Positions 1 through 64,000 of a stretch of 64,000 bases of DNA are shown here, one piece after another. A program made the translations under genes and the position numbers. Source of the stretch: Comamonadaceae bacterium. GTDB lineage: Bacteria > Pseudomonadota > Gammaproteobacteria > Burkholderiales > Burkholderiaceae_C. Position 1 is the first letter of the stretch. Each line of letters begins with the position of its first letter. Where the stretch lies: the NCBI GenBank assembly GCA_947454955.1, contig CANGLW010000012.1, forward strand, positions 1-64,000. Direction: 5' to 3'. A model generated the notes under the pieces. It did no database searches. It was not told where the DNA came from and saw only the letters and a list, made by a program, of their open reading frames with translations.

Positions 1-156
1 CAAGCCCACACGGCAATCGAAGTCGAGGAAGTCCACCCCTTCGGCCAAGGGCCTGCGGCGCTCGCGCTTGATGTATTTGCGGATGTCGTGCTTCACGGCC
101 TCAAGCACGCGGTCCGAATTCTTGCCTTCAATGACCAAGGGATAAGTTTTACGCAT
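1..156 (-). CDS. DUF6172 family protein (partial, C-terminus off the window)
   Basis: Only the first 52 codons are present; the gene runs off the left edge. The N-terminus begins MRKTYPLVIEGKNSDRVLEA and continues with a strongly basic stretch (HDIRKYIKRERRR) and then EGVDFLDFDCRVG. This is how I remember small conserved DUF6172 proteins of proteobacteria starting; their function is unknown. The start is the ATG whose complement is CAT at 154-156, and the frame is open to base 1. The family call rests on memory of the N-terminal pattern only. Confidence 0.7.
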   Translation of the reverse strand, partial: MRKTYPLVIEGKNSDRVLEAVKHDIRKYIKRERRRPLAEGVDFLDFDCRVGL

Positions 157-215
157 GGTTGATGTTAACGCCTCCCACAACTTGCTACCATGACGCTTGT
201 CGAACCCCAAACACC

Positions 216-497
216 ATGCCACCTGATTTGTCCAAACCCGCAGCCAAAACCAGCCGAGCCCGCCAAAGCGAGTGGGCCATCAAGGTCATGGGCTTGATTC
301 GGGGTGGCAACAGCGCCGCAGCGATTGCGCAAATCAAAGTCGCGCCCACCGTCAAAGACCTGCAGGCCCTGCAAAAAGCACTGGACGCGCTGAGCACCTC
401 CAGCCCCACGGCAGCGCCACGCTGGCCTGATGTGCGTGCCGCTGTGGCCGATAACCTGGCTCTGCTGTCAGCCCCACGGCTGCACCGCGCGCCTTAA
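216..497 (+). CDS. small hypothetical protein, 93 aa
   Basis: I do not recognise this protein. It has a basic, Ser/Ala-rich N-terminus followed by a predicted helical part (SEWAIKVMGLIRGGNSAAAIAQIK, then VKDLQALQKALDAL) that resembles a small helical repeat. No signal peptide or membrane segment is visible. The frame is open from 159, but the ATG at 216 (MPPDLSKP) avoids an odd His/Cys-rich leader. It ends 8 bases before the 5'-nucleotidase start, and its stop region supplies the AAGGA ribosome site of that gene, so the two are probably co-transcribed. Confidence 0.5.
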   Translation: MPPDLSKPAAKTSRARQSEWAIKVMGLIRGGNSAAAIAQIKVAPTVKDLQALQKALDALSTSSPTAAPRWPDVRAAVADNLALLSAPRLHRAP

Positions 498-505
498 GGA
501 CAAGC

Positions 506-1414
506 ATGGGCGCCACACTCGACGGCAAACTGGTGGTGGCGATTTCATCGCGCGCCTTGTTTGATTTTGAGGAAGAAAACAAGGTGTTTGAGCAAGGCCA
601 AGGTCCGCTCAAAGACCAGGCCTACATGGAACTGCAACTCGCCAAACTTGAAGAACCTGCGAGACCCGGCGTGGCCTTCTCGATGGTGAAAAAGCTGCTG
701 GCCTTCAACGACGCGCAAGCGCAGCGGGTGGAGGTGGTCATCCTCTCGCGCAACGACCCGGTCTCAGGCATGCGGGTGTTCCGTTCGGCCCAGCACTATG
801 GCTTGCCGATTGAACGTGGCAGCTTCACCCGTGGGCAGTCGCCCTGGCGTTACCTCAAGCCGCTGCAAGCCAACTTGTTTTTGTCCACCCACCTCAATGA
901 TGTGCGCGCCGCACTGGATGCGGGTGTGCCAGCAGCACAGGTGTACCCACAGTCCAAACTGGCCAGCGACGCACACCCGAATGAAGTGCGCATTGCGTTT
1001 GACGGTGATGCGGTGCTGTTCAGCGACGAAGCTGAGCGGGTGTTCCAGGCCCAGGGCCTGAGCGCTTTCCAACAGCACGAGAAAGACAAGGCCGCACAAC
1101 CTTTGCTAGCCGGCCCCTTCAAGCCGCTGCTGGCTGCGCTGCACCGCTTGCAGCAAGAAGGCACCGAGGCCATGCGCATCCGCACCGCGCTGGTCACCGC
1201 ACGCAGTGCACCAGCGCATGAACGCGCCATTCGCACCTTGATGAACTGGAACATCCAAGTGGACGAAGCCATGTTCCTGGGTGGCTTGCCCAAGGGTGAG
1301 TTTTTGCGTGAGTTTGAACCCGACTTCTTCTTCGATGACCAAACCGGTCACATCGAATCCGCTGCACGCCATGTGCCTTCGGGCCATGTGGCCAGCGGCA
1401 TTGCCAACCACTGA
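506..1414 (+). CDS. 5'-nucleotidase, cN-I (cytosolic NT5C1-like) family
   Basis: A 302-residue soluble protein of the 5'-nucleotidase family related to eukaryotic cytosolic nucleotidase I (PF06189 type), which dephosphorylates nucleoside monophosphates. The N-terminal VVAISSRALFDFEEEN segment replaces the usual DxD motif of HAD enzymes. A later IAFDGDAVLFSDEAE segment (about residues 168-182) carries the acidic catalytic motif, and DFFFDDQTGHI near the C-terminus gives the acidic metal-binding end. An AAGGA site precedes the ATG at 506. It follows a small unknown gene by 8 bases and precedes an ABC exporter by 27 bases. The family is secure; the preferred nucleotide is not visible. Confidence 0.82.
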   Translation: MGATLDGKLVVAISSRALFDFEEENKVFEQGQGPLKDQAYMELQLAKLEEPARPGVAFSMVKKLLAFNDAQAQRVEVVILSRNDPVSGMRVFRSAQHYGLPIERGSFTRGQSPWRYLKPLQANLFLSTHLNDVRAALDAGVPAAQVYPQSKLASDAHPNEVRIAFDGDAVLFSDEAERVFQAQGLSAFQQHEKDKAAQPLLAGPFKPLLAALHRLQQEGTEAMRIRTALVTARSAPAHERAIRTLMNWNIQVDEAMFLGGLPKGEFLREFEPDFFFDDQTGHIESAARHVPSGHVASGIANH

Positions 1415-1441
1415 ACACGCCGCTTACGCGGCAATCTCCCC

Positions 1442-3214
1442 ATGTCGTTGAAAAGCAAATTTGATAGCGCCGCATCCTTCATGGGTGAGGCCTGGCGGCT
1501 GAGCAGGCCTTATTTTGAGTCTGATGAAAAATGGCGTGCCCGTGGTTTACTGGTCGCTATCGTGCTGCTCAATTTGGCGGCGGTGGGTATGCTGGTGCTC
1601 ATCAACGACTGGAACCGTTTGTTTTACGACGCGCTGCAAAACAAAGACGCCGCGGTGTTCTGGGATCAACTGGGTCGCTTCTCTTACCTGGCTTTTGGTT
1701 TCATTGTGATTGCGGTGTACAAGTTCTACCTCACGCAGTTGCTAGAGTTGCGTTGGCGCGCATGGATGACGCGCCAGTTGCTGGGCCGCTGGCTCTCTAA
1801 CCAAGCCTTCTACACCCTCGAACTCACCCGCTTTAGCAGCGGCTTGCCCGACAACCCCGACCAGCGTATTCAAGAGGATGTGGCGCAGTTCACCAACCTC
1901 ACGGTGAGCCTGAGCATGGGCTTGCTCAATTCGGTGGTGACCCTGCTGAGTTTTGTCGGTATTTTGTGGAGCTTGAGTGGCGGCTTTGCGTTCACCTTGG
2001 GTGGTCAAGACTTCGACATTCCCGGCTTCATGGTGTGGATGGCCCTGCTGTATTGCGTGGCCGGTAGCGTGATCACCCACCTCATTGGTCGCCCGCTGAT
2101 TGGTTTGAACTTTGAACAGCAGCGGCGCGAAGCTGATTTTCGCCACCACCTGATTCGGGTGCGTGAATACAGCGAAGCCATCGCCCTGGATCAAGGTGCG
2201 CGCACCGAAGAACAGCAGCTCGACCTGCGTTTTGGCAGCGTGCTGAGCAACACCTTGCAGTTGCTCAAGGCGCAAAAAAGTTTGACTTGGTTCACCTCGG
2301 GTTTCGGACAGGCTGCGGTGGTGTTTCCCTTCATCGTGGCCGCACCGCGTTTTTTCAGTGGCGCCATTCAGCTCGGTGAACTCATGCAAATTGCCTCGGC
2401 CTTTGGCCGCGTGCAAGATGCGCTGAGTTGGTTTGTGGAAAGCTACGACCGCTTGGCCAGCTGGCGCGCCACCACCGAGCGATTGACCACCTTTGAAAAC
2501 ACCTTGGCACGGCTGGAAGTCTCCGCCTCAGGCATCCACCCACAAGCAGCTCTGCCTGAAGGCTTGCAGGCTCATGGTTTGAGCGTGCGCTTGCCCAACG
2601 GCCAAACACTGATTGGTCACACCGATGTGCAGCTTTCAAAGGGTGACCGCGTGTTGGTGCAAGGGCCATCGGGCAGTGGCAAGTCCACCTTGTTCCGGGG
2701 TCTGGCAGGCATCTGGCCTTACAGCGCGGGTGAGTTGGCCTTGCCCCAAGACGTGATGTTTGTGCCCCAGCACCCTTACTTCCCACAGGGTTCGCTGCGC
2801 CTGGCTTTGACCTACCCGCAAGCCGCGCACACCTACAGCGATGCCGCGCTGCAAGCCGCCCTCACCCAGGCTTTGCTGCCCCACTTGGCCTCGCAATTGG
2901 ATCAACAAGGGGCCTGGGGGCAAACGCTGTCAGGTGGCGAGCAACAACGCTTGGCCTTGGCGCGTGTGTTTTTGCGGCAACCCGCTTGGGTGTTTGCCGA
3001 TGAAGCCACCAGCGCGCTCGATGAAGTGGCTGAGCAAACGCTTTACCAACGCTTGACTGAGATGGTGCAAGGGCGTGGCGGCTTGGTGTCGATTGCCCAC
3101 CGGCCTTCATTGGTGCGTTTTCACAACCGCATTTGGCAACTTGAAGCGCAAACCCAGCCCAGCCAAGACCAAGAAGGTCTGGCGCTTTACCGCCTCACAC
3201 CACGCTTGGTGTGA
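1442..3214 (+). CDS. ABC transporter, fused permease and ATPase (SbmA/BacA/YddA type)
   Basis: A 590-residue half-transporter with an N-terminal ABC_membrane_2-type domain (about residues 1-330, several hydrophobic spans such as LLVAIVLLNLAAVGMLVLI) and a C-terminal ATPase. Walker A is GPSGSGKST near residues 408-416, the signature is LSGGEQQRLALAR near 495, Walker B ends in WVFADEAT, and the H-loop is IAHRPSL. Relatives move peptides, vitamin B12-like molecules or long acyl chains and work as homodimers. The gene stands alone, with queC ending 6 bases away on the other strand. The family is clear; the substrate is unknown. Confidence 0.87.
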   Translation: MSLKSKFDSAASFMGEAWRLSRPYFESDEKWRARGLLVAIVLLNLAAVGMLVLINDWNRLFYDALQNKDAAVFWDQLGRFSYLAFGFIVIAVYKFYLTQLLELRWRAWMTRQLLGRWLSNQAFYTLELTRFSSGLPDNPDQRIQEDVAQFTNLTVSLSMGLLNSVVTLLSFVGILWSLSGGFAFTLGGQDFDIPGFMVWMALLYCVAGSVITHLIGRPLIGLNFEQQRREADFRHHLIRVREYSEAIALDQGARTEEQQLDLRFGSVLSNTLQLLKAQKSLTWFTSGFGQAAVVFPFIVAAPRFFSGAIQLGELMQIASAFGRVQDALSWFVESYDRLASWRATTERLTTFENTLARLEVSASGIHPQAALPEGLQAHGLSVRLPNGQTLIGHTDVQLSKGDRVLVQGPSGSGKSTLFRGLAGIWPYSAGELALPQDVMFVPQHPYFPQGSLRLALTYPQAAHTYSDAALQAALTQALLPHLASQLDQQGAWGQTLSGGEQQRLALARVFLRQPAWVFADEATSALDEVAEQTLYQRLTEMVQGRGGLVSIAHRPSLVRFHNRIWQLEAQTQPSQDQEGLALYRLTPRLV

Positions 3215-3220
3215 ACCTGC

Positions 3221-3916
3221 TCACGCTGCTGTGAATTTTTCATAGCCGCGCTGGCGCAACTCACAAGCCGGGCAGGTGCCGCAGCCATAACCCCAAGCGT
3301 GGCGGTGTTCGCGGTCGCCCAAATAGCAGGTGTGGGTGTGTTCCACAATCACATCCACCAAGGCTTGGCCACCCAGGTCTTGTGCCATGCGCCAGGTGTC
3401 GGCCTTGTCGATCCACATCAGCGGCGTTTCAATCAGAAAGCGTTTGTCCATGCCCAGCGAGAGCGCGAGCTGCATGGCTTTCATGGTGTCGTCGCGGCAA
3501 TCGGGGTAGCCTGAAAAATCGGTCTCGCACACCCCGGTGACGATCACCTCCAGCCCGCGCCGGTAAGCCACCGCCGCCGCCAGGGTGAGGAACAACAAGT
3601 TACGCCCAGGCACAAAGGTGTTGGGCAATCCGCTGGCTTCCATTTTGAAAGCGGTGTCGCGGGTCAGAGAGGTCTCGCTCACCGTGCCCAGCACCGCGAG
3701 GTCCAGCACATGGTCTTGGTCGAGCTTGTGTGCCCAGTCTGGGAACTGCTGGCGAATTTCTTCAAGCACCTTCAAGCGAGCTTGCAGTTCTACGCGGTGG
3801 CGCTGGCCGTAATCAAAGCCCATGGTTTCCACGCGCTGGTAGCGGCTCAGGGCGTGGGCAAGGCAAGTGGTGGAGTCCTGACCACCGGAAAACAAAACAA
3901 GGGCTGTGGTGTGCAT
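3221..3916 (-). CDS. queC: 7-cyano-7-deazaguanine synthase QueC
   Basis: QueC converts 7-carboxy-7-deazaguanine to preQ0 with ATP and ammonia, a step in making queuosine for tRNA. The 231-residue length is typical. The PP-loop SGGQDSTT lies at residues 9-16, and the C-terminal zinc site is the cysteine cluster in [16 protein letters not shown] plus the upstream Cys of [10 protein letters not shown]. QueD, QueE and QueF are not in this window. The gene is convergent with the ABC exporter, 6 bases apart. Confidence 0.95.
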
Positions 3917-3936
3917 CCCCCGATGTTAAGACAGGC

Positions 3937-4410
3937 TCAAGCCGGGTCGATTTTTTTCACCTTGCCTGGTGTGTAAGTCAGACTGGCTTTGGCCAGCGTA
4001 CCGGGCACCTCACCTGGGTCGAGGTTGCGGTGCTGCGCGAAGGCTTGCTGCACTTCTTGCAGGTTGATCAAGTTTTTGTCATGGCCGCTCAAGCGCGCCT
4101 GGTCCACCACCCGGGCGCTGGCCGTCCATACCGAATGCAGATGCGCCATGAGCATTTTGGACAGCGGCTCATGCAAGGGCTTGGGCGGCGGTAGCGATGA
4201 TGCACTTCGATCAGCGCCCTCCCCATGCGGCAAATCAGACGGCAGGTGGGGCCGGCTGCGTTGTGCCATGGCCTGCACCTGCGGGTCAATCTCGTTGACG
4301 ACGCCCTCAGGCAGCGGTGGGTTGTGAGGCAACTTTCCCGGCGCAGCCAGGCCTACGCCCTGGGCCTGAGGCCTGGGCGGCAGCGCTCGCTCAACGTTTG
4401 AAAGTTCCAT
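3937..4410 (-). CDS. hypothetical proline-rich protein, 157 aa
   Basis: I do not recognise this protein. The N-terminal half is proline-rich and low in complexity (ALPPRPQAQGVG, LPHNPPLPEG, ASSLPPPKPLHEP). The C-terminal half (about residues 90-157) looks ordered, with LSKMLMAHLHSVWTASARVV and a basic tail GKVKKIDPA. There is no signal peptide or membrane span. The frame is open to a GTG at 4428, but the ATG at 4410 is preferred because GGGGAAG lies at a proper distance before it. It sits 20 bases upstream of queC on the same strand and may share its transcript. Confidence 0.5.
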   Translation of the reverse strand: MELSNVERALPPRPQAQGVGLAAPGKLPHNPPLPEGVVNEIDPQVQAMAQRSRPHLPSDLPHGEGADRSASSLPPPKPLHEPLSKMLMAHLHSVWTASARVVDQARLSGHDKNLINLQEVQQAFAQHRNLDPGEVPGTLAKASLTYTPGKVKKIDPA

Positions 4411-4499
4411 GTCCATCTTCCCCTGCACCTGGGTGCAAAGGGCCTCATCCTGATACGTACCGTTGTTAACGTCAGAAATGAGGGCTTATTAAGGACTTT

Positions 4500-5141
4500 T
4501 TACGGAAATTTTTTGCTCAAGGCCAGAAACACCAGCAAGGCAGCCACTTGGGCCAAGACAAAACCGGCCACATCCGCGGGCTGGATGCCCACAAAGGTGT
4601 CGGTGAAACTGCGCGCCACGCTCACCGCCGGGTTGCAGAAAAACGTGGACGAGGTGAACCAGTAGCCCGCTGTGACCACCAAGGCCACCAACATGGGCAC
4701 CTGCTGGGGCGACTGGCGCACGCCCAAGCGAATGACCGAGAGCAAGACCAAGGTGGCCACAAACTCACTGAACCACTGACCCGACCCGGTTCGCACCTTG
4801 ATGGAGGTTTGCAGCACCGCTTGCCCAAACATCACATGCGTGGCCCACACACCGCACAAGGCGCCGCTGAACTGCGCCAGCAGATAAGCACCGAGCTGTT
4901 GGTTGTTGATCTCTTGACGAACGCGCGCCAAGACACTGACCACCGGGTTGAAATGCGCACCACTGAGCGGCCCCAACAAAGTGATGAGCACATACAAACC
5001 CGCGCCGGTGGCAATGCTGTTGCCCAACAAGGCCACCGCTGCGTTGCCGCCTGACAGACTGTCGCCCATGATGCCCGAGCCGGTCACGATGGCCAGCAGC
5101 AAAGCGGTGCCCACAAATTCGGCGATGGTGGCGGTGTTCAT
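4500..5141 (-). CDS. aqpS: aquaglyceroporin of the arsenic operon (AqpS-like MIP channel)
   Basis: A 213-residue major intrinsic protein with six hydrophobic spans and two half-helices. The first pore motif is NPV (SGAHFNPVVS) rather than NPA; the second is NPA (FFCNPAVSVARS). It is the last gene of arsR-arsC-aqpS, with its ATG overlapping the arsC stop by 4 bases. In Sinorhizobium meliloti an AqpS in an ars operon lets arsenite flow out after arsenate reduction, so the same role is inferred here. No ArsB or Acr3 pump is nearby. The name is given by context; water or glycerol transport is not excluded. Confidence 0.85.
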   Translation of the reverse strand: MNTATIAEFVGTALLLAIVTGSGIMGDSLSGGNAAVALLGNSIATGAGLYVLITLLGPLSGAHFNPVVSVLARVRQEINNQQLGAYLLAQFSGALCGVWATHVMFGQAVLQTSIKVRTGSGQWFSEFVATLVLLSVIRLGVRQSPQQVPMLVALVVTAGYWFTSSTFFCNPAVSVARSFTDTFVGIQPADVAGFVLAQVAALLVFLALSKKFP

Positions 5142-5635
5142 GCGCTGTGGTGGATGTCTTTGAGTTTTTGCTGGATCGACATCGCTTCGAGCGAGGCCAG
5201 AGGCAGATCAGCCAGCAATTGGATACGTTTTTTGAGGCCCAACATCACGTCTTGAAAGGCGCGGCGTTTGGCTTCATCATCCCCAGGCGCCTGGGAAGGA
5301 TCTGGAAAACCCCAGTGCGCGGTAACAGGCTGGCCCACCCAAATCGGACAAACCTCACCGGCTGCGTTGTCGCACACGGTGATGATGAAGTCCATGCGCG
5401 GCGCATCTGGCAAGGCAAACTCGTCCCAACTTTTGGAACGCAGCTTCTCCAAGGGGTAGCCCATTTTCTGAGCGATCTCCACGGCAAAGGGATTGACCTT
5501 GCCCCCGGGTGTGGAGCCTGCGGAATAGCCCACGAATCGTCCTCCGGTCAGGGTGGAGGCCACCACCTCACCCAGCACCGAACGGGCTGAGTTGTGGGTG
5601 CATAAAAAGAGAATGTTGTAAGTCTTGTTCGTCAT
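5138..5635 (-). CDS. arsC: arsenate reductase ArsC, low-molecular-weight phosphatase family
   Basis: This enzyme reduces arsenate to arsenite. The phosphatase loop CTHNSARS lies at residues 12-19, and the two resolving cysteines are in VCDNAAGEVCP, the pattern of thioredoxin-coupled ArsC. The 165-residue protein starts at the ATG at 5635 (MTNKTYNILFL). The frame is open further upstream, but that would run into arsR, and the ATG gives a 4-base overlap with the arsR stop (ATGA). Its own stop overlaps the channel gene in the same way, so translation is probably coupled through all three genes. Confidence 0.93.
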   Translation of the reverse strand: MTNKTYNILFLCTHNSARSVLGEVVASTLTGGRFVGYSAGSTPGGKVNPFAVEIAQKMGYPLEKLRSKSWDEFALPDAPRMDFIITVCDNAAGEVCPIWVGQPVTAHWGFPDPSQAPGDDEAKRRAFQDVMLGLKKRIQLLADLPLASLEAMSIQQKLKDIHHSA

Positions 5636-5970
5636 GATGTGAATGATGCTGAAGAGGCGTTGGGTAAGGGGTCGGGTGTGCAGCTCTTGCCGCCGCAACA
5701 GTTGAACAACAGGAAATTCATCAGGGACTGCACCACATCCGCACGCGGGCGATAAATGAGGTGGCGGCTTTGCCGCTCGACGGAAATCAAGTCAGCTTGC
5801 AGCAACTCCTTGAGATGGAATGACAAGGTAGCAGCCGGCACGCCCAAGAGCTCTCGGATGTCGGTGGGGCAAATACCAGCCTCGCCCTTTTGCACAATGA
5901 GGCGAAACACATTGAGCCTAGAGGGCTGACCCAGGGCCAAAAAGGCACGAACCGCTTCTGTATTTTTCAT
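5632..5970 (-). CDS. arsR: ArsR-family arsenite-responsive repressor
   Basis: A 112-residue winged-helix protein; the recognition helix is around VPAATLSFHLKELLQADLI. The first gene of the ars operon, it should repress arsR-arsC-aqpS until arsenite binds. The classic CVC pair of E. coli ArsR is absent: there is one Cys in GICPTDI (C34) and a C-terminal group NCCGGKSC (C91, C92, C97). This looks like the C-terminal arsenite site described for Acidithiobacillus ferrooxidans ArsR. A 16-bp palindrome lies directly before the start codon. Confidence 0.9.
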   Translation of the reverse strand: MKNTEAVRAFLALGQPSRLNVFRLIVQKGEAGICPTDIRELLGVPAATLSFHLKELLQADLISVERQSRHLIYRPRADVVQSLMNFLLFNCCGGKSCTPDPLPNASSASFTS

Positions 5971-5972
5971 GA

Positions 5973-5988
5973 TTCCATCTTAATGGAA
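5973..5988. promoter_or_regulatory. probable ArsR operator
   Basis: The palindrome TTCCATCTTAATGGAA (6-bp arms, 4-base spacer) ends 3 bases from the arsR start codon. ArsR-type repressors commonly bind such short inverted repeats over their own promoter. Autoregulation is inferred from position and symmetry. Confidence 0.55.
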
Positions 5989-6012
5989 CCATATGACAAA
6001 ACCATGACACAC

Positions 6013-6041
6013 CTCTCGCCCCTGCGGATCAGGGGCAAGAG
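6013..6041 (-). terminator. stem-loop at the end of the uronate operon
   Basis: Twelve-base arms CTCTCGCCCCTG and CAGGGGCAAGAG pair with one mismatch around a 5-base loop. It lies 9 bases beyond the stop of the aldolase gene. There is no clear T-run, so it may be an imperfect terminator or an mRNA-protecting hairpin, and it also separates the operon from arsR. Confidence 0.5.
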
Positions 6042-6049
6042 ATGGGTGT

Positions 6050-6808
6050 TCAGGCTTTCATCTTGGCCAGAATCTCTTGCGAGCCTGCCGCCATGAGGCG
6101 CGCGTCTGAGCCGATGGTGACAAACTGAAAGCCTTTGGCAATGCGCTTGAGCGCCGCTTCTGGCGAGCCGTTGTGGATGCCGGCCACCACACCATGCGCT
6201 TTGGCACGCGCCAGGATGTGGTCCACCGCTTGCGCAGCCGGCAGGTCTAAATCATCGAAGGTGGGCTTGCAGCCCAGGGCAATCGACAGGTCGGACGGGC
6301 CGATGTAAATCGCATCCAAGCCTTCGACCGACAAGATGTCGTCCAAGTTGTCCAGCGCCTGCGCGGTTTCAATCATGGCAAAGCTCACGATGGTCTTGTT
6401 GGCGTGCTGCGGGTAGTCAGCGCCACCGTAAAGCAGCGCACGCACCGGACCAAAACTGCGGGTGCCTTGCGGTGCGTAGTGGGTGTAGGCCACCAGTTTT
6501 TGTGCGTCTTCTCGGGTGTTGATCATGGGACAAATCACACCGTAAGCCCCGGCATCGAGGGACTTCATGAGAATGCCTGGCTCGAGCCAAGGCACACGCA
6601 CCACAGGCACGGTGTTGGTCGTCGAGATGGCTTGCAGCATGGTCACCATGGCTTGGTAATCAATCACGCCATGCTGCATGTCGATGGTCAGCGAGTCCCA
6701 GCCCTGATGGGCCATGGTCTCGGCAGAAAAACTGTTGGGTATGGCCAGCCAGCCATTGACCACCGCACCACCAGCTTGCCAAATTTCTCTCAAACGATTG
6801 GGACGCAT
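6050..6808 (-). CDS. garL: HpcH/HpaI-family aldolase, probably 5-dehydro-4-deoxyglucarate aldolase (GarL-like)
   Basis: A 252-residue class II pyruvate aldolase. Family motifs seen are LTIDMQHGVIDYQ (catalytic His), PQGTRSFGPVRA (Arg), FAMIETAQALDN (metal Glu) and IYIGPSDLSIALG (metal Asp). It is the last gene of the operon, 18 bases after glucarate dehydratase. The likely reaction is cleavage of 5-keto-4-deoxyglucarate to pyruvate and tartronate semialdehyde. The family is certain. The substrate is inferred from the dehydratase next door, since close relatives cleave 2-keto-3-deoxyrhamnonate or 4-hydroxy-2-oxoheptanedioate. Confidence 0.82.
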   Translation of the reverse strand: MRPNRLREIWQAGGAVVNGWLAIPNSFSAETMAHQGWDSLTIDMQHGVIDYQAMVTMLQAISTTNTVPVVRVPWLEPGILMKSLDAGAYGVICPMINTREDAQKLVAYTHYAPQGTRSFGPVRALLYGGADYPQHANKTIVSFAMIETAQALDNLDDILSVEGLDAIYIGPSDLSIALGCKPTFDDLDLPAAQAVDHILARAKAHGVVAGIHNGSPEAALKRIAKGFQFVTIGSDARLMAAGSQEILAKMKA

Positions 6809-6826
6809 CTTGTACTCCTGAAAAAT

Positions 6827-8170
6827 TCAACGCACCAGGCACGGACGTTTGGGGTCAAACGTCCAGCCCGGCATCATGTATTGCATGGCCATCGCGTCAT
6901 CACGCGCACCCAGGCCATGCTGCAAATAAAGTTGATGAGCCGCTTCGACCTTACCCATGTCCAAGCTCACCCCTAAACCAGGCTGGGTGGGCACCTGGAT
7001 ATGACCCCCTTTGATCTGCAAAGGCGCTAGGGTCAAACCGTGGCCATCTTGCCAGATCCAATGCGTATCAATGGCGGTGACCTTGCCTGGCGCGGCCGCA
7101 GCCACATGGGTGAACATGGCCAGCGACACATCGAAGTGGTTGTTCGAGTGTGAGCCCCAGGTCAAGCCCCAGTCGCGGCAGGTTTGCGCCACCCGTACCG
7201 AGCCAGCCATGGTCCAGAAATGCGGGTCGGCCAAGGGTATGTCCACACTTTGCAAAGACAGTGCATGCACCATCTGACGCCAATCAGTTGCTACCATATT
7301 GGTAGCAGTGGGCAAACCCGTCGAACGACGAAATTCGGCCATCACCTCGCGGCCACTGAAGCCCTCTTCTGCCCCGCACGGGTCTTCGGCATAAGCCACC
7401 ACGCCCTGTAAATCACGCATGAGGCGAACCGCATCTTTGAGCAGCCAGCCCCCATTGGGATCGATGGTGATGCGGGCTTTGGGAAACTGCGCGTGCAAGG
7501 CACGCACGGTGTCAATCTCTGCTTCGCCTGCTAAGACGCCACCTTTGAGCTTGAAGTCGTTGAAGCCATAACGCTCATAGGCCAGTTGGGCGAGTTTCAC
7601 CATCGCCTCGGGGGTCAGCGCTGCCTCGTTGCGAGCGCGAAACCAAGCATCGCTTGAGGTGCTTTCATCGCGGTAAGGCAAATCGGTTTGCTGCCGGTCG
7701 CCGACATAAAACAAATAACCCAGCATCTCCACCGAATCCCGTTGTTGCCCTTCACCCAACAAAGCTGCCACGGGCAATTCTAGATGCTGGCCCAACAAGT
7801 CGAGCATGGCGGATTCAACCGCGGTCAAAGCGTGGATGGTGGTACGTAAATCAAAAGTCTGCAAGCCACGGCCGCCCGCATCACGGTCTGCAAAGCGCGT
7901 GCGCATGAGGTTGAGCACCGACTGCACATCACCCACCTTGCGGCCCACCACCAGCTCGGTGGCATCTTGCAAGGTCGCGCGAATTTTTTCACCGCCGGGC
8001 ACCTCACCCACACCGGTGCGTCCAGCGTTGTCTTGCAAGATCAACAAGTTGCGGGTGAAGAAAGGACCATGCGCCCCCGAGAGGTTGAGCAACATGCTGT
8101 CATGCCCAGCGACTGGGATCACGCGCAAGGCCGTGATGACCGGCGTGCTGGAAGGAATGGGAACGCTCAT
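6827..8170 (-). CDS. gudD: glucarate dehydratase GudD (enolase superfamily)
   Basis: It dehydrates D-glucarate (often also L-idarate) to 5-keto-4-deoxyglucarate. The protein has 447 residues, matching E. coli GudD. Typical features are the N-terminal [30 protein letters not shown], the general base region NDFKLKGGV (KxK-like), metal ligands in ITIDPNGGW and [11 protein letters not shown], and the late His in [10 protein letters not shown]. The start is the ATG at 8170; a longer open frame overlaps the upstream Bug gene and is unlikely. The gene is 1 base after that receptor and 18 bases before the aldolase. Confidence 0.94.
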
Positions 8171-8171
8171 G

Positions 8172-9125
8172 TCAATCGGGTTTGATGTTGCGGGCTTCGA
8201 TGAGTTTTTTCCACCGCGCAAATTCGGCCGCTTGAAAGGCCGTGAATTGCTCCGGGTTGTTGGCCACAATCTCGAAACCCAACTCCAGCAACTTAGGCTT
8301 GACCTGTGGGTCATTCAATGCAGCCACGATGGCGGCATGCAAACGGTTTTTGATGTCGGCGGGTAAACCCTTTGGTGCTGCCACAGCCTGCCATGAGTTC
8401 ACATTGGCTTCTTTGATGCCCAGCTCTTCGAGCGTTGGCACCTGGGGCAACAAGGGGGAACGCTTGGCACTGGTGATGGACAGCGCACGCAACTTGCCTG
8501 CGATGATTTGCGGCATGGCGGTGTTGATGTTCATGAACGACGCATCCACTTGCGCACCTAACAAATCGGTCATCACCGGTCCGCCGCCTTTGTAGGGCAC
8601 ATGAATCCCGGTGGTACCGGTCTGAAGCCAGTAAAGCTCGGCGGTCAGGTGGTCGCTGCTGCCGTTACCCGATGACGCAAACGTCATTTTGTTGGGGTTG
8701 GCTTTTTGGTAGGCCAGCACATCAGTCATCGACTTGTGGGGCGAAACCGCTGGCACCACCAACACATTGGGGGCCTGCACGGCGACCGAGATGTAGTCGA
8801 AATCTTTGAGTGCGTCGTAAGGCACTTTGGCCAAGAGGTGCGGCGCAATCACGTAAGGCCCAAGTGATGAGACCAACAAGGTGTGGCCATCAGGCGCTGC
8901 ACGCGCCACCAAACCCGCCCCGATCGTGCCAGTGGCACCAGCCTTGTTGTCGGTGATGAAGCTGCCGCCCAATTTTTCTTGCAACTTGGGCGCCAAGGTG
9001 CGGGCAATCAAATCGGTAGAGCCACCCGGCGGGAAAGGTACCAAGAGCGTGACGGGTTTGTCAGGCCAGGCATGCACAGCACCTGTCCACAACGCCATCA
9101 ACACACACAAACTTTTGAGCTTCAT
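8172..9125 (-). CDS. Bug-family tripartite tricarboxylate transporter substrate receptor
   Basis: A 317-residue periplasmic binding protein of the TctC/Bug family. The signal peptide is [19 protein letters not shown], followed by the family-typical [19 protein letters not shown] and later [17 protein letters not shown] and HVPYKGGGP. Bug proteins usually bind carboxylates through main-chain contacts with the ligand carboxylates. It lies inside the uronate operon between the lactonase and glucarate dehydratase, so an aldarate is the natural guess. No TctA/TctB membrane genes are in the window, so the receptor is an orphan or uses a distant partner. Confidence 0.9.
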
Positions 9126-9135
9126 GATCGTTCCC

Positions 9136-10113
9136 TCAGATCAGCGCGTGCGCGCCTTGGGTGTTGGTGTACAGCGCGTAAATTGAATGGCTGCTGGCCA
9201 TGAACAAACGGTTGTTCTTCGCCCCGCCAAAACACAGATTCGCACAACGTTCAGGCAAATGGATGTGAGCTATCGCCTGACCTTGTGGCGTGAACACCCG
9301 CACACCATCGAGCTCTTCAGGCTTGGCGCCTAGCGAGCCATCGCTGCCCCAGCCGCACCAGAGATGGCCTGTTGCATCTACCGCGATGCCGTCCAGCGCG
9401 CCAGGGCCTTGCGCGTCAATCACCACGCGCTGATGGCTCAAGCGGCCTTGGGCGTCCACGTCATAGGCCCACACTTGGCGATGCGGCTTGGCACGACTGG
9501 CCACCACATAAAGCACCGACTCATCCGGCGAAAACGCCAAGCCATTGGGGCCAGGCACATCGCTCAACACTTGCTGCAATTGACCCTCACGCCAGCGATA
9601 CACCGCATGCGGCAACTCTGGGGTGGCGGGCTCGCCCTCCCAAGAACCACCGATGCCAAACGGCGGGTCAGTGAACCAAACATCCCCGTTGCTTGGGCAG
9701 ATGATGTCGTTGGGCGAGTTCAGGGGCTTGCCCTCAAAACTGTCCGCCAACACGGTGATGCGTCCGTCATACTCGGTGCGTGTGACGCGGCGTGTGAGGT
9801 GCTCACAGGTCAGCAAGCGGCCTTGCCGGTCTCGCGCTAAGCCATTGGCATGGTTGGCAGGCTTGCGAAACTCACAGACCTGACCCGAGGCATCGTCCCA
9901 TCTCAGAATCCGGTTGTTGGGAATGTCTGAGACCAACAGATAACGCCCATCGCCAAACCACACCGGCCCCTCCGCCCAACGCAAACCAGTAGCGAGTTGC
10001 TCCACACTGGCGCTGAACAAACGCAAGGGGAGAAAGCGCTCATCCCAAACCTCGACCCGCGCATCGGGGTAGCGGGGGTTGATGGCAAACGGGGTGTGCT
10101 CGCTCTGGCTCAT
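9136..10113 (-). CDS. SMP-30/gluconolactonase family lactonase
   Basis: A 325-residue six-bladed propeller protein of the SMP-30/LRE family. Metal-site motifs seen include GLRWAEGPVWF (Glu), NSPNDIICPSNGDVWFTDP (Asn and Asp) and GPNGLAFSPDESVLYV. In this operon it should open the aldarolactone made by uronate dehydrogenase to glucarate or galactarate. The ATG at 10113 overlaps the TRAP permease stop by 4 bases (ATGA), which is why it is preferred over the upstream in-frame start. The pathway role is inferred; the fold family is clear. Confidence 0.87.
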   Translation of the reverse strand: MSQSEHTPFAINPRYPDARVEVWDERFLPLRLFSASVEQLATGLRWAEGPVWFGDGRYLLVSDIPNNRILRWDDASGQVCEFRKPANHANGLARDRQGRLLTCEHLTRRVTRTEYDGRITVLADSFEGKPLNSPNDIICPSNGDVWFTDPPFGIGGSWEGEPATPELPHAVYRWREGQLQQVLSDVPGPNGLAFSPDESVLYVVASRAKPHRQVWAYDVDAQGRLSHQRVVIDAQGPGALDGIAVDATGHLWCGWGSDGSLGAKPEELDGVRVFTPQGQAIAHIHLPERCANLCFGGAKNNRLFMASSHSIYALYTNTQGAHALI

Positions 10114-11393
10114 TTCAAGATCAAGTTGGGCAGCCACATGGAGAACGAAGGCACGTAGGTGACCATCATCAGCGCGGCGATCAAACCACCGTAAAACGGC
10201 CAGATGGTTTTCATCACCGTGCCCACCGACACCTCACCGATGGTGCAACCCACAAACTGCGTGGTGCCCACCGGCGGCGTGTTCAAACCCAAGGCACAGT
10301 TGATGAGCATGACGATGCCAAACTGCTCGGTGCTCATGCCCATTTGCTGACAAATCGGCAGGAAAATAGGCGTGCAAATCAGGATGGTGGCGGCCATGTC
10401 TAGGAATGTGCCCAGCACAAACAAAATGACATTGACCCACAGGAAAATCACCCAAGGCGTGCTGCTTACCCCGGTGAGCAACTTGCCTGTGGCTTCAGCC
10501 ACACCGTACAAGCCAATCAGGTAGCCGAACATCGAGCTGATGCCGATGAGCAGCAACACCGAACCGGTGCTTTTCACGGCCTTGGCCGCGGCTTTGAGCA
10601 ATTGCTCACGCGTGAGCTTTTTGTAAACCAAGCCTGCCAAGAACAGCGCCCACAGCACCGCCACTGAAGCGGATTCGGTAGCGGTGAATGCGCCAGAAAG
10701 AATGCCCAACAAAATGATGACCACCACCAGCAGGCCCGGCAAGGACTGCACAAACGAGTGCCCCACCACCGCCCAACCCGGGAACGTGCCCGAAGGGTAG
10801 CCGCGCTTGACCGCCACCGCGTAAGCAGCGGCCAAGTTACAAAGTGTGAGCACCAGGGCCGGCACAATGCCTGCCAAAATCAACGCGGCAATGCTGACCT
10901 TGCCGCTGGCCGCCAGCGCAAAGATGATCAGGTTGTGGCTGGTGGGCATCAAGGCACCGACCAGGGAGGCGTGGGTGGTGACGTTGACCGCATAGTCCGC
11001 GTCGTAACCTTCTTTTTTCATTTGCGGAATCAGCACCGCACCCATGGCCGACACATCAGCCACAGGGGAGCCCGACACACCACCAAACAAAGTACAGGCC
11101 AACACATTGCTCATGCCCAAGCCGCCACGCACATGGCCGGCCAAGGATTTGGCAAAGGCCACGATCTTGTCGGCGATGCCGCCGTACATCATGATCTCGC
11201 CGGCAAAAATGAAGAAGGGAATGGCCAAAAATGAAAATGGGTTCATGCCCGAAATCATTTGCTGAAAGCCCACCGCCAAGGGCAAGCCCTCATACAGCAA
11301 GGTGGCGAGTGAGGAGAGCCCAATCGAGAAAGCCACCGGTACGCCCAGCAACAGCAGCAGCGTGAACGTCACGCACAAAATCGTCAATGCCAT
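10110..11393 (-). CDS. dctM: TRAP transporter large permease (DctM)
   Basis: A 427-residue membrane protein with about 12 hydrophobic segments. It belongs to the DctM family, judged by GVPVAFSIGLSSLATLL near the N-terminus, the SGSPVADVSAMGAVLIPQM stretch and GTFLDMAATILICTPIFLP. It couples sodium flow to solute uptake together with DctQ and DctP. It follows dctQ with a 10-base overlap and precedes the lactonase with a 4-base overlap. Uronate is the inferred cargo because of the adjacent uronate dehydrogenase. Confidence 0.92.
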   Translation of the reverse strand: MALTILCVTFTLLLLLGVPVAFSIGLSSLATLLYEGLPLAVGFQQMISGMNPFSFLAIPFFIFAGEIMMYGGIADKIVAFAKSLAGHVRGGLGMSNVLACTLFGGVSGSPVADVSAMGAVLIPQMKKEGYDADYAVNVTTHASLVGALMPTSHNLIIFALAASGKVSIAALILAGIVPALVLTLCNLAAAYAVAVKRGYPSGTFPGWAVVGHSFVQSLPGLLVVVIILLGILSGAFTATESASVAVLWALFLAGLVYKKLTREQLLKAAAKAVKSTGSVLLLIGISSMFGYLIGLYGVAEATGKLLTGVSSTPWVIFLWVNVILFVLGTFLDMAATILICTPIFLPICQQMGMSTEQFGIVMLINCALGLNTPPVGTTQFVGCTIGEVSVGTVMKTIWPFYGGLIAALMMVTYVPSFSMWLPNLILK

Positions 11394-11872
11394 GCCGGTT
11401 CAACCTCATGCCCTTGCAGGTTTGCCAAGATGTGTTCAAAAGAAAACAGCGCAATCAAAGCGCCAGCCATGGCTGGCGGCAGGTACTTGAAAGCCTCCGA
11501 CACACCCAGGGTAGGAATCTTGTAAGACCACACACTTTGCGCGAGCAAGCCACAGTTGTAGGCCATGACCACGCCAAAGAGCAGCACCAACATGTGGATG
11601 AGCAACTCCATCTTGATGCGCACGCGCTCAGGCACCATCACCAACAAGGACTCCAGGCCTATGTGCCCGGCATCGCGCACGCCCACGGCCATGCCCAGCA
11701 TGGTCACGTAGAGCACCAGCAACACGGCAGCACTCTCAGCCCAGGTGGGGGTGTTGTTGAAGACATAGCGGCCCACCACCTGGTAGAGCACCGCCACAAT
11801 CAGCAGCCCCAGACCGGCCACACCCACTTTGAGGCACAGCCGGGCCAGCGCCGCGCAAAAGCGCGTGAACAT
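11384..11872 (-). CDS. dctQ: TRAP transporter small permease (DctQ)
   Basis: A 162-residue protein with four hydrophobic segments (for example VGVAGLGLLIVAVLYQVVGR and LLIHMLVLLFGVVMAYNCGL). It is the small membrane subunit of the TRAP system and bridges the receptor and DctM. It lies 3 bases after dctP and overlaps dctM by 10 bases, the usual P-Q-M order. Confidence 0.9.
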   Translation of the reverse strand: MFTRFCAALARLCLKVGVAGLGLLIVAVLYQVVGRYVFNNTPTWAESAAVLLVLYVTMLGMAVGVRDAGHIGLESLLVMVPERVRIKMELLIHMLVLLFGVVMAYNCGLLAQSVWSYKIPTLGVSEAFKYLPPAMAGALIALFSFEHILANLQGHEVEPAWH

Positions 11873-11875
11873 GAC

Positions 11876-12835
11876 TTACTTGACCGCGTTGATGCGCTTG
11901 ACCATGTCCTGCAATTTCGGGTCTTTGAGGAACTTGTCGTAGACCGGCTTCATCGCGGCCTGGAAGCTGGCTTTGTCCACATCCAGAATTTCAGCACCAC
12001 CGGCTTTGACGATGGCCAGTGACTTGGCCTCACGCTCGTCCCACAGTTTGCGCATATAGGTCACCGACTCTTTGGCCGCAGCACGGATGTTCTTCTGGTC
12101 TTCAGGGGTCAGGCCATCCCAGACTTTTTTGGAGAACAACAGGATTTCGGGCGCCATAGAGTGCTCGGTCTTGTTGTAGTACTTGGCCACCTCGAAGTGG
12201 CGCGAGCTCTCATACGAAGGGTAGTTGTTTTCAGCAGCATCGACCAAGCCAGTTTTCAGCGCGGTGTAAACCTCGCCATAGGGCATGGGGGTGGCGTTGG
12301 CACCCATGGCTTCGAGCAGCGACACCCACAGGTCACTTTGCTGCACACGCACTTTCAAGCCTTTGGCATCAGCCAAAGTTTTGATGGGTTTTTTGACGGT
12401 GTAAATCGAGCGTGCGCCCGAGTCATAAAAAGCCAGGCCCACAAAACCTTGGGCTTCGCAATCTTTCAAAATTTCTTCGCCAATCGCGCCATCGAGCACC
12501 TTGCGCATGTGCTCGGTTGAACGGAACAAAAACGGCATGGTGGGCACCATGGTGGCCGGGCAAATGTTGTTCATGGGGGCCACGTTTACTCGGGTCATGG
12601 CCAAGGCACCGAGCTTGGTTTGTTCGATGGTGTCTTTCTCACCACCCAAGGCCGACTTGGCAAACACCTTAATGCTGTGCTTGCCACCCGAGAGCTTGTT
12701 GAGCTCTTCACCCATGTGGCGAACGGCTTGAACGGTGGGGTAGTCATCCGGGTGGATGTCTGAGGAACGGAACTCCACGGCATGGGCACCCATGCTCATC
12801 AATGCACCAGCGATCAGGGTCGGGATGAATTTCAT
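11876..12835 (-). CDS. dctP: TRAP transporter substrate-binding protein (DctP), probable uronate receptor
   Basis: A 319-residue periplasmic receptor with signal peptide [19 protein letters not shown] before [15 protein letters not shown]. The conserved ligand-binding Arg segment is the [19 protein letters not shown] region (about residues 150-170), followed by [21 protein letters not shown], a hallmark of DctP proteins. The start at 12835 puts the signal peptide first; the longer open frame has no such property. The gene follows udh by 17 bases. Binding of glucuronate or galacturonate is inferred from context. Confidence 0.9.
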
Positions 12836-12852
12836 GCTTGTCTCCTTGTGTT

Positions 12853-13662
12853 TCAAAAAGGTCCAGCTTTCACAAAACCGCCACCCTGGTAGATGACGGC
12901 CGGGTCTTGCAAATCGAGTTTGAGTTGTTGGCTTTCCAGGGCAGCGCGAAAAGGTTCCGAGCTGTCTTGGGGCTTGAAGCCCACGTGTTTGGCTGGGGTG
13001 TTGTCCCACCAGACATGGTGGTTATCAGACATGCCGTAGATGACACTGAAGCCCACCACTGGCGAGTTCAAGCTGGCCCACACCAAACGCTCGAGGTCGT
13101 CGTAACTGAGCCACGTGGCGAGCATGCGGCGGTCTTTGGGCTCGGGAAATGACGAACCGATACGCAGGCACACCGTCTCGATGCCATAGCGGTCAAAGTA
13201 GAAACGCGCCAGGTTCTCACCAAAAGCTTTGCTGATGCCGTAGTAACCATCCGGGCGCACCGGCATGGTGGGGTCAACCACCTCGTCTTGACGGTAAAAA
13301 CCCGTCACATGGTTGGAGCTGGCCAACACGATGCGACGCGTGCCGTGCTGACGGGCAGCTTCGTACAAGTTGTAGGCGCCAATGATGTTGGCCTGCACGA
13401 TGTCATCAAAAGGCTGCTCGGTGGAAATGCCACCCAGGTGAACCACTGCATCCACACCTTCAAGCAAGTGGAGCACCGCTGCTCGGTCCTGCAAAGCGGC
13501 GGACATGACTTCTTCGCCCGCGGCAGCATCGCCCAACTGGCCCAAGTCACTCACACGCAGCACATCGCAGCGTGGTTTGAGGCGGGGGCGCAGAACGCGA
13601 CCCAAACCACCGGCAGCCCCGGTGAGCAGCAAGCGCGAATAAAGGTGGGTGCTGGATGACAT
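12853..13662 (-). CDS. udh: uronate dehydrogenase (NAD-dependent)
   Basis: It oxidises D-galacturonate or D-glucuronate to the aldarolactone, the first step of the oxidative uronate pathway. The 269-residue protein is an extended-type short-chain dehydrogenase. The Rossmann motif TGAAGGLGR is near residue 14, HLGGIS and [10 protein letters not shown] carry the NAD and Ser sites, and [10 protein letters not shown] gives the Tyr-xxx-Lys pair. It is the first gene of the operon udh-dctPQM-lactonase-Bug-gudD-aldolase. A promoter with a perfect 16-bp operator lies directly upstream. The initiation site lacks an obvious ribosome-binding sequence. Confidence 0.92.
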
Positions 13663-13677
13663 GAGATGGATGGTTAT

Positions 13678-13693
13678 TTGGTAGCGCTACCAA
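13678..13693. promoter_or_regulatory. LacI-type operator before udh
   Basis: TTGGTAGCGCTACCAA is a perfect 16-bp palindrome with a central CG, typical of LacI-family sites. It starts 7 bases downstream of the -10 box of the udh promoter, so a bound repressor would cover the start of transcription. The LacI-family gene at 13756-14784 is the obvious candidate, and a related copy lies between that gene and garD. Confidence 0.8.
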
Positions 13694-13700
13694 TCAGTCA

Positions 13701-13729
13701 ATCCTAACGAGCAGACCGGCCAACGTCAA
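13701..13729 (-). promoter_or_regulatory. sigma-70-type promoter of the udh operon
   Basis: On the minus strand a -35 box TTGACG (13724-13729) and a -10 box TAGGAT (13701-13706) are separated by exactly 17 bases. The transcription start would fall within the palindrome at 13678-13693, giving a short leader to udh. Confidence 0.6.
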
Positions 13730-13755
13730 TGCTTGGCGGCTAGGGTTTACGCTAA

Positions 13756-14784
13756 TCAGGTGCTTTGCCGCTCGATGATGGAGAAGCCCACATCCATGAT
13801 GCGAGCGTCCACCGCCAAGCCTTCGGAACGGGCTATCAACATCTTGGCAGCGAGTTCGCCAATCTGTTCGCCATTGATGCGCACAGTCGACAAAGATGGC
13901 ACCATGTCTTGCACGAATGGCACATCGCCAAACCCCATGACAGCCAGGTCTTGCGGCACCCGCATGCCACGGGCCAGGGCTTCGGTGACCACGCCCAGCG
14001 CCAGCAGGTCTGAGCTGCAAAACACCGCCTGCACCTTGGGTTGCTTGGTCAGTATCTTGCCCAGGGCATCACGGCCGCTTTTCAAGGAGCGAGAAGCGCC
14101 CACATTGACCTCCAAAGCCTTGGGGTAAGCCTGCTGCTGCAAGGCCGCTTGAAACGCCAGGGTGCGGCGATCGGCGCGCTCGTCCTCGGCCCGCACGATG
14201 GCCATACGCCGGTGGCCTTTTTTCATCAGGAATTCCGCCACTTTGCGACCGATGTCGGTGTGCGAGAAGCCAATCAGCATGTCAATGGGCGTGGGTGTGA
14301 GGTCCCAGGTTTCGACCACCGGAATACCGCTGGCCAGCAAGCGTGTGCGTGCTCGTCCCGGCGGCAAAATACCGGTTAAAAAAATGCCGTCAGGACGTCG
14401 CCCAATGATGGCCTCTAGCAAAGACTCTTCCCGCTCCGCTGAATAGCCGGATTGCCCCAGCATGAGTTGGTAGCCCTGATCGAACAAACTGTTGTTGAGC
14501 GACTCGATGGTGGCCATGAACACCGACATGACGGTGCTGGGTACGACAGCAGCAATCAAACGGCTTTTGCTCGAGGCCAAACTGCCCGCCATGCGGTTGG
14601 GCACATAGCCGGTTCTGTCTACGGCTTCCAGCACGCGGCGCAAGACATCGGCTGACACCGAGGTGGGCGTGTTGATAGCACGTGAGGCGGTGATGGGTGC
14701 GACCCCAGCGAGCTTGGCCACATCCCGCAACGTGATGGCGCCACTGCTGCGGCGAGTGCGTTTGCTGCTGTCTTTCTCGTTCAT
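13756..14784 (-). CDS. LacI/GntR-type repressor of the uronate/aldarate genes
   Basis: A 342-residue LacI-family regulator. The N-terminal HTH and hinge are clear ([20 protein letters not shown], then [15 protein letters not shown] at about residues 20-75). The sugar-binding-like domain follows, with [19 protein letters not shown]. The start ATG at 14784 is chosen because the HTH is then close to the N-terminus; the longer open frame has no similarity to anything. It sits between the udh and garD operons, and matching operators lie on both sides. An aldarate, uronate or keto-deoxy intermediate as effector is inferred. Confidence 0.9.
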
Positions 14785-14797
14785 CTGGACGTTTTGT

Positions 14798-14813
14798 TTG
14801 GTACCGCTATCAT
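14798..14813. promoter_or_regulatory. second LacI-type operator, between the regulator gene and garD
   Basis: TTGGTACCGCTATCAT matches 13 of 16 bases of the perfect palindrome before udh. It lies 14 bases before the repressor start codon and 47 bases before the garD start, so it could control both directions. It contains TATCAT, a possible -10 box for garD. Confidence 0.65.
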
Positions 14814-14859
14814 TACACCAAAATCTTGCCTGCTTGACCAGCCTGTCTTCGGAGTCCTC

Positions 14860-16404
14860 ATGAGGCCACACATCATCCGCATGCACCCCAGCGACAACGT
14901 GGCCATCGTTGCCAATGACGGTGGCTTGCCTGCTGGCACTGCGCTGCCTAACGGCTTGACGCTGCTGACCACCGTGCCTCAAGGTCACAAAGTGGCCCTC
15001 GTTGATTTGCCCGCGCAATCGCCGGTGCTGCGCTATGGCATTCCCATTGGTCATGCCATTCAAGACATTCCCGCTGGAACCTGGGTGCATGAACGCTTGC
15101 TGCACATGCCCCAAGCCCGTGAGCTCGATCACTTACCGATGGCCACGGTCAAGTCGCCAGAGATGTCCCCACTGGCGGGCTACACCTTTGAGGGCTACCG
15201 CAACGCCGATGGCTCGGTAGGCACGCGCAACATCCTGGCCATCACCACCACGGTGCAATGCGTGGCGGGGGTGGTGGACTTCGCGGTGCAGCGCATCAAG
15301 CAAGAGCTCTTGCCGCTGTTTCCGCACGTGGACGATGTGGTGGGCCTGGAACACACCTACGGCTGCGGCGTGGCCATTGACGCGGTGGGCGCCGAAATCC
15401 CTATTCGCACCCTGCGCAACATCAGCCTGAACCCGAACTTCGGCGGCGAGGTGATGGTGGTGAGTTTGGGTTGCGAGAAGTTGCAGCCCGAGCGGCTGAT
15501 GCCCGCAGGCAGCATTCCCATCAACGACCAGCGCGGTGAAGCCCTCGATGTGGTTTGCCTGCAAAACGAAGCGCATGTGGGCTTCATGTCCATGGTGAAC
15601 TCGATCGTCCAACAGGCCCGACGTCACCTGGAGCGTCTCAACGCACGCCGACGCGAAACCGTGCCGGCCAGTGAATTGGTGGTGGGGGTGCAGTGTGGTG
15701 GTAGCGATGCATTTTCTGGCCTCACCGCCAACCCAGCGGTGGGCTTTTGCAGCGACCTGCTGGTGCGCGCTGGTGCGAGTGTGATGTTCTCGGAAGTCAC
15801 CGAGGTGCGTGATGCCATCGAGCAACTCACCTCACGCGCTGTGAACCCGCAAGTGGCACAAGCCATGGTGGACCAGATGGCCTGGTACGACAGCTACCTG
15901 GCACGCGGCCGTGTGGACCGCAGCGCCAACACCACGCCAGGTAACAAACAAGGCGGTCTGTCCAACATTGTGGAAAAAGCCATGGGCTCGATCATCAAGT
16001 CCGGCACAGCGCCCATTCAAGGCGTGCTGGCCCCAGGCGACAAGCTCCAACACAAAGGCCTGACCTTTGCAGCAACACCTGCGAGTGACTTCATTTGCGG
16101 CACGCTGCAAGTGGCCGCTGGCATGAACCTGCACATCTTCACCACCGGGCGCGGCACGCCTTACGGTCTGGCACCTGTCCCCGTGGTGAAGGTCGCCACA
16201 CGCACCGACTTAGCTCGGCGTTGGCACGACCTGATGGACATCAACGCAGGCCGTATTGCCGATGGCGAGGCCAGCATTGAAGAGTTAGGTTGGGAGATGT
16301 TCCACTACCTGCTGGAAGTGGCCAGCGGCCGACAAAAAACTTATGCCGAACAGTGGAAGCTGCACAACGCCCTGGTGTTGTTCAACCCTGCACCAGTGAC
16401 CTGA
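14860..16404 (+). CDS. garD: galactarate dehydratase (GarD, UxaA family)
   Basis: It dehydrates galactarate (mucate) to 5-keto-4-deoxyglucarate. The protein has 514 residues, close to E. coli GarD. Matching blocks include [16 protein letters not shown] near the N-terminus, [31 protein letters not shown], the Cys of [33 protein letters not shown] and [18 protein letters not shown] site 5 bases before the ATG at 14860 sets the start; an upstream in-frame TTG would lie inside the operator. It leads the plus-strand operon with the racemase-like, Ldh2 and Bug genes. Confidence 0.94.
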
Positions 16405-16462
16405 CCTAAGTACGTAGTAGTCACCGGGGCTGTGGGCCGCAGCCTGCATTACAGTGCCAAGC

Positions 16463-17140
16463 ATGACTGCTCCCCGCATTGCCTTGATCCACGCCACCCC
16501 TTTGGCCATGGCCCCGATTGCGCAGGCCTTTGCGCATCACTGGCCACAGGCGCAGTGCCAGCACTTGCTGGATGACAGGCTCTCGCAAGACCGCGCCCGT
16601 GATGGTGAACTCACCCCAGCCATGACGCAACGGTTTGTGGACCTGGCGCTGTACACCCAGCGTGCAGGAGCCACGGGTATTTTGTTCACCTGCTCGGCCT
16701 TTGGCCCGGCCATTGAAGCGGCGGCGGCCGCCACCGGCTTGCCTACCCTCAAACCCAACGAGGCCATGTTTGACCAGGCCCTGGCTCAAGCAGCAGCATC
16801 AGAAGTTTTGCAAGTGGGTTTGGTGGCCACCTTTGAGGCCTCGATTCACGCCATGTCGCAAGAGTTTTTCGATTTGGCACAAGCGCGAGGCATCGCGGTT
16901 GAATTGCACACCCAGTTTGTGCCTGAGGCCATGGACGACCTGGCCCGTGGCGACGCGGATGCACACCACCGCAAGGTGGCACTGGGTGTGGCGGCTTTAT
17001 CCAGCTGTGATGTGGTCATGCTGGCTCAATTTTCGATGGCAGCAGCCCAAACGCTGTCCCAACAACACAGCACCGCCCCCGTGCTGACCAGCCCGGACTG
17101 CGCGGTGCTGGCCCTTCAACAACGCATGCACCATGTCTGA
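16463..17140 (+). CDS. aspartate/glutamate racemase-family protein
   Basis: A 225-residue protein of the Asp/Glu racemase fold. Two candidate catalytic cysteines are visible, in GILFTCSAFGPAIEAA and near the end in LTSPDCAVLAL. Relatives include aspartate racemases, hydantoin racemases and maleate isomerases. It is the second gene of the garD operon, 58 bases after garD, and overlaps the next gene by 8 bases. What it isomerises is unknown; a sugar acid or its amide seems possible. The ATG at 16463 is preferred to the GTG three codons upstream. Confidence 0.75.
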   Translation: MTAPRIALIHATPLAMAPIAQAFAHHWPQAQCQHLLDDRLSQDRARDGELTPAMTQRFVDLALYTQRAGATGILFTCSAFGPAIEAAAAATGLPTLKPNEAMFDQALAQAAASEVLQVGLVATFEASIHAMSQEFFDLAQARGIAVELHTQFVPEAMDDLARGDADAHHRKVALGVAALSSCDVVMLAQFSMAAAQTLSQQHSTAPVLTSPDCAVLALQQRMHHV

Positions 17141-18203
17141 TACCCGCGTTCAACTTCAAGCCCTTCAAGCCTTCATCACCCGTGCCATGCAGGCTCTGGG
17201 GTTGCCGGATGACGATGCCGCCACGGTGGGGCGCCTCATGGCGCAGGCCGACCTGCAAGGCTCGGACGGGCATGGCGTGATTCGTTTGCCCCAATATGCG
17301 CGGCGCATTTTGGCCGGCGGTGTGAACACGCGCCCCACCATCCGCGTGGCACAAGAGCGTGCCGCCACGGCTTTGATCGATGGCGACAACGGCATGGGAC
17401 ATTTGGTGATGCAACGCGCCACCGAGATGGCCATTGAGAAAGCACGCACCTGCGGCATGGCCTGGGTGGGCAGCCAGTTCAGCAACCATGCAGGTCCTGC
17501 TTCGCTGTATGCACGCATGCCTTTGGCACACGACATGATTGGCCTTTACTTTGCGGTGGGCAACGCCAACCATTTGCCGCCATGGGGTGGGCTGGACATG
17601 CTGCTTTCAACCAATCCGATTGCAGTGGCCGTGCCTGCCCTGCATGAAGCGCCGATTGTTCTGGACATGGCCACCACCGTGGCGGCCTATGGCAAGGTCA
17701 AGGCCAAAGCACAGCGCGGCGAGATGATGCCCGAGGGCTGGATGATGGACCGCAAAGGCCAGCCCCTGCTGGACCCCAAACGCAGCGAAGAAGGTTTTCT
17801 CATGCCCATCGGGGGCTACAAAGGTTACGGCCTGTCGCTGGTGGTGGGCTTGTTGGCTGGCACCCTCAATGGAGCGGCCATGGGCAAAGACGTGATTGAC
17901 TTCAACCATGATGATGCCAGCGTGACCAACACCGGCCAGGCCATTGCGGTGATCGACCCCGCCGCCTTTGGCGATGTGCAAGACTTCAAAGCACGTGTGG
18001 ATGAACTCATCCGCGACATCCGCAACAGCGAACGCATGCCCGGTGTGGAACGCATCTGGTTGCCTGGTGAACAAAGCGAAGCCAAGCGACAAGCGTACTT
18101 GCGCGATGGCATCGCCCTGGCACCGGCCTTGATGCAGCAGCTCGACAAAGTGGCTGCGCAACTCAAGGTGCCCACCTTGCTTGAAACTGCCCAAGGAGTT
18201 TGA
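17133..18203 (+). CDS. Ldh2-family malate/lactate-type dehydrogenase
   Basis: A 356-residue NAD(P)-dependent oxidoreductase of the malate/L-lactate dehydrogenase family 2 (not the Rossmann Ldh). Family marks are DLQGSDGHGVIRLPQYARRI with the catalytic His, SNHAGPASLYAR, NPIAVAVP, LDMATTVAAYGKV and IGGYKGYGLSLVV. Members reduce or oxidise 2-hydroxyacids such as malate, ureidoglycolate or 2,3-diketogulonate. In this operon a tartronate or aldarate-derived hydroxyacid is possible but unproven. It overlaps the racemase-like gene by 8 bases and is 2 bases before the Bug gene. Confidence 0.87.
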   Translation: MSDTRVQLQALQAFITRAMQALGLPDDDAATVGRLMAQADLQGSDGHGVIRLPQYARRILAGGVNTRPTIRVAQERAATALIDGDNGMGHLVMQRATEMAIEKARTCGMAWVGSQFSNHAGPASLYARMPLAHDMIGLYFAVGNANHLPPWGGLDMLLSTNPIAVAVPALHEAPIVLDMATTVAAYGKVKAKAQRGEMMPEGWMMDRKGQPLLDPKRSEEGFLMPIGGYKGYGLSLVVGLLAGTLNGAAMGKDVIDFNHDDASVTNTGQAIAVIDPAAFGDVQDFKARVDELIRDIRNSERMPGVERIWLPGEQSEAKRQAYLRDGIALAPALMQQLDKVAAQLKVPTLLETAQGV

Positions 18204-18205
18204 CC

Positions 18206-19183
18206 ATGCAACGACGTCATTGGCTGCAAGCCGCATTGCTTTCAACCCTGAGCAGCACCAAGTTGTTCGCCTGGGCGCAAGGTGCATACCCGGCCAAGCC
18301 CATCAAGCTCATCGTGCCCTTGGCCGCAGGCAGTGCAGTGGACAATGCCGCGCGCATCGTCACCTTGAAAATGGCCTCAACCTTGGGTGCATCAATGGCG
18401 GTGGAGAACATCGCGGGTGCCTCCGGGCAAATTGGTACGGATCGTGTGGCCAAGTCTGCACCCGATGGCTACACCCTGGGTGGGTTCAACGACAGCATCA
18501 TGACCATGCTGCCCAACCTCAACAACAAACTGCCTTGGGACATCGTGCGTGATTTTGAGCCGGTGTCACTCGTGGCCACGGTGGAATGGTGTTTAGTGGT
18601 AGCCGCTGACTCGCCCATCAAAAACGTGGCCGAGTTCATTCAGCAAGCGCGGCAAGCACCCGGCAAAATCAATTACGGTTCAGGCGGCAACGGCAGCCCA
18701 CAACACATCGCCATGGCCTTGTTTGCCAGCCAAGCCAACTTGCAACTTACCCATGTGCCCTACAAAGGCGCCACCCAAGCGGCAGTGGGTGTGGCCGGTA
18801 AAGAAGTGGATGCGGCCTTTCAAGGCATTGCCACAGTGAGCGGCCTCATCAAAGCCGGCAAACTCAAATTGCTGGCGGTGTGCACCCCCAAACGCTTGCC
18901 GCAGTTTGCTGATATTCCCACCGTGTCTGAATCGGGCTTGGCTGGGTTTGAGTTCAATTCTTGGTTTGCCATGATGGCCCCTGCCGGCACGCCCAAAGCC
19001 ATCACGCAGCGCTTGCAACAAGAGGTGGTCAAGGCGTTGGCAGATGCTCAAGTGAAAGAGCAATTGAGTGGCCTGGGCTTATCGCCACGAGGCAGCACGC
19101 CTGAGGAATTGGCCACCGCACTGAGCGCGCAGCTTGCACGTTATGACCGGCTGTTCAAGCAAGCCGGCATCACGGCCGACTGA
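18206..19183 (+). CDS. Bug-family solute receptor of the garD operon
   Basis: A 325-residue periplasmic receptor. The N-terminus MQRRHWLQAALLSTLSSTKLF with a later AWAQG looks like a signal peptide, possibly twin-arginine-like. Then come YPAKPIKLIVPLAAGSAVDN, GSGGNGSPQHIAMALF and THVPYKGATQAAVG, all family-typical. AAGGAG lies 7 bases before the ATG at 18206, which settles the start against an upstream TTG. It is the last gene of the operon, so galactarate or a related acid is a reasonable ligand guess. Confidence 0.9.
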   Translation: MQRRHWLQAALLSTLSSTKLFAWAQGAYPAKPIKLIVPLAAGSAVDNAARIVTLKMASTLGASMAVENIAGASGQIGTDRVAKSAPDGYTLGGFNDSIMTMLPNLNNKLPWDIVRDFEPVSLVATVEWCLVVAADSPIKNVAEFIQQARQAPGKINYGSGGNGSPQHIAMALFASQANLQLTHVPYKGATQAAVGVAGKEVDAAFQGIATVSGLIKAGKLKLLAVCTPKRLPQFADIPTVSESGLAGFEFNSWFAMMAPAGTPKAITQRLQQEVVKALADAQVKEQLSGLGLSPRGSTPEELATALSAQLARYDRLFKQAGITAD

Positions 19184-19219
19184 GCCTCGCTGCTCATTCA
19201 AAACGCATTTAAAGCGCGG

Positions 19220-20092
19220 TCACAGGGCGTTGAGCGGGATCTTCACGTAGGCGATACCGTTGCTTTCTTTGGGTGGCATCTCGCCCGCGCGAATGTTGAT
19301 TTGCACCGCGGGCAAGATGAGCACAGGCATCTCAAGCGTCGCATCACGTTGGGTGCGCATGGTCACAAATTGGTCTTGGGTCACACCGTCATGCACATGG
19401 ATGTTTCTGGCCTTTTGTTCCGCCACCGTGGTCTCGAAAGCCACAGGCCTGTCTGTCGGTGGATAGTCGTGGCACATGAACAAACGGGTCTGCGGTGGCA
19501 GGCTCAAAATTTTGCCAATCGATGCGAACAGCGTTGACGCATCACCACCCGGGAAGTCGCAGCGCGCCGTGCCCACATCGGGCATGAACAGGGTGTCACC
19601 CACAAACACCGCATCGCCAATTTGGTAGGCCACACAAGCTGGGGTATGCCCGGGAACTGAAAGCACTTTGCCTGTGAGCGAGCCAATCGCAAAGCTCTCG
19701 TTGTCCGCCATCAAATGGTCGAACTGTGAACCGTCCTGCTTGAACTCTGGCTCCAGATTGAAGATGCCTTTGAACACCTTTTGCACTTGGGTGATGCGGC
19801 TGCCAATCGCCACTTGACCACCTAAACGCTGCTTCAAATAGGGCGCAGCGCTCAGGTGATCGGCATGCGCGTGGGTTTCCAGAATCCATGTCACCTTCAA
19901 GTCATGCGCTTTGAGGTAATCAATCACGTCATCAGCGGAGCTGGTCTTGGTGCGGCCTGACTTCGGGTCGTAATCGAGCACCGAGTCGATGATGGCGCAA
20001 GCACTGCCCTGCCCAGCGTGAACCACGTAAGTGACGGTCCAGGTTGCTTTGTCAAAGATGCCGTGAACTTGAGGCTGGGTTGTGGTGGTCAT
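19220..20092 (-). CDS. persulfide dioxygenase-like metallo-beta-lactamase protein (ETHE1/Blh type)
   Basis: A 290-residue MBL-fold protein. The metal site ETHAHADHLS has H74, H76, D78 and H79, and further ligands are in SVPGHTPACVAYQ and FMCHDYPP. This is the pattern of ETHE1-like persulfide dioxygenases, which oxidise glutathione persulfide to sulfite with iron. Unlike the fused Blh protein of Xylella or Agrobacterium, no rhodanese-like domain is attached. It is divergent from a BigR-like repressor, and the two share a compact regulatory region, which supports a role in sulfide detoxification. Confidence 0.85.
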   Translation of the reverse strand: MTTTTQPQVHGIFDKATWTVTYVVHAGQGSACAIIDSVLDYDPKSGRTKTSSADDVIDYLKAHDLKVTWILETHAHADHLSAAPYLKQRLGGQVAIGSRITQVQKVFKGIFNLEPEFKQDGSQFDHLMADNESFAIGSLTGKVLSVPGHTPACVAYQIGDAVFVGDTLFMPDVGTARCDFPGGDASTLFASIGKILSLPPQTRLFMCHDYPPTDRPVAFETTVAEQKARNIHVHDGVTQDQFVTMRTQRDATLEMPVLILPAVQINIRAGEMPPKESNGIAYVKIPLNAL

Positions 20093-20108
20093 GATTTGAT
20101 TTAAGTTT

Positions 20109-20123
20109 TCAATAGTTTATTGA
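20109..20123. promoter_or_regulatory. BigR-type operator 1
   Basis: TCAATAGTTTATTGA is a perfect inverted repeat with 6-base arms and a 3-base spacer. It covers the -10 box of the leftward dioxygenase promoter and part of the -35 box of the rightward regulator promoter. Confidence 0.7.
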
Positions 20124-20142
20124 CTGATAGATTCAAAGTCAA
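20114..20142 (-). promoter_or_regulatory. promoter of the persulfide dioxygenase gene
   Basis: On the minus strand the -35 box TTGACT (20137-20142) and the -10 box TAAACT (20114-20119) are 17 bases apart. Transcription would start near 20107, about 15 bases before the ATG at 20092. Confidence 0.6.
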
Positions 20143-20148
20143 TAGAAT
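20120..20148 (+). promoter_or_regulatory. promoter of the bigR-like operon, apparently leaderless
   Basis: The -35 box TTGACT (20120-20125) and the -10 box TAGAAT (20143-20148, 5 of 6 consensus) are 17 bases apart. The predicted start, 6-7 bases after the -10 box, coincides with the ATG at 20155. No ribosome-binding sequence precedes that ATG, so the message is probably leaderless. Confidence 0.65.
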
Positions 20149-20153
20149 GTTGA
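20139..20153. promoter_or_regulatory. BigR-type operator 2
   Basis: TCAATAGAATGTTGA has the same 6-3-6 layout as operator 1, with one imperfect pair. Its centre is 30 bases from that of operator 1, about three helical turns. It covers the -10 box of the rightward promoter and part of the -35 box of the leftward one. Confidence 0.65.
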
Positions 20154-20154
20154 C

Positions 20155-20490
20155 ATGAGCACTTCGAAAAAGTCCAACAGCCTTGAGTTGACGCAAATGC
20201 AAAACGGCGCCGGCCAAGCCTGCAAGTTGATGAAGGTCTTGGCCAACCCAGACCGCTTGATGATTCTTTGCCAATTGTCAAAAGGTGAATTGCGGGTCGG
20301 CGAGATTGAAGAGCAATTGGGCATTGTGCAACCTACCCTGTCGCAGCAACTCACCGTGCTGCGTGACGAAGCGCTGGTCAGCACCCGTCGCGACGGTAAA
20401 AACATTTACTACCAACTCGACAGCCCGCAAGCGCTGGCGGTCATCAAGGCCTTGTACAAACAATTTTGCCAACCCGGCATGGAGAAATGA
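20155..20490 (+). CDS. bigR: BigR/SqrR-like ArsR-family persulfide sensor
   Basis: A 111-residue winged-helix repressor; the recognition helix is VQPTLSQQLTVLRDEALV. Two cysteines, C39 (MILCQL) and C105 (KQFCQP), are 66 residues apart. That is the spacing of the redox pair in Xylella BigR and Rhodobacter SqrR, which form a disulfide or tetrasulfide on exposure to reactive sulfur. It is divergent from the persulfide dioxygenase and followed directly by two sulfur-transport genes. Control of both directions through the two operators is inferred. Confidence 0.88.
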   Translation: MSTSKKSNSLELTQMQNGAGQACKLMKVLANPDRLMILCQLSKGELRVGEIEEQLGIVQPTLSQQLTVLRDEALVSTRRDGKNIYYQLDSPQALAVIKALYKQFCQPGMEK

Positions 20491-20924
20491 TGAACATCGA
20501 CTGGACACACTTCACGCCCTGGCTCTCGCTGGGGGGCGGCCTGCTGTTGGGCTTGGCCTCGGCCCTGTTCATCTTGGTCAACGGCCGTATTTTGGGCATC
20601 AGCGGTATTGTGGGTGGGCTGATCAGCCCCCTCAAAGGGGATGTGGGCTGGCGCATCTCATTTTTGTTGGGTATGGCTGCTGCACCTTTGGTAGCAAGCT
20701 TTGTATTTCCACAGCTACTTAGCGCACCGCGCATTGACGCAGGCCTGATCGCGTTGGTCGCAGCTGGCTTGCTGGTGGGCTTTGGCACACGCTTGGGCTC
20801 GGGCTGCACCAGCGGGCATGGTGTCTGCGGCTTGTCGCGGCTCTCGCCTCGCTCCTTGGTTTCCACCCTGACCTTCATGGGCTTGGGGTTCACTGTTGTT
20901 TACATCGCTCGTCACCTGATCTAA
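20490..20924 (+). CDS. YeeE/YedE-family sulfur transport protein, first half
   Basis: A 144-residue membrane protein with about four hydrophobic spans. The conserved motif GSGCTSGHGVCGLSRLSPRS near residues 100-120 is typical of YeeE/YedE (DUF395) proteins, which move thiosulfate or other sulfur groups past conserved cysteines. Two ATGs are adjacent at 20487 and 20490; the second gives better spacing from GGAG at 20481. It overlaps the bigR stop and is 9 bases before its partner. Confidence 0.87.
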   Translation: MNIDWTHFTPWLSLGGGLLLGLASALFILVNGRILGISGIVGGLISPLKGDVGWRISFLLGMAAAPLVASFVFPQLLSAPRIDAGLIALVAAGLLVGFGTRLGSGCTSGHGVCGLSRLSPRSLVSTLTFMGLGFTVVYIARHLI

Positions 20925-20933
20925 GGCCACACC

Positions 20934-21353
20934 ATGCAACACCGTCTCAGTGAATTTTTAGTGGGCCTGTTGTTCGGCCTGGGTCTCTTGCTCTCAGGCA
21001 TGACCGACCCCGGCAAAGTGCTGGGCTTTCTGGATGTGTTCGGCCTGTGGGATCCGTCCCTGGCCCTGGTCATGGGTGGCGCGATTGCCGTGGGATTTTT
21101 TGCTTTTGCCTTGGCTAAAAAACGCACGCAGAATTTTCTGGGTGGCGCCATGCGCCTGCCTGGCAGCCATGACATCGACCGCCGCTTGGTCATCGGCGCG
21201 GCATTGTTTGGCGCAGGCTGGGGGCTGGCGGGTTTTTGTCCAGGGCCGGCCTTGGTCTCGCTGGCTGCAGGTCAGCCCAAAGCAGCGGTGTTCGTTGTCA
21301 GCATGTTGGCGGGCATGGCCTTGTTCGAGGCCATGCTGCGCCGTTCAAACTAA
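20934..21353 (+). CDS. YeeE/YedE-family sulfur transport protein, second half
   Basis: A 139-residue membrane protein with four hydrophobic spans, starting with LLFGLGLLLSGMTDPGKVLGFLD. The conserved GWGLAGFCPGPALVSLAAG carries the single pore cysteine typical of the partner subunit (DUF6691-like). The paired small YeeE/YedE genes probably make a two-subunit transporter equivalent to one long YeeE. It is the last gene of the bigR operon and is convergent with the NHL gene, 7 bases apart. Confidence 0.87.
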   Translation: MQHRLSEFLVGLLFGLGLLLSGMTDPGKVLGFLDVFGLWDPSLALVMGGAIAVGFFAFALAKKRTQNFLGGAMRLPGSHDIDRRLVIGAALFGAGWGLAGFCPGPALVSLAAGQPKAAVFVVSMLAGMALFEAMLRRSN

Positions 21354-21360
21354 ACCGCCA

Positions 21361-22551
21361 TCAACGCTTGGGCCAGACCACGCCCTGGTCGCCCATGGCC
21401 ACTTGGCCCATGCCTTTGTAAACAAACTTCTGCAGGCGTTTGCCTTCATAAGTTTCGGTGGTGTAGATGTTGCCCTTGGAGTCGGTGGCAATGCTGTGCA
21501 CGCCATAGAACTGCCCAGGCTGACGACCCCCATCACCAAAGTTGGTGATTTCTTTCAAGGTTTCGCGCACGACAATGCGCACCTTCTCGTTGGTGCCATC
21601 GGCCAAGAAAATAAATTTTTGTTGCGGGTCGCGTGAGAAGGCGATGTCCCACACCGCGCCAGAGGCCAGGGTTTCTTTGGCAAAGTGGGCTTCGCGCACA
21701 AAGGTGCCATCAGGCTTGAAGACCTGCAGGCGGTTAGCCTGGCGGTCACACACATACACCAGGTTGTCCACGCTGCGTTCCACACAGTGCACCGGGTTGC
21801 GGAACTGCTGTGGTGGTGCGGCTGCGGGGTCGAACTTGCCCAGGTCGGCATCGCTAGGCTTGTTACCGTAAGCACCCCAGTAACGTTTCATCTTGCCAGT
21901 GTCGGCATCTAACACCGCAATGCGTTTGTTTTTGTAACCGTCGGCCACATAGGCTTCATTGGTTTTGGGGTCGACCCAAATCTTGGCCACACGTCCGAAG
22001 TTATCCGGGTCATTGCTGCCTTTGCTCGCAGCGTACTTGCCCATTTGCATCAAGAACTTGCCATCGCGGGTGAACTTCAGAATGTGCGCGTCTTTCTCGC
22101 CATTGCCACCAATCCATACATTGCCTTTGTGGTCGATGTGGATGCCGTGGTTGGAATCAGGCCACTCATAACCCTGACCTGGGCCACCCCAGGCCTGAAC
22201 CAAGCGGCCTTGGGGGTCAAACTCCAGCACCGGCGGTGCAGAGGCACAGCACTCACCCACTTTGTTGGTCAGGGCCAACTCATTGAAATGCAAAGTTGAT
22301 GCGCCACGGTGAATGATCCACACATGGTCTTTGTCGTCCACCCAAATGCCAATGGCCATGCCCAGCAACCAATGGTTGGGCAAAGGCATGGGCCACAGGG
22401 GGTCAACCTCAAACACCGGGGCCTCAACAGTTTTGGCCTGTGCGTGCAAGCGCTGCTGAACCAGGGAAGCACCCAAGCCCACGGTGGCCAGCACCAAGAC
22501 CAACACAGACACCACGGTCGACCAACGAACCTGGGGTAAACGATGCATCAT
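21361..22551 (-). CDS. exported NHL-repeat beta-propeller protein
   Basis: A 396-residue protein with an N-terminal signal or anchor segment (VVSVLVLVLATVGLGASLV), then NHL-type repeats, each with an NG-x-IWI or NVWI-like strand: GIWVDDKDHVWIIHRG, GIHIDHKGNVWIGG, IWVDPKTNEAYVADG, VYVCDRQANRLQVF and IATDSKGNIYTTE. Similar proteins are annotated as peptidyl-alpha-hydroxyglycine lyase-like, but no enzyme activity can be assigned. It stands alone between the bigR operon and a divergent HupE-like gene. Confidence 0.75.
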   Translation of the reverse strand: MMHRLPQVRWSTVVSVLVLVLATVGLGASLVQQRLHAQAKTVEAPVFEVDPLWPMPLPNHWLLGMAIGIWVDDKDHVWIIHRGASTLHFNELALTNKVGECCASAPPVLEFDPQGRLVQAWGGPGQGYEWPDSNHGIHIDHKGNVWIGGNGEKDAHILKFTRDGKFLMQMGKYAASKGSNDPDNFGRVAKIWVDPKTNEAYVADGYKNKRIAVLDADTGKMKRYWGAYGNKPSDADLGKFDPAAAPPQQFRNPVHCVERSVDNLVYVCDRQANRLQVFKPDGTFVREAHFAKETLASGAVWDIAFSRDPQQKFIFLADGTNEKVRIVVRETLKEITNFGDGGRQPGQFYGVHSIATDSKGNIYTTETYEGKRLQKFVYKGMGQVAMGDQGVVWPKR

Positions 22552-22623
22552 GACGCGCTCCTAGATGGGGTCTCGCAGACCAGTAGCTCGCATAATTGCC
22601 GCAAGATGCTTCTCTTAGAACCC

Positions 22624-23937
22624 ATGAAAACCCTAAGCGCCCTAAGGTTTCTTTCCTTGATTACCCGCTCAGGCGCAAGCGCGCTGATGGCTTTGGCCTT
22701 GTGGTTCACAGGTTCGGCCTTGGCGCACGACATTCCCGCAGATGTACGCCTCACCTCATGGGCCAGGGTTGAAGGGCAGCAGCTGGTGCTGCTGATGCGT
22801 GCACCCATGTCGGCCATGCGCGAGGCTGACATCCCTTTACGTGGCCCTTACCTGGACATGGACCGCGCAGCCCCCGCCTTGCAGGTGGCTGCCAGGCTGT
22901 GGTTTGTGGACCGCATCAAGGTGAGCGATGCGCAAGGTCAGTTAGCCACGCCGCAACTCACCCATGTGCGTGTGAGCCTGGCGTCGGATGTGTCCTTCAA
23001 CGACTGGGCCAGCGCGACCCAACACCTGCTGCAAGACCCGCCCCTGCAAGACCGCGACCTGGTGTGGCAACAACAGTATCTGGATGCGCGGCTGGTCTAC
23101 ACCCTGCCCTCGACATCTGCGCAGCTGAGCATCGACTTTGATGCCGGCAAGCTCGGTGGGCATGTGCTCAACAATTTCCGTTACCTCGATCAAGAAGGCA
23201 CCGAACGCAGCCTCTTGCTCACCGGTGATGCCGGTCCGGTAGCGATGAACCCCGGTAGCTGGTCGGCCATCCAACGCTTTGCGCTTGATGGCGTGACGCA
23301 CATCCTCTCGGGCCTGGACCACCTGCTGTTCATCGTTTGCCTGGTGTTGGGTAGTCGCTCTTTGCACAGCTTGGTGTGGACCATCACCGGCTTCACAGCA
23401 GCCCACGCCTTGACGCTGAGCCTCTCGGCCCTGGGTTACACGCCTCAAGGCCTGTGGTTTGCGCCTGCGGTGGAGTGGGCGATTGCCGCAAGCATTGTGT
23501 GGGCCGTGCTTGATTTGCTCTTGTGGCCAGAACGTTCACAACGCTGGGTGTTGGCAGGCGCCTTGGGTTTGGTGCACGGCATGGGTTTGTCGTTCGCGCT
23601 GCGCGAAGCCCTGCCCTTTGCGGGTCAGCATGTGGGCTTGGCCCTGGCTTCGTTCAACCTCGGGGTAGAGCTGGGCCAAATGTTGGCGCTCTTGCTGGCC
23701 TGGCCGCTGTGGCTGTGGATGCGCCAACATCCGCGCCGTGACATCTTGCGTTGGGTGGTGTGCGTGCTCATCGCCCACACGGCCTGGCATTGGATGGCGG
23801 AGCGTTGGGAGGTGCTCGGCAAGTTCATCGAAGCCGGCGCGCTCACCCAAGCCAGCACGGATGCGCTGATGTCCCCCTGGCCTTGGGTGCTGTTGATCAC
23901 CCTGGCCATTTGGCAACTGCGCAAACCGACAACCTGA
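22624..23937 (+). CDS. HupE/UreJ-like membrane protein with periplasmic N-domain
   Basis: A 437-residue protein. A signal peptide (LMALALWFTGSALAHDIP) leads a soluble domain of about 200 residues. About seven membrane spans follow from HILSGLDHLLFIVCLVLG onward, with histidines in DHLLF, AAHALTLSL, VHGMGLSFALREALPFAGQH and AHTAWHW. This is the HupE/UreJ_2 pattern; HupE and UreJ relatives carry nickel or cobalt. No hydrogenase or urease genes are near, so the cargo is unknown. An upstream in-frame ATG at 22606 is possible; neither start has a strong ribosome site. Confidence 0.8.
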   Translation: MKTLSALRFLSLITRSGASALMALALWFTGSALAHDIPADVRLTSWARVEGQQLVLLMRAPMSAMREADIPLRGPYLDMDRAAPALQVAARLWFVDRIKVSDAQGQLATPQLTHVRVSLASDVSFNDWASATQHLLQDPPLQDRDLVWQQQYLDARLVYTLPSTSAQLSIDFDAGKLGGHVLNNFRYLDQEGTERSLLLTGDAGPVAMNPGSWSAIQRFALDGVTHILSGLDHLLFIVCLVLGSRSLHSLVWTITGFTAAHALTLSLSALGYTPQGLWFAPAVEWAIAASIVWAVLDLLLWPERSQRWVLAGALGLVHGMGLSFALREALPFAGQHVGLALASFNLGVELGQMLALLLAWPLWLWMRQHPRRDILRWVVCVLIAHTAWHWMAERWEVLGKFIEAGALTQASTDALMSPWPWVLLITLAIWQLRKPTT

Positions 23938-23992
23938 ACCCGCTACTCAAACGGTACAACGCCAACACATGCGCCAACCTACGCGCCAATAT

Positions 23993-24787
23993 ATGCGCCC
24001 TCAACTGCTCATCATCAACCCTAACACCAGCGCCAGTGTCAGCCAGATACTGCAAGACATGGCGGCTCGTGAATTGGGTCAGCAGTGTTTGGTTCGCGTT
24101 CAAACCGCACGACTGGGCGCGAGCTACATCAGTGATGAGGTGTCGTTTGCGATTGCTGGGCATGCCCTGTTGGATGCTTATGCGAAGGACAAAGCTGAGC
24201 CACACCAACGCACACCCGATGCGGTGTTGATCGGCTGCTTCGGTGATCCGGGTTTGCTGGCTTTGCGTCAACTGTGCGATGCGCCGGTGATCGGGCTGGC
24301 GCAGGGTTCCATGCAGATGGCACACGCCAGAGGCCGCTATGCGGTGATCACTGGTGGGCAAGCCTGGGTGCCCATGCTGCACAGGCTGGTCGCGCAGTTG
24401 GGTTTGGATGACCGGCTATCCAGCATCCACGCAGTGGACAAAACCGGTGCACAACTCGCGGCTGACCCGCAGGCAGCCGCGCAAGCACTGGCTGACTTGT
24501 GTGAGCAGGTGCTGGCCCAGGACCCGACCCTGCAAACCATCTTGTTAGGGGGTGCGGCCTTGGGTGGGCTGGCGCAGCCCATCGAGGCCCTGCTGCATGC
24601 ACGCGGCATTCAGCAAATCAACATCATGGACAGCGTGGCCAGCAGTTTGCGTTTTGCAGCCGAGCAAGCCAGCACCTTCGCGGCACAGCGCCCATCCACG
24701 TCGGGGATCGTTCGCGCCTCGAACCCTGTTTCGGGCATGGCCTGCCTGAATGTGTCGCCCGAGCTCCAAGCGCTGCTCAAGCCCTGA
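23993..24787 (+). CDS. hydantoin/Asp-Glu racemase-like protein lacking one catalytic Cys
   Basis: A 264-residue protein beginning MRPQLLIINPNTSASVSQI, the opening of hydantoin racemases. The first catalytic cysteine is present in LIGCFGDPG (C82). At the second position the usual GCAGM-like motif reads LLGGAALGGLA, with Gly (about residue 187) in place of Cys. Two-base racemisation is therefore doubtful. The ATG at 23993 is preferred over one 8 codons upstream. It heads a cluster with a Bug receptor, an NTF2-like protein and a CE4 deacetylase. Confidence 0.78.
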   Translation: MRPQLLIINPNTSASVSQILQDMAARELGQQCLVRVQTARLGASYISDEVSFAIAGHALLDAYAKDKAEPHQRTPDAVLIGCFGDPGLLALRQLCDAPVIGLAQGSMQMAHARGRYAVITGGQAWVPMLHRLVAQLGLDDRLSSIHAVDKTGAQLAADPQAAAQALADLCEQVLAQDPTLQTILLGGAALGGLAQPIEALLHARGIQQINIMDSVASSLRFAAEQASTFAAQRPSTSGIVRASNPVSGMACLNVSPELQALLKP

Positions 24788-24876
24788 GACTTCCGCAGCT
24801 TGCTCCTGGCTTGGCACGCTAGTTGCTAAATGGTCATATGGCTATCGGGCCATCAATGAACCATTCAGGAGTACTC

Positions 24877-25863
24877 ATGAAGCGTCGTGACCTTTTGGCC
24901 GCTGGAGCGGCATCCCTTGTAGCCGCACCAGCATGGGTAGGTGCGCAAAGCGCAGCCTGGCCAACACGCGGACCTGTCAGATTGGTCGCACAGTTCCCAC
25001 CCGGCGGCTTGGTTGACACCGTGTCCCGTTTGATGGCGCCTCACCTCTCACAAGCCCTGGGCCAAACCGTGGTGGTTGAAAACCGCGCAGGCGCGGGCGG
25101 CTTGGTGGGTACAGATTACGTCTCTAAACAAAACCCTGACGGCTACACCCTGCTGGTGAGCCATGCCTCGGTGCATGTGTATGCCACAGCCACCCGCAAA
25201 ACCATGCCGTTTGATGCGGTGAATGATTTCACACACATCGGCATGCTGGTCGAAGCGCCCATGGTCTTGCTGGTGCGTCCGCAATCGCCTTTCCAAACTT
25301 TGGAACAGTACGTCAACGCAGCGAAAACCAAACCCGTGCGTTACGGTTCCTCAGGCATCGGTTCGGCCAACCATCTGTTTGGCGAGATGCTCAAAATTGA
25401 GGGCAAAGCACCTCAGCACGACCACATCCCTTACCAAGGCAGTGCACCCGCCATGCAAGACCTGCTGGGCGGACAAATTGAAAGCCTGTTAGACCCGATC
25501 ACCACCAATGTGGCCCAGCTCAAAGCGGGTTCGCTGCGTGCCTTGGCCGTGTCCACCCCGGCTCGTCTGCCTGGGCTGCCCAACATCCCCACATTTGCTG
25601 AGCAGGGTTACCCCAAACTCACCGGTTCGCAATGGCTGGGCTTGTCGGCGCCCAAAGGCTTGCCAGCCCCCATCGTCCAACGTCTCTCAGCCTTGATTCC
25701 TGAGATCCTGGCCAAGCCGGACATCGCATCGCGCCTGGAAGAACTGCAAACACTGCCGCGCAAATCACCCGTGCTCGGCAATGATTTTGTGAATGTCATC
25801 AACTCACAAATTGACACCTGGCGCGCTGTGGCCAAGCAGGCGCACGTGGAAGTTATTACATAA
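24877..25863 (+). CDS. Bug-family solute receptor
   Basis: A 328-residue periplasmic receptor. MKRRDLLAAGAASLVAAPAW is a signal peptide with a twin-arginine-like RRDLL motif. Next come RLVAQFPPGGLVDTVSR, NRAGAGGLVGTDYVSKQ, GSSGIGSANHLFGEML and DHIPYQGSAP. AGGAG lies 5 bases before the ATG at 24877. No TctA/TctB partners are nearby. Its neighbours suggest a ureide- or amide-like carboxylate ligand, but that is a guess. Confidence 0.88.
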   Translation: MKRRDLLAAGAASLVAAPAWVGAQSAAWPTRGPVRLVAQFPPGGLVDTVSRLMAPHLSQALGQTVVVENRAGAGGLVGTDYVSKQNPDGYTLLVSHASVHVYATATRKTMPFDAVNDFTHIGMLVEAPMVLLVRPQSPFQTLEQYVNAAKTKPVRYGSSGIGSANHLFGEMLKIEGKAPQHDHIPYQGSAPAMQDLLGGQIESLLDPITTNVAQLKAGSLRALAVSTPARLPGLPNIPTFAEQGYPKLTGSQWLGLSAPKGLPAPIVQRLSALIPEILAKPDIASRLEELQTLPRKSPVLGNDFVNVINSQIDTWRAVAKQAHVEVIT

Positions 25864-25899
25864 TCAATCAGACATGAAGCAGCTGCAGGAGAACCTCGT

Positions 25900-26340
25900 T
25901 TGAACACCGTCACCAGCCACACCGATCCGTCAACGCAGGCAGGTTGGATCGTCAACGAATTCCTGCGGCTGATCATGATTCCCGATCCGCAGTCGGCCAG
26001 CCGTTACACCGCGCCGGACATGAAGATCATTTTCACCGGCAAGCGCCCCATGCGCGAGCCTGCAGACTGCACCAAATTCAACGCTTCGCGCTACAAATGG
26101 GTGAAAAAAAGCATCGAACGCACCGATGTGGTGATTCCGAGCGCCCAAGAAGCAGCCTTAGGTGAGACGGTGGTGTACAGCATCGGCACCTTGTATGGCG
26201 AATGGCCCGATGGTCAGCCCTTTGAGGGCAACCGCTATGTGGACCGGTATGTGGTGAAAAACGGTTTGATCACCCAGATGGATGTGTGGAACGACAGCGC
26301 CGAATGGATCTTGGTGCGCGCTGGCATGGCCGTCCTTTAA
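25900..26340 (+). CDS. NTF2/SnoaL-like small protein with TTG start
   Basis: A 146-residue protein with the cone-like fold pattern of SnoaL/NTF2 proteins: an N-terminal helix (WIVNEFLRLIMIPDPQSA), then ETVVYSIGTLYGEWPDGQPF, NRYVDRYVVKNGLITQMDVW and NDSAEWIL. The family contains isomerases, dehydratases and non-enzymes. The start is a TTG at 25900 with AGGAG 8 bases upstream; no ATG fits before residue 25. It is 36 bases after the Bug gene and 7 bases before the deacetylase gene, so it is very likely in one operon with both. Confidence 0.7.
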   Translation: MNTVTSHTDPSTQAGWIVNEFLRLIMIPDPQSASRYTAPDMKIIFTGKRPMREPADCTKFNASRYKWVKKSIERTDVVIPSAQEAALGETVVYSIGTLYGEWPDGQPFEGNRYVDRYVVKNGLITQMDVWNDSAEWILVRAGMAVL

Positions 26341-26347
26341 ATTTTTT

Positions 26348-27265
26348 ATGCCTGCTATTTACAACGGTCTTCTGCCCGATCATGGGCGCTTTGATTACTC
26401 CCCCATCACCCGTCGCAAAACCTACAGCTGGCCTGGCGGTGCGCGCTTGGCGGTGTACCTGGGCTTCAACATTGAACACTTCGCTTTTGGCGAGGGCATG
26501 GGTGCGGCCATCGGGCCCGTGAGCCCTCAGCCTGATGTTTTGAATTTCAGTTGGCGCGAATACGGCAACCGTGTCGGCGCCTGGCGTTGTCTGGAACTTT
26601 TCGACCAGCTGGGCATGCCAGCTGCGGCCATCATCAACACGGCTTTGTATGACCATTGCCCTGAGTTGATCGAGGCCTGTGTGGCCCGCGGTCATGAGTT
26701 GGTGGGGCATGGCCACAGCAATGCGGAGCGCCAAGGCGCGCTGGATGAAAACAACGAACGCGATCTGCTGGTGTATTGCAAAGAGCGCATGCAAAAAGAA
26801 AGCGGCCAGACGCCCACAGGCTGGCTCTCGCCCTGGATTTCTGAAAGCAAGGTCACGCCTGATCTGCTGCAAGAAACCGGCTACACCTACACCCTGAATT
26901 GGTGCCACGACGACCAGCCAATGACCATGCGCACGCGCAGTGGGCAGCCGCTTTGGGCCATTCCCTACCCGCAAGAGATCAACGACATCCCGATGATCGT
27001 GGCACGCCAGTTGGATGGCAAAGACTTTGCGCAAATGATCATCGACCAGCTCGATGAAATGCTGTTGCAAACCCAAGCCGAAGGCTCAGCACCCTTGGTC
27101 ATGGGCATCGCCCTGCACCCCTACATCATCGGCCAGCCTTATCGGCTGCATCACCTGCGCCGTGCCTTGCAACACGTGGCTGCAGCGCGCGATCAAGGCA
27201 AGGTGTGGATGACCACGCCAGGCGAGATCCATCGCCATATGGTTGGCATGGAACACGCGTCTTGA
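26348..27265 (+). CDS. polysaccharide deacetylase-family (CE4, PuuE-like) hydrolase
   Basis: A 305-residue protein of the NodB/CE4 fold, closest in layout to the PuuE-type allantoinase group. WPGGARLAVYLGFNIEHF carries the first strand, SWREYGNRVGAWR is characteristic of the group, and HGHSNAER takes the place of the metal-binding HxxxH region. GWLSPWISES and ALHPYIIGQPYRL (late His) follow. PuuE-like enzymes open cyclic ureides rather than deacetylate sugars. With the hydantoin-racemase-like gene upstream, a cyclic amide or ureide substrate is plausible but unproven. Confidence 0.75.
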   Translation: MPAIYNGLLPDHGRFDYSPITRRKTYSWPGGARLAVYLGFNIEHFAFGEGMGAAIGPVSPQPDVLNFSWREYGNRVGAWRCLELFDQLGMPAAAIINTALYDHCPELIEACVARGHELVGHGHSNAERQGALDENNERDLLVYCKERMQKESGQTPTGWLSPWISESKVTPDLLQETGYTYTLNWCHDDQPMTMRTRSGQPLWAIPYPQEINDIPMIVARQLDGKDFAQMIIDQLDEMLLQTQAEGSAPLVMGIALHPYIIGQPYRLHHLRRALQHVAAARDQGKVWMTTPGEIHRHMVGMEHAS

Positions 27266-27276
27266 ACTGACGTCAA

Positions 27277-27312
27277 GGCGCTTGAGGCGCTTGAGGGGCT
27301 TGAGGCGCTTTG
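27277..27312. repeat. four 9-bp tandem repeats between convergent genes
   Basis: The unit GGCGCTTGA occurs twice perfectly, then as GGGGCTTGA and GGCGCTTTG, filling most of the 51-base gap between the deacetylase and GntR genes. No convincing terminator hairpin is formed. Confidence 0.7.
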
Positions 27313-27316
27313 TGCT

Positions 27317-28006
27317 TCAGGTGCTCTCTGGGTCGAAAGACGCCCGCACAATCTCGGCCGCTTTGGCCACGTGAGCGGCGGCTAAACGTGCGGCGGTTTG
27401 TGCGTCTCGTCGCTCCACCGCTTGCACCACTTCTTCAAGCTCCAACAAGGTTTGGGCTAGACGCCCTGGTGAGCCCAAAGACACGCGACGCAAGACCGAC
27501 ACACGGTTGTTGAGTTGGGTAAGGATCTCGCCTATGACCTTGTTGCCGCAACCTTCAAGCAGCGTGGCGTAAAAAGCGTTCTTCGCGTCCAACAGGTTTT
27601 TGGCGGTGGATGATGCTTGCGGCGTGCGTAAAAATTCAAGCGCTGCACGCAAGGCTTTGATCTGCACATCGCTGGCATTTTTGGCAAAGCCTGCACAGGC
27701 CAAACTTTCGAGCGAACCACGCACCTCATACAAAGCGTTGGCGTCTTGCAAGGTCAAGGTGGCCACCACTGGGCCCTTGTAAGGGATGATGGTGATCAGC
27801 CCTTCAGCTTGCAAGTGTTGCAGCGCCTCGCGTACCACCGTGCGGCTGATGCCCAAGGACTGCCACAGGTCACGTTCCACCAAGCGTTGCCCAGGAGAAA
27901 ATTTACCGGTCAAAATGGCTTCGCGAATTTTGTCGGTGGCACGCTGGCGCAGCGACACCACCTCCCGCGAGAGGTCCATGTCCAGGGTCTCAGACAGATC
28001 TTCCAT
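27317..28006 (-). CDS. GntR-family regulator with FCD domain
   Basis: A 229-residue regulator. The N-terminal winged helix (REAILTGKFSPGQRLVERDLWQS, then ISRTVVREALQHLQAEGLI) is of the GntR type. The C-terminal all-helical FCD domain begins at LYEVRGSLESLACAG and contains the ligand- or metal-binding His of AAHVAKAAEI. The ATG at 28006 has AAGG at good distance; a TTG at 28018 would overlap the upstream Bug stop by 4 bases. It is the last gene of the 15-gene catabolic unit and its likely regulator. Confidence 0.88.
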   Translation of the reverse strand: MEDLSETLDMDLSREVVSLRQRATDKIREAILTGKFSPGQRLVERDLWQSLGISRTVVREALQHLQAEGLITIIPYKGPVVATLTLQDANALYEVRGSLESLACAGFAKNASDVQIKALRAALEFLRTPQASSTAKNLLDAKNAFYATLLEGCGNKVIGEILTQLNNRVSVLRRVSLGSPGRLAQTLLELEEVVQAVERRDAQTAARLAAAHVAKAAEIVRASFDPEST

Positions 28007-28014
28007 GACCACCT

Positions 28015-28980
28015 TCAATCGATGCTGGCACCAGCGGCTGCCAACACCGGCGGCCAGGCTTTGAGTTCTGCGGTGGTGTGGTCACGCAGCGCCTCGGGCT
28101 TGAGGCGATCGCCTTGTGGCAGGACCACCCCCAGCTCAGCCAAGCGCTTGGCCACCGCGGGTGTGGCAAAAGCTGCACGCACCGCTTTGTTGAGCCGGTC
28201 AATCACCGGCGCAGGCGTGCCCTTGGGCGCGTAAAAACCATGCCACACCGCCAACTGAAAACCCGGCATGCCCGACTCAGCAAATGTGGGCACATTGGGC
28301 AAGATGGGCAAGCGCTCTTGTGTGGCCACCGCATAGGGCTTCAAGGTGCCGGCTTGCAGGTAAGCGCTGGTGGAGACCGGCTGGTCACAAATCATGTCCA
28401 CATTGCCGGCCAACACATCCATCAAGGCCGGACCTGTGCCGCGGTAAGGCACCATGGTGGTGCTGGTGCCCGTGGCTTGGTTGAAAAGCACCGCACACAG
28501 GTACGACGTAGCCCCCACACCGGCGTGTGCGAACTTCACATCACCAGGCTTGGCTTTCATGTGCTTGATAAGCTCACCCACTGTGGCCGGCGCAAACTTG
28601 CTGTTGCGCACCAAGATCATGGGCACATCACCCGCATGCGCGATAGGCTCCAGGTCTTTGCTCACATCAAAGCTGAGCTTGTTGTAGAGCGAAGGGGCAA
28701 TGGCAATGCCCATGTTGTGGAACAACACGGTGTGCCCGTCGTTGGGCGCGCGCACCACCTTGGCTGTCCCAATGGTGCCCCCGGCACCTCCTAAGTTTTC
28801 CACCACCACCGATTGTCCCAGCTCACGCGCCATGTTTTCTGCCAGCACGCGGGCAATCACATCGGTGGAGCCACCTGGTGCATAAGGCACCAGAAGGGTC
28901 ACGGGTTTGGTGGGGAAGGCTGAGGCAGCGAAGGACAAGGCTGCAGTTGCAGCCAAGAGCAGGTGTTTGAGCATGGCCAT
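28015..28980 (-). CDS. Bug-family solute receptor
   Basis: A 321-residue periplasmic receptor with signal peptide MAMLKHLLLAATAALSFAASA, then [53 protein letters not shown] and MVPYRGTGPALMDVLAG. It is the fourteenth gene of the minus-strand unit, directly before the GntR gene and 20 bases after a dehydrogenase. The unit also encodes a full Liv ABC importer and another Bug receptor, so this one may sense or bind a related ligand. Confidence 0.9.
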   Translation of the reverse strand: MAMLKHLLLAATAALSFAASAFPTKPVTLLVPYAPGGSTDVIARVLAENMARELGQSVVVENLGGAGGTIGTAKVVRAPNDGHTVLFHNMGIAIAPSLYNKLSFDVSKDLEPIAHAGDVPMILVRNSKFAPATVGELIKHMKAKPGDVKFAHAGVGATSYLCAVLFNQATGTSTTMVPYRGTGPALMDVLAGNVDMICDQPVSTSAYLQAGTLKPYAVATQERLPILPNVPTFAESGMPGFQLAVWHGFYAPKGTPAPVIDRLNKAVRAAFATPAVAKRLAELGVVLPQGDRLKPEALRDHTTAELKAWPPVLAAAGASID

Positions 28981-29000
28981 GGTTTCTCCTGAAGCGTCAA

Positions 29001-29870
29001 TCAGCGGGCCTGTTGGCCCACATAGGCGTACAACTCGGTGTGGTCGGCTTGTTTGCCTAAGTTGCCCGAGGCATCGTTGGTCATGCCTGAGACCACCTGT
29101 GCCAATGGCATGGGGTGGTTCACAGCTTGGCCTAGTGATGCGGCAATCCCCACATCTTTGGCTTGCAAGGCCAAAGAAAAGCCCGAATTGAAAGCCGCAT
29201 TGAGCATGTACTGATGCGCTTTGTTTTCGGTGGTGTTGTTCTTGCCGGTCGAGGCGTTGATCACATCCACAATCACCGCCTTGTCAATGCCAAACGCTGA
29301 GCCCACATGGATGGCCTCGGCCGTGGCAATCAAGGCTGCGGCCGATACATAGTTGTTCAACGCTTTGAGTGCATGACCAGCACCCACCGGCCCCACATGG
29401 GTGATGGCTTTGCCCATGGTTTGCAGCACAGGCTTGTGTGCTTCAAACAGCGCGAGGTCACCACCGACCATGATGGCCAGGGTGCCCGCCACGGCTTTTT
29501 TCACACCACCCGACACCGGCGCATCGATCAAGCCCAAACCTTGTGCGGCCAAGTGCTCAGCCAAGGCACGCGTGCGGGTCGGGTCCGCCGAGCTCATCTC
29601 GATCACACACGCACCTGGTTTGAGCTTGGGGGCAAGCTCTTTGACCACCGCATCCACAATGTCGGAATTGGGCAGCATGGTGATGATCACATCGCAGGCC
29701 GCAAAGGCGGCCGCATCTTGCGCCATGACCGCGCCCGCATGGGCTTGAACAAAACCTTGTGCGGCGCTGGTGATGGCGTCACGCACCACCAGGGTGTGGC
29801 CCGCTGCGTGCAGCAAATGGGCCATGGGCTGGCCCATCATGCCCAAACCGATGAATCCAATGGTGCTCAC
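29001..29870 (-). CDS. beta-hydroxyacid dehydrogenase (GarR/3-hydroxyisobutyrate dehydrogenase family)
   Basis: A 289-residue NAD(P)-dependent enzyme. It begins MSTIGFIGLGMMGQPMAHLL (GxGxxG), then has EMSSADPTRTRALAEHL, DAPVSGGVKKAVAGTLAIMV and the catalytic Lys in GAGHALKALNNYVS. Relatives reduce tartronate semialdehyde (GarR) or oxidise 3-hydroxyisobutyrate. It could supply the missing tartronate semialdehyde reductase for the aldarate pathway at 6-16 kb, but its operon points to another substrate. It lies 9 bases after the PcaC-like gene. Confidence 0.85.
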   Translation of the reverse strand: MSTIGFIGLGMMGQPMAHLLHAAGHTLVVRDAITSAAQGFVQAHAGAVMAQDAAAFAACDVIITMLPNSDIVDAVVKELAPKLKPGACVIEMSSADPTRTRALAEHLAAQGLGLIDAPVSGGVKKAVAGTLAIMVGGDLALFEAHKPVLQTMGKAITHVGPVGAGHALKALNNYVSAAALIATAEAIHVGSAFGIDKAVIVDVINASTGKNNTTENKAHQYMLNAAFNSGFSLALQAKDVGIAASLGQAVNHPMPLAQVVSGMTNDASGNLGKQADHTELYAYVGQQAR

Positions 29871-29879
29871 GTCAGCTCC

Positions 29880-30278
29880 TTAAATGTTCATTTCTTTGAA
29901 CACTTCCGAAGCAATTCGGAAAGAGTCAATGGCAGCTGGCACACCGCAATAAATCGCGACTTGCAGGAACACTTCTTTGATCTCGTCTTTGGTCAAGCCA
30001 TTGTTGATGGCACCACGCACATGCAGCTTCAATTCGTGCGGACGGTTCAGGGCGGCAATCATGGCCAGGTTCAAGAAAGAACGGGTTTTACGCTCCAGAC
30101 CGGGGCGGTTCCACACATCACCCCAGCAGTACTGGGTGACCAACTCTTGCATGTCGATGTTGAAGTCGGTGGCGTTTTTGATGGACGCATCCACATACTC
30201 GGTGCCCAACACTTGGCGGCGCATGGCCAGGCCTTGGTCAAACAGTTCCTGGTTCTTGGGGGCGTAAGGACGGGTCAT
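29880..30278 (-). CDS. carboxymuconolactone decarboxylase-family protein (PcaC-like)
   Basis: A 132-residue protein with the full pattern of gamma-carboxymuconolactone decarboxylase: FDQGLAMRRQVLGTEYVD, YCWGDVWNRPGLERKTRSFL, LKLHVRGAINNGLTKDEIKE and AIYCGVPAAIDSFRIASEVF. PcaC removes CO2 in protocatechuate breakdown, but no other pca genes are here. Together with the nearby alpha/beta-hydrolase and lactonase-type protein it suggests a lactone-forming or decarboxylating step. It follows the second Bug gene by 97 bases, the widest gap inside the unit. Confidence 0.87.
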   Translation of the reverse strand: MTRPYAPKNQELFDQGLAMRRQVLGTEYVDASIKNATDFNIDMQELVTQYCWGDVWNRPGLERKTRSFLNLAMIAALNRPHELKLHVRGAINNGLTKDEIKEVFLQVAIYCGVPAAIDSFRIASEVFKEMNI

Positions 30279-30375
30279 GAAAAACTCCTGATGGTCGTTG
30301 TGATAAAAAAATAAACGTCTGGCAATTTCGGCAGGTTCACATCAGAACTTGCCCGGCATTGCCGCACCGTGGTTC

Positions 30376-31344
30376 TCAATCAACACTGGCGCCCGAGGCG
30401 GCCACGATGGTTTTCCATTTGGCCAAGTCGGTGCGCAACATAGCGGCCAAGGCGTCTGGGCCACCGCTGAGTTTTTCAACACCCAGCGTGGCGAACTTGT
30501 CCAGCACATCAGCTGAAGACACCGCCCACTCCAGGTCTTGGGCCAGGCGGCGCACGATGGGCTCAGGGGTGCCTGCACCCACAAACACACCCACCCACAA
30601 CTCACCCGAAAAACCAGGCAAGGCTTCAGCAATGGCGGGAATGTCTGGCGCAAAAGGTGAGCGCTTGGGTGAACTCACCCCCAGCGCGCGCAACTTGCCC
30701 GCTTTGATGTGTTGGATGCATGAAGGCAGGCTGGCAAACGCCATCGGAATTTGCCCACCCAACACATCGTTCAAAGCGGGTGCCACACCGCGGTAAGGCA
30801 CATGGCCCAGTTGCAATTGCGCAGCCTGGTTGAGCATGGCCCCCAACAGATGGTTGAGCGAACCGTTGCCCGCTGAAGCATATTGGTAAGGTGGCTTGGC
30901 GGTGCGCGCGCGCTCCATGAACTCACGCATGGTGTTGGCCGGGAACGAGGGGTGCACCACCAGCACATTGGGCACCACACCGATGGGGGCCACCGGTGCG
31001 AAATCAGCCACCGGGTCAAAGCCGGTGCGCTTGTACAACCAGGGGTTGATGGCCTGCGCGCTGCTGATGGTCAGCAACAAGGTGTGACCATCTTGGGGCT
31101 GTTGCGCTGCGTACACCGTGCCGATGTTGCCGCCAGCACCGGGCTTGTTTTCTACCACCACCGAGCCCAAACGCTCGGAGAGTTTTTGCGCCAGGATGCG
31201 GCCCACCGCATCGTTGGTACCACCGGGTGCCTGAGGAACAATCAGCTGGATGGGTTTGGAGGGATAGGTCTGTGACCAGGCTGGTAGCACGGCACTGGCA
31301 GCACCCGCAGCAAGGGCAGCACAAACATCACGACGGTTCAACAT
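30376..31344 (-). CDS. Bug-family solute receptor
   Basis: A 322-residue receptor. The N-terminus MLNRRDVCAALAAGAASAVL is a signal peptide with a twin-arginine-like NRRDV. It continues with YPSKPIQLIVPQAPGGTNDA, VVENKPGAGGNIGTVYAAQ, ASAGNGSLNHLLGAML and HVPYRGVAPALND. It is the eleventh gene of the minus-strand unit, 17 bases after the CitE-like gene and 97 bases before the PcaC-like gene. The ligand is unknown. Confidence 0.9.
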   Translation of the reverse strand: MLNRRDVCAALAAGAASAVLPAWSQTYPSKPIQLIVPQAPGGTNDAVGRILAQKLSERLGSVVVENKPGAGGNIGTVYAAQQPQDGHTLLLTISSAQAINPWLYKRTGFDPVADFAPVAPIGVVPNVLVVHPSFPANTMREFMERARTAKPPYQYASAGNGSLNHLLGAMLNQAAQLQLGHVPYRGVAPALNDVLGGQIPMAFASLPSCIQHIKAGKLRALGVSSPKRSPFAPDIPAIAEALPGFSGELWVGVFVGAGTPEPIVRRLAQDLEWAVSSADVLDKFATLGVEKLSGGPDALAAMLRTDLAKWKTIVAASGASVD

Positions 31345-31361
31345 GGTGGTCTCCTCGGGCC

Positions 31362-32246
31362 TCAGGCGCTCAACTCACCAGCTTCGCGCAAAAGGCGCAG
31401 AGCTCGCTGGTACACAGGTTTGTCAATCATCTGGCCCTGGTGCTTGATGGCACCCTGGCCCTGGGCCATCGCCGCTTCAAAAGCTGCCACCAAGTCGCGT
31501 GCACGGCTGATTTGTTCAGGTGTGGCGGTGTAGCAGTCGTTGATGGCATCCACAAATTTCGGATGCACCACCACCGCGCCGCGAAAGCCCAAGGTGCGCG
31601 CTTGTGCCAACACCTTGCTGAATTCAGACACCTCGCCCAGGTCAGCGATCGAGGCCACAAAGCCAATCGGTGCAATACCTGCAGCGCGCGCGGCGTGCAG
31701 CACCATCAAGCTCGGGGCCATCAAGGCTTCGGGGGTGGGCAGGCCACCGCAGTCCAGCGAAAAATCTTCACTGCCCAGCATCATGCCCATGGTGCGTGCA
31801 TCGGCAGCAGCAATCTCATGCAAACGTGGCAAGGCCAGGCAGCTTTCAATCTGCAACAAAAAGCGCACACCACCCACCGGCATACCAGCAGCTTTTTCAA
31901 GGTCGGCCACCAGGCCCGAGAGCAATTGCACATCGCGCGGATGCTCCACTTTCGGCAGCAACACCACCGCCAAGCCGGGCACCACCGCGCAACGCAGGTC
32001 GGTCACCGCAGTGTTGAGGTCTGCATTGATACGCACCGCAGGCGCTTTGCCTGCTTGTGCCAATTGCGTGATGTGGTGCGACAAGGTGGCACGCGCCTGG
32101 TCTTTGCGTGAGGGGTGGGTGCCGTCTTCCAAATCCAGAATCACCACATCGGCCGACTTGGCCAGGGCGCTGGCAATGAGCCGCTCGTTGTCGGCGGGCA
32201 CAAACAAAAATGACCGTCGCAGGTGTGTGCTGATATGCGTGCTCAT
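31362..32246 (-). CDS. CitE-type CoA ester lyase (HpcH/HpaI family)
   Basis: A 294-residue lyase. LRRSFLFVPADNERLIASAL opens it, VVILDLEDGTHPSRKDQA carries the acidic metal-site segment, and AVRINADLN, LPKVEHPRDVQ (catalytic region), FLLQIESCLALPRL (metal Glu) and LGSEDFSLDCGG follow. Relatives split malyl-, citramalyl- or similar CoA esters into acetyl-CoA and a 2-oxoacid. The ATG at 32246 overlaps the CoA-transferase stop by 4 bases, so the two products probably act in sequence: CoA transfer, then cleavage. Confidence 0.87.
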   Translation of the reverse strand: MSTHISTHLRRSFLFVPADNERLIASALAKSADVVILDLEDGTHPSRKDQARATLSHHITQLAQAGKAPAVRINADLNTAVTDLRCAVVPGLAVVLLPKVEHPRDVQLLSGLVADLEKAAGMPVGGVRFLLQIESCLALPRLHEIAAADARTMGMMLGSEDFSLDCGGLPTPEALMAPSLMVLHAARAAGIAPIGFVASIADLGEVSEFSKVLAQARTLGFRGAVVVHPKFVDAINDCYTATPEQISRARDLVAAFEAAMAQGQGAIKHQGQMIDKPVYQRALRLLREAGELSA

Positions 32247-33448
32247 GGCTTGCTCTTTGGCTTGGCTTGCCCCAACCACTTGGCGTTGTCTTGCCCAATG
32301 CTGGGTGCTGCGCGACGGATGGGTGGGCGCTTGCCGTTGATTCTGTAAGGTGCAGCGTGAATCGACAGGGTTTGCCCATCGGGTGCAGTGGTGGGCACCA
32401 GCAGTTCACGCTCTTGGATGTAGGGGTGCTTCATCAGATCGGCGATGTCGCAAATCGGGCCTGCGGTGATGTCGCGTTCCGCAAAAAACACCAGGGCTTC
32501 GTCCAGGGTCAGTTTGACCAAATGGCCTTGGATCAAATCATCCAAAGCATCGATGTTTTTCAAACGTGCTTCATGGCTTGAGAAGCGTGGGTCACGCAAA
32601 CCCTCGGGGTAGCCTATGCCTTCAAACAAACGCGCCAAGGTGCCTTCCATGCCTGCTGATAAGGCCACCCAACGGTCATCACGGGTGCGGTACACATTGC
32701 GCGGCGCATGGGTGGGTGAGCGGCTGCCCGAGCGCGGCACCACCGTGCCGGTGAGCTCATGCTCCGCGGCTTGCGGGCCCAGGATGGAGAACAGCGGCTC
32801 GAACAAGGACAAATCAATCTCTTGCACCTGGGGGGCAGCACTGGCGCGTTGGCGGTGCATGGCCGCCAAAGCTAAGGTAGCACCGTAAATGCCAGCCACC
32901 GAATCGGCCATGGCAAAGGGTGGCAAGACCGGCGGGCGATCGGCGTAGCCGTTCATGGCGGCAAAGCCACTCATGGCTTCAATCAAGGAACCAAAGCCGC
33001 CCTTCTCAGCAAACACACCGGTTTGCCCCCAACCTGAAATTCGCACCACCACCAGGCGCGGGTTGAGCGCCTGCAGCTTTGCTTTGCTCAAGCCCATACG
33101 CTCCAAGGTGCCAGGGCGAAAGTTCTCCACCATCACATCGGCGCGTTGGATCAGGTCTTGCAAATGCGCCTTGCCTTCGTCTGATCGCAAATCGAGTGAC
33201 ACACTTTGCTTGTTGCGTGCGTAGGCCAACCAATAGGTGCTCACACCTTGGCGCTTCCAACCGCGCAACTCATCGCCTTTGCCTGGTGGCTCGACCTTGA
33301 TGACATCAGCCCCCAGGTCGGCCAAGACATGGGTCATCAAATTGCCCGAGACCAAACGGGACAAGTCCAAAACGGTCAGGCCGTTCAAGGGCGTTTGTTC
33401 CGCGCTCATGGTGTCAGGGCTGGTGGGCATGTGTGTCCTTGAGGGCAT
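32243..33448 (-). CDS. CaiB/BaiF (class III) CoA-transferase
   Basis: A 401-residue family III CoA-transferase. Motifs are LNGLTVLDLSRLVSGNLMTH, LGADVIKVEPPGKGDELRGW, ENFRPGTLERMGL and the catalytic Asp in FAMADSVAGIYGA. These enzymes move CoA from a donor such as succinyl-CoA to a carboxylic acid. With the coupled CitE-like lyase it resembles pairs for itaconate/citramalate or malate-type acids, but no hydratase is present. The ATG at 33448 shares one base with the thioesterase stop (TGATG). Confidence 0.88.
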   Translation of the reverse strand: MPSRTHMPTSPDTMSAEQTPLNGLTVLDLSRLVSGNLMTHVLADLGADVIKVEPPGKGDELRGWKRQGVSTYWLAYARNKQSVSLDLRSDEGKAHLQDLIQRADVMVENFRPGTLERMGLSKAKLQALNPRLVVVRISGWGQTGVFAEKGGFGSLIEAMSGFAAMNGYADRPPVLPPFAMADSVAGIYGATLALAAMHRQRASAAPQVQEIDLSLFEPLFSILGPQAAEHELTGTVVPRSGSRSPTHAPRNVYRTRDDRWVALSAGMEGTLARLFEGIGYPEGLRDPRFSSHEARLKNIDALDDLIQGHLVKLTLDEALVFFAERDITAGPICDIADLMKHPYIQERELLVPTTAPDGQTLSIHAAPYRINGKRPPIRRAAPSIGQDNAKWLGQAKPKSKP

Positions 33449-33831
33449 CAACGCAAGTACTTGAAGGTGCCCACGCCACTGGCCAACATCAGCTGGTCAT
33501 CCAACCAAACTTCGCCGCGCGCAAAGTACACACTGCGCCCTCTGCGCTCCATGAAGCCTTTGGCCACCAGGGTGTTGCCCTCACCGGTGTTCAAGAATTG
33601 GGTGGTGAGCGAGAGCGTCACATTGCGCACCGCTGGCTCACCCGGCGGCACATACAAACCTGCGTAGCCGCACACCGCGTCCAGCAAGGTGCACATCAAG
33701 CCGCCTTGCACGCGGCCGATGCGGTTCATGTGGTGGGGCGAGGTGCTCAGCGTCATCTCGGCGTAATCGGTGTTCCAGTCGGTCAGGCGAACGCCCAGCC
33801 ACTCAAGAAACGGGTTGTCTATGGGATGCAT
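33448..33831 (-). CDS. PaaI-type hotdog thioesterase
   Basis: A 127-residue hotdog-fold protein. The pattern NPFLEWLGVRLTDWNTDYAEM, then HHMNRIGRVQGGLMCTLLDAVC (with the PaaI-type Asn-Gly-Gly-Asp-like active segment, here RVQGGLMCTLLD) is typical. It probably hydrolyses or rescues CoA esters that build up in the pathway. It is translationally coupled to the CoA-transferase through a one-base overlap and follows the metallohydrolase by 42 bases. Confidence 0.83.
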   Translation of the reverse strand: MHPIDNPFLEWLGVRLTDWNTDYAEMTLSTSPHHMNRIGRVQGGLMCTLLDAVCGYAGLYVPPGEPAVRNVTLSLTTQFLNTGEGNTLVAKGFMERRGRSVYFARGEVWLDDQLMLASGVGTFKYLR

Positions 33832-33873
33832 CTGAAATCGTTTGAAGCCTGTGGACCGTATCGATCGATGGCC

Positions 33874-34668
33874 TCAAGGCTTGCGCAAATCGGTGAGTGA
33901 AAAAATGTCCAGCCCACTGGGGCCGCTGGGCTCATAAAGCGAACAGGTCAAAGGGTCGTGGCCGGCAATGATGTGGTCAGGCGACTCGGCCAACTGCTCC
34001 ACAATTTCATAGGCGCTGAGCATCTGCCCCGCATCGGCCACGATGGGAAAGGGCGAACGTTTGCGCAGGTTTTCCAGGTAGTGCGACGCGTCAGAGGCCA
34101 GCACCATCCAACCCCGTTTGGTATGCACCCGCACGATTTGTAAACCGCGGGTGTGGCCACCTACCCAATGCACGGTGATGCCTGGGCGCAACTCGTAAGC
34201 CCCGTCATGAAAAGCCAAGCGCTCTTGGAAATTGGCATACACCAGATCGCACACATCCGCGGGGTCGTAAGCGTTGCGCATGAAGGCATAGCGCATCTCT
34301 TTGCCAGTGGCAAAGGCCATCTCTTTTTCTTGCAAATGGAACTGCGTGTTTTGCAAAAGACGCGTATTGCCCGCATGGTCGTAATGCGCGTGGGTGATCA
34401 CGGTTTCGCGGATGTCTTCCAGGTGAATACCTGCGGTACGCAAAGATTCAATGGGGCAACGCAAGAAGGTGCGTTTACGCTGACGTGCTGCGGCTTCGTT
34501 GAAGCCGGTGTCAATCAGAATGGTTTCGTCGCCACTGCGCAAAAACCAAACAAAGTAGTCCATGGTCGACATCGCATCGTGGATGTCGTGCACGATGAAG
34601 TTCTCACTGGGCTTGCGCTGCACGGTGGCATAGCGCATGGCGTAGGCTTCCCACTGTTTGATGCTCAT
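33874..34668 (-). CDS. N-acyl homoserine lactonase-family metallo-beta-lactamase hydrolase
   Basis: A 264-residue MBL protein. The metal site THAHYDHAG has H93, H95, D97 and H98; further ligands are in WVGGHTRGLQIV, LASDASHYLEN and IIAGHDPL. Sequence layout matches the AiiA-like lactonase branch. Within this catabolic unit it more likely opens a pathway lactone than quenches quorum signals, but both are possible. Its ATG overlaps the alpha/beta-hydrolase stop by 4 bases. Confidence 0.82.
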   Translation of the reverse strand: MSIKQWEAYAMRYATVQRKPSENFIVHDIHDAMSTMDYFVWFLRSGDETILIDTGFNEAAARQRKRTFLRCPIESLRTAGIHLEDIRETVITHAHYDHAGNTRLLQNTQFHLQEKEMAFATGKEMRYAFMRNAYDPADVCDLVYANFQERLAFHDGAYELRPGITVHWVGGHTRGLQIVRVHTKRGWMVLASDASHYLENLRKRSPFPIVADAGQMLSAYEIVEQLAESPDHIIAGHDPLTCSLYEPSGPSGLDIFSLTDLRKP

Positions 34669-35903
34669 GAGCTGGCTCCTTGGGTGGCACGGGCATGCAA
34701 AGCGGCCAAAGGCGCGCGTAAAAACGGCATGAGCCCGTCGGGGTTTTCAACCATGGGGAAATGCCCAAAGCCTGGCATCTCCTGAAACACAGCACCGGGT
34801 ATGGCTTCAGCCACACGGCGTGTGTCGGCCGGCGTGGCTGAGTAGTCGTAGTTGCCGGTGAGCAAATACAAAGGTGTGCGTTGGGTGTCGATGTCTGCGG
34901 TGTGATGCCGCGCATCAAACTGGTCGCTGTAAAACGCCAAGTCGCCGTCGTACACACTGGGCGCAGACTGCGAGTAAATCCAGGTGGCGTGGTCGCGCCC
35001 ACTGGCTGGGCTGTTGGGGCTGAGCAGCGCACCCACCCATGCTGCGCTGAGTCGCCCGCCATGCACTTGCGCGTGGTTCAGGTAAGGTGAGCGCCGGCCC
35101 GGTGAATGGAAGGGTGCTTCCAACAACACCGCACCCACAAAGCGGTCGGCATGGCGCGCCAGCAAAGGCAGGCTGATGGCCGAGCCCATGGAGCAACCCA
35201 TGAGCGTGACCTTGTCGAGTTGCATGGCATCGAGGTAACGCAAGACCCAGTTGATGTACTGGTCTTGGTCGAGCTGCCAAGTCCAATTGGCCAACCCTTC
35301 AGGCAAAGGCGAGCGGCCGTGTCCGGGCACATCAAAGGCCAAGAGTTGCCAGGCTTGGCGCAACTCGTCTTGCGCCATGAGGCCGTGCCACTGGCGGGCA
35401 TCCGCACCCGCGGTGTGCAGCATCAAAAGCGGTGGGCCGTTGCCACAGGTTTCGCTGTACACCCAAGTTTCAGCTTCGTCCCGAAGTGGCAGGTATTGAC
35501 CACGCACATGCGCCAGCGCATCGAAGTAGCGCGGCTTGGCCGGGCTTGCATCACCAGGGCTGCGCATGGCTTGCAGCAATCGCTCCAAGAGCGGCAAGGC
35601 TTGTGCCCAATGCAACTCCTGGCCTTGGATACGAAAGCCAGGAACCTGCCGGCGCAAGGCACCAAACGATTGGTAACCCACCGCAGGCTGAGGACCCAGT
35701 GCTTCACCCCAAACAGCAGCGTCCGCCCAACAAGCCACTTCGGTGCCCGCATCGCGTGCTGTGCAAATGCGCAGGGTCTGAGGCGCTGCGTTGTCGGAGG
35801 TCAACACAAAACTCACGCCCACGGGACAGTTAGCGAGGTCGGCCTGCACCGCGCTCACCCGCAGGGCGCGATCAAAAGCGGCTTGCAGTTGTTGCTGATT
35901 CAC
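34665..35903 (-). CDS. alpha/beta-hydrolase with an extra N-terminal domain
   Basis: A 412-residue protein. Residues from about 135 to the end form an alpha/beta-hydrolase: oxyanion region LLMLHTAGADARQW, nucleophile elbow GCSMGS (S238), acid in LLTGNYDYSATP, and the catalytic His in MPGFGHFPMVENPD. Residues 1-120 are an additional region (FDRALRVSAVQADLANCPVG, later WADAAVWGEALG) that I cannot place with certainty; it recalls a small SCP2-like domain. Esters, lactones or C-C bonds (as in meta-cleavage hydrolases) are possible substrates. It follows livF by 24 bases. Confidence 0.83.
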   Translation of the reverse strand: MNQQQLQAAFDRALRVSAVQADLANCPVGVSFVLTSDNAAPQTLRICTARDAGTEVACWADAAVWGEALGPQPAVGYQSFGALRRQVPGFRIQGQELHWAQALPLLERLLQAMRSPGDASPAKPRYFDALAHVRGQYLPLRDEAETWVYSETCGNGPPLLMLHTAGADARQWHGLMAQDELRQAWQLLAFDVPGHGRSPLPEGLANWTWQLDQDQYINWVLRYLDAMQLDKVTLMGCSMGSAISLPLLARHADRFVGAVLLEAPFHSPGRRSPYLNHAQVHGGRLSAAWVGALLSPNSPASGRDHATWIYSQSAPSVYDGDLAFYSDQFDARHHTADIDTQRTPLYLLTGNYDYSATPADTRRVAEAIPGAVFQEMPGFGHFPMVENPDGLMPFLRAPLAALHARATQGASS

Positions 35904-35927
35904 GTGAGGTCCTTCACCAGTGCCGGC

Positions 35928-36641
35928 TCATATGCCCAAATAGGCTTCGCGGATGCGGCTGTCGTTGAGCAGCATCTGCGCTGAACCGTCCAAGACCACC
36001 TCGCCACTTTGCAGCACAAACGCATGCTGCGCCACCGACAAAGCCAGCTTGGTGTTTTGCTCAACGAGCAACATGGTCACACCGGTTTTGTGAATGGCCA
36101 CCAAGGCGTCGTGCAGCTCTTGCACAATTTTGGGCGCCAAGCCGTGGCTGGGCTCATCGAGCAACAGCAAGCTGGGCTTGCCCATCAAGGCGCGACCAAT
36201 CGCCACCATTTGCTGCTCGCCACCTGACAAAGTACCCGCCAGTTGGCGACGACGCTCTGCCAGGCGTGGGAACTGCGCAAAGATGCTGTCCAGGGTTTCA
36301 CGCAAGGCTTGTGTTTGTGTGCGGCGGTGGTAGCCACCGAGCATCAGGTTTTCTTCCACCGACATGGCGGGGAACACATGACGACCTTCGGGCACATGCG
36401 AGATGCCGCGCTGAGGTATTTGGTGTGCCGGCAAGTCCAGCAGGTTCTCACCTTGAAAAAGAATCTCGCCGGCGGTATTGGGCAGCAAGCCCGAGATGGC
36501 GCGCAGCAAAGTACTTTTGCCCGCGGTGTTGGCCCCAATCACCGCCACAAAAGCGCCGGCGTCCACACGCAGGTTCACACCATGCAGCACCTCTGCACCG
36601 TCGTAAGCCGCACGCAGGTTTCGGATGTCGAGCAATCTCAT
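35928..36641 (-). CDS. livF: branched-chain-type ABC transporter ATPase LivF
   Basis: A 237-residue ATPase. Walker A is GANTAGKST (residues 36-44), the signature is LSGGEQQMVAIGRAL, Walker B ends in LLLLDEPSHGLAP, and the H-loop region is LLVEQNTKLAL, the LivF signature sequence. The ATG at 36641 overlaps the livG stop by 4 bases. In this cluster the importer probably carries a carboxylate or aromatic acid rather than leucine. Confidence 0.93.
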   Translation of the reverse strand: MRLLDIRNLRAAYDGAEVLHGVNLRVDAGAFVAVIGANTAGKSTLLRAISGLLPNTAGEILFQGENLLDLPAHQIPQRGISHVPEGRHVFPAMSVEENLMLGGYHRRTQTQALRETLDSIFAQFPRLAERRRQLAGTLSGGEQQMVAIGRALMGKPSLLLLDEPSHGLAPKIVQELHDALVAIHKTGVTMLLVEQNTKLALSVAQHAFVLQSGEVVLDGSAQMLLNDSRIREAYLGI

Positions 36642-37381
36642 GCGTGACCTCCTGCGTCCATGTCGTTGCCCAAATAGGCTGCGATCACATCGGGGTTGCG
36701 GCTGATGTCTTGCGGGTTGCCCTCTGCAATTTTTTGACCGAAGCTCAACACAAAAATACGTTCGCACAAGTTCATGATGGCGCGCATGTGGTGCTCAATC
36801 ACGATGAAGGTCAGGCCCTCTTCGTTTCTGAGCTTGCGGATCAAATCCAGAATTTGGTCCATCTCGCTGTGGTTCAAAGCGGCCATCACCTCGTCGAGCA
36901 AAACCACCTTGGGCTGTGTGCACAGGGCACGCGCCATTTCCACCAAAGCCTTTTCAGGAAAGGTGAGATCGGCTGCGCGCTTGTCAGCGATATGCGCCAT
37001 GCCCACCTTGGCCAGGTTCTCGCGGGCATAGTTGCGTGCTTCGTTCAACGACAAACGCAGCAAGCCCCCGGTGAGCACGTTGTCGAGCACTGTCATCTCT
37101 GGGAACAGCGCCACGTTTTGGAACGTTTTGACCATGCCCAGCTGGGCAATGTTGTGAGGCTTCAAGCCAGTGATGCGCTCACCGCTCAAATACACCTCGC
37201 CCGCACTGGGCTTGACCAAGCCCATCAACAAATTAAAGAGCGTGGTTTTGCCCGCACCGTTGGGGCCAATCAAGCCGATCAGCTCGCCCTGCTGCACGCT
37301 GAGCTGCAAATTGTTGACGGCCACCAGACCCCCGAAGCGGCGCGTCAAACCCTCGACACGCAAGATAGGCGTAGTGCTCAT
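36638..37381 (-). CDS. livG: branched-chain-type ABC transporter ATPase LivG
   Basis: A 247-residue ATPase. Walker A is GPNGAGKTT, the typical LivG loop VKTFQNVALFPEMTVLDN follows, and Walker B is VVLLDEVMAALNHSEMDQ, with HHMRAIMNLCERI as the H-loop region. The signature motif is degenerate (DLTFPEKALVEMARAL in place of LSGGQQ), a variation seen in some Liv ATPases. It overlaps livM and livF by 4 bases each. Confidence 0.92.
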   Translation of the reverse strand: MSTTPILRVEGLTRRFGGLVAVNNLQLSVQQGELIGLIGPNGAGKTTLFNLLMGLVKPSAGEVYLSGERITGLKPHNIAQLGMVKTFQNVALFPEMTVLDNVLTGGLLRLSLNEARNYARENLAKVGMAHIADKRAADLTFPEKALVEMARALCTQPKVVLLDEVMAALNHSEMDQILDLIRKLRNEEGLTFIVIEHHMRAIMNLCERIFVLSFGQKIAEGNPQDISRNPDVIAAYLGNDMDAGGHA

Positions 37382-38334
37382 AGTTTCTTCACCAGACGCT
37401 GGTACAGCGCTTGAAGGCCGCGGGGTTCAAGCAAGATGATGAGAATCAGAATCAGGCCAAACGCGAGCTGCGACACACCTGCGCCCACCCCTGACAAGGT
37501 GGCGTTGAACACCTCTTCAAGGGGCAGCAAAAAGCACGCGCCAATGATCGGACCGGCCACGGTGCCAATGCCACCGATGATGCAAATCAGCGCTACACGC
37601 ACTGAAATACTCACCAGCGAGAACACCGAGTCGGGGTCAAAGAAGAAGTTGAATTGGGCGTAGAGCACGCCACAACCGCCCATGAGTGCTGCAGAAATCG
37701 TAGCAGCCAGCATTTTGGTGCGCGAGGTGTTGATGCCAATCACCTCGGCCGAATCCACATTGGCTTTGACCGCACGCAGCGCATAACCCAAACGGGAGTT
37801 GCTGATCTTCCAGTACACCGCGGTGCAGACGATCAAGGCGCACAGCATCACATAAAAATAAGGCCGGGCCGATGAGAACTGCATGAGCGCGATGCCGGCA
37901 TCGGGCACCAGGGGCACCGAAATGCCCACCGGCCCACCGGTGACCGAGGTCCAGGTGTTGCCGATCGAACGCAACACCTCAGCAAACGCCAAGGTGGCCA
38001 AAGCAAAGTAGTGGCCTTTGAGGCGCATGGTGGGCAGGCTCAGCAAGGCACCCGCTGCACCCGCCACCACCATGCCTGCGGCAATGCCGAGCCAGGGCGA
38101 GAGGCCAAAACGAATCAACAAAATGGTGGAGGTGTAAGCGCCCAAACCAAAGAAGGCGGCATGCCCCAAAGAGATTTGGTTGGCCAACCCACCCACAATG
38201 TTCCAAGCCTGGGCCATGGCCGCAAACAAGAGCAAAAGGGTGAGCACCCGCAGCATGTAACCGTTCTCTGAAATCGTCCAGGGAACAACGCAGACGACAG
38301 CCAAGGCGGCCGCCAACAAGTAGTGACGTTTCAT
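37378..38334 (-). CDS. livM: branched-chain-type ABC transporter permease LivM
   Basis: A 318-residue permease with about eight to ten hydrophobic segments. It carries the family pattern GGLANQISLGHAAFFGLGAYTS, LRLKGHYFALATLAFAEVLR (here MRLKGHYFALATLAF), and GIGTVAGPIIGACFLLPLEE. It is coupled to livH and livG by 4-base overlaps. Confidence 0.93.
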   Translation of the reverse strand: MKRHYLLAAALAVVCVVPWTISENGYMLRVLTLLLLFAAMAQAWNIVGGLANQISLGHAAFFGLGAYTSTILLIRFGLSPWLGIAAGMVVAGAAGALLSLPTMRLKGHYFALATLAFAEVLRSIGNTWTSVTGGPVGISVPLVPDAGIALMQFSSARPYFYVMLCALIVCTAVYWKISNSRLGYALRAVKANVDSAEVIGINTSRTKMLAATISAALMGGCGVLYAQFNFFFDPDSVFSLVSISVRVALICIIGGIGTVAGPIIGACFLLPLEEVFNATLSGVGAGVSQLAFGLILILIILLEPRGLQALYQRLVKKL

Positions 38335-39191
38335 GACTTCCAGCGCAGTAGACCTTCTGGGCGCAGCGCCAAGGTCAGAATAAAGACGATGAAGAGCACC
38401 AGGTTTTGCAGCTGCAGCGGCAGGTACAAGCCCGAGATGGACTGGATCACGCCCACGGCCAAACCACCCACCACCGCGCCCAACACATTGCCCAACCCGC
38501 CCAACACCACCACGGTGAACATGAGCACACCAAACTGCTCACCCGCCGCGGGTGAGACGGTCATGTAAGGCAAGATGATGGCGCCACCAAAGGCGGTGAG
38601 GCCCACGCCCAAACCCACGGCCAAGCGGTAGACCGCATCGGGGTTGATGCCCATGAGCTTGGCGGCCATCGGGTCTTGCGCGGTGCTACGTACCGCCCTG
38701 CCCCACCAGGTGCGGGTCAGCACCCACCAGATGCTGATGCCTGCGACCACCGAGCAACAAAACGCAATACCGTAAGGCATGCTGATGATCAGGCCACCGA
38801 CCTCGATGGCCTCGTTCTGATACCAGGTTTGCACCGATCGGAATTGCGAGCCAAAGGCAATCAGCGCCAAGTTTTCAATGACGATGAGGATGCCCACCGT
38901 CAAGAAAATCTGGGCCACCTCCGGTGCTTTGAGCACCGGGCGAATCAGCCAATGCTGAATCAGATAGCCCAGACAGAACACCACCGCAAACGCCAACAAG
39001 GAACCCAGCAACGGGTCCAAACCCAGCTTGCTCCAGGCGAAGTAGGCGACGTACATCCCGACCATCAAAAATTGTGCTTGCGCAAAATTGACGATCGAGA
39101 CCACGCCGAACACCAAGGTCAACCCAATCGAGATGACCGCATACACCCCGCCGAGCATGAGCCCGTCGAGAATGGCTTGTAACAGCGCCAT
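38331..39191 (-). CDS. livH: branched-chain-type ABC transporter permease LivH
   Basis: A 286-residue permease with about eight hydrophobic segments, starting LLQAILDGLMLGGVYAVISI and GLTLVFGVVSIVNFAQAQF, both hallmarks of LivH. The EAA-like loop RAVRSTAQDPMAAKLMGIN and the late GGLGNVLGAVVGGLAVGV also fit. It begins 9 bases after livK. Confidence 0.93.
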   Translation of the reverse strand: MALLQAILDGLMLGGVYAVISIGLTLVFGVVSIVNFAQAQFLMVGMYVAYFAWSKLGLDPLLGSLLAFAVVFCLGYLIQHWLIRPVLKAPEVAQIFLTVGILIVIENLALIAFGSQFRSVQTWYQNEAIEVGGLIISMPYGIAFCCSVVAGISIWWVLTRTWWGRAVRSTAQDPMAAKLMGINPDAVYRLAVGLGVGLTAFGGAIILPYMTVSPAAGEQFGVLMFTVVVLGGLGNVLGAVVGGLAVGVIQSISGLYLPLQLQNLVLFIVFILTLALRPEGLLRWKS

Positions 39192-39200
39192 TCGAGATCC

Positions 39201-40421
39201 TCAAACGTTGCGGGTGATCAGCTTGCCTTTGGCAAATTTTTGCGGCCACACGGTGACCAACTCTTTGTTCTGCCACTGCACCATCACAGGCTCGGCAGCC
39301 ACGTTCAAGCCGGTCTCGTCAAACTTGACCTGACCGTTGGTCATGGTTTTGGCCCAACCCTGGGTGAAGGTGGTGCTGCGCAGCGCGCTGGCAATGTCTT
39401 CAGACTTGGCCGACTTCGCACCGTTGATGGCTTGGATCAGCACATCCATGGCCACCGCGTGTTCTTGTGCCTCGTGCACCATGAACGATTTGAAACGCTT
39501 GCGGTAACGCTCGGTGGCCTCGGTGTCGAGGTCATAGTTGGCCGAGCAAATCGACAACACGCCGTCGGAATACTCACCCAAAGCCTGGGCAAAGTCGGGA
39601 ATCACATAACCGGCCGAGCCGCCCACGATGGGCATGTTGATGCGCTGTTGGCGCAGGGCACGCACGATGAGCAAGCTGTCGTTGAGGTAAGAGACGGGGA
39701 AGACCATTTGCGCTTTGGAGGCGCGCAGCTTGTTGATCAGCGGCGTCACATCGGTGATGCCCAGCGGGTAGGCCTCGTCCATCACGATCTCAGCGCCCGC
39801 GGCCTTGGCCGCAGCGCGCAGGCCGTTGGCGGTGGAGGTGCCGTAAGCGGTGTCTTCAAACATGATGGCGATCTTGTTGACCTTCTCGCTGCCACCAGCC
39901 AATTCCACCGCGTAGTTGAACTGCGCCTTGCCGATCACGCTGCCTTTGGAGGTGACCTGGAACACATTTTTGAAACCGCGACCGGTGATCTGGTCTGAGT
40001 AAGACATGGTGAGCAGCGGCACGCGGCGGCGCTCGGTCACTTCTTGAATAGCCAGGGTGAGCGATGAAGCAAAGGCACCCAAAATGGCGCAGCAATCGTT
40101 CTCACCAATCATGCGCTGGGCCACGGTGGCCGCGTTCGCAGGTGCTGAGGTGGAGTCAGCCACCACCAAATTGATCTTGGCACCGCCCAAACCTTTGAGG
40201 CCACCGGCCGCGTTGAGCTCGTCAACCACCAGCTCGATGCCCTGACGGGAATTGATACCGAACTGCGCGTTCGCGCCCGACAAAGGCAGGATCACCCCGA
40301 CATTGACCGGCTTGGCTTGCGCCAGCGTGGAGAAAGGCAAGGCGCTCGCCAGACCGGCGGCAGCTAAACCCTTGAGTGCCTGGCGGCGGTCAGGCTGATT
40401 CTTGCGACGGATGTCACCCAT
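39201..40421 (-). CDS. livK: ABC transporter periplasmic receptor (LivK/aromatic-acid type)
   Basis: A 406-residue type I periplasmic binding protein. MGDIRRKNQPDRRQALKGLA plus ASALPFSTLAQA is a long signal sequence with a twin-arginine-like RRQALKG. The mature part begins KPVNVGVILPLSGANAQFG and includes INLVVADSTSAPANAATVAQ and IAIMFEDTAYGTSTANGLRA. First gene of the 15-gene minus-strand unit; AGGAG precedes the ATG and a promoter lies 34 bases upstream. The ligand is unknown. Confidence 0.9.
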   Translation of the reverse strand: MGDIRRKNQPDRRQALKGLAAAGLASALPFSTLAQAKPVNVGVILPLSGANAQFGINSRQGIELVVDELNAAGGLKGLGGAKINLVVADSTSAPANAATVAQRMIGENDCCAILGAFASSLTLAIQEVTERRRVPLLTMSYSDQITGRGFKNVFQVTSKGSVIGKAQFNYAVELAGGSEKVNKIAIMFEDTAYGTSTANGLRAAAKAAGAEIVMDEAYPLGITDVTPLINKLRASKAQMVFPVSYLNDSLLIVRALRQQRINMPIVGGSAGYVIPDFAQALGEYSDGVLSICSANYDLDTEATERYRKRFKSFMVHEAQEHAVAMDVLIQAINGAKSAKSEDIASALRSTTFTQGWAKTMTNGQVKFDETGLNVAAEPVMVQWQNKELVTVWPQKFAKGKLITRNV

Positions 40422-40454
40422 GTTTGTCTCCTACTTTGGTTATTGGTAGGGCAA

Positions 40455-40483
40455 ATTATGGGTAGGGGTTCTTTGTTGGTCAA
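40455..40483 (-). promoter_or_regulatory. sigma-70-type promoter of the livK-led operon
   Basis: On the minus strand a -35 box TTGACC (40478-40483) and a -10 box CATAAT (40455-40460) are exactly 17 bases apart. Transcription would start near 40448, about 27 bases before the livK ATG. Confidence 0.65.
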
Positions 40484-40494
40484 TAGGATTGAAC

Positions 40495-40509
40495 GATTGT
40501 CTGACAATC
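40495..40509. promoter_or_regulatory. 15-bp palindrome upstream of the livK promoter
   Basis: GATTGTCTGACAATC is a perfect inverted repeat (6-base arms, 3-base centre). Its core TTGT-N3-ACAA resembles sites of GntR/FCD (FadR-subfamily) regulators. It ends 11 bases upstream of the -35 box, centred about 54 bases before the predicted start. The GntR gene at the end of the same unit is the natural candidate to bind it. It could instead be part of the transcript end of the DMT gene. Confidence 0.5.
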
Positions 40510-40538
40510 CAGAAGACGCCAAGGCGACACGACTTTTT

Positions 40539-41408
40539 TTATTTGGCGCGGGTTCTCTTGCCCAGCACCACCACCGCAAGAACGCACAAAGCAAACCCCA
40601 CGTTCATGGCGGTGATGGCCTCGCCCAGCAACAAGTAAGCGCCTGCTAGCGTCAAAAAGGGTTGGAGCAGTTGCACCTGCCCCACCCGCGCGATGCCGCC
40701 CAGCGCAATGCCCCGGTACCAAAAGAAGAAGCCGATGTACATCGAGATCATGCCCACATAGATGAAGGCCACCCATGCGGAGGTCGACACGGCCTTGACG
40801 TCAAAGTCCAGGTACACCAAGGTCAGGAGGATGTTGATGGGCAAGGTCAGCACCAGCGCCCAGCTGATGACATCGACTGAACTCATTTCTTCGCTGAGCT
40901 TGCCGCCTTCGCAGTACCCAATGGCCGCACTGGCCACCGCAAAGAACAAGAGCCAATCCTCATGCACCAGACCGCCACTGCCATTGAGCGCGGCATACGA
41001 GATGACCAGCAAGCTGCCCACCAGTGCCACACCCCAGAACGCCAAAGAGGGACGCTCTTTGAAACGCAGCGCACCCACAGCAGCGGTGGCCAGCGGCAGA
41101 ACGCCCAGCACAATGCCGCCATGCGCGGACGGCAGCGTCTGCATGGCGAAAGAGACAAACAGTGGAAAGCCATACACCACGCCCAGCGCCATCACCCCCA
41201 AGCGCAACAATTGACTGCGCGTGGGCAGTTTGGGCCGGGTGTAAGCGAACATCAGCAGCGCACAAGCACCACTGAGCGCGGCACGCCCGAAGGTCACAAA
41301 GTAAGGACTGAGTTCTGCAACCGCGATGCGTGTGAACGGCAGTGTGAGACTGAAAAGCAAGACACCCACGAAGCCCAGCAACATGCCCTTTGTTTCGTTC
41401 GTCTGCAT
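40539..41408 (-). CDS. EamA/DMT-family transporter
   Basis: A 289-residue membrane protein with ten predicted spans in two EamA repeats (first from GMLLGFVGVLLFSLTLPFTR; second from VISWALVLTLPINILLTLVY to GAYLLLGEAITAMNVGFALC). DMT carriers export metabolites, amino acids or drugs. It lies between glmS and the livK operon on the same strand, with a 117-base gap before livK that holds the livK promoter. It is probably an independent gene. Confidence 0.87.
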   Translation of the reverse strand: MQTNETKGMLLGFVGVLLFSLTLPFTRIAVAELSPYFVTFGRAALSGACALLMFAYTRPKLPTRSQLLRLGVMALGVVYGFPLFVSFAMQTLPSAHGGIVLGVLPLATAAVGALRFKERPSLAFWGVALVGSLLVISYAALNGSGGLVHEDWLLFFAVASAAIGYCEGGKLSEEMSSVDVISWALVLTLPINILLTLVYLDFDVKAVSTSAWVAFIYVGMISMYIGFFFWYRGIALGGIARVGQVQLLQPFLTLAGAYLLLGEAITAMNVGFALCVLAVVVLGKRTRAK

Positions 41409-41440
41409 TCAGCCTCAAGTTCTTTGGTTGGGTGCTGGCT

Positions 41441-43303
41441 TTACTCCACCGTCACACTCTTAGCCAAGTTACGCGGCTTGTCGACATCGGTGCCGCGCGC
41501 ACAAGCGGTGTGATACGCCAGCAACTGCAAAGGTACCACGTGCAGAATAGGTGAGAGGGCGCCGTAGTGTTCGGGCATGCGAATCACGTGCAGGCCCTCG
41601 CCGCTCTCGATGTGGCTGTCGGCATCGGCCAGCACATACAGCACGCCACCGCGGGCGCGCACCTCGTGCAAATTACTTTTGAGTTTTTCCAGCAGCGCAT
41701 CATTCGGTGCCACAGCCACGACCGGCATGGCACTGGTTACCAAGGCCAAGGGGCCGTGTTTGAGTTCGCCTGCGGGGTAAGCCTCAGCGTGGATGTAGCT
41801 GATCTCTTTGAGCTTGAGCGCGCCTTCCAGGGCAATGGGGTAATGCAGGCCACGGCCTAAGAACAGCGCGTTTTCCATGCGCGCAAAGTCGTGTGCCCAG
41901 CTGATGATTTGCGGCTCCAGCGCCAACACCGCTTGCAAAGCTACCGGCAAGTGGCGCATGTCTTTGAGGTGTTGCGCTTCTTGCGCGGCAGTCAAGTGAC
42001 CGCGCTGTTTGGCTAGGGCCAAGGTGAGCAAAAACAAGCCCGCCAACTGGGTGCTGAAAGCTTTGGTGGAGGCCACACCAATTTCTACGCCCGCGCGGGT
42101 GATGTAGGCCAACGTGCATTCACGCACCATGGCGCTGGTGGACACATTGCACACCGTCAAGGTGTGCGTCATGCCCAGGCTTTGCGCGTGGCGCAAGGCG
42201 GCCAGAGTGTCAGCCGTTTCGCCAGATTGGCTGATGGTGACCACCAGGGTACGCGGGTTGGGCACCGAGTCGCGGTAGCGGTACTCGCTGGCCACTTCCA
42301 CTTGCGTAGGAATTTTCGCCATGCTCTCGAGCCAATACTTGGCCGCACAGCCGCTGTAGTAGCTGGTGCCGCAAGCCAAAATCAAGACCGAGTCGATCTG
42401 TGCAAACACTTGCTCAGCGGTCTGCGAACCTGAGGCCGCGAACAAATCGGGCACGATGGCGTCCACACCTTCAAGCGTGTCGGCAATGGCGCGCGGCTGC
42501 TCGAAAATTTCTTTTTGCATGTAGTGCTGATACGGCCCCAGCTCGGCCGCACCGCTGTGCGCATGCACGGTTTTCACAGCGCGCGAGACCGGTGCGTGGT
42601 GCCGGTCCACGATCTTGTAAGCACCCAAGGTGATGTCCACCACATCACCTTCTTCGAGGTAAATGATCTGGTCGGTCACGCCGGCCAAGGCCATGGCGTC
42701 GCTGGCCAAAAAGTTTTCTTTGCCACCCTCGCCCACACCCATGATGAGGGGCGAACCCAAACGTGCACCCACCACACGCTGTGGCTCGTCTTGGTGGAAC
42801 ACCGCAATGGCATATGCGCCATGCAGCTGCTGAACCACGGCTTTGACGGTCGTGAACAAATCACCGTTGTAGAGCGAGTCAATCAGGTGGGCGATGACCT
42901 CGGTGTCGGTTTGGCTGGCAAACACATAGCCTTGGGCTTGCAAGGCAGCGCGCAGTTCGTCGTGGTTTTCAATGATGCCGTTGTGCACCAGGGCCACGCG
43001 GCCAGCGCGGGTCTCGGGTTGTGCGCCCGGGCCATGGCTGAAATGCGGGTGCGCGTTGTGCACAGCAGGCACGCCGTGGGTGGCCCAGCGAGTATGGGCA
43101 ATGCCGGTGTGGCCTTCCAGGTGCGTTTGTGCAACTTGCTCAGCCAATTCAGACACGCGCGAGGTGCTGCGGGCACGCTGCAAACCACCGGCATGCACGG
43201 CCACGCCGCATGAGTCATAACCCCGGTACTCCAAGCGCTGCAAGCCCTGCACCAACACTGGAACGATGTTGCGGTAAGAGACCGCCGCCACGATGCCACA
43301 CAT
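41441..43303 (-). CDS. glmS: glutamine-fructose-6-phosphate aminotransferase (isomerizing) GlmS
   Basis: It makes glucosamine-6-phosphate from fructose-6-phosphate and glutamine, the first committed step to UDP-GlcNAc. The start at 43303 gives [12 protein letters not shown], placing the nucleophile Cys at position 2 after removal of Met. The glutaminase domain covers about residues 1-240, and two SIS domains follow ([45 protein letters not shown]). The C-terminus [11 protein letters not shown] is canonical. The 620-residue length is slightly above usual. It is last in glmU-kinase-glmS. Confidence 0.95.
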
Positions 43304-43317
43304 ACCAACTCCCTGAA

Positions 43318-44046
43318 CTAATTGCCTGATGGCAGGCTGAACCCAAACCAACTGCCCCGCTCAGGCAGCGCTTGCGCTTTGACCTGACCGCCTTGTCGCT
43401 CCACCAATTTGCGGGTGAAGGCCAGGCCCAAGCCCAAGCCTTCATCGCCACCATGAAGCTTTTGAAACACCTTGAACAATTTGCCGCTTTGCGAGGCGTG
43501 AAAACCTTCGCCGTTGTCTTGCACAAAACACCAGCATTGTCCGTGCTCATCCCTTTGCCAGCCCAAGGTGATGTTCGCCACCTCACGGCTGCGCGTGAAT
43601 TTGAGCGCGTTGTGCAAGAGATGTTGCCAAACTTGGCGCACCATGCTGCTGTCACCCAACAGAGCCGGAAAATCAGGGGCAATCTGCCATTCAATCCGGC
43701 GACCTGTTTGCAGTTCAACCAAGCTTTTACGAACTTCACCAATGATCGCGGCCATGGGCAGCACATCCGTCGTCATGCTCTGTCGGTCGATCTGCGCCAA
43801 GGTCACCAGGCCGTCGATTTGCTGCTGCATTTTGTGGGCTGCTGAGTCCACCACGTTCAAGTAACCAAGCCACTCAGCCTGCAGGGCCTCGCCCATCTCT
43901 TCACGCAAGATGCCCAAATACGCTTTGATGTGACGCAGGTTGGCTTTGAGGTCATGCGAAACGGTATAGGTGAAGTCACTCAAAGCCTGCTCTTTGGCCT
44001 GCAGCTCACGCTGCAAACTTTGAAGCTGCGCGTCCACCGACGTCAT
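43318..44046 (-). CDS. small soluble sensor histidine kinase
   Basis: A 242-residue kinase made only of a short coiled-coil start ([20 protein letters not shown]), a HisKA domain with the phospho-accepting His in [19 protein letters not shown] (H31), and an ATPase domain (N-box [32 protein letters not shown]). There is no membrane span or separate sensor domain. No response regulator is in the window. It is coupled to glmU by an ATGA overlap and is 14 bases before glmS, so it is expressed with the amino-sugar genes. Confidence 0.88.
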
Positions 44047-45452
44047 TTTTTCTTGACCGGGCGCTGCCAGTTCGCCAGGCTCACCTGCTTGGCACGTGCC
44101 ACCGTCAAAGCGCCAGGCGCTGTGTTTTTGGTGATGACTGAGCCACCGCCCACCGTGCCGCCTTCGCCAATGGTGACGGGCGCAATCAACACGCAGTTCG
44201 AGCCGATGTGCACGTCCGCACCAATCTCGGTGTGGTGTTTGTTGGCGCCGTCGTAATTGGCGGTGATGCTGCCTGCGCCATAGTTGACGCGCTCACCCAG
44301 CGTGGCATCGCCCACATACGCCAGGTGGTTGGCTTTGGCACCGTCTTTGAGGGTGGCGTTTTTCACCTCCACAAAGTTGCCGATGTGCACCTCTTTGCCC
44401 AGCACCGCGCCGGGGCGCAAACGTGCAAAGGGACCAATGAGGGCACCCGAGCCCACTTGCACCGGCTGCTTGCCGCCATCGATGTGGGTGTAGGGGTGAA
44501 TGACCGCACCCTCAGCAATGTGTGCGTTGGCAATCACGCAGTTCGCGCCGATCTTCACACCATCGCCCAAAGACACCTGGCCTTCGAACACGCAGTTCAC
44601 ATCAATGTCCACATCTTGGCCGCAAGCCAAGGTGCCGCGGATGTCCAAACGCGCCGGGTCGGCCAAGCGCACACCCTGGTTCATCAACACATGGGCCACA
44701 CGCAATTGGTGGGCGCGTTCCAGCTCGGCCAATTGCACCGGGCTGTTGACCCCGGCCACTTGCACCGCATCCTTGGTTTTCACCGCCACCACCGGCACGC
44801 CATCGGCCACGGCGAACTTGACCACATCGGTCAGGTAGTACTCGCCTTGGGCGTTTTTGTTGTCCAGCCGCGCCAGCCAGGGCTTGAGCAAGGCCGTGGG
44901 CACGGCCATGATGCCGCTGTAGATTTCTTTGATTTGGCGCTGCGCCTCGCTGGCGTCTTTGTGCTCCACGATGGCTTGCACCGTCTCGCCCTGGCGCACA
45001 ATGCGCCCGTAGCCCGTGGGGTCGGCCATGTCCAGAGTCAGCAAGGCCAATTGGCTGCCTGCACACGCGGCAATCAGTTCACGCAAGGTGTCAGCTTGGG
45101 TCAGGGGCACATCGCCCGAGAGCACCACCACCACCCCATCGTCGGGCAACACGGGCATGGCCTGTTGCACCGCATGTCCGGTGCCCAGCTGCGGCTCTTG
45201 GCGCACAAAGCCAAGACCCGGGCCAGCCACGGCAGCTTCCACCTGCTCAGCGCCATGGCCGGTGATGACCACCACACGCCGAGCCTGCAGCTCGGTGGCG
45301 GTGTCGAGCACGTGTTGCAACAAAGCCCGGCCAGCCAAGCGGTGCAGCACTTTGGGCAAGCGGCTCTTCATGCGCGTGCCCTTGCCCGCCGCCATGATGA
45401 CAACGTCAATCGGCAGCACGCTCGCTTTGTGGGAAGATGTTGTGATGTCCAT
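44043..45452 (-). CDS. glmU: bifunctional GlmU (glucosamine-1-phosphate acetyltransferase / UDP-GlcNAc pyrophosphorylase)
   Basis: The N-terminal uridyltransferase has VVIMAAGKGTRMKSRLPKVL; the C-terminal left-handed beta-helix acetyltransferase has hexapeptides (GDGVKIGANCVIANAHIAEG) and NYDGANKHHTEIGADVHIGS. It makes UDP-GlcNAc. The ATG at 45452 gives 469 residues; a GTG at 45419 would give 458, nearer the usual length, and neither has a clear ribosome site. The start region overlaps the divergent lipoprotein gene by several bases. Confidence 0.94.
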   Translation of the reverse strand: MDITTSSHKASVLPIDVVIMAAGKGTRMKSRLPKVLHRLAGRALLQHVLDTATELQARRVVVITGHGAEQVEAAVAGPGLGFVRQEPQLGTGHAVQQAMPVLPDDGVVVVLSGDVPLTQADTLRELIAACAGSQLALLTLDMADPTGYGRIVRQGETVQAIVEHKDASEAQRQIKEIYSGIMAVPTALLKPWLARLDNKNAQGEYYLTDVVKFAVADGVPVVAVKTKDAVQVAGVNSPVQLAELERAHQLRVAHVLMNQGVRLADPARLDIRGTLACGQDVDIDVNCVFEGQVSLGDGVKIGANCVIANAHIAEGAVIHPYTHIDGGKQPVQVGSGALIGPFARLRPGAVLGKEVHIGNFVEVKNATLKDGAKANHLAYVGDATLGERVNYGAGSITANYDGANKHHTEIGADVHIGSNCVLIAPVTIGEGGTVGGGSVITKNTAPGALTVARAKQVSLANWQRPVKKK

Positions 45453-46326
45453 GTTCTGTCGCAATCGTCTGACCCGAATTATCAGTGCTTTGGCCTGGCT
45501 GCTCTTGAGCGGGTGCAGCGCGGTCAAAGTGGCTTACAACAACGCGCCCACCCTCACCTATTGGTGGATGGACACCGAATTCAACTTCAATGACAGCCAG
45601 GTGCCGGTGCTCAAAGAGAAGCTCTCGGCTTTTCACCAGTGGCACCGCCAGCAAGAACTACCCCAGTACCTCGACACCCTGCGCCAACTCCAAACCCTGC
45701 TCAGCGGCCAGGTAGCCCCGGCCCAACTTTGCGACATTTACGCCCAAGGCTTTAACTTTGCGCAAAGAATGGGCGATGAGGCTGCCAAGCCCATGAGCGG
45801 CCTGGTGGTGACCTTAACACCGAAGCAACTGGCTCATTTCTCAAAACAACGGGATAAAAGCCTGCAAAAGTGGCGCGAGGAGTGGCTGGAGGTCAGCGTT
45901 CAAGAACGCCAAAACAAGCGGCTCAAGCAGGTGGTGGAACGCGCTGAGATGCTCTACGGCCGCCTGGATGACGCCCAAACCGCCTTGCTGCGCCAACGCA
46001 TTCAAAACAGCGTGTTTGACCCCAAACGCACCGAGGCCGAGCGGGTGCGACGCAACCAGGACATCATGGCCGTGCTGCGTGAACACGCCTCAGGCAACAG
46101 CACCGAGCGCTTGACCCATGTGCAGGCCGAACTCATCGCACTCACCCGCCGCACCCTGCGCTCACCCGATGCGAGCTACCGTACGTACGTCGAAGATCTG
46201 ACCCGTGAGAGCTGCGACAGCCTGAGTGAATTGCACAACCTGAGCAGCCCGGCGCAACGCCGCAAAGCCCTCAAAACCCTGCAAGATTACGACGCCGATC
46301 TGCGACCCTTGATGCTGCCCAATTGA
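45445..46326 (+). CDS. DUF6279-type lipoprotein
   Basis: A 293-residue protein with a lipoprotein signal: a basic start, SALAWLLLSGCSAVKVAYNN with the lipobox LLSGC. The rest is highly helical and charged, with YWWMDTEFNFNDSQVPVLKE near the N-terminus. This pattern is found in conserved proteobacterial lipoproteins of unknown function (DUF6279). ATGs lie at 45445 and 45451; GGAAG upstream favours the first. Its first codons overlap those of glmU on the other strand. Confidence 0.78.
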   Translation: MSMFCRNRLTRIISALAWLLLSGCSAVKVAYNNAPTLTYWWMDTEFNFNDSQVPVLKEKLSAFHQWHRQQELPQYLDTLRQLQTLLSGQVAPAQLCDIYAQGFNFAQRMGDEAAKPMSGLVVTLTPKQLAHFSKQRDKSLQKWREEWLEVSVQERQNKRLKQVVERAEMLYGRLDDAQTALLRQRIQNSVFDPKRTEAERVRRNQDIMAVLREHASGNSTERLTHVQAELIALTRRTLRSPDASYRTYVEDLTRESCDSLSELHNLSSPAQRRKALKTLQDYDADLRPLMLPN

Positions 46327-46366
46327 GGGTGCTTGTGAGCTCTTGACGGCGCATGAGGGGTCAACC

Positions 46367-46966
46367 TCAAATCGGCCAGACCACCCCGTTGTCGTTGAGG
46401 ATGGCGTCCAGCGGCACGTCGTGCGGCTCGGGCTCCAGGTCATCCACATAGGCGTTGGTGTAACCCAGCCCCACGGTGAAGGGCTTGGGTTGTAGGGCGT
46501 TGAGCGTGCGGTCGTAAAAACCGCCGCCATAACCCAGGCGGTAACCCCCGGGGCCATAACCCACGCAAGGCACAAACAACAGGGTGGGCACAATGATTTC
46601 GGTGTCTTTGGGTTTGGGAATGCCAAAGGCATCTTCTTCCATCGGGCAGCCGGGGTACCAGGCGTGGAAACTCAGGGTTTTATGCACCTTGTCGATCACC
46701 GGCAGGCCGATGCGGCGCGGCTCGGGACGGTCAATCAACTCGCCGTCTTCTTTCCAGCGGTGCAAGGCGGGCAAGGGGTCAAATTCGCCCTTGATGGGCC
46801 AATAAGCCCCAATGACCACATCGTCACGCCCCACCAGCCAAATGCGCATGACCTGTTGCAAAAGTGCAGCGCGTTGCACCCGGTCAGTCAGGTTTTGCCG
46901 CGCTGCGATCAACAGCTGGCGAAGTTCTTTCTTGTGCTGCGCGTTTTTGTCCTGGGATGTGCTCAT
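46367..46966 (-). CDS. 5-formyltetrahydrofolate cyclo-ligase
   Basis: It converts 5-formyl-THF to 5,10-methenyl-THF with ATP. The 199-residue protein shows AHKKELRQLL-like opening (here QHKKELRQLLIAARQ), WPIKGEFDPLPAL, IIVPTLLFVPCVGYGPGGYR and LGYGGGFYDRTL, the conserved nucleotide and Mg site. The start at 46966 is 9 bases from the divergent lytic transglycosylase start. The longer open frame upstream is an antisense shadow of that gene. Confidence 0.93.
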   Translation of the reverse strand: MSTSQDKNAQHKKELRQLLIAARQNLTDRVQRAALLQQVMRIWLVGRDDVVIGAYWPIKGEFDPLPALHRWKEDGELIDRPEPRRIGLPVIDKVHKTLSFHAWYPGCPMEEDAFGIPKPKDTEIIVPTLLFVPCVGYGPGGYRLGYGGGFYDRTLNALQPKPFTVGLGYTNAYVDDLEPEPHDVPLDAILNDNGVVWPI

Positions 46967-46975
46967 AATTCCTGC

Positions 46976-49039
46976 ATGCAGTTTCAAGTCATTCTGACAT
47001 CGGTGGCCTTGCTCGCAAGCCTGATGTTGCCACACACCGCCCACGCCCGCACTGGCGAACGAGATGATGTGCTCACCGAGATGAGCCAGGCCTACAAAAA
47101 AGGTGATCGCAAGCGCCTGAGCGCCCTGTTGCCGCAAGCCCGCGGCCACGTGCTCGAACCCTGGGCCGCTTACTGGGAACTCACCTCGCGCCTGGACACC
47201 GCCAGCAACAGCGAAGTACAGGCATTTTTCAGCCGCTACGCCGGCAGTTACCAGGAAGACCGTTTGCGCAACGATTGGCTCTTGCAGCTGGGGCGTCGCC
47301 GCGAGTTCGAAGCCTTGTTGGTCGAGCTGCCCAAGTACCGCATGAACGACGACCGTGCGGTGCGCTGCTATGGGCTGTTGGCCGAGGCCACCCTCAAGGG
47401 CACCGATGTCTCGGCCCAGGTGGCTGAGTTGTGGCTGGCCCAAAAAGAGGCCGATGACGCTTGCGCCGCCGCCGCTGAGCAACAGTACCAAGCGGGCAAG
47501 CTCAAAGCCTCGGTGGTGTGGCAGCGCGCACGCTTGGGCTTTGAGAACGAACGTGTGAAAGTGGCCACCCAAGCGGTGGACATCCTCAACCCCAAATGGG
47601 CCGAGCAAGTGGGTGCGGTGTACGCCAGCCCGGTGCGTTTTCTGGACGACAAAGTCACCGCCCTGCGCGCCAAAACCAAAGAGCTGGTGACCCTGGCCCT
47701 GATACGCCTGGCCGCCACCGATGCCTCTGCGGCAGCCGATGAACTCAACAAAATCCGCTGGCGCACCCAACTCACCCATGAGGAACGCAGCTGGGTCTGG
47801 GGCGTGGTGGGCAAGCGTGCCGCCAGCCGCTTGACCGATGGCGCCATCAACTATTTCAGCCATGCGCAAGACCAGCACTTGAGCGCCGAACACCTGGCCT
47901 GGAAAGTCCGCGCGGGTTTGCGGGCGGGCAACTGGCCCGAGGTGCTCTCGGCCATCAACGCCATGCCCGAGCCCATGCGCCAAGACAGCACCTGGGTTTA
48001 CTGGCGCGCCCGCGCCATCTTGGCGCAGCAACCTGCTGTGGCGCAAAAGGGCCAAGCCAAAGGTTTAGCTGCCGCGCAAAGCTTGATGAACGAGGCTCAA
48101 GCCGCCAGCCCCGCACCGCAAGCCGATGCCACCACGGCAAGGCAACTGCTGGAATCGATCGCCTCCAACAAAGGCTTTTACGAACAGTTGGCGCTTGAAG
48201 AACTGGGTCGCCCCATCACCGTGCCAGAGGCGGTACAGCCCCTGAGTGCTACAGAAAAAGAAGCAGCACAACAAAACCCAGGGCTGCGCCGCGCGCTGTA
48301 CGCCATTCAAATGGGTTTGCGCCCTGAAGGCGTGCGGGAGTGGAACTACACCACCAACCTGCACACCCGCGGCGGCATGAGCGACCGAGAACTTTTGGCG
48401 GCCGCCCAACTGGCTTGCGACTTGCAGGTGTGGGACCGCTGCATCAACACCAGCGAACGCACCAAGGCCGTGGTGGACATGACCCAGCGCTACCCCATGC
48501 CCTTCAAACAAGAGGTGGTGCAGCGCGCCGGGCGCATTGGCCTGGATGCCGCGTATGTGTACGGCTTGATTCGCCAAGAGAGCCGCTTTGTGATGGACGC
48601 CCAGTCGCATGTGGGCGCCGCAGGTCTGATGCAGGTCATGCCGGCCACGGCCAAGTGGACCGCGAAAAAAATTGGCTTGTCGGATTTCAAGCCCCACCAA
48701 ATCACCGAGCGCGACACCAACATCACGATTGGCACGGGCTACTTGAAGCTGGTGCTCGACTCGTTTGAAGGCTCTATGCCCTTGGCCGCAGCCGCTTACA
48801 ACGCCGGCCCCAGCCGCTCACGCAATTGGCGTGGGCAGGATGGCAGCCCCACGCTGGAGGCCGCCATCTGGGCCGAAAACGTGCCCTTCAGCGAGACGCG
48901 CGACTACGTGAAAAAAGTGCTGGCCAACACCACCAACTACGCGGCCTTGCTGACCGGCAAACCCCAATCGCTCAAAGCGCGGCTGGGCACCATCGGCCCG
49001 CAGGGTCAGGCCAAATTTGTCGATGAAGACCTGCCTTGA
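46976..49039 (+). CDS. soluble lytic murein transglycosylase (Slt70-like)
   Basis: A 687-residue periplasmic enzyme that cuts peptidoglycan to 1,6-anhydromuropeptides. A signal peptide (VILTSVALLASLMLPHTAHA) is followed by a long helical superhelix domain (about residues 25-510). The C-terminal lysozyme-like domain has the catalytic Glu in YGLIRQESRFVMDAQSHVG, then GAAGLMQVMPATAKW and LPLAAAAYNAGPSRSRNW (here MPLAAAAYNAGP). The ATG at 46976 places the signal peptide first. It is 5 bases before the next gene. Confidence 0.93.
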   Translation: MQFQVILTSVALLASLMLPHTAHARTGERDDVLTEMSQAYKKGDRKRLSALLPQARGHVLEPWAAYWELTSRLDTASNSEVQAFFSRYAGSYQEDRLRNDWLLQLGRRREFEALLVELPKYRMNDDRAVRCYGLLAEATLKGTDVSAQVAELWLAQKEADDACAAAAEQQYQAGKLKASVVWQRARLGFENERVKVATQAVDILNPKWAEQVGAVYASPVRFLDDKVTALRAKTKELVTLALIRLAATDASAAADELNKIRWRTQLTHEERSWVWGVVGKRAASRLTDGAINYFSHAQDQHLSAEHLAWKVRAGLRAGNWPEVLSAINAMPEPMRQDSTWVYWRARAILAQQPAVAQKGQAKGLAAAQSLMNEAQAASPAPQADATTARQLLESIASNKGFYEQLALEELGRPITVPEAVQPLSATEKEAAQQNPGLRRALYAIQMGLRPEGVREWNYTTNLHTRGGMSDRELLAAAQLACDLQVWDRCINTSERTKAVVDMTQRYPMPFKQEVVQRAGRIGLDAAYVYGLIRQESRFVMDAQSHVGAAGLMQVMPATAKWTAKKIGLSDFKPHQITERDTNITIGTGYLKLVLDSFEGSMPLAAAAYNAGPSRSRNWRGQDGSPTLEAAIWAENVPFSETRDYVKKVLANTTNYAALLTGKPQSLKARLGTIGPQGQAKFVDEDLP

Positions 49040-49043
49040 TGCC

Positions 49044-49991
49044 ATGAAAAAAGTTTTGATCTTGGGTGGCTCTGGCTTTGTCGGCCGCCATGTCTGCGCC
49101 AAATTGGCCAAACTGGGTTGGCGCGTGACTGTGCCCACCCGCCGCGCCCTCAACGCCCAAGCGGTGCAAACCTTGCCCCTGGTCGATGTGGTGACCGCTG
49201 ATGTGCACGACCCGGCGCAGCTCGCAGCCTTGGTGGCCGGGCATGACGCGGTGATCAACCTCATTGCCATCTTGCACGGCACGCCCGAGTCGTTTGAGCG
49301 CACCCACGTCAAGCTGGTGCGCAGCCTCATCTCGGCCTGCAAAAGCCAAGGTGTCTCGCGCTTGGTGCATGTGAGCGCCCTGGGTGTGAGCGAGACGGTC
49401 AGCGCTGCGCCTTCGCTGTACCTGCGCAGCAAAAGCGAGGGCGAGGCCCTGCTGCGCGCCACCCGGCTGGACTGGACCATCATCCGCCCCAGCGTGATCT
49501 TTGGTGCAGACGACAAGTTTTTGAACCTGTTTGCCAAGATGTCACAAATCGCACCGTTCATCCCCTTGGCAGGCGCGCACAGCCAGTTCCAACCGGTGTG
49601 GGTGGAAGACGTGGCGCAAGCGGTGGTCAACGCCTTGCAAGGCCAAGGGCACCGCAAAGTGTTTGACGCTTGCGGGCCTGAGGTCTACACCTTGAAGCAA
49701 TTGGTGCAACTCGCAGGCAACGCCAGCGGCATCCCGGGCGGACGACCGGTGTTGCCTTTGCCTGAATGGGCGGGGCAACTGCAAGCCAGGGTGATGGAGC
49801 ACCTGCCCGGCGAGCCCTTGATGAGCCGGGACAACCTGGCTTCGATGCGCGTGGCCAATGTGGCCAGCAGCCTGCCGGGCTTGCAGGCCTTGGGCATCCA
49901 AGCCAGTGCGCTGAGCGCCATCGCCCCCACTTACTTGGGGCGTCACAACCCCATGCGGCGCAACGACGACTTGCGCGCCCACGCGCGCTAG
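49044..49991 (+). CDS. NDUFA9-like NAD(P)-binding protein (atypical SDR)
   Basis: A 315-residue Rossmann-fold protein. MKKVLILGGSGFVGRHVCAK carries the glycine motif; HVSALGVSETVSAAPSLYLRSK and IRPSVIFGADDKFLNLFAKM fit the complex I NDUFA9-like/NAD(P)H-binding group, whose bacterial members have poorly known roles (quinone binding or assembly of respiratory complex I is suggested for relatives). It lies between the transglycosylase (4-base gap) and cca (2-base gap), all in one direction. Confidence 0.82.
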   Translation: MKKVLILGGSGFVGRHVCAKLAKLGWRVTVPTRRALNAQAVQTLPLVDVVTADVHDPAQLAALVAGHDAVINLIAILHGTPESFERTHVKLVRSLISACKSQGVSRLVHVSALGVSETVSAAPSLYLRSKSEGEALLRATRLDWTIIRPSVIFGADDKFLNLFAKMSQIAPFIPLAGAHSQFQPVWVEDVAQAVVNALQGQGHRKVFDACGPEVYTLKQLVQLAGNASGIPGGRPVLPLPEWAGQLQARVMEHLPGEPLMSRDNLASMRVANVASSLPGLQALGIQASALSAIAPTYLGRHNPMRRNDDLRAHAR

Positions 49992-49993
49992 AC

Positions 49994-51280
49994 ATGCAGA
50001 TTTACCTGGTTGGCGGTGCCGTGCGCGATGCCCTGATGGGCTTGCCGGTTCAAGACCGCGACTGGGTGGTGGTGGGCGCCACGCCCGAGCAAATGACCGC
50101 GCTGGGCTACACGCCTGTTGGGCGCGACTTCCCGGTGTTTTTGCACCCGCAAACCCACGAAGAATTTGCCTTGGCCCGCACCGAGCGCAAGACCGCGCGC
50201 GGCTACCGCGGCTTTGCGGTGCAAGCCAGCCCCGAGGTCACCTTGGAAGAAGACCTGGCTCGCCGCGACCTCACCATCAACGCCATCGCCCTGCCCCTGC
50301 AAGCTTTACCGGCTGATGCACTGACCCACAAAACTGCTGTGGATGCGGCTGCATGGGCGGCACACTGGGTCGACCCCTATGGCGGAGCGCAAGACATCGC
50401 GCAGCGGGTGTTTCGCCATGTGACCCCGGCGTTTCGCGAAGACCCGGTGCGTATCCTGCGCGTAGCGCGTTTGGCCGCGCGCTTCACCGACTTCACCGTG
50501 GCACCCGACACCCAGCAACTCATGCAAGACATGGTGCAAGACGGCGAGGTGGACCACCTGGTGCCCGAGCGGGTGTGGCAAGAACTCAGCCGCGGCTTGA
50601 TGGGCGCGCAGCCCTCTCGCCAGTTTGAAGTTTTGCGTGCCTGTGGTGCCTTGAAAAAATTACTGCCCGAGGTTGACCGCCTGTGGGGCGTGCCACAAAG
50701 TGTTGAGCACCACCCCGAGGTGGACACCGGTGTTCATGTGATGATGGTGCTGGACATGGCCGCACGCTTGAACGCGCCGCTGCCGGTGCGCTTCGCCTGC
50801 CTGGGTCACGACCTGGGTAAGGGCACCACGCCAGCGGAGGTCTTGCCTCGCCACATCGGCCACGAAGAACGCAGTGTGCGTTTGCTGCGCGGTCTGGGTG
50901 AGCGGCTGCGTGTGCCCAACGACTGCAAAGAACTCGCCGCCGTGGTGGCACGTGAACACGGCAACATCCACCGCGCCGCAACCTTGGGGGCAGCGGCCCT
51001 GCTGCGCTTGCTGGAACGCTGCGATGCCCTGCGTCAACCCGAACGCTTTGAAGCGGTGTTGATGGCTTGTGAGTGCGATGCCCGCGGGCGTTTGCACCGC
51101 GACGACCAACCCTACCCGCAAGCCACGCTGCTCACAACCGCGCTGGTGGCCGCGCAAAGCGTTGCTACTGAAGTGATAGCTGCCCAAGCCCAATCGGCCG
51201 GCTTGAGCGGCCCGAAAATTGGTGAAGCCATCCACCAAGCGCGGGCGCAAGCGATTGAAGCAGCTTTAAGCCAGCTCTGA
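49994..51280 (+). CDS. cca: CCA-adding enzyme with HD domain (multifunctional Cca)
   Basis: It adds or repairs the 3'-CCA of tRNA. The 428-residue protein starts MQIYLVGGAVRDALMGLPVQ, with the active-site DRDWVVVG, then RRDLTINAIA, EDPVRILRVARLAARF, and a C-terminal HD domain (FACLGHDLGKGTTP) as in the E. coli type, which also has phosphatase and phosphodiesterase activities. The ATG at 49994 fits the family start exactly. It follows the NDUFA9-like gene by 2 bases. Confidence 0.95.
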   Translation: MQIYLVGGAVRDALMGLPVQDRDWVVVGATPEQMTALGYTPVGRDFPVFLHPQTHEEFALARTERKTARGYRGFAVQASPEVTLEEDLARRDLTINAIALPLQALPADALTHKTAVDAAAWAAHWVDPYGGAQDIAQRVFRHVTPAFREDPVRILRVARLAARFTDFTVAPDTQQLMQDMVQDGEVDHLVPERVWQELSRGLMGAQPSRQFEVLRACGALKKLLPEVDRLWGVPQSVEHHPEVDTGVHVMMVLDMAARLNAPLPVRFACLGHDLGKGTTPAEVLPRHIGHEERSVRLLRGLGERLRVPNDCKELAAVVAREHGNIHRAATLGAAALLRLLERCDALRQPERFEAVLMACECDARGRLHRDDQPYPQATLLTTALVAAQSVATEVIAAQAQSAGLSGPKIGEAIHQARAQAIEAALSQL

Positions 51281-51283
51281 TTT

Positions 51284-51478
51284 TCAGAGCAAGCGCGCCA
51301 AGCCAGCGGCCACCATGCTGAGGATGACGGTGGTGGTCACCGGCAAAAACACCTCTCGCCCGAAAATAGAAAAACGAAAGTCGCCGGGAAATTTGCCAAA
51401 GCCGAGCTTTTTCACCCAAGGCGTGAACGCATTGGCCAGCATCAGCACCAGAAAAATCACAATCAACCAACGGAACAT
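51284..51478 (-). CDS. DUF2905 small membrane protein
   Basis: A 64-residue protein with two hydrophobic segments (WLIVIFLVLMLANAF and VTTTVILSMVAAGLARL) flanking LGFGKFPGDFRFSIFGREVF, which is the diagnostic core of DUF2905 proteins. The function is unknown. The frame is open further upstream, but the family begins with this MFRWLI. It lies 8 bases downstream of the methyltransferase gene on the same strand and is convergent with cca. Confidence 0.85.
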   Translation of the reverse strand: MFRWLIVIFLVLMLANAFTPWVKKLGFGKFPGDFRFSIFGREVFLPVTTTVILSMVAAGLARLL

Positions 51479-51486
51479 GGCGGGCC

Positions 51487-52590
51487 TTACAAAGTGTGGG
51501 TGCGGTCGCCTGGCATGAAGCCAAAACCGTTGGGTGAAGAAAAGCTTGACGGGTTCCAACCCTTGGCCAAGCCGATGACCTTGAAGAGCTCGCCCATCTC
51601 ATGCTCCATGAGCAGCTTTTGCGCATTCGCGCGCTGGGCCAACTCAGCTTGCGCCATGCGTTCGGGCAGCCCGGCGTTGATCAAAAACCTGGCCTGGCTG
51701 GTGTAACCCAGCACGTCCAGCCCCGCGTCTTGCGCAGCCAAGGCCACGCCAGTGAAGTTCACATGCGCGGTGATGTCTTTGAGGCCCACATCGGCCAGCG
51801 GGTTGTCGTCCATCTGGTGCGCGCGGTGGCACACCACCGTGCCCGTGTGGCGCTGCGGGTGGTAGTACTCGGCCTCGGTGAAACCGTAGTCGATGAAGAA
51901 CGCCGCACCGCGCTGCAAATGCTGCGCGATGGTGCGCACAAAGGCTTCGCCCTGGGGGTGAATTTCGGTCAGGTAATCGTGCGGGCCGTCGATGGCCATG
52001 GGTGGGCGCAGGTCTGTGACGCGGTCTTCCCAGACCAAACCGTCTTGCCAGGCCACACCGCGTTCGTGCCAGGTGCCATCCGTGCGCTGCAAGAGCTTGA
52101 CGGGCATGGCGTCGAGCACTTCGTTGCCCACCACCACGCCTTCGAAGTTTTCCAGGGCACTGACCCAACGCACCTTGTGCGCATGGGCCGCCAAGGTGGC
52201 TTGCTGGCGGGCCTTGAGCGCGCCTGAGACGTCCACGATGGTGTAGCGCTGCACTTGATCGCCCAAGGCATCCAGCAGCTGTAAAGCCAGGGCGCCTGAG
52301 CCCGCACCGAACTCCCAGACTTCATGGGTGCCGCTGGCTTGCAGGGCTTGGCTGATGGGCTGGGCCAAGGTTTGACCGAACAGGGGTGAGAGCTCGGGGG
52401 CGGTCACAAAGTCGCTGCCCGAGCCAGGCATGAGGCCAAGCTTGCGCAGGTCATTGGCGTAATAGCCCAGCCCTGGGGTGTAGAGGGCCAGGTGCATGAA
52501 GGCATCAAAGCCCAGCCAAGCACCGGCCTGGGCGATGGCATCTGCAATGCGCGCACGTAGGTCGGCGCTGAGGGAATCGGCGTGGTTCAA
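51487..52590 (-). CDS. MidA/NDUFAF7-like SAM-dependent methyltransferase
   Basis: A 367-residue methyltransferase of the PF02636 type. The SAM-binding motif is EVWEFGAGSGALALQLLDA (about residues 91-109); GYYANDLRKLGLMPGSGSDF and ELSPLFGQTLAQPI precede it, and AAFFIDYGFTEAEYYHPQR follows. The mitochondrial relative methylates an Arg of a complex I subunit; the bacterial role is not settled. It is divergent from the pteridine-reductase-like gene, 70 bases apart. Confidence 0.87.
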   Translation of the reverse strand: MNHADSLSADLRARIADAIAQAGAWLGFDAFMHLALYTPGLGYYANDLRKLGLMPGSGSDFVTAPELSPLFGQTLAQPISQALQASGTHEVWEFGAGSGALALQLLDALGDQVQRYTIVDVSGALKARQQATLAAHAHKVRWVSALENFEGVVVGNEVLDAMPVKLLQRTDGTWHERGVAWQDGLVWEDRVTDLRPPMAIDGPHDYLTEIHPQGEAFVRTIAQHLQRGAAFFIDYGFTEAEYYHPQRHTGTVVCHRAHQMDDNPLADVGLKDITAHVNFTGVALAAQDAGLDVLGYTSQARFLINAGLPERMAQAELAQRANAQKLLMEHEMGELFKVIGLAKGWNPSSFSSPNGFGFMPGDRTHTL

Positions 52591-52660
52591 GGTGAGGCGG
52601 CTGACGGGCGCAAAAGGTCTCGAGTCGTTAAACTCTCAGGTTCTGCCCAATTGTCACCGA

Positions 52661-53446
52661 ATGTCAAACACCACCCCCTCAAGCGCCAGCCACACCCCCC
52701 GTGTGGTGCTGGTCACCGGCGCGGCCAAACGGCTGGGGCGCGAGATCGCCCTGGCCCTGGCTGGCAGCGGCTGGCAGGTGGCGGTGCATTACCGCGGCTC
52801 AGAAGCAGATGCTCTGGAAACTGTAGCGCAATGCCAAGCTTTGTCGGGCAACAGCGCGGCTTTTGATGCCAACTTGAACCAAGAAGACGCGGTGCGCGGC
52901 CTGCTGCCCCGCGTGATGGCGCACTTCGGGCAAGTGGATGCCGTGGTCAACAGCGCGGCCCTGTTTGAACATGACGATGCGCCCAGCTTCAGCTTTGAGC
53001 GCATGGCCCAGCACCTGCAGGCCAACACCGGCGCGCCGATTTTGTTGGCCCAAGCCCTGCACACCCACCTGCAAGCGCGCGGCGCGCAAGGTGCGGTGGT
53101 CAACATGCTGGACCAAAAGCTCTGGAACCAGAACCCCGATTTTTTGAGCTACACCCTTTCCAAAGCCGCCCTGGAAGCGGCCACCACCATGCTGGCCATG
53201 GGCCTGGCGCCCACGGTGCGGGTGGTGGGGGTGGCCCCGGGTTTGACGCTGACCAGCCACATGCTGAGCGACGAAAAGTTTGCCGCCCTGCACCAACTCT
53301 CGCCCCTGGGCCGTTCGTCCACGCCCGCCGATGTGGCCGCAGCGGTGGTGTTTGCGCTGAGCAACGCATCCATCACCGGCACCACGCTGTTGGTGGATGG
53401 TGGTCAGCACCTGATGCGTTTTGAGCGCGATTTTTCTTTGATGTGA
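52661..53446 (+). CDS. pteridine reductase-like SDR (PTR1/FolM type)
   Basis: A 261-residue short-chain reductase. VLVTGAAKRLGREIALAL matches the pteridine-reductase version of the cofactor motif. The active site reads VVNMLDQK...SYTLSKAALE, with Asp in place of the usual SDR Ser and the Tyr-xxx-Lys pair, as in Leishmania PTR1. FolM-type enzymes reduce dihydromonapterin or dihydrofolate. The folB gene 4 bases downstream supports a role in pterin or folate metabolism. Confidence 0.85.
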   Translation: MSNTTPSSASHTPRVVLVTGAAKRLGREIALALAGSGWQVAVHYRGSEADALETVAQCQALSGNSAAFDANLNQEDAVRGLLPRVMAHFGQVDAVVNSAALFEHDDAPSFSFERMAQHLQANTGAPILLAQALHTHLQARGAQGAVVNMLDQKLWNQNPDFLSYTLSKAALEAATTMLAMGLAPTVRVVGVAPGLTLTSHMLSDEKFAALHQLSPLGRSSTPADVAAAVVFALSNASITGTTLLVDGGQHLMRFERDFSLM

Positions 53447-53450
53447 CGCC

Positions 53451-53849
53451 ATGACACAGACCACCAGCCACCAGAGCGCCAAGCCCAGCATCGGCACGCA
53501 AAAACTCACGCTCACCGGCCTGCGTTTTGACGCGAGCTTAGGCATCTTGGACCATGAGCGCGCCAAGCCCCAACCCATCCAGGTCGACGCGGAACTCAAC
53601 CTGGGCGCACAGCCCATGCTGCCGCACGACGACGACATCAACTCGGTGTTGGACTACCGCAAGGTACGCCAGATCATCATCAACGAGTGCACCGCCGAGC
53701 ACGTCAACCTGCTCGAGACCTTGATCGGCAAACTCGCGCACCGTTTGTTGCAGCTGCCAGGCGTGTTGGGTGTGCGGGTGAAGATTGTGAAACTTGAAAT
53801 TTTTGACGACTGTGAAGTCGCCATCCACACCGAAACCGGTCTGTGGTGA
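53451..53849 (+). CDS. folB: dihydroneopterin aldolase/epimerase (FolB)
   Basis: A 132-residue protein of the FolB family: [20 protein letters not shown] (substrate region), [27 protein letters not shown] and [17 protein letters not shown] with the conserved Glu, then [20 protein letters not shown]. FolB cleaves dihydroneopterin in folate synthesis. A 20-residue N-terminal extension precedes the usual start. It is preceded by the pteridine reductase-like gene and followed by ttcA after 17 bases. Confidence 0.9.
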
Positions 53850-53866
53850 ACACACAGGAACACCCC

Positions 53867-54802
53867 ATGAACAGTTGGACCGACGACACCGCCACCCTGG
53901 AAGCCCAGGCGCTGGACGCGAAACAAGCGCTGAAGATCGAGCGCGAAACCCACAAGCTGGAAAAGCGCCTGTGCCGCCAAGTGGGCCAAGCAATTGTGGA
54001 CTTCAACATGATCGAAGAAGGCGACCGGGTGATGGTCTGCATGAGCGGTGGCAAAGACAGCTACGGCATGCTGGACATCTTGCTCAAGCTCAAGGCACGC
54101 GCACCGATTGACTTTGAGTTGATCGCCGTCAACCTGGACCAAAAACAACCCGGTTTTCCGGCCGAGGTTTTGCCCAACTACTTGCAAAACCTGGGTGTGC
54201 CGTTTCATATTGAAACGCAAGACACCTACTCGATCGTGAAAGACAAAATCGCGCCCGGCAAAACCATGTGCAGCCTGTGCAGCAGGTTGCGCCGCGGCAT
54301 TTTGTACAAGGTGGCGCGCGAGCTCAAATGCAACAAACTCGCGCTGGGTCACCACCGCGATGACATGTTGCAAACCTTTTTCTTGAATATGTTTTTTGCC
54401 GGCAAGCTCAAAGGTATGCCCCCCAAACTCACCAGCGACAACGGCGAGTTCATGGTCATCCGTCCGCTGGCCTATGTGGTCGAACGCGACCTGGTGCGTT
54501 GGGCCGAGCACCGTGCGTTTCCCATCATCCCTTGCACGCTGTGCGGCAGCCAAGAAAACCTGCAGCGCAAGCAAGTGGGCAACATGCTGCGCGAGTGGGA
54601 CAAAAAATTCCCCGGCCGCTTGGAGACCATGTTCACCAGCCTGCAAAACGTGGTGCCCAGCCACCTGATGGATGGCGAACTGTTTGACTTCAAACACCTG
54701 GCCACCACCGGCCTGCCCGATGAAAACGGCGACACCGCGTTTGACGAAGAAAGTTTCAGCGTGGCGCAGCTGCCTGGCGGCGTGCAGGTGGTCACGCTCT
54801 AA
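53867..54802 (+). CDS. ttcA: tRNA 2-thiocytidine synthetase TtcA
   Basis: It thiolates C32 of some tRNAs using an iron-sulfur cluster. The 311-residue protein has the PP-loop [10 protein letters not shown] (around residue 60), the cluster cysteines in [13 protein letters not shown] and a further Cys in [14 protein letters not shown], and [16 protein letters not shown]. The ATG at 53867 is chosen because the upstream part of the frame overlaps folB. It is 4 bases before the lipoprotein gene. Confidence 0.95.
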
Positions 54803-54806
54803 GCTC

Positions 54807-55442
54807 ATGCGGCGCTTGGCATGCCTGGCTCTGCTGTGCACATTGCTCAGCACCTTGCTGAGCGCTTGTGGCGGCATGCGGCTGATCGACACGCAAGTGC
54901 GCGCAGCCAGCGCCCTGAGTGACACCACCAGCCTGCAAGGCACAAGCTACAAGTTTGAGCGCTCACCGCTCAACCCCACCCCAAGCAACGCGCCTGATAC
55001 CTTAGAAACCCAGGCCGAACAGGCCCTGGGCCAAGTGGGCCTGTTACGCAACGCTGAGGCCCCAACCCTGACCGTGCTGCTGGGCTTGCGCGTGACGCCC
55101 TACCTGGTCAACCAGGGTTCGCGCTTGTATGGTTCGCCCTACGCCTATGGCGGCTGGGGCAGCTCGACGCGCTATGGCGCAGGCATGGGGATAGGCTTAG
55201 GCTGGGGTACGGGATGGGGCATGGGCTCGCGCTTTCCCCCCACCACCTTGTACCGGTATGAGCTGCAAATGCTCATGCGTGATGTGCGCAGTGGACAGCT
55301 GGTGTATGAAACCCAGGCGGTGCATGATGGCCCCTGGAACGACAGCGCAAAAATCTTGCCCGCGCTCTTGCGTGCGGCCCTCAAAGACTTCCCCAACCCC
55401 GGCGCGCCTGTGCGGCGGGTCGACATAGAAATCCCCCGATGA
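54807..55442 (+). CDS. DUF4136-type lipoprotein with Gly-rich insert
   Basis: A 211-residue lipoprotein: CLALLCTLLSTLLSACGGMR contains the lipobox LLSAC. The body has a Gly/Tyr/Trp-rich region (YGGWGSSTRYGAGMGIGLGW, about residues 115-140), then TLYRYELQMLMRDVRSGQLV and a C-terminal RAALKDFPNPGAP, consistent with DUF4136. The function is unknown. It overlaps the phosphatase gene by 4 bases. Confidence 0.75.
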   Translation: MRRLACLALLCTLLSTLLSACGGMRLIDTQVRAASALSDTTSLQGTSYKFERSPLNPTPSNAPDTLETQAEQALGQVGLLRNAEAPTLTVLLGLRVTPYLVNQGSRLYGSPYAYGGWGSSTRYGAGMGIGLGWGTGWGMGSRFPPTTLYRYELQMLMRDVRSGQLVYETQAVHDGPWNDSAKILPALLRAALKDFPNPGAPVRRVDIEIPR

Positions 55443-56086
55443 GCATTGAACCGACCCGCATCCTGGCCATCCGCCACGGTGAAACTGCCTGGAACGTGGA
55501 CACCCGCATCCAGGGCCATTTGGACGTGGACCTCAACGAGCGTGGCCGCTGGCAGGCCGAGCGTTTGGCCGCCTCGCTGGCGCAGCGCGATGCCATCCAC
55601 CACATTTACTGCAGCGACCTCTCACGCGCCCACAACACAGCCCAAGCGATTGCGCAGCTAACAGGCACGCCGATCACCTTGACGCCAGGTTTGCGCGAAC
55701 GGCATTTCGGTTTGTTTCAAGGCAAAACCTTTGCCGAGATTGAAGCCACCTGGCCTGAAGATTCGCGCCGCTGGAAAAAGCGTGACCCGGATTGGCAGCC
55801 CGAAGGCGGGGAGAGTTTGGTGATGGTCAAAGACCGTATTGAACAGCTGCTGCAAGAACTGGCGCAACAACATGCCGGCGAACAAATCGCGCTGGTGGCG
55901 CATGGCGGGGTGATGGATGTGCTCTACCGCATGGCCACCGGCCAAGACCTGCAAGCCCCGCGCACCTGGGCCTTGACCAACACGGCCGTCAACCGTTTGC
56001 TGTGGACGCCGCAAGGCTTGAGCCTGGTGGGTTGGGCTGATGTGTCGCACCTCGACGAGGTGTCGCGCGACGAAGCCATCACCTAA
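55439..56086 (+). CDS. histidine phosphatase (GpmB/CobC-like)
   Basis: A 215-residue phosphoglycerate mutase-superfamily phosphatase. [20 protein letters not shown] carries the RHG catalytic His, [14 protein letters not shown] the second Arg region, [18 protein letters not shown] the acid, and [15 protein letters not shown] the second His. The substrate is unknown; the length suits a 2,3-bisphosphoglycerate-independent small-molecule phosphatase. It starts in an ATGA overlap with the lipoprotein gene and its stop overlaps the stop of convergent ruvB. Confidence 0.88.
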
Positions 56087-57147
56087 AACAAACCCTCACC
56101 CGAGGGTTTGGGGGGCGTGACCCCCAGGTGCCGGTAGGCTGCCAAGGTGGCGATGCGCCCGCGCGGCGTGCGCTGCAAAAAGCCCTGCTGAATCAGGTAG
56201 GGCTCGATCACATCTTCGATGGTCTCGCGCTCTTCACCAATGCTGGCCGCGATGTTGTCCAGGCCCACCGGGCCACCATCGAAACGGTGAATGACCGCTT
56301 CAAGCAGCTTGCGGTCCATCACATCAAAACCTTGCGGATCCACATCGAGCATGGCCAGGGCTTTGTTGGCCATCTCCAGGGTGATGCGGCCACTGCCTTT
56401 GACCTCGGCATAGTCGCGCACCCGGCGCAGCAAGCGGTTGGCAATGCGTGGTGTACCGCGTGAACGGCGGGCAATCTCAAAACCACCGGCCTCGTCCATG
56501 GGCGCGCCCAGCAATTTGGCGCTGCGCGTGACGATGCGCCCCAACTCTTCCGAGGTGTAAAACTCCAGCCGCGCCACGATGCCAAAGCGGTCGCGCAGCG
56601 GGTTGGTGAGCATGCCGGCGCGGGTGGTGGCGCCCACCAGGGTGAAGGGCTGCAGGTCCAGCTTGATGGAGCGCGCGGCCGGGCCTTCACCGATCATGAT
56701 GTCGATCTGGTAGTCCTCCAGCGCGGGGTACAAAATTTCTTCCACCACCGGGGACAGGCGGTGGATCTCGTCGATGAAGAGCACATCGTTCTTCTCGAGG
56801 TTGGTCAGCAGCGCCGCCAGGTCTTTGGGCTTTTCCAGCACCGGGCCGCTGGTCTGGCGCAGGTTCACCCCCAACTCATGCGCAATGATGTGAGAGAGCG
56901 TGGTTTTGCCCAAGCCGGGCGGACCAAACAGCAGCACATGGTCCAGCGCTTCTTCGCGTTTTTTGGCCGCACCAATGAAGATCTCGAGCTGCTCACGCAC
57001 CTTGACCTGGCCCACGTACTCGTCGAGCAACTTGGGGCGCAAGGCGCGCTCAATCGCCTCTTCACCCGCCGAGGTGGGCACGGCAGAGACCACCCGTTGC
57101 GGGCTGGGTTCGGGCGCGGGGGCGAAGTCGTCGGTCTGGATGCTCAC
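56083..57147 (-). CDS. ruvB: Holliday junction helicase RuvB
   Basis: The motor ATPase of branch migration; 354 residues. [18 protein letters not shown], Walker [15 protein letters not shown], Walker [31 protein letters not shown] and the winged-helix end ([17 protein letters not shown]) are all present. The start is a GTG at 57147 giving the usual SIQTDDFAP opening; the frame is open 38 codons further but that part is not family-like. It is separated from ruvA by a carbonic anhydrase gene on the other strand. Confidence 0.95.
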
Positions 57148-57290
57148 GGGGTTTTCAACAGTCGGGGTGGCAAAGCTTGAATTGTGACTATAGCGCCTCA
57201 AAAAACGCTGAATCTTTTGGGGCTTGTTCGCCCTCAAGTATGCGCCCGCAACAGCCGACAAAGAAGAACGCCCTCCTTCGGATGTTTGCC

Positions 57291-58361
57291 ATGCCCCCCT
57301 TCAAGCCAATCACCCTGTCTGAATTTGCCCGCTGCTGCCGGGTCAGCGCCTATGCGGGCGCCATGGCCATGGGCCTCATGGTCAGCAGCGTCATGGCGGG
57401 TGAGCCTGCCGCCAAAGCGGTCAAAGAGTATGTGCAAGACAACCTGGACAAGGGCCAGCCCAGCAAGAAAAACCTCACGCTGGTGGTTTACGACAAAGCT
57501 CGCGGCACGGCCCAGACCAGCACGTTGGCGGCGTCGCCTTCACCAGCCGTGGCACCGGCTTTGGCTCCTGCAGTTGCCCCACACACCACCCAACACTTCA
57601 GCCCTCGTGTTGCCCGAGAGAGCTACGCGCGCGCCAAGGCTGCGGTGCTGGCCGACAGCCACAACCCCGCCAGCCACGACGTGCATTGGACCTATGGTGG
57701 CGAGGCTGGTCCCTCGAACTGGGCCAGCCTCAAACCCGACTTCGCCACCTGTGCCAAAGGGCAACGCCAGTCGCCCATCCACATCGAAGACCAGAACACC
57801 CTGCAAGGCCCGGCTGAACCCATCCACATCAACTACCAGCCCAGCAACGCCACGGTGGTCAACAACGGGCACACCATCCAGGTGGATGTGTCGGGCAACA
57901 ACAGCATCACCGTGCGGGGCAGCACCTACCAGTTGGTTCAGTTCCACTTTCACCACCCCTCTGAAGAGCAAATCAACTCACGGCGCTTCACCATGGTGGC
58001 GCATTTGGTGCACAAAAATGCGGAAGGCCAATTGGCGGTGATCGGCGTGTTGCTCAGCCCCGGTGTGGCCAATGCCTTGATCCACAAGGTGTGGACTTAC
58101 ATGCCCCTGGATTCAGGGGACAAGGTCAACATGCCAGTGGGCTTGCTGGACCTCAATGAGTTGATGCCCAAAGACCAGCGTTACTACCAGTTCATGGGGT
58201 CGCTGACCACACCGCCGTGTTCAGAAAATGTGTTGTGGATGGTGCTCAAGCAGCCCATGACGCTGAGCGCCGAGCAAATCCGCATGTTTGCGCAGATCTT
58301 CCCCAACAACGCGCGACCGGTGCAGCCCCTGCACGCGCGCCTGGTGCGCAGCGCGCAATAA
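57291..58361 (+). CDS. alpha-class carbonic anhydrase, exported
   Basis: It hydrates CO2 in the periplasm. The zinc ligands are in [11 protein letters not shown] (two His) and MVAHLVHK (third His); [16 protein letters not shown] and [13 protein letters not shown], and near the end [20 protein letters not shown], are alpha-class marks. A hydrophobic N-terminal segment ([20 protein letters not shown]) is the likely signal. About 95 residues of Ala/Pro-rich spacer precede the catalytic domain. Starts at 57240, 57282 and 57291 are all possible; the last gives the most normal signal peptide. Confidence 0.9.
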
Positions 58362-58365
58362 AAAT

Positions 58366-58938
58366 TCACGCTTTGGCCAGGGCTTTGAGCGCGAGCTTGA
58401 TGCCCTCGCTCACGCCCACATCTTGGGGCAAAGCCTTCAAGGCCAGGCTGGCTTCTTTGTCGCTGTAACCCAGGGCCACCAGGGCTTGCAGGATGTCGCT
58501 TTGCGCATCGGGCACCGCGCCAGTCACGCCCAAATCCGCACCCAGTTTGCCTTTGAGTTCGAGCAGCAAACGTTCGGCGGTTTTTTTACCGATGCCCGGC
58601 ACCTTCACCAAGCGACCAGCCTGCTGCTGGGTGATGGCTTGCGACAACTCGGCCACGCTCATGCCCGACAAAATCGACAAGGCCGTGCGCGGCCCCACAC
58701 CGCTGATTTTCACGAGTTCACGAAAAGTGGCGCGTTCGCTGTCGGTGCCAAAACCATACAGCAAATGCGCGTCTTCACGCACCACCAAATGGGTCAAGAG
58801 GCTCACCCGCTCGCCCAGGGCCGGCAGGTTGTAAAACGTGCTCATGGGCACCTGCACCTCGTAGCCCACGCCGCCACAATCCACCAAAACTTGTGGGGGA
58901 TTCTTTTCACTCAGGGTGCCTGTTAATTTGCCGATCAT
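58366..58938 (-). CDS. ruvA: Holliday junction binding protein RuvA
   Basis: A 190-residue protein: [20 protein letters not shown] opens the OB fold, two helix-hairpin-helix segments follow ([18 protein letters not shown] and [19 protein letters not shown]), and the C-terminal domain III has [20 protein letters not shown]. It forms the tetramer that holds the junction for RuvB. It stops 4 bases from the convergent carbonic anhydrase gene; ruvC is not in the window. Confidence 0.95.
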
Positions 58939-59003
58939 GGGTTGCTTTCTGCGGTCGTTATCCAGGCTTTGCCTATGATGTGGGTCTGTTCAAGGATTAT
59001 CAG

Positions 59004-59951
59004 TTGATTCTTCGCCATCTTTTCTCTCCCCCCAACAACGCCCGCCTGGCCCACCTGTGCGGCCCGATGGACGAACACCTGCGCGCCATTGAGGTGGCTC
59101 TGGGCGTGAAAATCGCCCACCGCCACGAGCAGTTCAAGGTCGATGGCCCCAAGGTCAAAGCCAAACGCGGCATGGAAGTGCTCCAAGCGCTGTATGAAAT
59201 TGCCGCGCGCCCCATCGAGGCCACCACCTTGCAACTCATGCTCGCAGGCGACTCGGCCTTGGCCGGCACCGAACACGGCGAGGCCCTGCAAACCCGGCGC
59301 ACCGATTTGCGCGCCCGCACGCCCAACCAGGCCGCTTACCTGGACAGCATCGCCACCCACGACATCACCTTTGGCATCGGCCCGGCCGGCACCGGCAAAA
59401 CTTACCTGGCCGTGGCCATGGCGGTGGATGCGCTGGAACGCGCCTCTGTTCAACGCATCGTGCTGACCCGTCCTGCGGTCGAGGCTGGTGAACGCCTGGG
59501 CTTTTTACCCGGTGACTTGGCCCAAAAAATCGACCCTTATTTGCGCCCGCTGTACGACGCGCTGCACGACCTGATGGGCTTTGAGAAAGTGCAAAAAGCC
59601 TTTGAGCGCAACGCCCTGGAAATCGCACCGCTGGCCTTCATGCGTGGGCGCACGCTCAACAACTCGTTTGTGATTTTGGACGAAGCACAAAACACCACGC
59701 CCGAGCAAATGAAGATGTTCCTGACCCGCATCGGCTTTGGCTCCAAGGCGGTCGTCACCGGTGATGTGAGCCAGATCGACCTGCCTAAACAGCAGCTCTC
59801 AGGCCTGGTCGATGCCGAGCGGGTGCTCAAGCGCACCGAGGGCATCGCCATTCGCCACTTCACCAGCCGCGATGTGGTGCGTCACCCGCTGGTGGCCCGC
59901 ATTGTGGATGCTTACGATGCCCCGCGTCGCAGTGCGCCCAAGCCGGTTTAA
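59004..59951 (+). CDS. ybeZ: PhoH-family ATPase YbeZ, with TTG start
   Basis: A 315-residue PhoH-like protein. Walker A is [20 protein letters not shown], followed by [40 protein letters not shown] (Walker B) and [19 protein letters not shown]. YbeZ works with the RNase YbeY. The start is placed at a TTG at 59004 ([12 protein letters not shown]) because AAGGA lies 6 bases upstream and relatives begin here; an open frame extends to 58893, into the ruvA start region. Confidence 0.92.
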
Positions 59952-60035
59952 GGGCTCAGCACCCGCATAAGCACATAAGAAAATATTCGATCTCAGCACC
60001 AGCGCGCCTGAATAGCGCGCTCTTAGAATGAGAGC

Positions 60036-60503
60036 ATGATGCACGCGCTCAGTTTGTCTTTGCAATTTGGCAAGTTAGAACATGCAGCACCTCACCGCGA
60101 GGTGCTCAAGCGTCATTTTGTGAGCCGCTGCATCCGCCATGCCTTGGCGGCTGATGCAGAAATCACCGTGCGCATTGTGGATGCCGAGGAAGGCCAGTCG
60201 CTCAACCGCGACTACCGCTACAAAGACTACGCCACCAATGTGCTGACCTTTGACTACACCCAAGCGCCCCTGGTGACGGCAGACTTGGTCTTGTGCGCCC
60301 CGGTCGTGGCCAAAGAAGCGAAAGCGCAAGGCAAAACCCTGCAAGCGCATTACGCGCACCTGCTGGTGCACGGCGCCTTGCATGCCCAGGGCTGGGACCA
60401 CGAGACCAGCGAGGCCGACGCTCAAGCCATGGAAGCGCATGAAATTGAGATTTTGCAAAACCTAGGTTTTGCCAACCCCTATGCTGAACCAGCATCGGGA
60501 TAA
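60036..60503 (+). CDS. ybeY: endoribonuclease YbeY
   Basis: A 155-residue zinc-dependent RNase for rRNA maturation. The metal motif is [16 protein letters not shown] (three His), with [20 protein letters not shown] upstream, both diagnostic. It follows phoH/ybeZ by 84 bases, the usual partner order. The customary next genes (ybeX, lnt) are absent; a cytochrome gene follows instead. Confidence 0.94.
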
Positions 60504-60512
60504 CACCGACGC

Positions 60513-60529
60513 CTGACTGTATAAGTCAG
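60513..60529. promoter_or_regulatory. palindrome over a -10-like box before fccA
   Basis: CTGACTGTATAAGTCAG has 6-base arms around a 5-base centre, and the hexamer TATAAG (60520-60525, 5 of 6 to the -10 consensus) sits in its middle. It lies 36 bases before the fccA start. No good -35 box is seen, so the promoter may need an activator. Confidence 0.45.
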
Positions 60530-60564
60530 CACCAAAATAAGAAATTCGTCTGAAAGGAAGACCC

Positions 60565-60897
60565 ATGAGACCCCACATCCGTCACCTGAGCGCAGCCGCT
60601 GCGCTGTGCCTGAGCAGCCTGGCCCTGCAAGCGCAGGCCCAAGCCGTTAATGCCAACGAGCTTTACACCCGCAGCCTGGCCGCCACCTGCGCGAATTGCC
60701 ACGGCACCGATGGCCGTGCTGTGCCCAACTCCACCGTGCCCTCGATCGCGGGCATGCCTGCGGCCTACATCACCGAACAAATGAAGGCCTTCAAATCGGG
60801 CGCGCGTCCGGCCACCGTCATGCACCAGCTGGCTAAGGGCTACAGCGACGAGCAAATCGCCACCATCGCCAATTATTTCGCGGCCGTCAAACGCTAA
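60565..60897 (+). CDS. fccA: class I cytochrome c, small subunit of flavocytochrome c sulfide dehydrogenase
   Basis: A 110-residue periplasmic protein with signal peptide (HLSAAAALCLSSLALQAQA) and one haem motif, CANCH (C42, C45, H46). The likely Met ligand is in the ATVMHQLAKGYSDEQ region. It is monohaem, unlike the dihaem subunit of Allochromatium. AAAGGAAG gives a good ribosome site. It is 9 bases before the flavoprotein gene, so it should accept electrons from sulfide oxidation there. Confidence 0.88.
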   Translation: MRPHIRHLSAAAALCLSSLALQAQAQAVNANELYTRSLAATCANCHGTDGRAVPNSTVPSIAGMPAAYITEQMKAFKSGARPATVMHQLAKGYSDEQIATIANYFAAVKR

Positions 60898-60906
60898 GGA
60901 GCCACC

Positions 60907-62202
60907 ATGCAACGCCGTCGTTTTGTACAAAACTCTTTCTCGCTCGCAGCCCTGACCGCCGTGGGCGGCCTCAGCACCCTGACCGGCTGCGCCACCACCG
61001 CCTCAGTGCCTAGCAAAACCCGCGTGCTGGTGGTGGGTGGCGGCTATGGCGGCGCCACCGCTGCCAAATATGTGCGCCTGCTCTCCAACTACCAAATTGA
61101 GGTGGTGATGGTTGAGCCGCAAGACCAGTTTGTGTCTTGCCCCATCTCTAACCTGGTCATTGGTGGCTCCAAAACCGTGGCTGACCTGACCCGTCCTTAT
61201 GACGGCTTGAGCAGCAAGCACGGCGTGATTCGCGTCAAAGACATGGTGAGCCACATTGACGTGGAAAAGAAAGTCGCGCGCTTGGCCTCAGGTGTGAGCA
61301 TCGGCTACGATAAGATGATTTTGTCGCCAGGCATCGGCATGATGTGGGACAGCATTGAAGGCCTGCAGGCTGCCCAAGCGGCTGGCCAAATTCTGCAAGC
61401 CTGGAAAGCCGGCCCCGAGACCGCGGCCCTGCGCCGCCAGCTCGAAGCCATGCCCGATGGTGGCGTGTACGCCATCACCATTCCTACCGCGCCCTACCGC
61501 TGCCCCCCCGGCCCGTACGAGCGGGCCAGCCAGGTGGCGCATTACTTCAAGAACTTCAAGCCCAAGTCCAAGGTGTTGATTTTGGACGCCAACCCCGATG
61601 TGACCTCCAAAGGCCCCTTGTTCAAAAAATACTGGGCTGACAACTACGCCGGTCTGATCGAGTACCGCCCCAACCACAAAGCAGTGGCAGTGGACGCGGC
61701 CAACATGACGGTGAAGTTTGATGTGCAAAACGACGTCAAAGCCAACGTGCTCAATGTGCTGCCCGACATGCGCGCTGGCGACATCGCGGTGCAAACCGGT
61801 TTGGCCAATGTGAACAAACGCTGGGCCGACATCAACTACCTGACCTTCGAGTCCAAGGTGGGCAAAGACGTGCACATCATTGGCGATGCGATCCAGGTCG
61901 CGCCCCTGATGCCCAAATCGGGCCACATGGCCAACTCGCACGCCAAAGTCACGGCCGCGGCGGTGGTGGCGCAACTCAGCGGCGTGGAGGTCAACCCCAA
62001 CCCGATGCTGACCAACACTTGCTACAGTTTTGTGAGCGACAAGCAGGTGGTGCACGTGGCCTCGGTCCACCAATACGTGGCTGCAGAGAAAACCTTCAAG
62101 ACCGTGGCTGGCTCAGGCGGCGTGTCGGCCGCGCCTTCCGACCTGGAAGGCATTTACGCCATGAACTGGGCGCACAACATCTGGGCAGACGCGCTGGGCT
62201 AA
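60907..62202 (+). CDS. fccB: flavocytochrome c sulfide dehydrogenase, flavoprotein subunit
   Basis: It oxidises sulfide to sulfur or polysulfide in the periplasm. The 431-residue protein begins MQRRRFVQNSF, twin-arginine-like, with a lipobox-like LTGC (C28). The FAD motif is VLVVGGGYGGATAAKYVR. C78 in QFVSCPISN matches the Cys that binds FAD covalently in Allochromatium FccB; C199 (PYRCPPGPYER) and C372 (TNTCYSFVSDK) match the redox disulfide pair. IIGDAIQVAPLMPKSGHMAN binds the flavin. A strong terminator follows. Confidence 0.92.
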   Translation: MQRRRFVQNSFSLAALTAVGGLSTLTGCATTASVPSKTRVLVVGGGYGGATAAKYVRLLSNYQIEVVMVEPQDQFVSCPISNLVIGGSKTVADLTRPYDGLSSKHGVIRVKDMVSHIDVEKKVARLASGVSIGYDKMILSPGIGMMWDSIEGLQAAQAAGQILQAWKAGPETAALRRQLEAMPDGGVYAITIPTAPYRCPPGPYERASQVAHYFKNFKPKSKVLILDANPDVTSKGPLFKKYWADNYAGLIEYRPNHKAVAVDAANMTVKFDVQNDVKANVLNVLPDMRAGDIAVQTGLANVNKRWADINYLTFESKVGKDVHIIGDAIQVAPLMPKSGHMANSHAKVTAAAVVAQLSGVEVNPNPMLTNTCYSFVSDKQVVHVASVHQYVAAEKTFKTVAGSGGVSAAPSDLEGIYAMNWAHNIWADALG

Positions 62203-62222
62203 AGCCTATTGGCAACAACTTC

Positions 62223-62250
62223 AAACCGGGCCTGATGAGCCCGGTTTTTT
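62223..62250 (+). terminator. rho-independent terminator after fccB
   Basis: Arms AAACCGGGC and GCCCGGTTT pair perfectly around a 7-base loop, followed by three more T. It lies 20 bases after the fccB stop and, read from the other side, abuts the end of the convergent permease gene. Confidence 0.88.
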
Positions 62251-63869
62251 CATGTCTGTGCTTCGTCGCGCAAGGTGCGGCTGAGCAAGACCACCGGGAT
62301 CAGTCCCACCAGCACCAAAGCCAAAGCGGGCAAGGCCGCTTCGCCCAGGCGTTCATCGCGGGCGAGTTGGTAAGTCACCACCGCCAAGGTGTCGCTGTTG
62401 AAAGGCCGTAGCACCAGGGTGGCGGGCAGCTCTTTCATCACATCCACAAAGACCAGCAAGGCAGCGGCCACAGCCGGGCCTTTGAGCAGAGGGCCATGCA
62501 CCTCGCGCAGCAAGCGTGTGTCGCTGCTGCCCATCATGCGGGCCGATTCATCCAGACTCATGGGGATGCGCGCGTAACCGCTTTGCACCGACTGCAAGGC
62601 CACACCACTGAAACGCACCAGGTAGGCCCACACCAAGCCCAAAGAAGTGGCGGTGATCCAGTAACCCACGCTGCTTTGCGGCCACAGGGTTTGCAACCAA
62701 CCCACCGGCAGCAACAAGCCCACCACCACCACCGCACCGGGCACCGCATAACCCACCGAGGCCAAACCCACCACACCCCGTGTGAGTCTGTCGGGGTGAC
62801 GGCGCTGCAAAAATGCGAGCAAGACCGCCAGCCCCACCGCCAGCAAGGCGGTGATCAGGCCTAAACGCAGGCTGTTGAGCGACCATTCCACAAAACGTGC
62901 CCAAGGCAAATCCCATTCTTGCGTCCACAAAGGCCGCAGCATGAACAGCACCGGTGCCACAAAGCCCATCAACAAGGGCAGCGCACACAAGACCCAAGCC
63001 AGCAGAGCAGATGGGCCTTGCAAGACCACCGGCCGCGCCTCTTGCGAGCCGGCGCGCGCGCCCCGCGCGGCAAAGCGCATGCGGGCTTGGGCGCGGCGCT
63101 CTAACGCCAAGAGCACCAGCACCACGGCCAACAACATGGCGGCGAGTTGCGCAGCGGCCAAGCGGTTGTCCATGGCCAGCCAGGCTTTGTAAATGCCCGC
63201 GGTGAAGGTCTGAATGCCGAAGTAACTCGACACGCCATAGTCCGCCAAGGTTTCCATCAAGGCCAAGGCCACACCAGCGGCCACCGCCGGGCGCGCCAGG
63301 GGCAAAGCGATTTCACGCAAGCGACGCCACATCGGCGCACCCAGCAAGCGGGCGGCCTCCATCAAATGCGAGGCACGTTCGCGCAAGGCGGTGCGAGCCA
63401 GCAGATACACATAGGGGTAGAGCGAAAACGTCATCACCCAAGCCGCACCCCAGACATTGCGCACCTCAGGAAAGACCCGGCCTTGCGCACCACTCACGTC
63501 GCGCAAGGCAGTTTGCAAGGGGCCGCTGAACTGCAAAAAGTCGGTGTAGCCATAAGCCACCACATAGGCGGGCATGGCCAGGGGCAGCAACAAAGCCCAG
63601 GTAAAGACGCGCCGCCCAGGAAAATCAAACAAGGTCACCAGCACCGCAGCGGGCACACCCACGGCCATGACCCCAATGGCCACCAACACGCACAGCACGA
63701 AACTCGTGGCGCTGTAGTCGGGCAACACGGTGCTGGCCATCTCGCCCAGCAAGGCCCAGGCTTGGGCGCTGCCCTCGCCCCAGGGCCACCAGGCGGCCAA
63801 CACCAAAGCCACCGGCAACATCAGCAGCGCGGTGGCGGGCAACAAAAAGGGGCGCAGGTGAAGGTGCAT
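62250..63869 (-). CDS. fbpB: Fe(III)-type ABC transporter permease (FbpB/SfuB-like)
   Basis: A 539-residue permease with two fused six-span halves. Each half has an EAA-like loop: HLMEAARLLGAPMWRRLREI in the first and SLDESARMMGSSDTRLLREV in the second. This double arrangement is typical of iron(III) importers; thiamine permeases look similar. A partial ATPase gene lies divergently at the window edge, with 35 bases between the starts. The receptor gene is not seen. Confidence 0.88.
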   Translation of the reverse strand: MHLHLRPFLLPATALLMLPVALVLAAWWPWGEGSAQAWALLGEMASTVLPDYSATSFVLCVLVAIGVMAVGVPAAVLVTLFDFPGRRVFTWALLLPLAMPAYVVAYGYTDFLQFSGPLQTALRDVSGAQGRVFPEVRNVWGAAWVMTFSLYPYVYLLARTALRERASHLMEAARLLGAPMWRRLREIALPLARPAVAAGVALALMETLADYGVSSYFGIQTFTAGIYKAWLAMDNRLAAAQLAAMLLAVVLVLLALERRAQARMRFAARGARAGSQEARPVVLQGPSALLAWVLCALPLLMGFVAPVLFMLRPLWTQEWDLPWARFVEWSLNSLRLGLITALLAVGLAVLLAFLQRRHPDRLTRGVVGLASVGYAVPGAVVVVGLLLPVGWLQTLWPQSSVGYWITATSLGLVWAYLVRFSGVALQSVQSGYARIPMSLDESARMMGSSDTRLLREVHGPLLKGPAVAAALLVFVDVMKELPATLVLRPFNSDTLAVVTYQLARDERLGEAALPALALVLVGLIPVVLLSRTLRDEAQT

Positions 63870-63904
63870 GGCTTGTCAGAATTGTAGGCATCTAAAATGA
63901 GCCC

Positions 63905-64000
63905 ATGTATTTGGATGTCTCTGGTCTGCAAGTCACTTACCCCGGTCGCACCGAACCGGCGGTGCAAGGCGTGTCCTTGAGCTTGCGCGCGGGCGATATT
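63905..64000 (+). CDS. ABC transporter ATPase, N-terminus only (FbpC-like)
   Basis: Thirty-two codons are visible: MYLDVSGLQVTYPG, then AVQGVSLSLRAGDI, the normal start of an ABC ATPase before Walker A. The gene runs off the right edge. Position next to the iron-type permease suggests FbpC, but they are divergent, so this is inferred from context. Confidence 0.7.
   Translation, partial: MYLDVSGLQVTYPGRTEPAVQGVSLSLRAGDI

Follow-up and report, generated by a model that had tools for sequence, protein, structure and literature searches.

A fifteen-gene operon of a Hylemonella-like bacterium with a conserved palindromic operator, possibly for the catabolism of a lactone- or ester-bearing carboxylate

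Fifteen open reading frames lie in one tight unit on the minus strand between positions 27317 and 40421 of the window, which is the whole 64,000-nt stretch of DNA analysed (Table 1). The host is a Hylemonella-like bacterium whose genome is 94.8% complete. The first-pass annotation had described fifteen minus-strand genes of named families, separated by anything from a 4-base overlap to 97 bases, and the open reading frames bear this out; the profile searches agree with its family assignments for all 15 proteins. Six pairs of genes overlap by 4 bases (GntR/Bug2, CitE/CaiB, MBL/ABH, LivF/LivG, LivG/LivM and LivM/LivH) when CitE and LivF are each taken to begin at an ATG inside the longer listed frame. 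The widest gap, 97 bases, separates PcaC from Bug1. The next gene upstream encodes an EamA transporter 117 bases away, and a promoter-like site and a palindrome lie in between. At the downstream end the GntR gene faces a convergent polysaccharide deacetylase gene (26282-27265, plus strand). An Rfam scan of the window gave zero matches. A recent foreign origin was rejected on composition, as the 2-kb bins of the operon have a G+C content of 0.577-0.597 and the window 0.596.

Table 1. Features of the operon and its upstream region, in window coordinates.
Feature	Position	Strand	Basis
LivK-type receptor (Peripla_BP_6)	39201..40421	-	family match
LivH-type permease	38331..39191	-	family match
LivM-type permease	37378..38334	-	family match
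LivG-type ATPase	36638..37381	-	family match
LivF-type ATPase, likely ATG start within longer listed ORF	35928..36641	-	family match
Alpha/beta-hydrolase (ABH), predicted SCP2-like N-terminal domain about residues 1-115	34665..35903	-	family match and model
AHL-lactonase-like metallo-beta-lactamase-fold hydrolase (MBL)	33874..34668	-	family match
PaaI-like hotdog thioesterase	33448..33831	-	TIGR00369, 38.8 bits (cut-off 36.6)
Class III CoA-transferase (CaiB), true start probably slightly inside	32243..33451	-	family match
CitE-like lyase (HpcH/HpaI)	31362..32246	-	family match
Bug1 (TctC) receptor, closest solved relative Bug27	30376..31344	-	family match
PcaC-like (CMD family) protein, distinct subfamily	29880..30278	-	family match and tree
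Beta-hydroxyacid dehydrogenase (3-HIBADH family; HADH)	29001..29870	-	family match
Bug2 (TctC) receptor, closest solved relatives BugD and 6hke	28015..28980	-	family match
GntR/FCD regulator	27317..28018	-	family match
Palindromic operator ATTGTCTGACAAT, 13 bases, presumed GntR site	40496..40508	.	pattern count and conservation
Sigma-70-like promoter TTGACC-17-CATAAT ahead of livK	40455..40483	-	promoter scan
Gap before pcaC, with degenerate operator-like site ATTGCCAGACGTT, 3 mismatches	30279..30375	-	motif comparison

The palindrome upstream of livK is perfect and is the sole exact copy in the host genome, which has one further site with 1 mismatch on contig C16. With up to 1 mismatch allowed, it is matched once in the window where 0.07 matches are expected. 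It is exact in one Hylemonella MAG (L054) and has 1 mismatch in another (L045). The exact operator occurs as a single copy in each of three genomes (G000, G563 and G098), always at the operon locus, and with at most 1 mismatch it is present in 10 of the 19 intergenic regions examined, the window's own included. In one genome (G416) the only exact copy is away from the core genes, about 110 bases from another GntR-like gene. At 1 mismatch, a reversed-pattern control equalled or exceeded the operator count in 2 of 8 genomes. Taken overall, the promoter scan was not above chance (4 found, shuffle mean 3.4); both MAGs have a 10-of-12 promoter match at the equivalent place before livK. A regulator with GntR and FCD domains and a short palindrome at the promoter, the features sought in a GntR/FCD catabolic operon, are both found here, the site being a predicted one, and the operon is predicted to be regulated by its own GntR protein. 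Both MAGs also have operator-like sites with 1 mismatch in the gap ahead of pcaC, where the window has one with 3, so that an internal start under the same GntR regulator is likely. Separate internal promoters with different induction had been named beforehand as a finding that would speak against a single unit; the site before pcaC carries the same motif, so this objection probably does not apply.

The PcaC-like protein scores 159.0 bits with TIGR02425, just above the cut-off of 155.7. Six copies of its subfamily, that of L105 scored without its first 13 residues, gave 148.4-159.1 bits versus 201.5 for one copy from a pca operon. The subfamily forms its own long branch (support 100/99) in a tree that has just two pca-operon rows and from which the L118 protein was left out by a length or duplicate filter. 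By sequence, with scores around the cut-off, the PcaC of the operon probably belongs to a paralogous subfamily. The family assignment made earlier stands, but a ring-cleavage role read from the name is not warranted.

At its N-terminus the alpha/beta-hydrolase carries an additional domain of some 120 residues, for which a structure model was obtained (pLDDT 89.7). Foldseek hits at ranks 1-15 are all SCP2-type, with TM scores of 0.39-0.58 and only the best E value below 0.001 (8e-4). A Pfam search of the hydrolase found no SCP2 domain at E values up to 1. The model suggests a fusion of an SCP2-like domain to an alpha/beta-hydrolase among catabolic enzymes. In sequence the hydrolase is closest to PcaD-type enol-lactonases, at 78.8 bits versus a PcaD cut-off of 255.85. 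Solved relatives of the MBL protein include AiiA, the best being 8x78. For MBL, ABH, HADH, CaiB and CitE no equivalog model passed its cut-off.

Several known systems share parts with this operon. The protocatechuate branch of the beta-ketoadipate pathway (pcaDCHGB) also has a PcaC-family protein and a PcaD-like alpha/beta-hydrolase in one operon. However, PcaGH and PcaB are missing here, the PcaC-like protein is on another long branch, the hydrolase is far below the PcaD cut-off, and MBL, HADH, CaiB and CitE are extra. This branch was rejected on the placement of PcaC and because a profile search of the host genome, at its 94.8% completeness, did not find PcaGH. Itaconate and citramalate are degraded by CoA-lyase routes encoded by the Rip and Ict-Ich-Ccl gene sets, in which, as here, a CoA-transferase adjoins a CitE-family lyase. 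The Rip route was rejected since the lyase scores 124 bits with the RipC model (cut-off 375) and family searches found no MaoC-type hydratase among the 15 operon genes. The lyase is also below the cut-off of the citrate lyase CitE equivalog (175.5 versus 443.4 bits), and the operon has no CitD or CitF. The AHL lactonases (AiiA, AttM and others) share the MBL fold, but the operon protein is far below the cut-offs of named lactonase families (at best 72.8 versus 375 bits) and is embedded in a catabolic operon; on these grounds a role in quorum quenching was rejected. Vitamin B6 degradation includes a 4-pyridoxolactonase route. Its likeness to the operon lies in an MBL lactonase together with an alpha/beta-hydrolase, and the relative in R. 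daejeonense is surrounded by genes with B6- and pyridine-type annotations, but the 4-pyridoxolactonase model gives 30.6 bits versus 325 and the other genes of the route were not recognised in the operon. The earlier statement that no described pathway fits fully holds among the family models and the portions of the open-licence papers searched. The parts of the operon are familiar individually, and no description of the whole fifteen-gene combination was found in those portions.

It had also been stated that no dioxygenase is present. This is true of the operon, in which family searches found no oxygenase among the 15 genes, but the genome has two PF00775 proteins on other contigs, the first of them cut by its contig end. 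Both have a Dioxygenase_N domain and are catechol-type intradiol dioxygenases; in that order they score 76.0 and 53.1 bits with the PcaH model (cut-off 296.4) and 50.1 and 33.0 bits with the PcaG model (cut-off 126.25). The operon could be the lower part of a route that cleaves aromatic or heteroaromatic rings. Its substrate would then be a ring-opening product, a lactone or enol-lactone, supplied by other microbes or by oxygenases whose genes lie elsewhere in the genome. The two dioxygenases and the PcaD-like sequence of the hydrolase fit such a role, as do several neighbours of core-gene relatives: in Variovorax RA8 these are four proteins with Rieske domains, in Rhizobium a flavin reductase and a flavin-dependent oxidoreductase of the LLM class, and in R. 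daejeonense genes whose annotations read 2,5-dihydroxypyridine dioxygenase and pyridoxamine-pyruvate transaminase. We consider this rather unlikely, as the operon has no oxygenase of its own, the exact operator is confined to livK in the host genome (apart from the near match on C16), the hydrolase is so far below the PcaD cut-off, and in Shinella a PcaC of the same subfamily sits beside aconitases instead.

The gene order is conserved in relatives. L054 has all 15 genes in identical order and L045 has 14 of the 15 with the order kept, while the immediate neighbours of the operon in both differ from those in the window. This shared order is more than chance, and the possibility raised earlier that relatives always split the genes between unrelated loci does not hold. 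The lactonase gene occurs in 3 of 26 genomes of the genus. Elsewhere the same genes form two blocks in other arrangements, and the operator is often shared. Two loci (L050 and L055) have LivKHMGF divergent from GntR-PcaC-HADH-ABH-MBL, and two others (L037 and L040) have LivKHMGF-GntR-ABH-MBL divergent from PcaC-HADH-Bug2. In Marinobacter, genes of the MBL, PcaC-like, dehydrogenase-like and aldehyde dehydrogenase types are found amid TRAP transporter genes; the transporter type is swapped among relatives. Genes in these loci were called with a codon-score gene caller. Two pairs of loci do not count as independent: L040 and L108, apparently one plasmid region present in duplicate, and L105 and L106, Rhizobium plasmids that closely resemble each other. 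PcaC lies within 5 kb in 4 of 27 loci whose MBL has less than 50% identity. Among the best 20 PcaC matches outside the window, three of them on contigs under 7 kb, 8 have HADH within 6 kb and 1 has MBL, which argues against a fixed PcaC-HADH-MBL module. CaiB-CitE-Bug1 is linked to the other operon genes in fewer genomes. In L049 and L088, CaiB and CitE adjoin the core, and neither genome has better copies of them; the strain of L050 has no close copies of CaiB-CitE. CitE is missing near most core loci, and the CoA part (CaiB-CitE) may therefore serve something else. Two loci with weak MBL matches (L089 and L090) were excluded from the MBL-PcaC and CitE counts. On comparison of these loci, the operon is two blocks joined.

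Could the operon be a stack of small units (Liv ABC with the hydrolases; CaiB-CitE-Bug; PcaC-HADH-Bug-GntR) and not one pathway? In Comamonas endophytica, PcaC-HADH-Bug2 lies next to GntR, and the 24 kb read there contain neither MBL nor ABH; in G570 and G098, CaiB and CitE adjoin each other at a distance from the core. However, the blocks meet in varied orders in several families, many with the common operator, and a second genome retains the 15-gene order among different neighbours, which makes such a stack improbable. It is equally doubtful that the PcaC-like protein is an AhpD-like redox or housekeeping protein in a hydrolysis and CoA-lyase route that lacks decarboxylation: its subfamily is widespread, conserved and often without operon partners, and cysteines 51 and 111 of the window protein are both kept in 27 of 33 aligned rows (alanine replaces them in both pca-operon rows, and 4 subfamily rows, including the second copy in the host genome, lack one), but the cysteines, at a distance of 60 residues, form no CxxC pair, the LH motif that precedes the conserved arginine or glycine region is mostly retained, and 6 of the 20 PcaC-seeded loci have HADH directly next to the PcaC gene.

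The reading that we prefer, with a probability of roughly 55%, is that the operon is inducible and serves the catabolism of a carboxylate with a lactone or ester group. That the genes form one catabolic unit, as first proposed, is argued for by the order conserved in two relatives, the one exact operator copy and the swapped transporter type. Several findings speak against the preferred reading: the PcaC subfamily often lacks the partners, most core loci have no CitE nearby, the operator is not exclusive to such loci, five of the enzymes miss every equivalog cut-off, and few genomes of the genus have MBL. We infer the substrate class, the order of the reactions and the products as follows. Next to the livK promoter, ATTGTCnGACAAT would be bound by the GntR/FCD protein that the last gene encodes; this regulator probably also has a second site before pcaC, and it would come off the DNA in response to the substrate or to an intermediate. 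LivKHMGF, perhaps with both Bug receptors, would import the carboxylate. Two enzymes, the SCP2-like/alpha-beta hydrolase and the MBL-fold lactonase, would yield a hydroxyacid by opening the ester or lactone. Oxidation of the beta-hydroxyl by the 3-HIBADH-type enzyme would give a beta-keto (or vinylogous) acid, which the PcaC-like protein would decarboxylate. CaiB may then transfer CoA onto the decarboxylated product, and the CitE-like lyase may cleave the hydroxyacyl-CoA to a short acyl-CoA and a 2-oxoacid; the first-pass annotation had proposed acetyl-CoA plus a 2-oxoacid. The PaaI thioesterase would release CoA from dead-end esters, and the remaining product would enter central metabolism via CoA.

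It is possible, and we propose it tentatively, that this is a novel Comamonadaceae route with a dedicated GntR regulator and ATTGTCnGACAAT operator, in which the SCP2-hydrolase fusion, the AHL-lactonase-like enzyme, the 3-HIBADH paralogue and the paralogous PcaC strip and decarboxylate a lactone, and CaiB-CitE finishes the product. Induction and deletion can be tested in practice, given the operator and the relatives found in a cultured strain, Lacisediminimonas profundi (L050), and on sequenced plasmids. The operon is a testable handle on a widespread subfamily that is named 4-carboxymuconolactone decarboxylase in databases and here occurs outside pca operons.

The catabolic operon is real and conserved, and the fifteen genes and family assignments of the first-pass annotation were borne out by ORF and family searches of the window. 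L054, a locus in a MAG labelled Hylemonella, has all 15 operon genes in the same order. L045, from a second Hylemonella MAG, has 14; Bug1 is missing, and an aldehyde dehydrogenase gene is inserted between Bug2 and GntR. Since the operon has its nearest named relatives in these two MAGs, we regard the host (2.78 Mb in 101 contigs, 94.8% complete, with the window on the 77.7 kb contig C12) as a Hylemonella-like bacterium of the Comamonadaceae. The immediate neighbours of the operon are different in all three loci. A trio of small genes, convergent to the operon, is present past the operon end in the window (at 6–7 kb) and in L054 (at 1.7–3 kb), with its relative orientation unchanged; the two operons therefore occupy related chromosomal places. 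Downstream in the window are an Asp/Glu/hydantoin racemase-family gene and then another Bug (TctC) receptor gene. Upstream of an EamA transporter, GlmS- and GlmU-type genes flank a small histidine-kinase-like gene. The operon is accessory, since a search for the MBL gene gave 3 positive genomes out of 26 in the genus (15 of these 26 with completeness of 90% or more and contamination of 5% or less) and, at a stricter limit, 6 out of 150 in an even family sample, the window's genome counted in both.

Coordinates of the features discussed
Feature	Location	Coordinates	Strand
Operon	window	27317-40421	-
Operator palindrome	window	40496-40508	
Trio of small genes	window	20155-21353	
Trio of small genes	L054	16365-17555	
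Racemase-family and Bug genes	window	23969-25863	+
GlmS/GlmU-type genes	window	41441-45527	-
Second PcaC-like gene	L101 (C19)	1628-2038	
Plasmid cluster, Rhizobium daejeonense	L115	2472-17365	
Operator pair, G416	L138	5320-5396 (C1:1727319-1727395)	

The operon is probably under GntR regulation. Its leading gap of 117 bases contains a sigma-70-like promoter (10/12 match), whose end is 34 bases from the livK start, with the palindrome ATTGTCTGACAAT just upstream of it. The promoter scan overall was not above chance (4 vs 3.4), but L054 and L045 each have a 10/12 site at the corresponding position. The GntR/FCD regulator closes the operon and faces a convergent gene downstream. The palindrome is rare, with 0.07 occurrences expected at up to one mismatch per 64 kb, and its exact form has a single copy in the host genome. 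Among 19 intergenic regions of 117 to 2123 bases, 10 have it with at most one mismatch (the window, L054, L045, L050, L055, L037, L049, L088, L103 and one of the two regions of L105), 2 with two mismatches (L040 and L108) and 7 with three or more. When 200-base stretches were drawn at random from eight of these loci, with the sites themselves left in, 0.75% of draws had at most one mismatch. The exact palindrome was found in 4 of 9 genomes searched, at the operon locus in three of them and elsewhere in the fourth, G416, where a gene with 27% identity to the operon's GntR is about 110 bases away; a reversed-pattern control had no match in any of the nine. With one mismatch allowed in eight genomes, the control was below the count in six, exceeded it in G098 (5 vs 2) and equalled it in G416 (4 vs 4), therefore only position-specific operator sites are informative. 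Near this GntR-like gene of G416, at about 110 bases, are two near-exact operator copies with a spacing of 64 bases, at a distance from the core genes. In both L054 and L045 the gap before pcaC holds a one-mismatch site, where the window has a three-mismatch form; block B therefore likely has a co-regulated start inside the operon, at least in the Hylemonella relatives.

Gene order is kept in L054 (15 genes) and L045 (14); elsewhere the genes are rearranged into two blocks. In Lacisediminimonas profundi (L050) and a Rhodospirillaceae MAG (L055), GntR-PcaC-HADH-ABH-MBL is divergent from LivKHMGF. In L037 and L040, PcaC-HADH-Bug2 is divergent from LivKHMGF-GntR-ABH-MBL; L040 and the Diaphorobacter plasmid locus L108 are probably the same. 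In Comamonas endophytica PcaC-HADH-Bug2 adjoins GntR, and MBL and ABH were not found in the 24 kb read. Several alphaproteobacterial MAGs (among L066–L084) share a locus with HADH, MBL and CaiB, without PcaC, and with conserved genes resembling, on sight, a VOC protein and an amidohydrolase. The CoA part varies as well. The operon includes PaaI-CaiB-CitE-Bug1 in the window and in L054; in L045 it includes this set minus Bug1. A divergent Bug1-CaiB-CitE set adjoins the core in an uncultured Burkholderiales (L049) and a Limnohabitans (L088), with identities of 59–60, 48 and 36%, respectively. These CaiB proteins are the best in their own genomes (367 and 372 bits; next best 229 and 243), and each CitE is the only genome match at E <=1e-20. 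Genomes G098 and G570 have their nearest CaiB and CitE together at a site away from the core, and CitE was not found nearby in most core loci of the MBL-seeded set.

The PcaC-HADH pair is recurrent, the triple with MBL is a property of an MBL subclade, and many PcaC copies have neither partner, as neighbour counts seeded on MBL and on PcaC show. Of 46 fetched MBL loci 44 were counted, and PcaC was sought within 5 kb. It was present in 9 of 11 loci with MBL identity of at least 70% (in both misses MBL is close to a contig end, at 193 and 1140 bases), in 3 of 6 at 50–70% and in 4 of 27 below. PcaC has a match at E <=1e-25 in 138 of 399 genomes of the order. Leaving the window aside, the 20 best matches have these genes within 6 kb: HADH (8 loci, directly adjacent in 6), GntR (4), LivK (3), Bug2 (2) and MBL (1). 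In 15 of these loci, HADH is the sole neighbour matching more than two other loci.

The PcaC-like protein exceeds the TIGR02425 cut-off by 3.3 bits. Six copies of its subfamily, the host's second copy among them, score 148.4–159.1, against 201.5 for one pcaDCHGB copy. The two pca-operon copies form their own branch (length 1.06, support 100/99) in a 33-row tree. The window protein has two cysteines (YCWG and YCGVP) that are both kept in 27 of the 33 rows; the two pca-operon rows have alanine in place of each, and in four further rows one cysteine is missing. Plasmid-borne relatives reach 92% identity. The host's second gene, ~56% identical to the operon's, adjoins a gene resembling, on sight, an Lrp-type regulator. 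No protocatechuate 3,4-dioxygenase was found in the 94.8% complete host genome by PF00775 search, since both PF00775 proteins carry a catechol-type N-terminal domain. These two catechol-type intradiol dioxygenases (L099 and L100) are on short contigs (C78 and C75), and their neighbours resemble quinone oxidoreductases on sight.

The N-terminal 120 residues of the hydrolase ABH are partly conserved in relatives and gave no SCP2 family match in Pfam at E up to 1. A model of this part, built from five sequences, had a mean pLDDT of 89.7, and its fifteen best PDB matches were all SCP2-type folds (TM 0.39–0.58; only the first with E <0.001). In a whole-length model of moderate quality (pLDDT 71.9), the predicted fold of the catalytic part is similar to those of the AHL-degrading esterase Est816 and the enol-lactonase PcaD.

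The hints that receptors and gene contexts may give on the substrate are all weak. The nearest relatives of Bug2 are BugD and 6hke, which bind aspartate and malate, respectively; that of Bug1 is Bug27. Contexts elsewhere include Rieske-domain proteins, flavin-dependent oxidoreductases, pyridine-type genes, TRAP transport and aconitases. A Rhizobium daejeonense plasmid carries a cluster with MBL, HADH-like and PcaC-like genes and genes annotated as pyridoxamine-pyruvate transaminase, 2,5-dihydroxypyridine dioxygenase and amidase. The operon consists of known families, and no description of their combination was found in the parts of the literature available to the search. Its enzymes would be best fitted by a lactone or ester of a hydroxy- or oxo-dicarboxylic acid.
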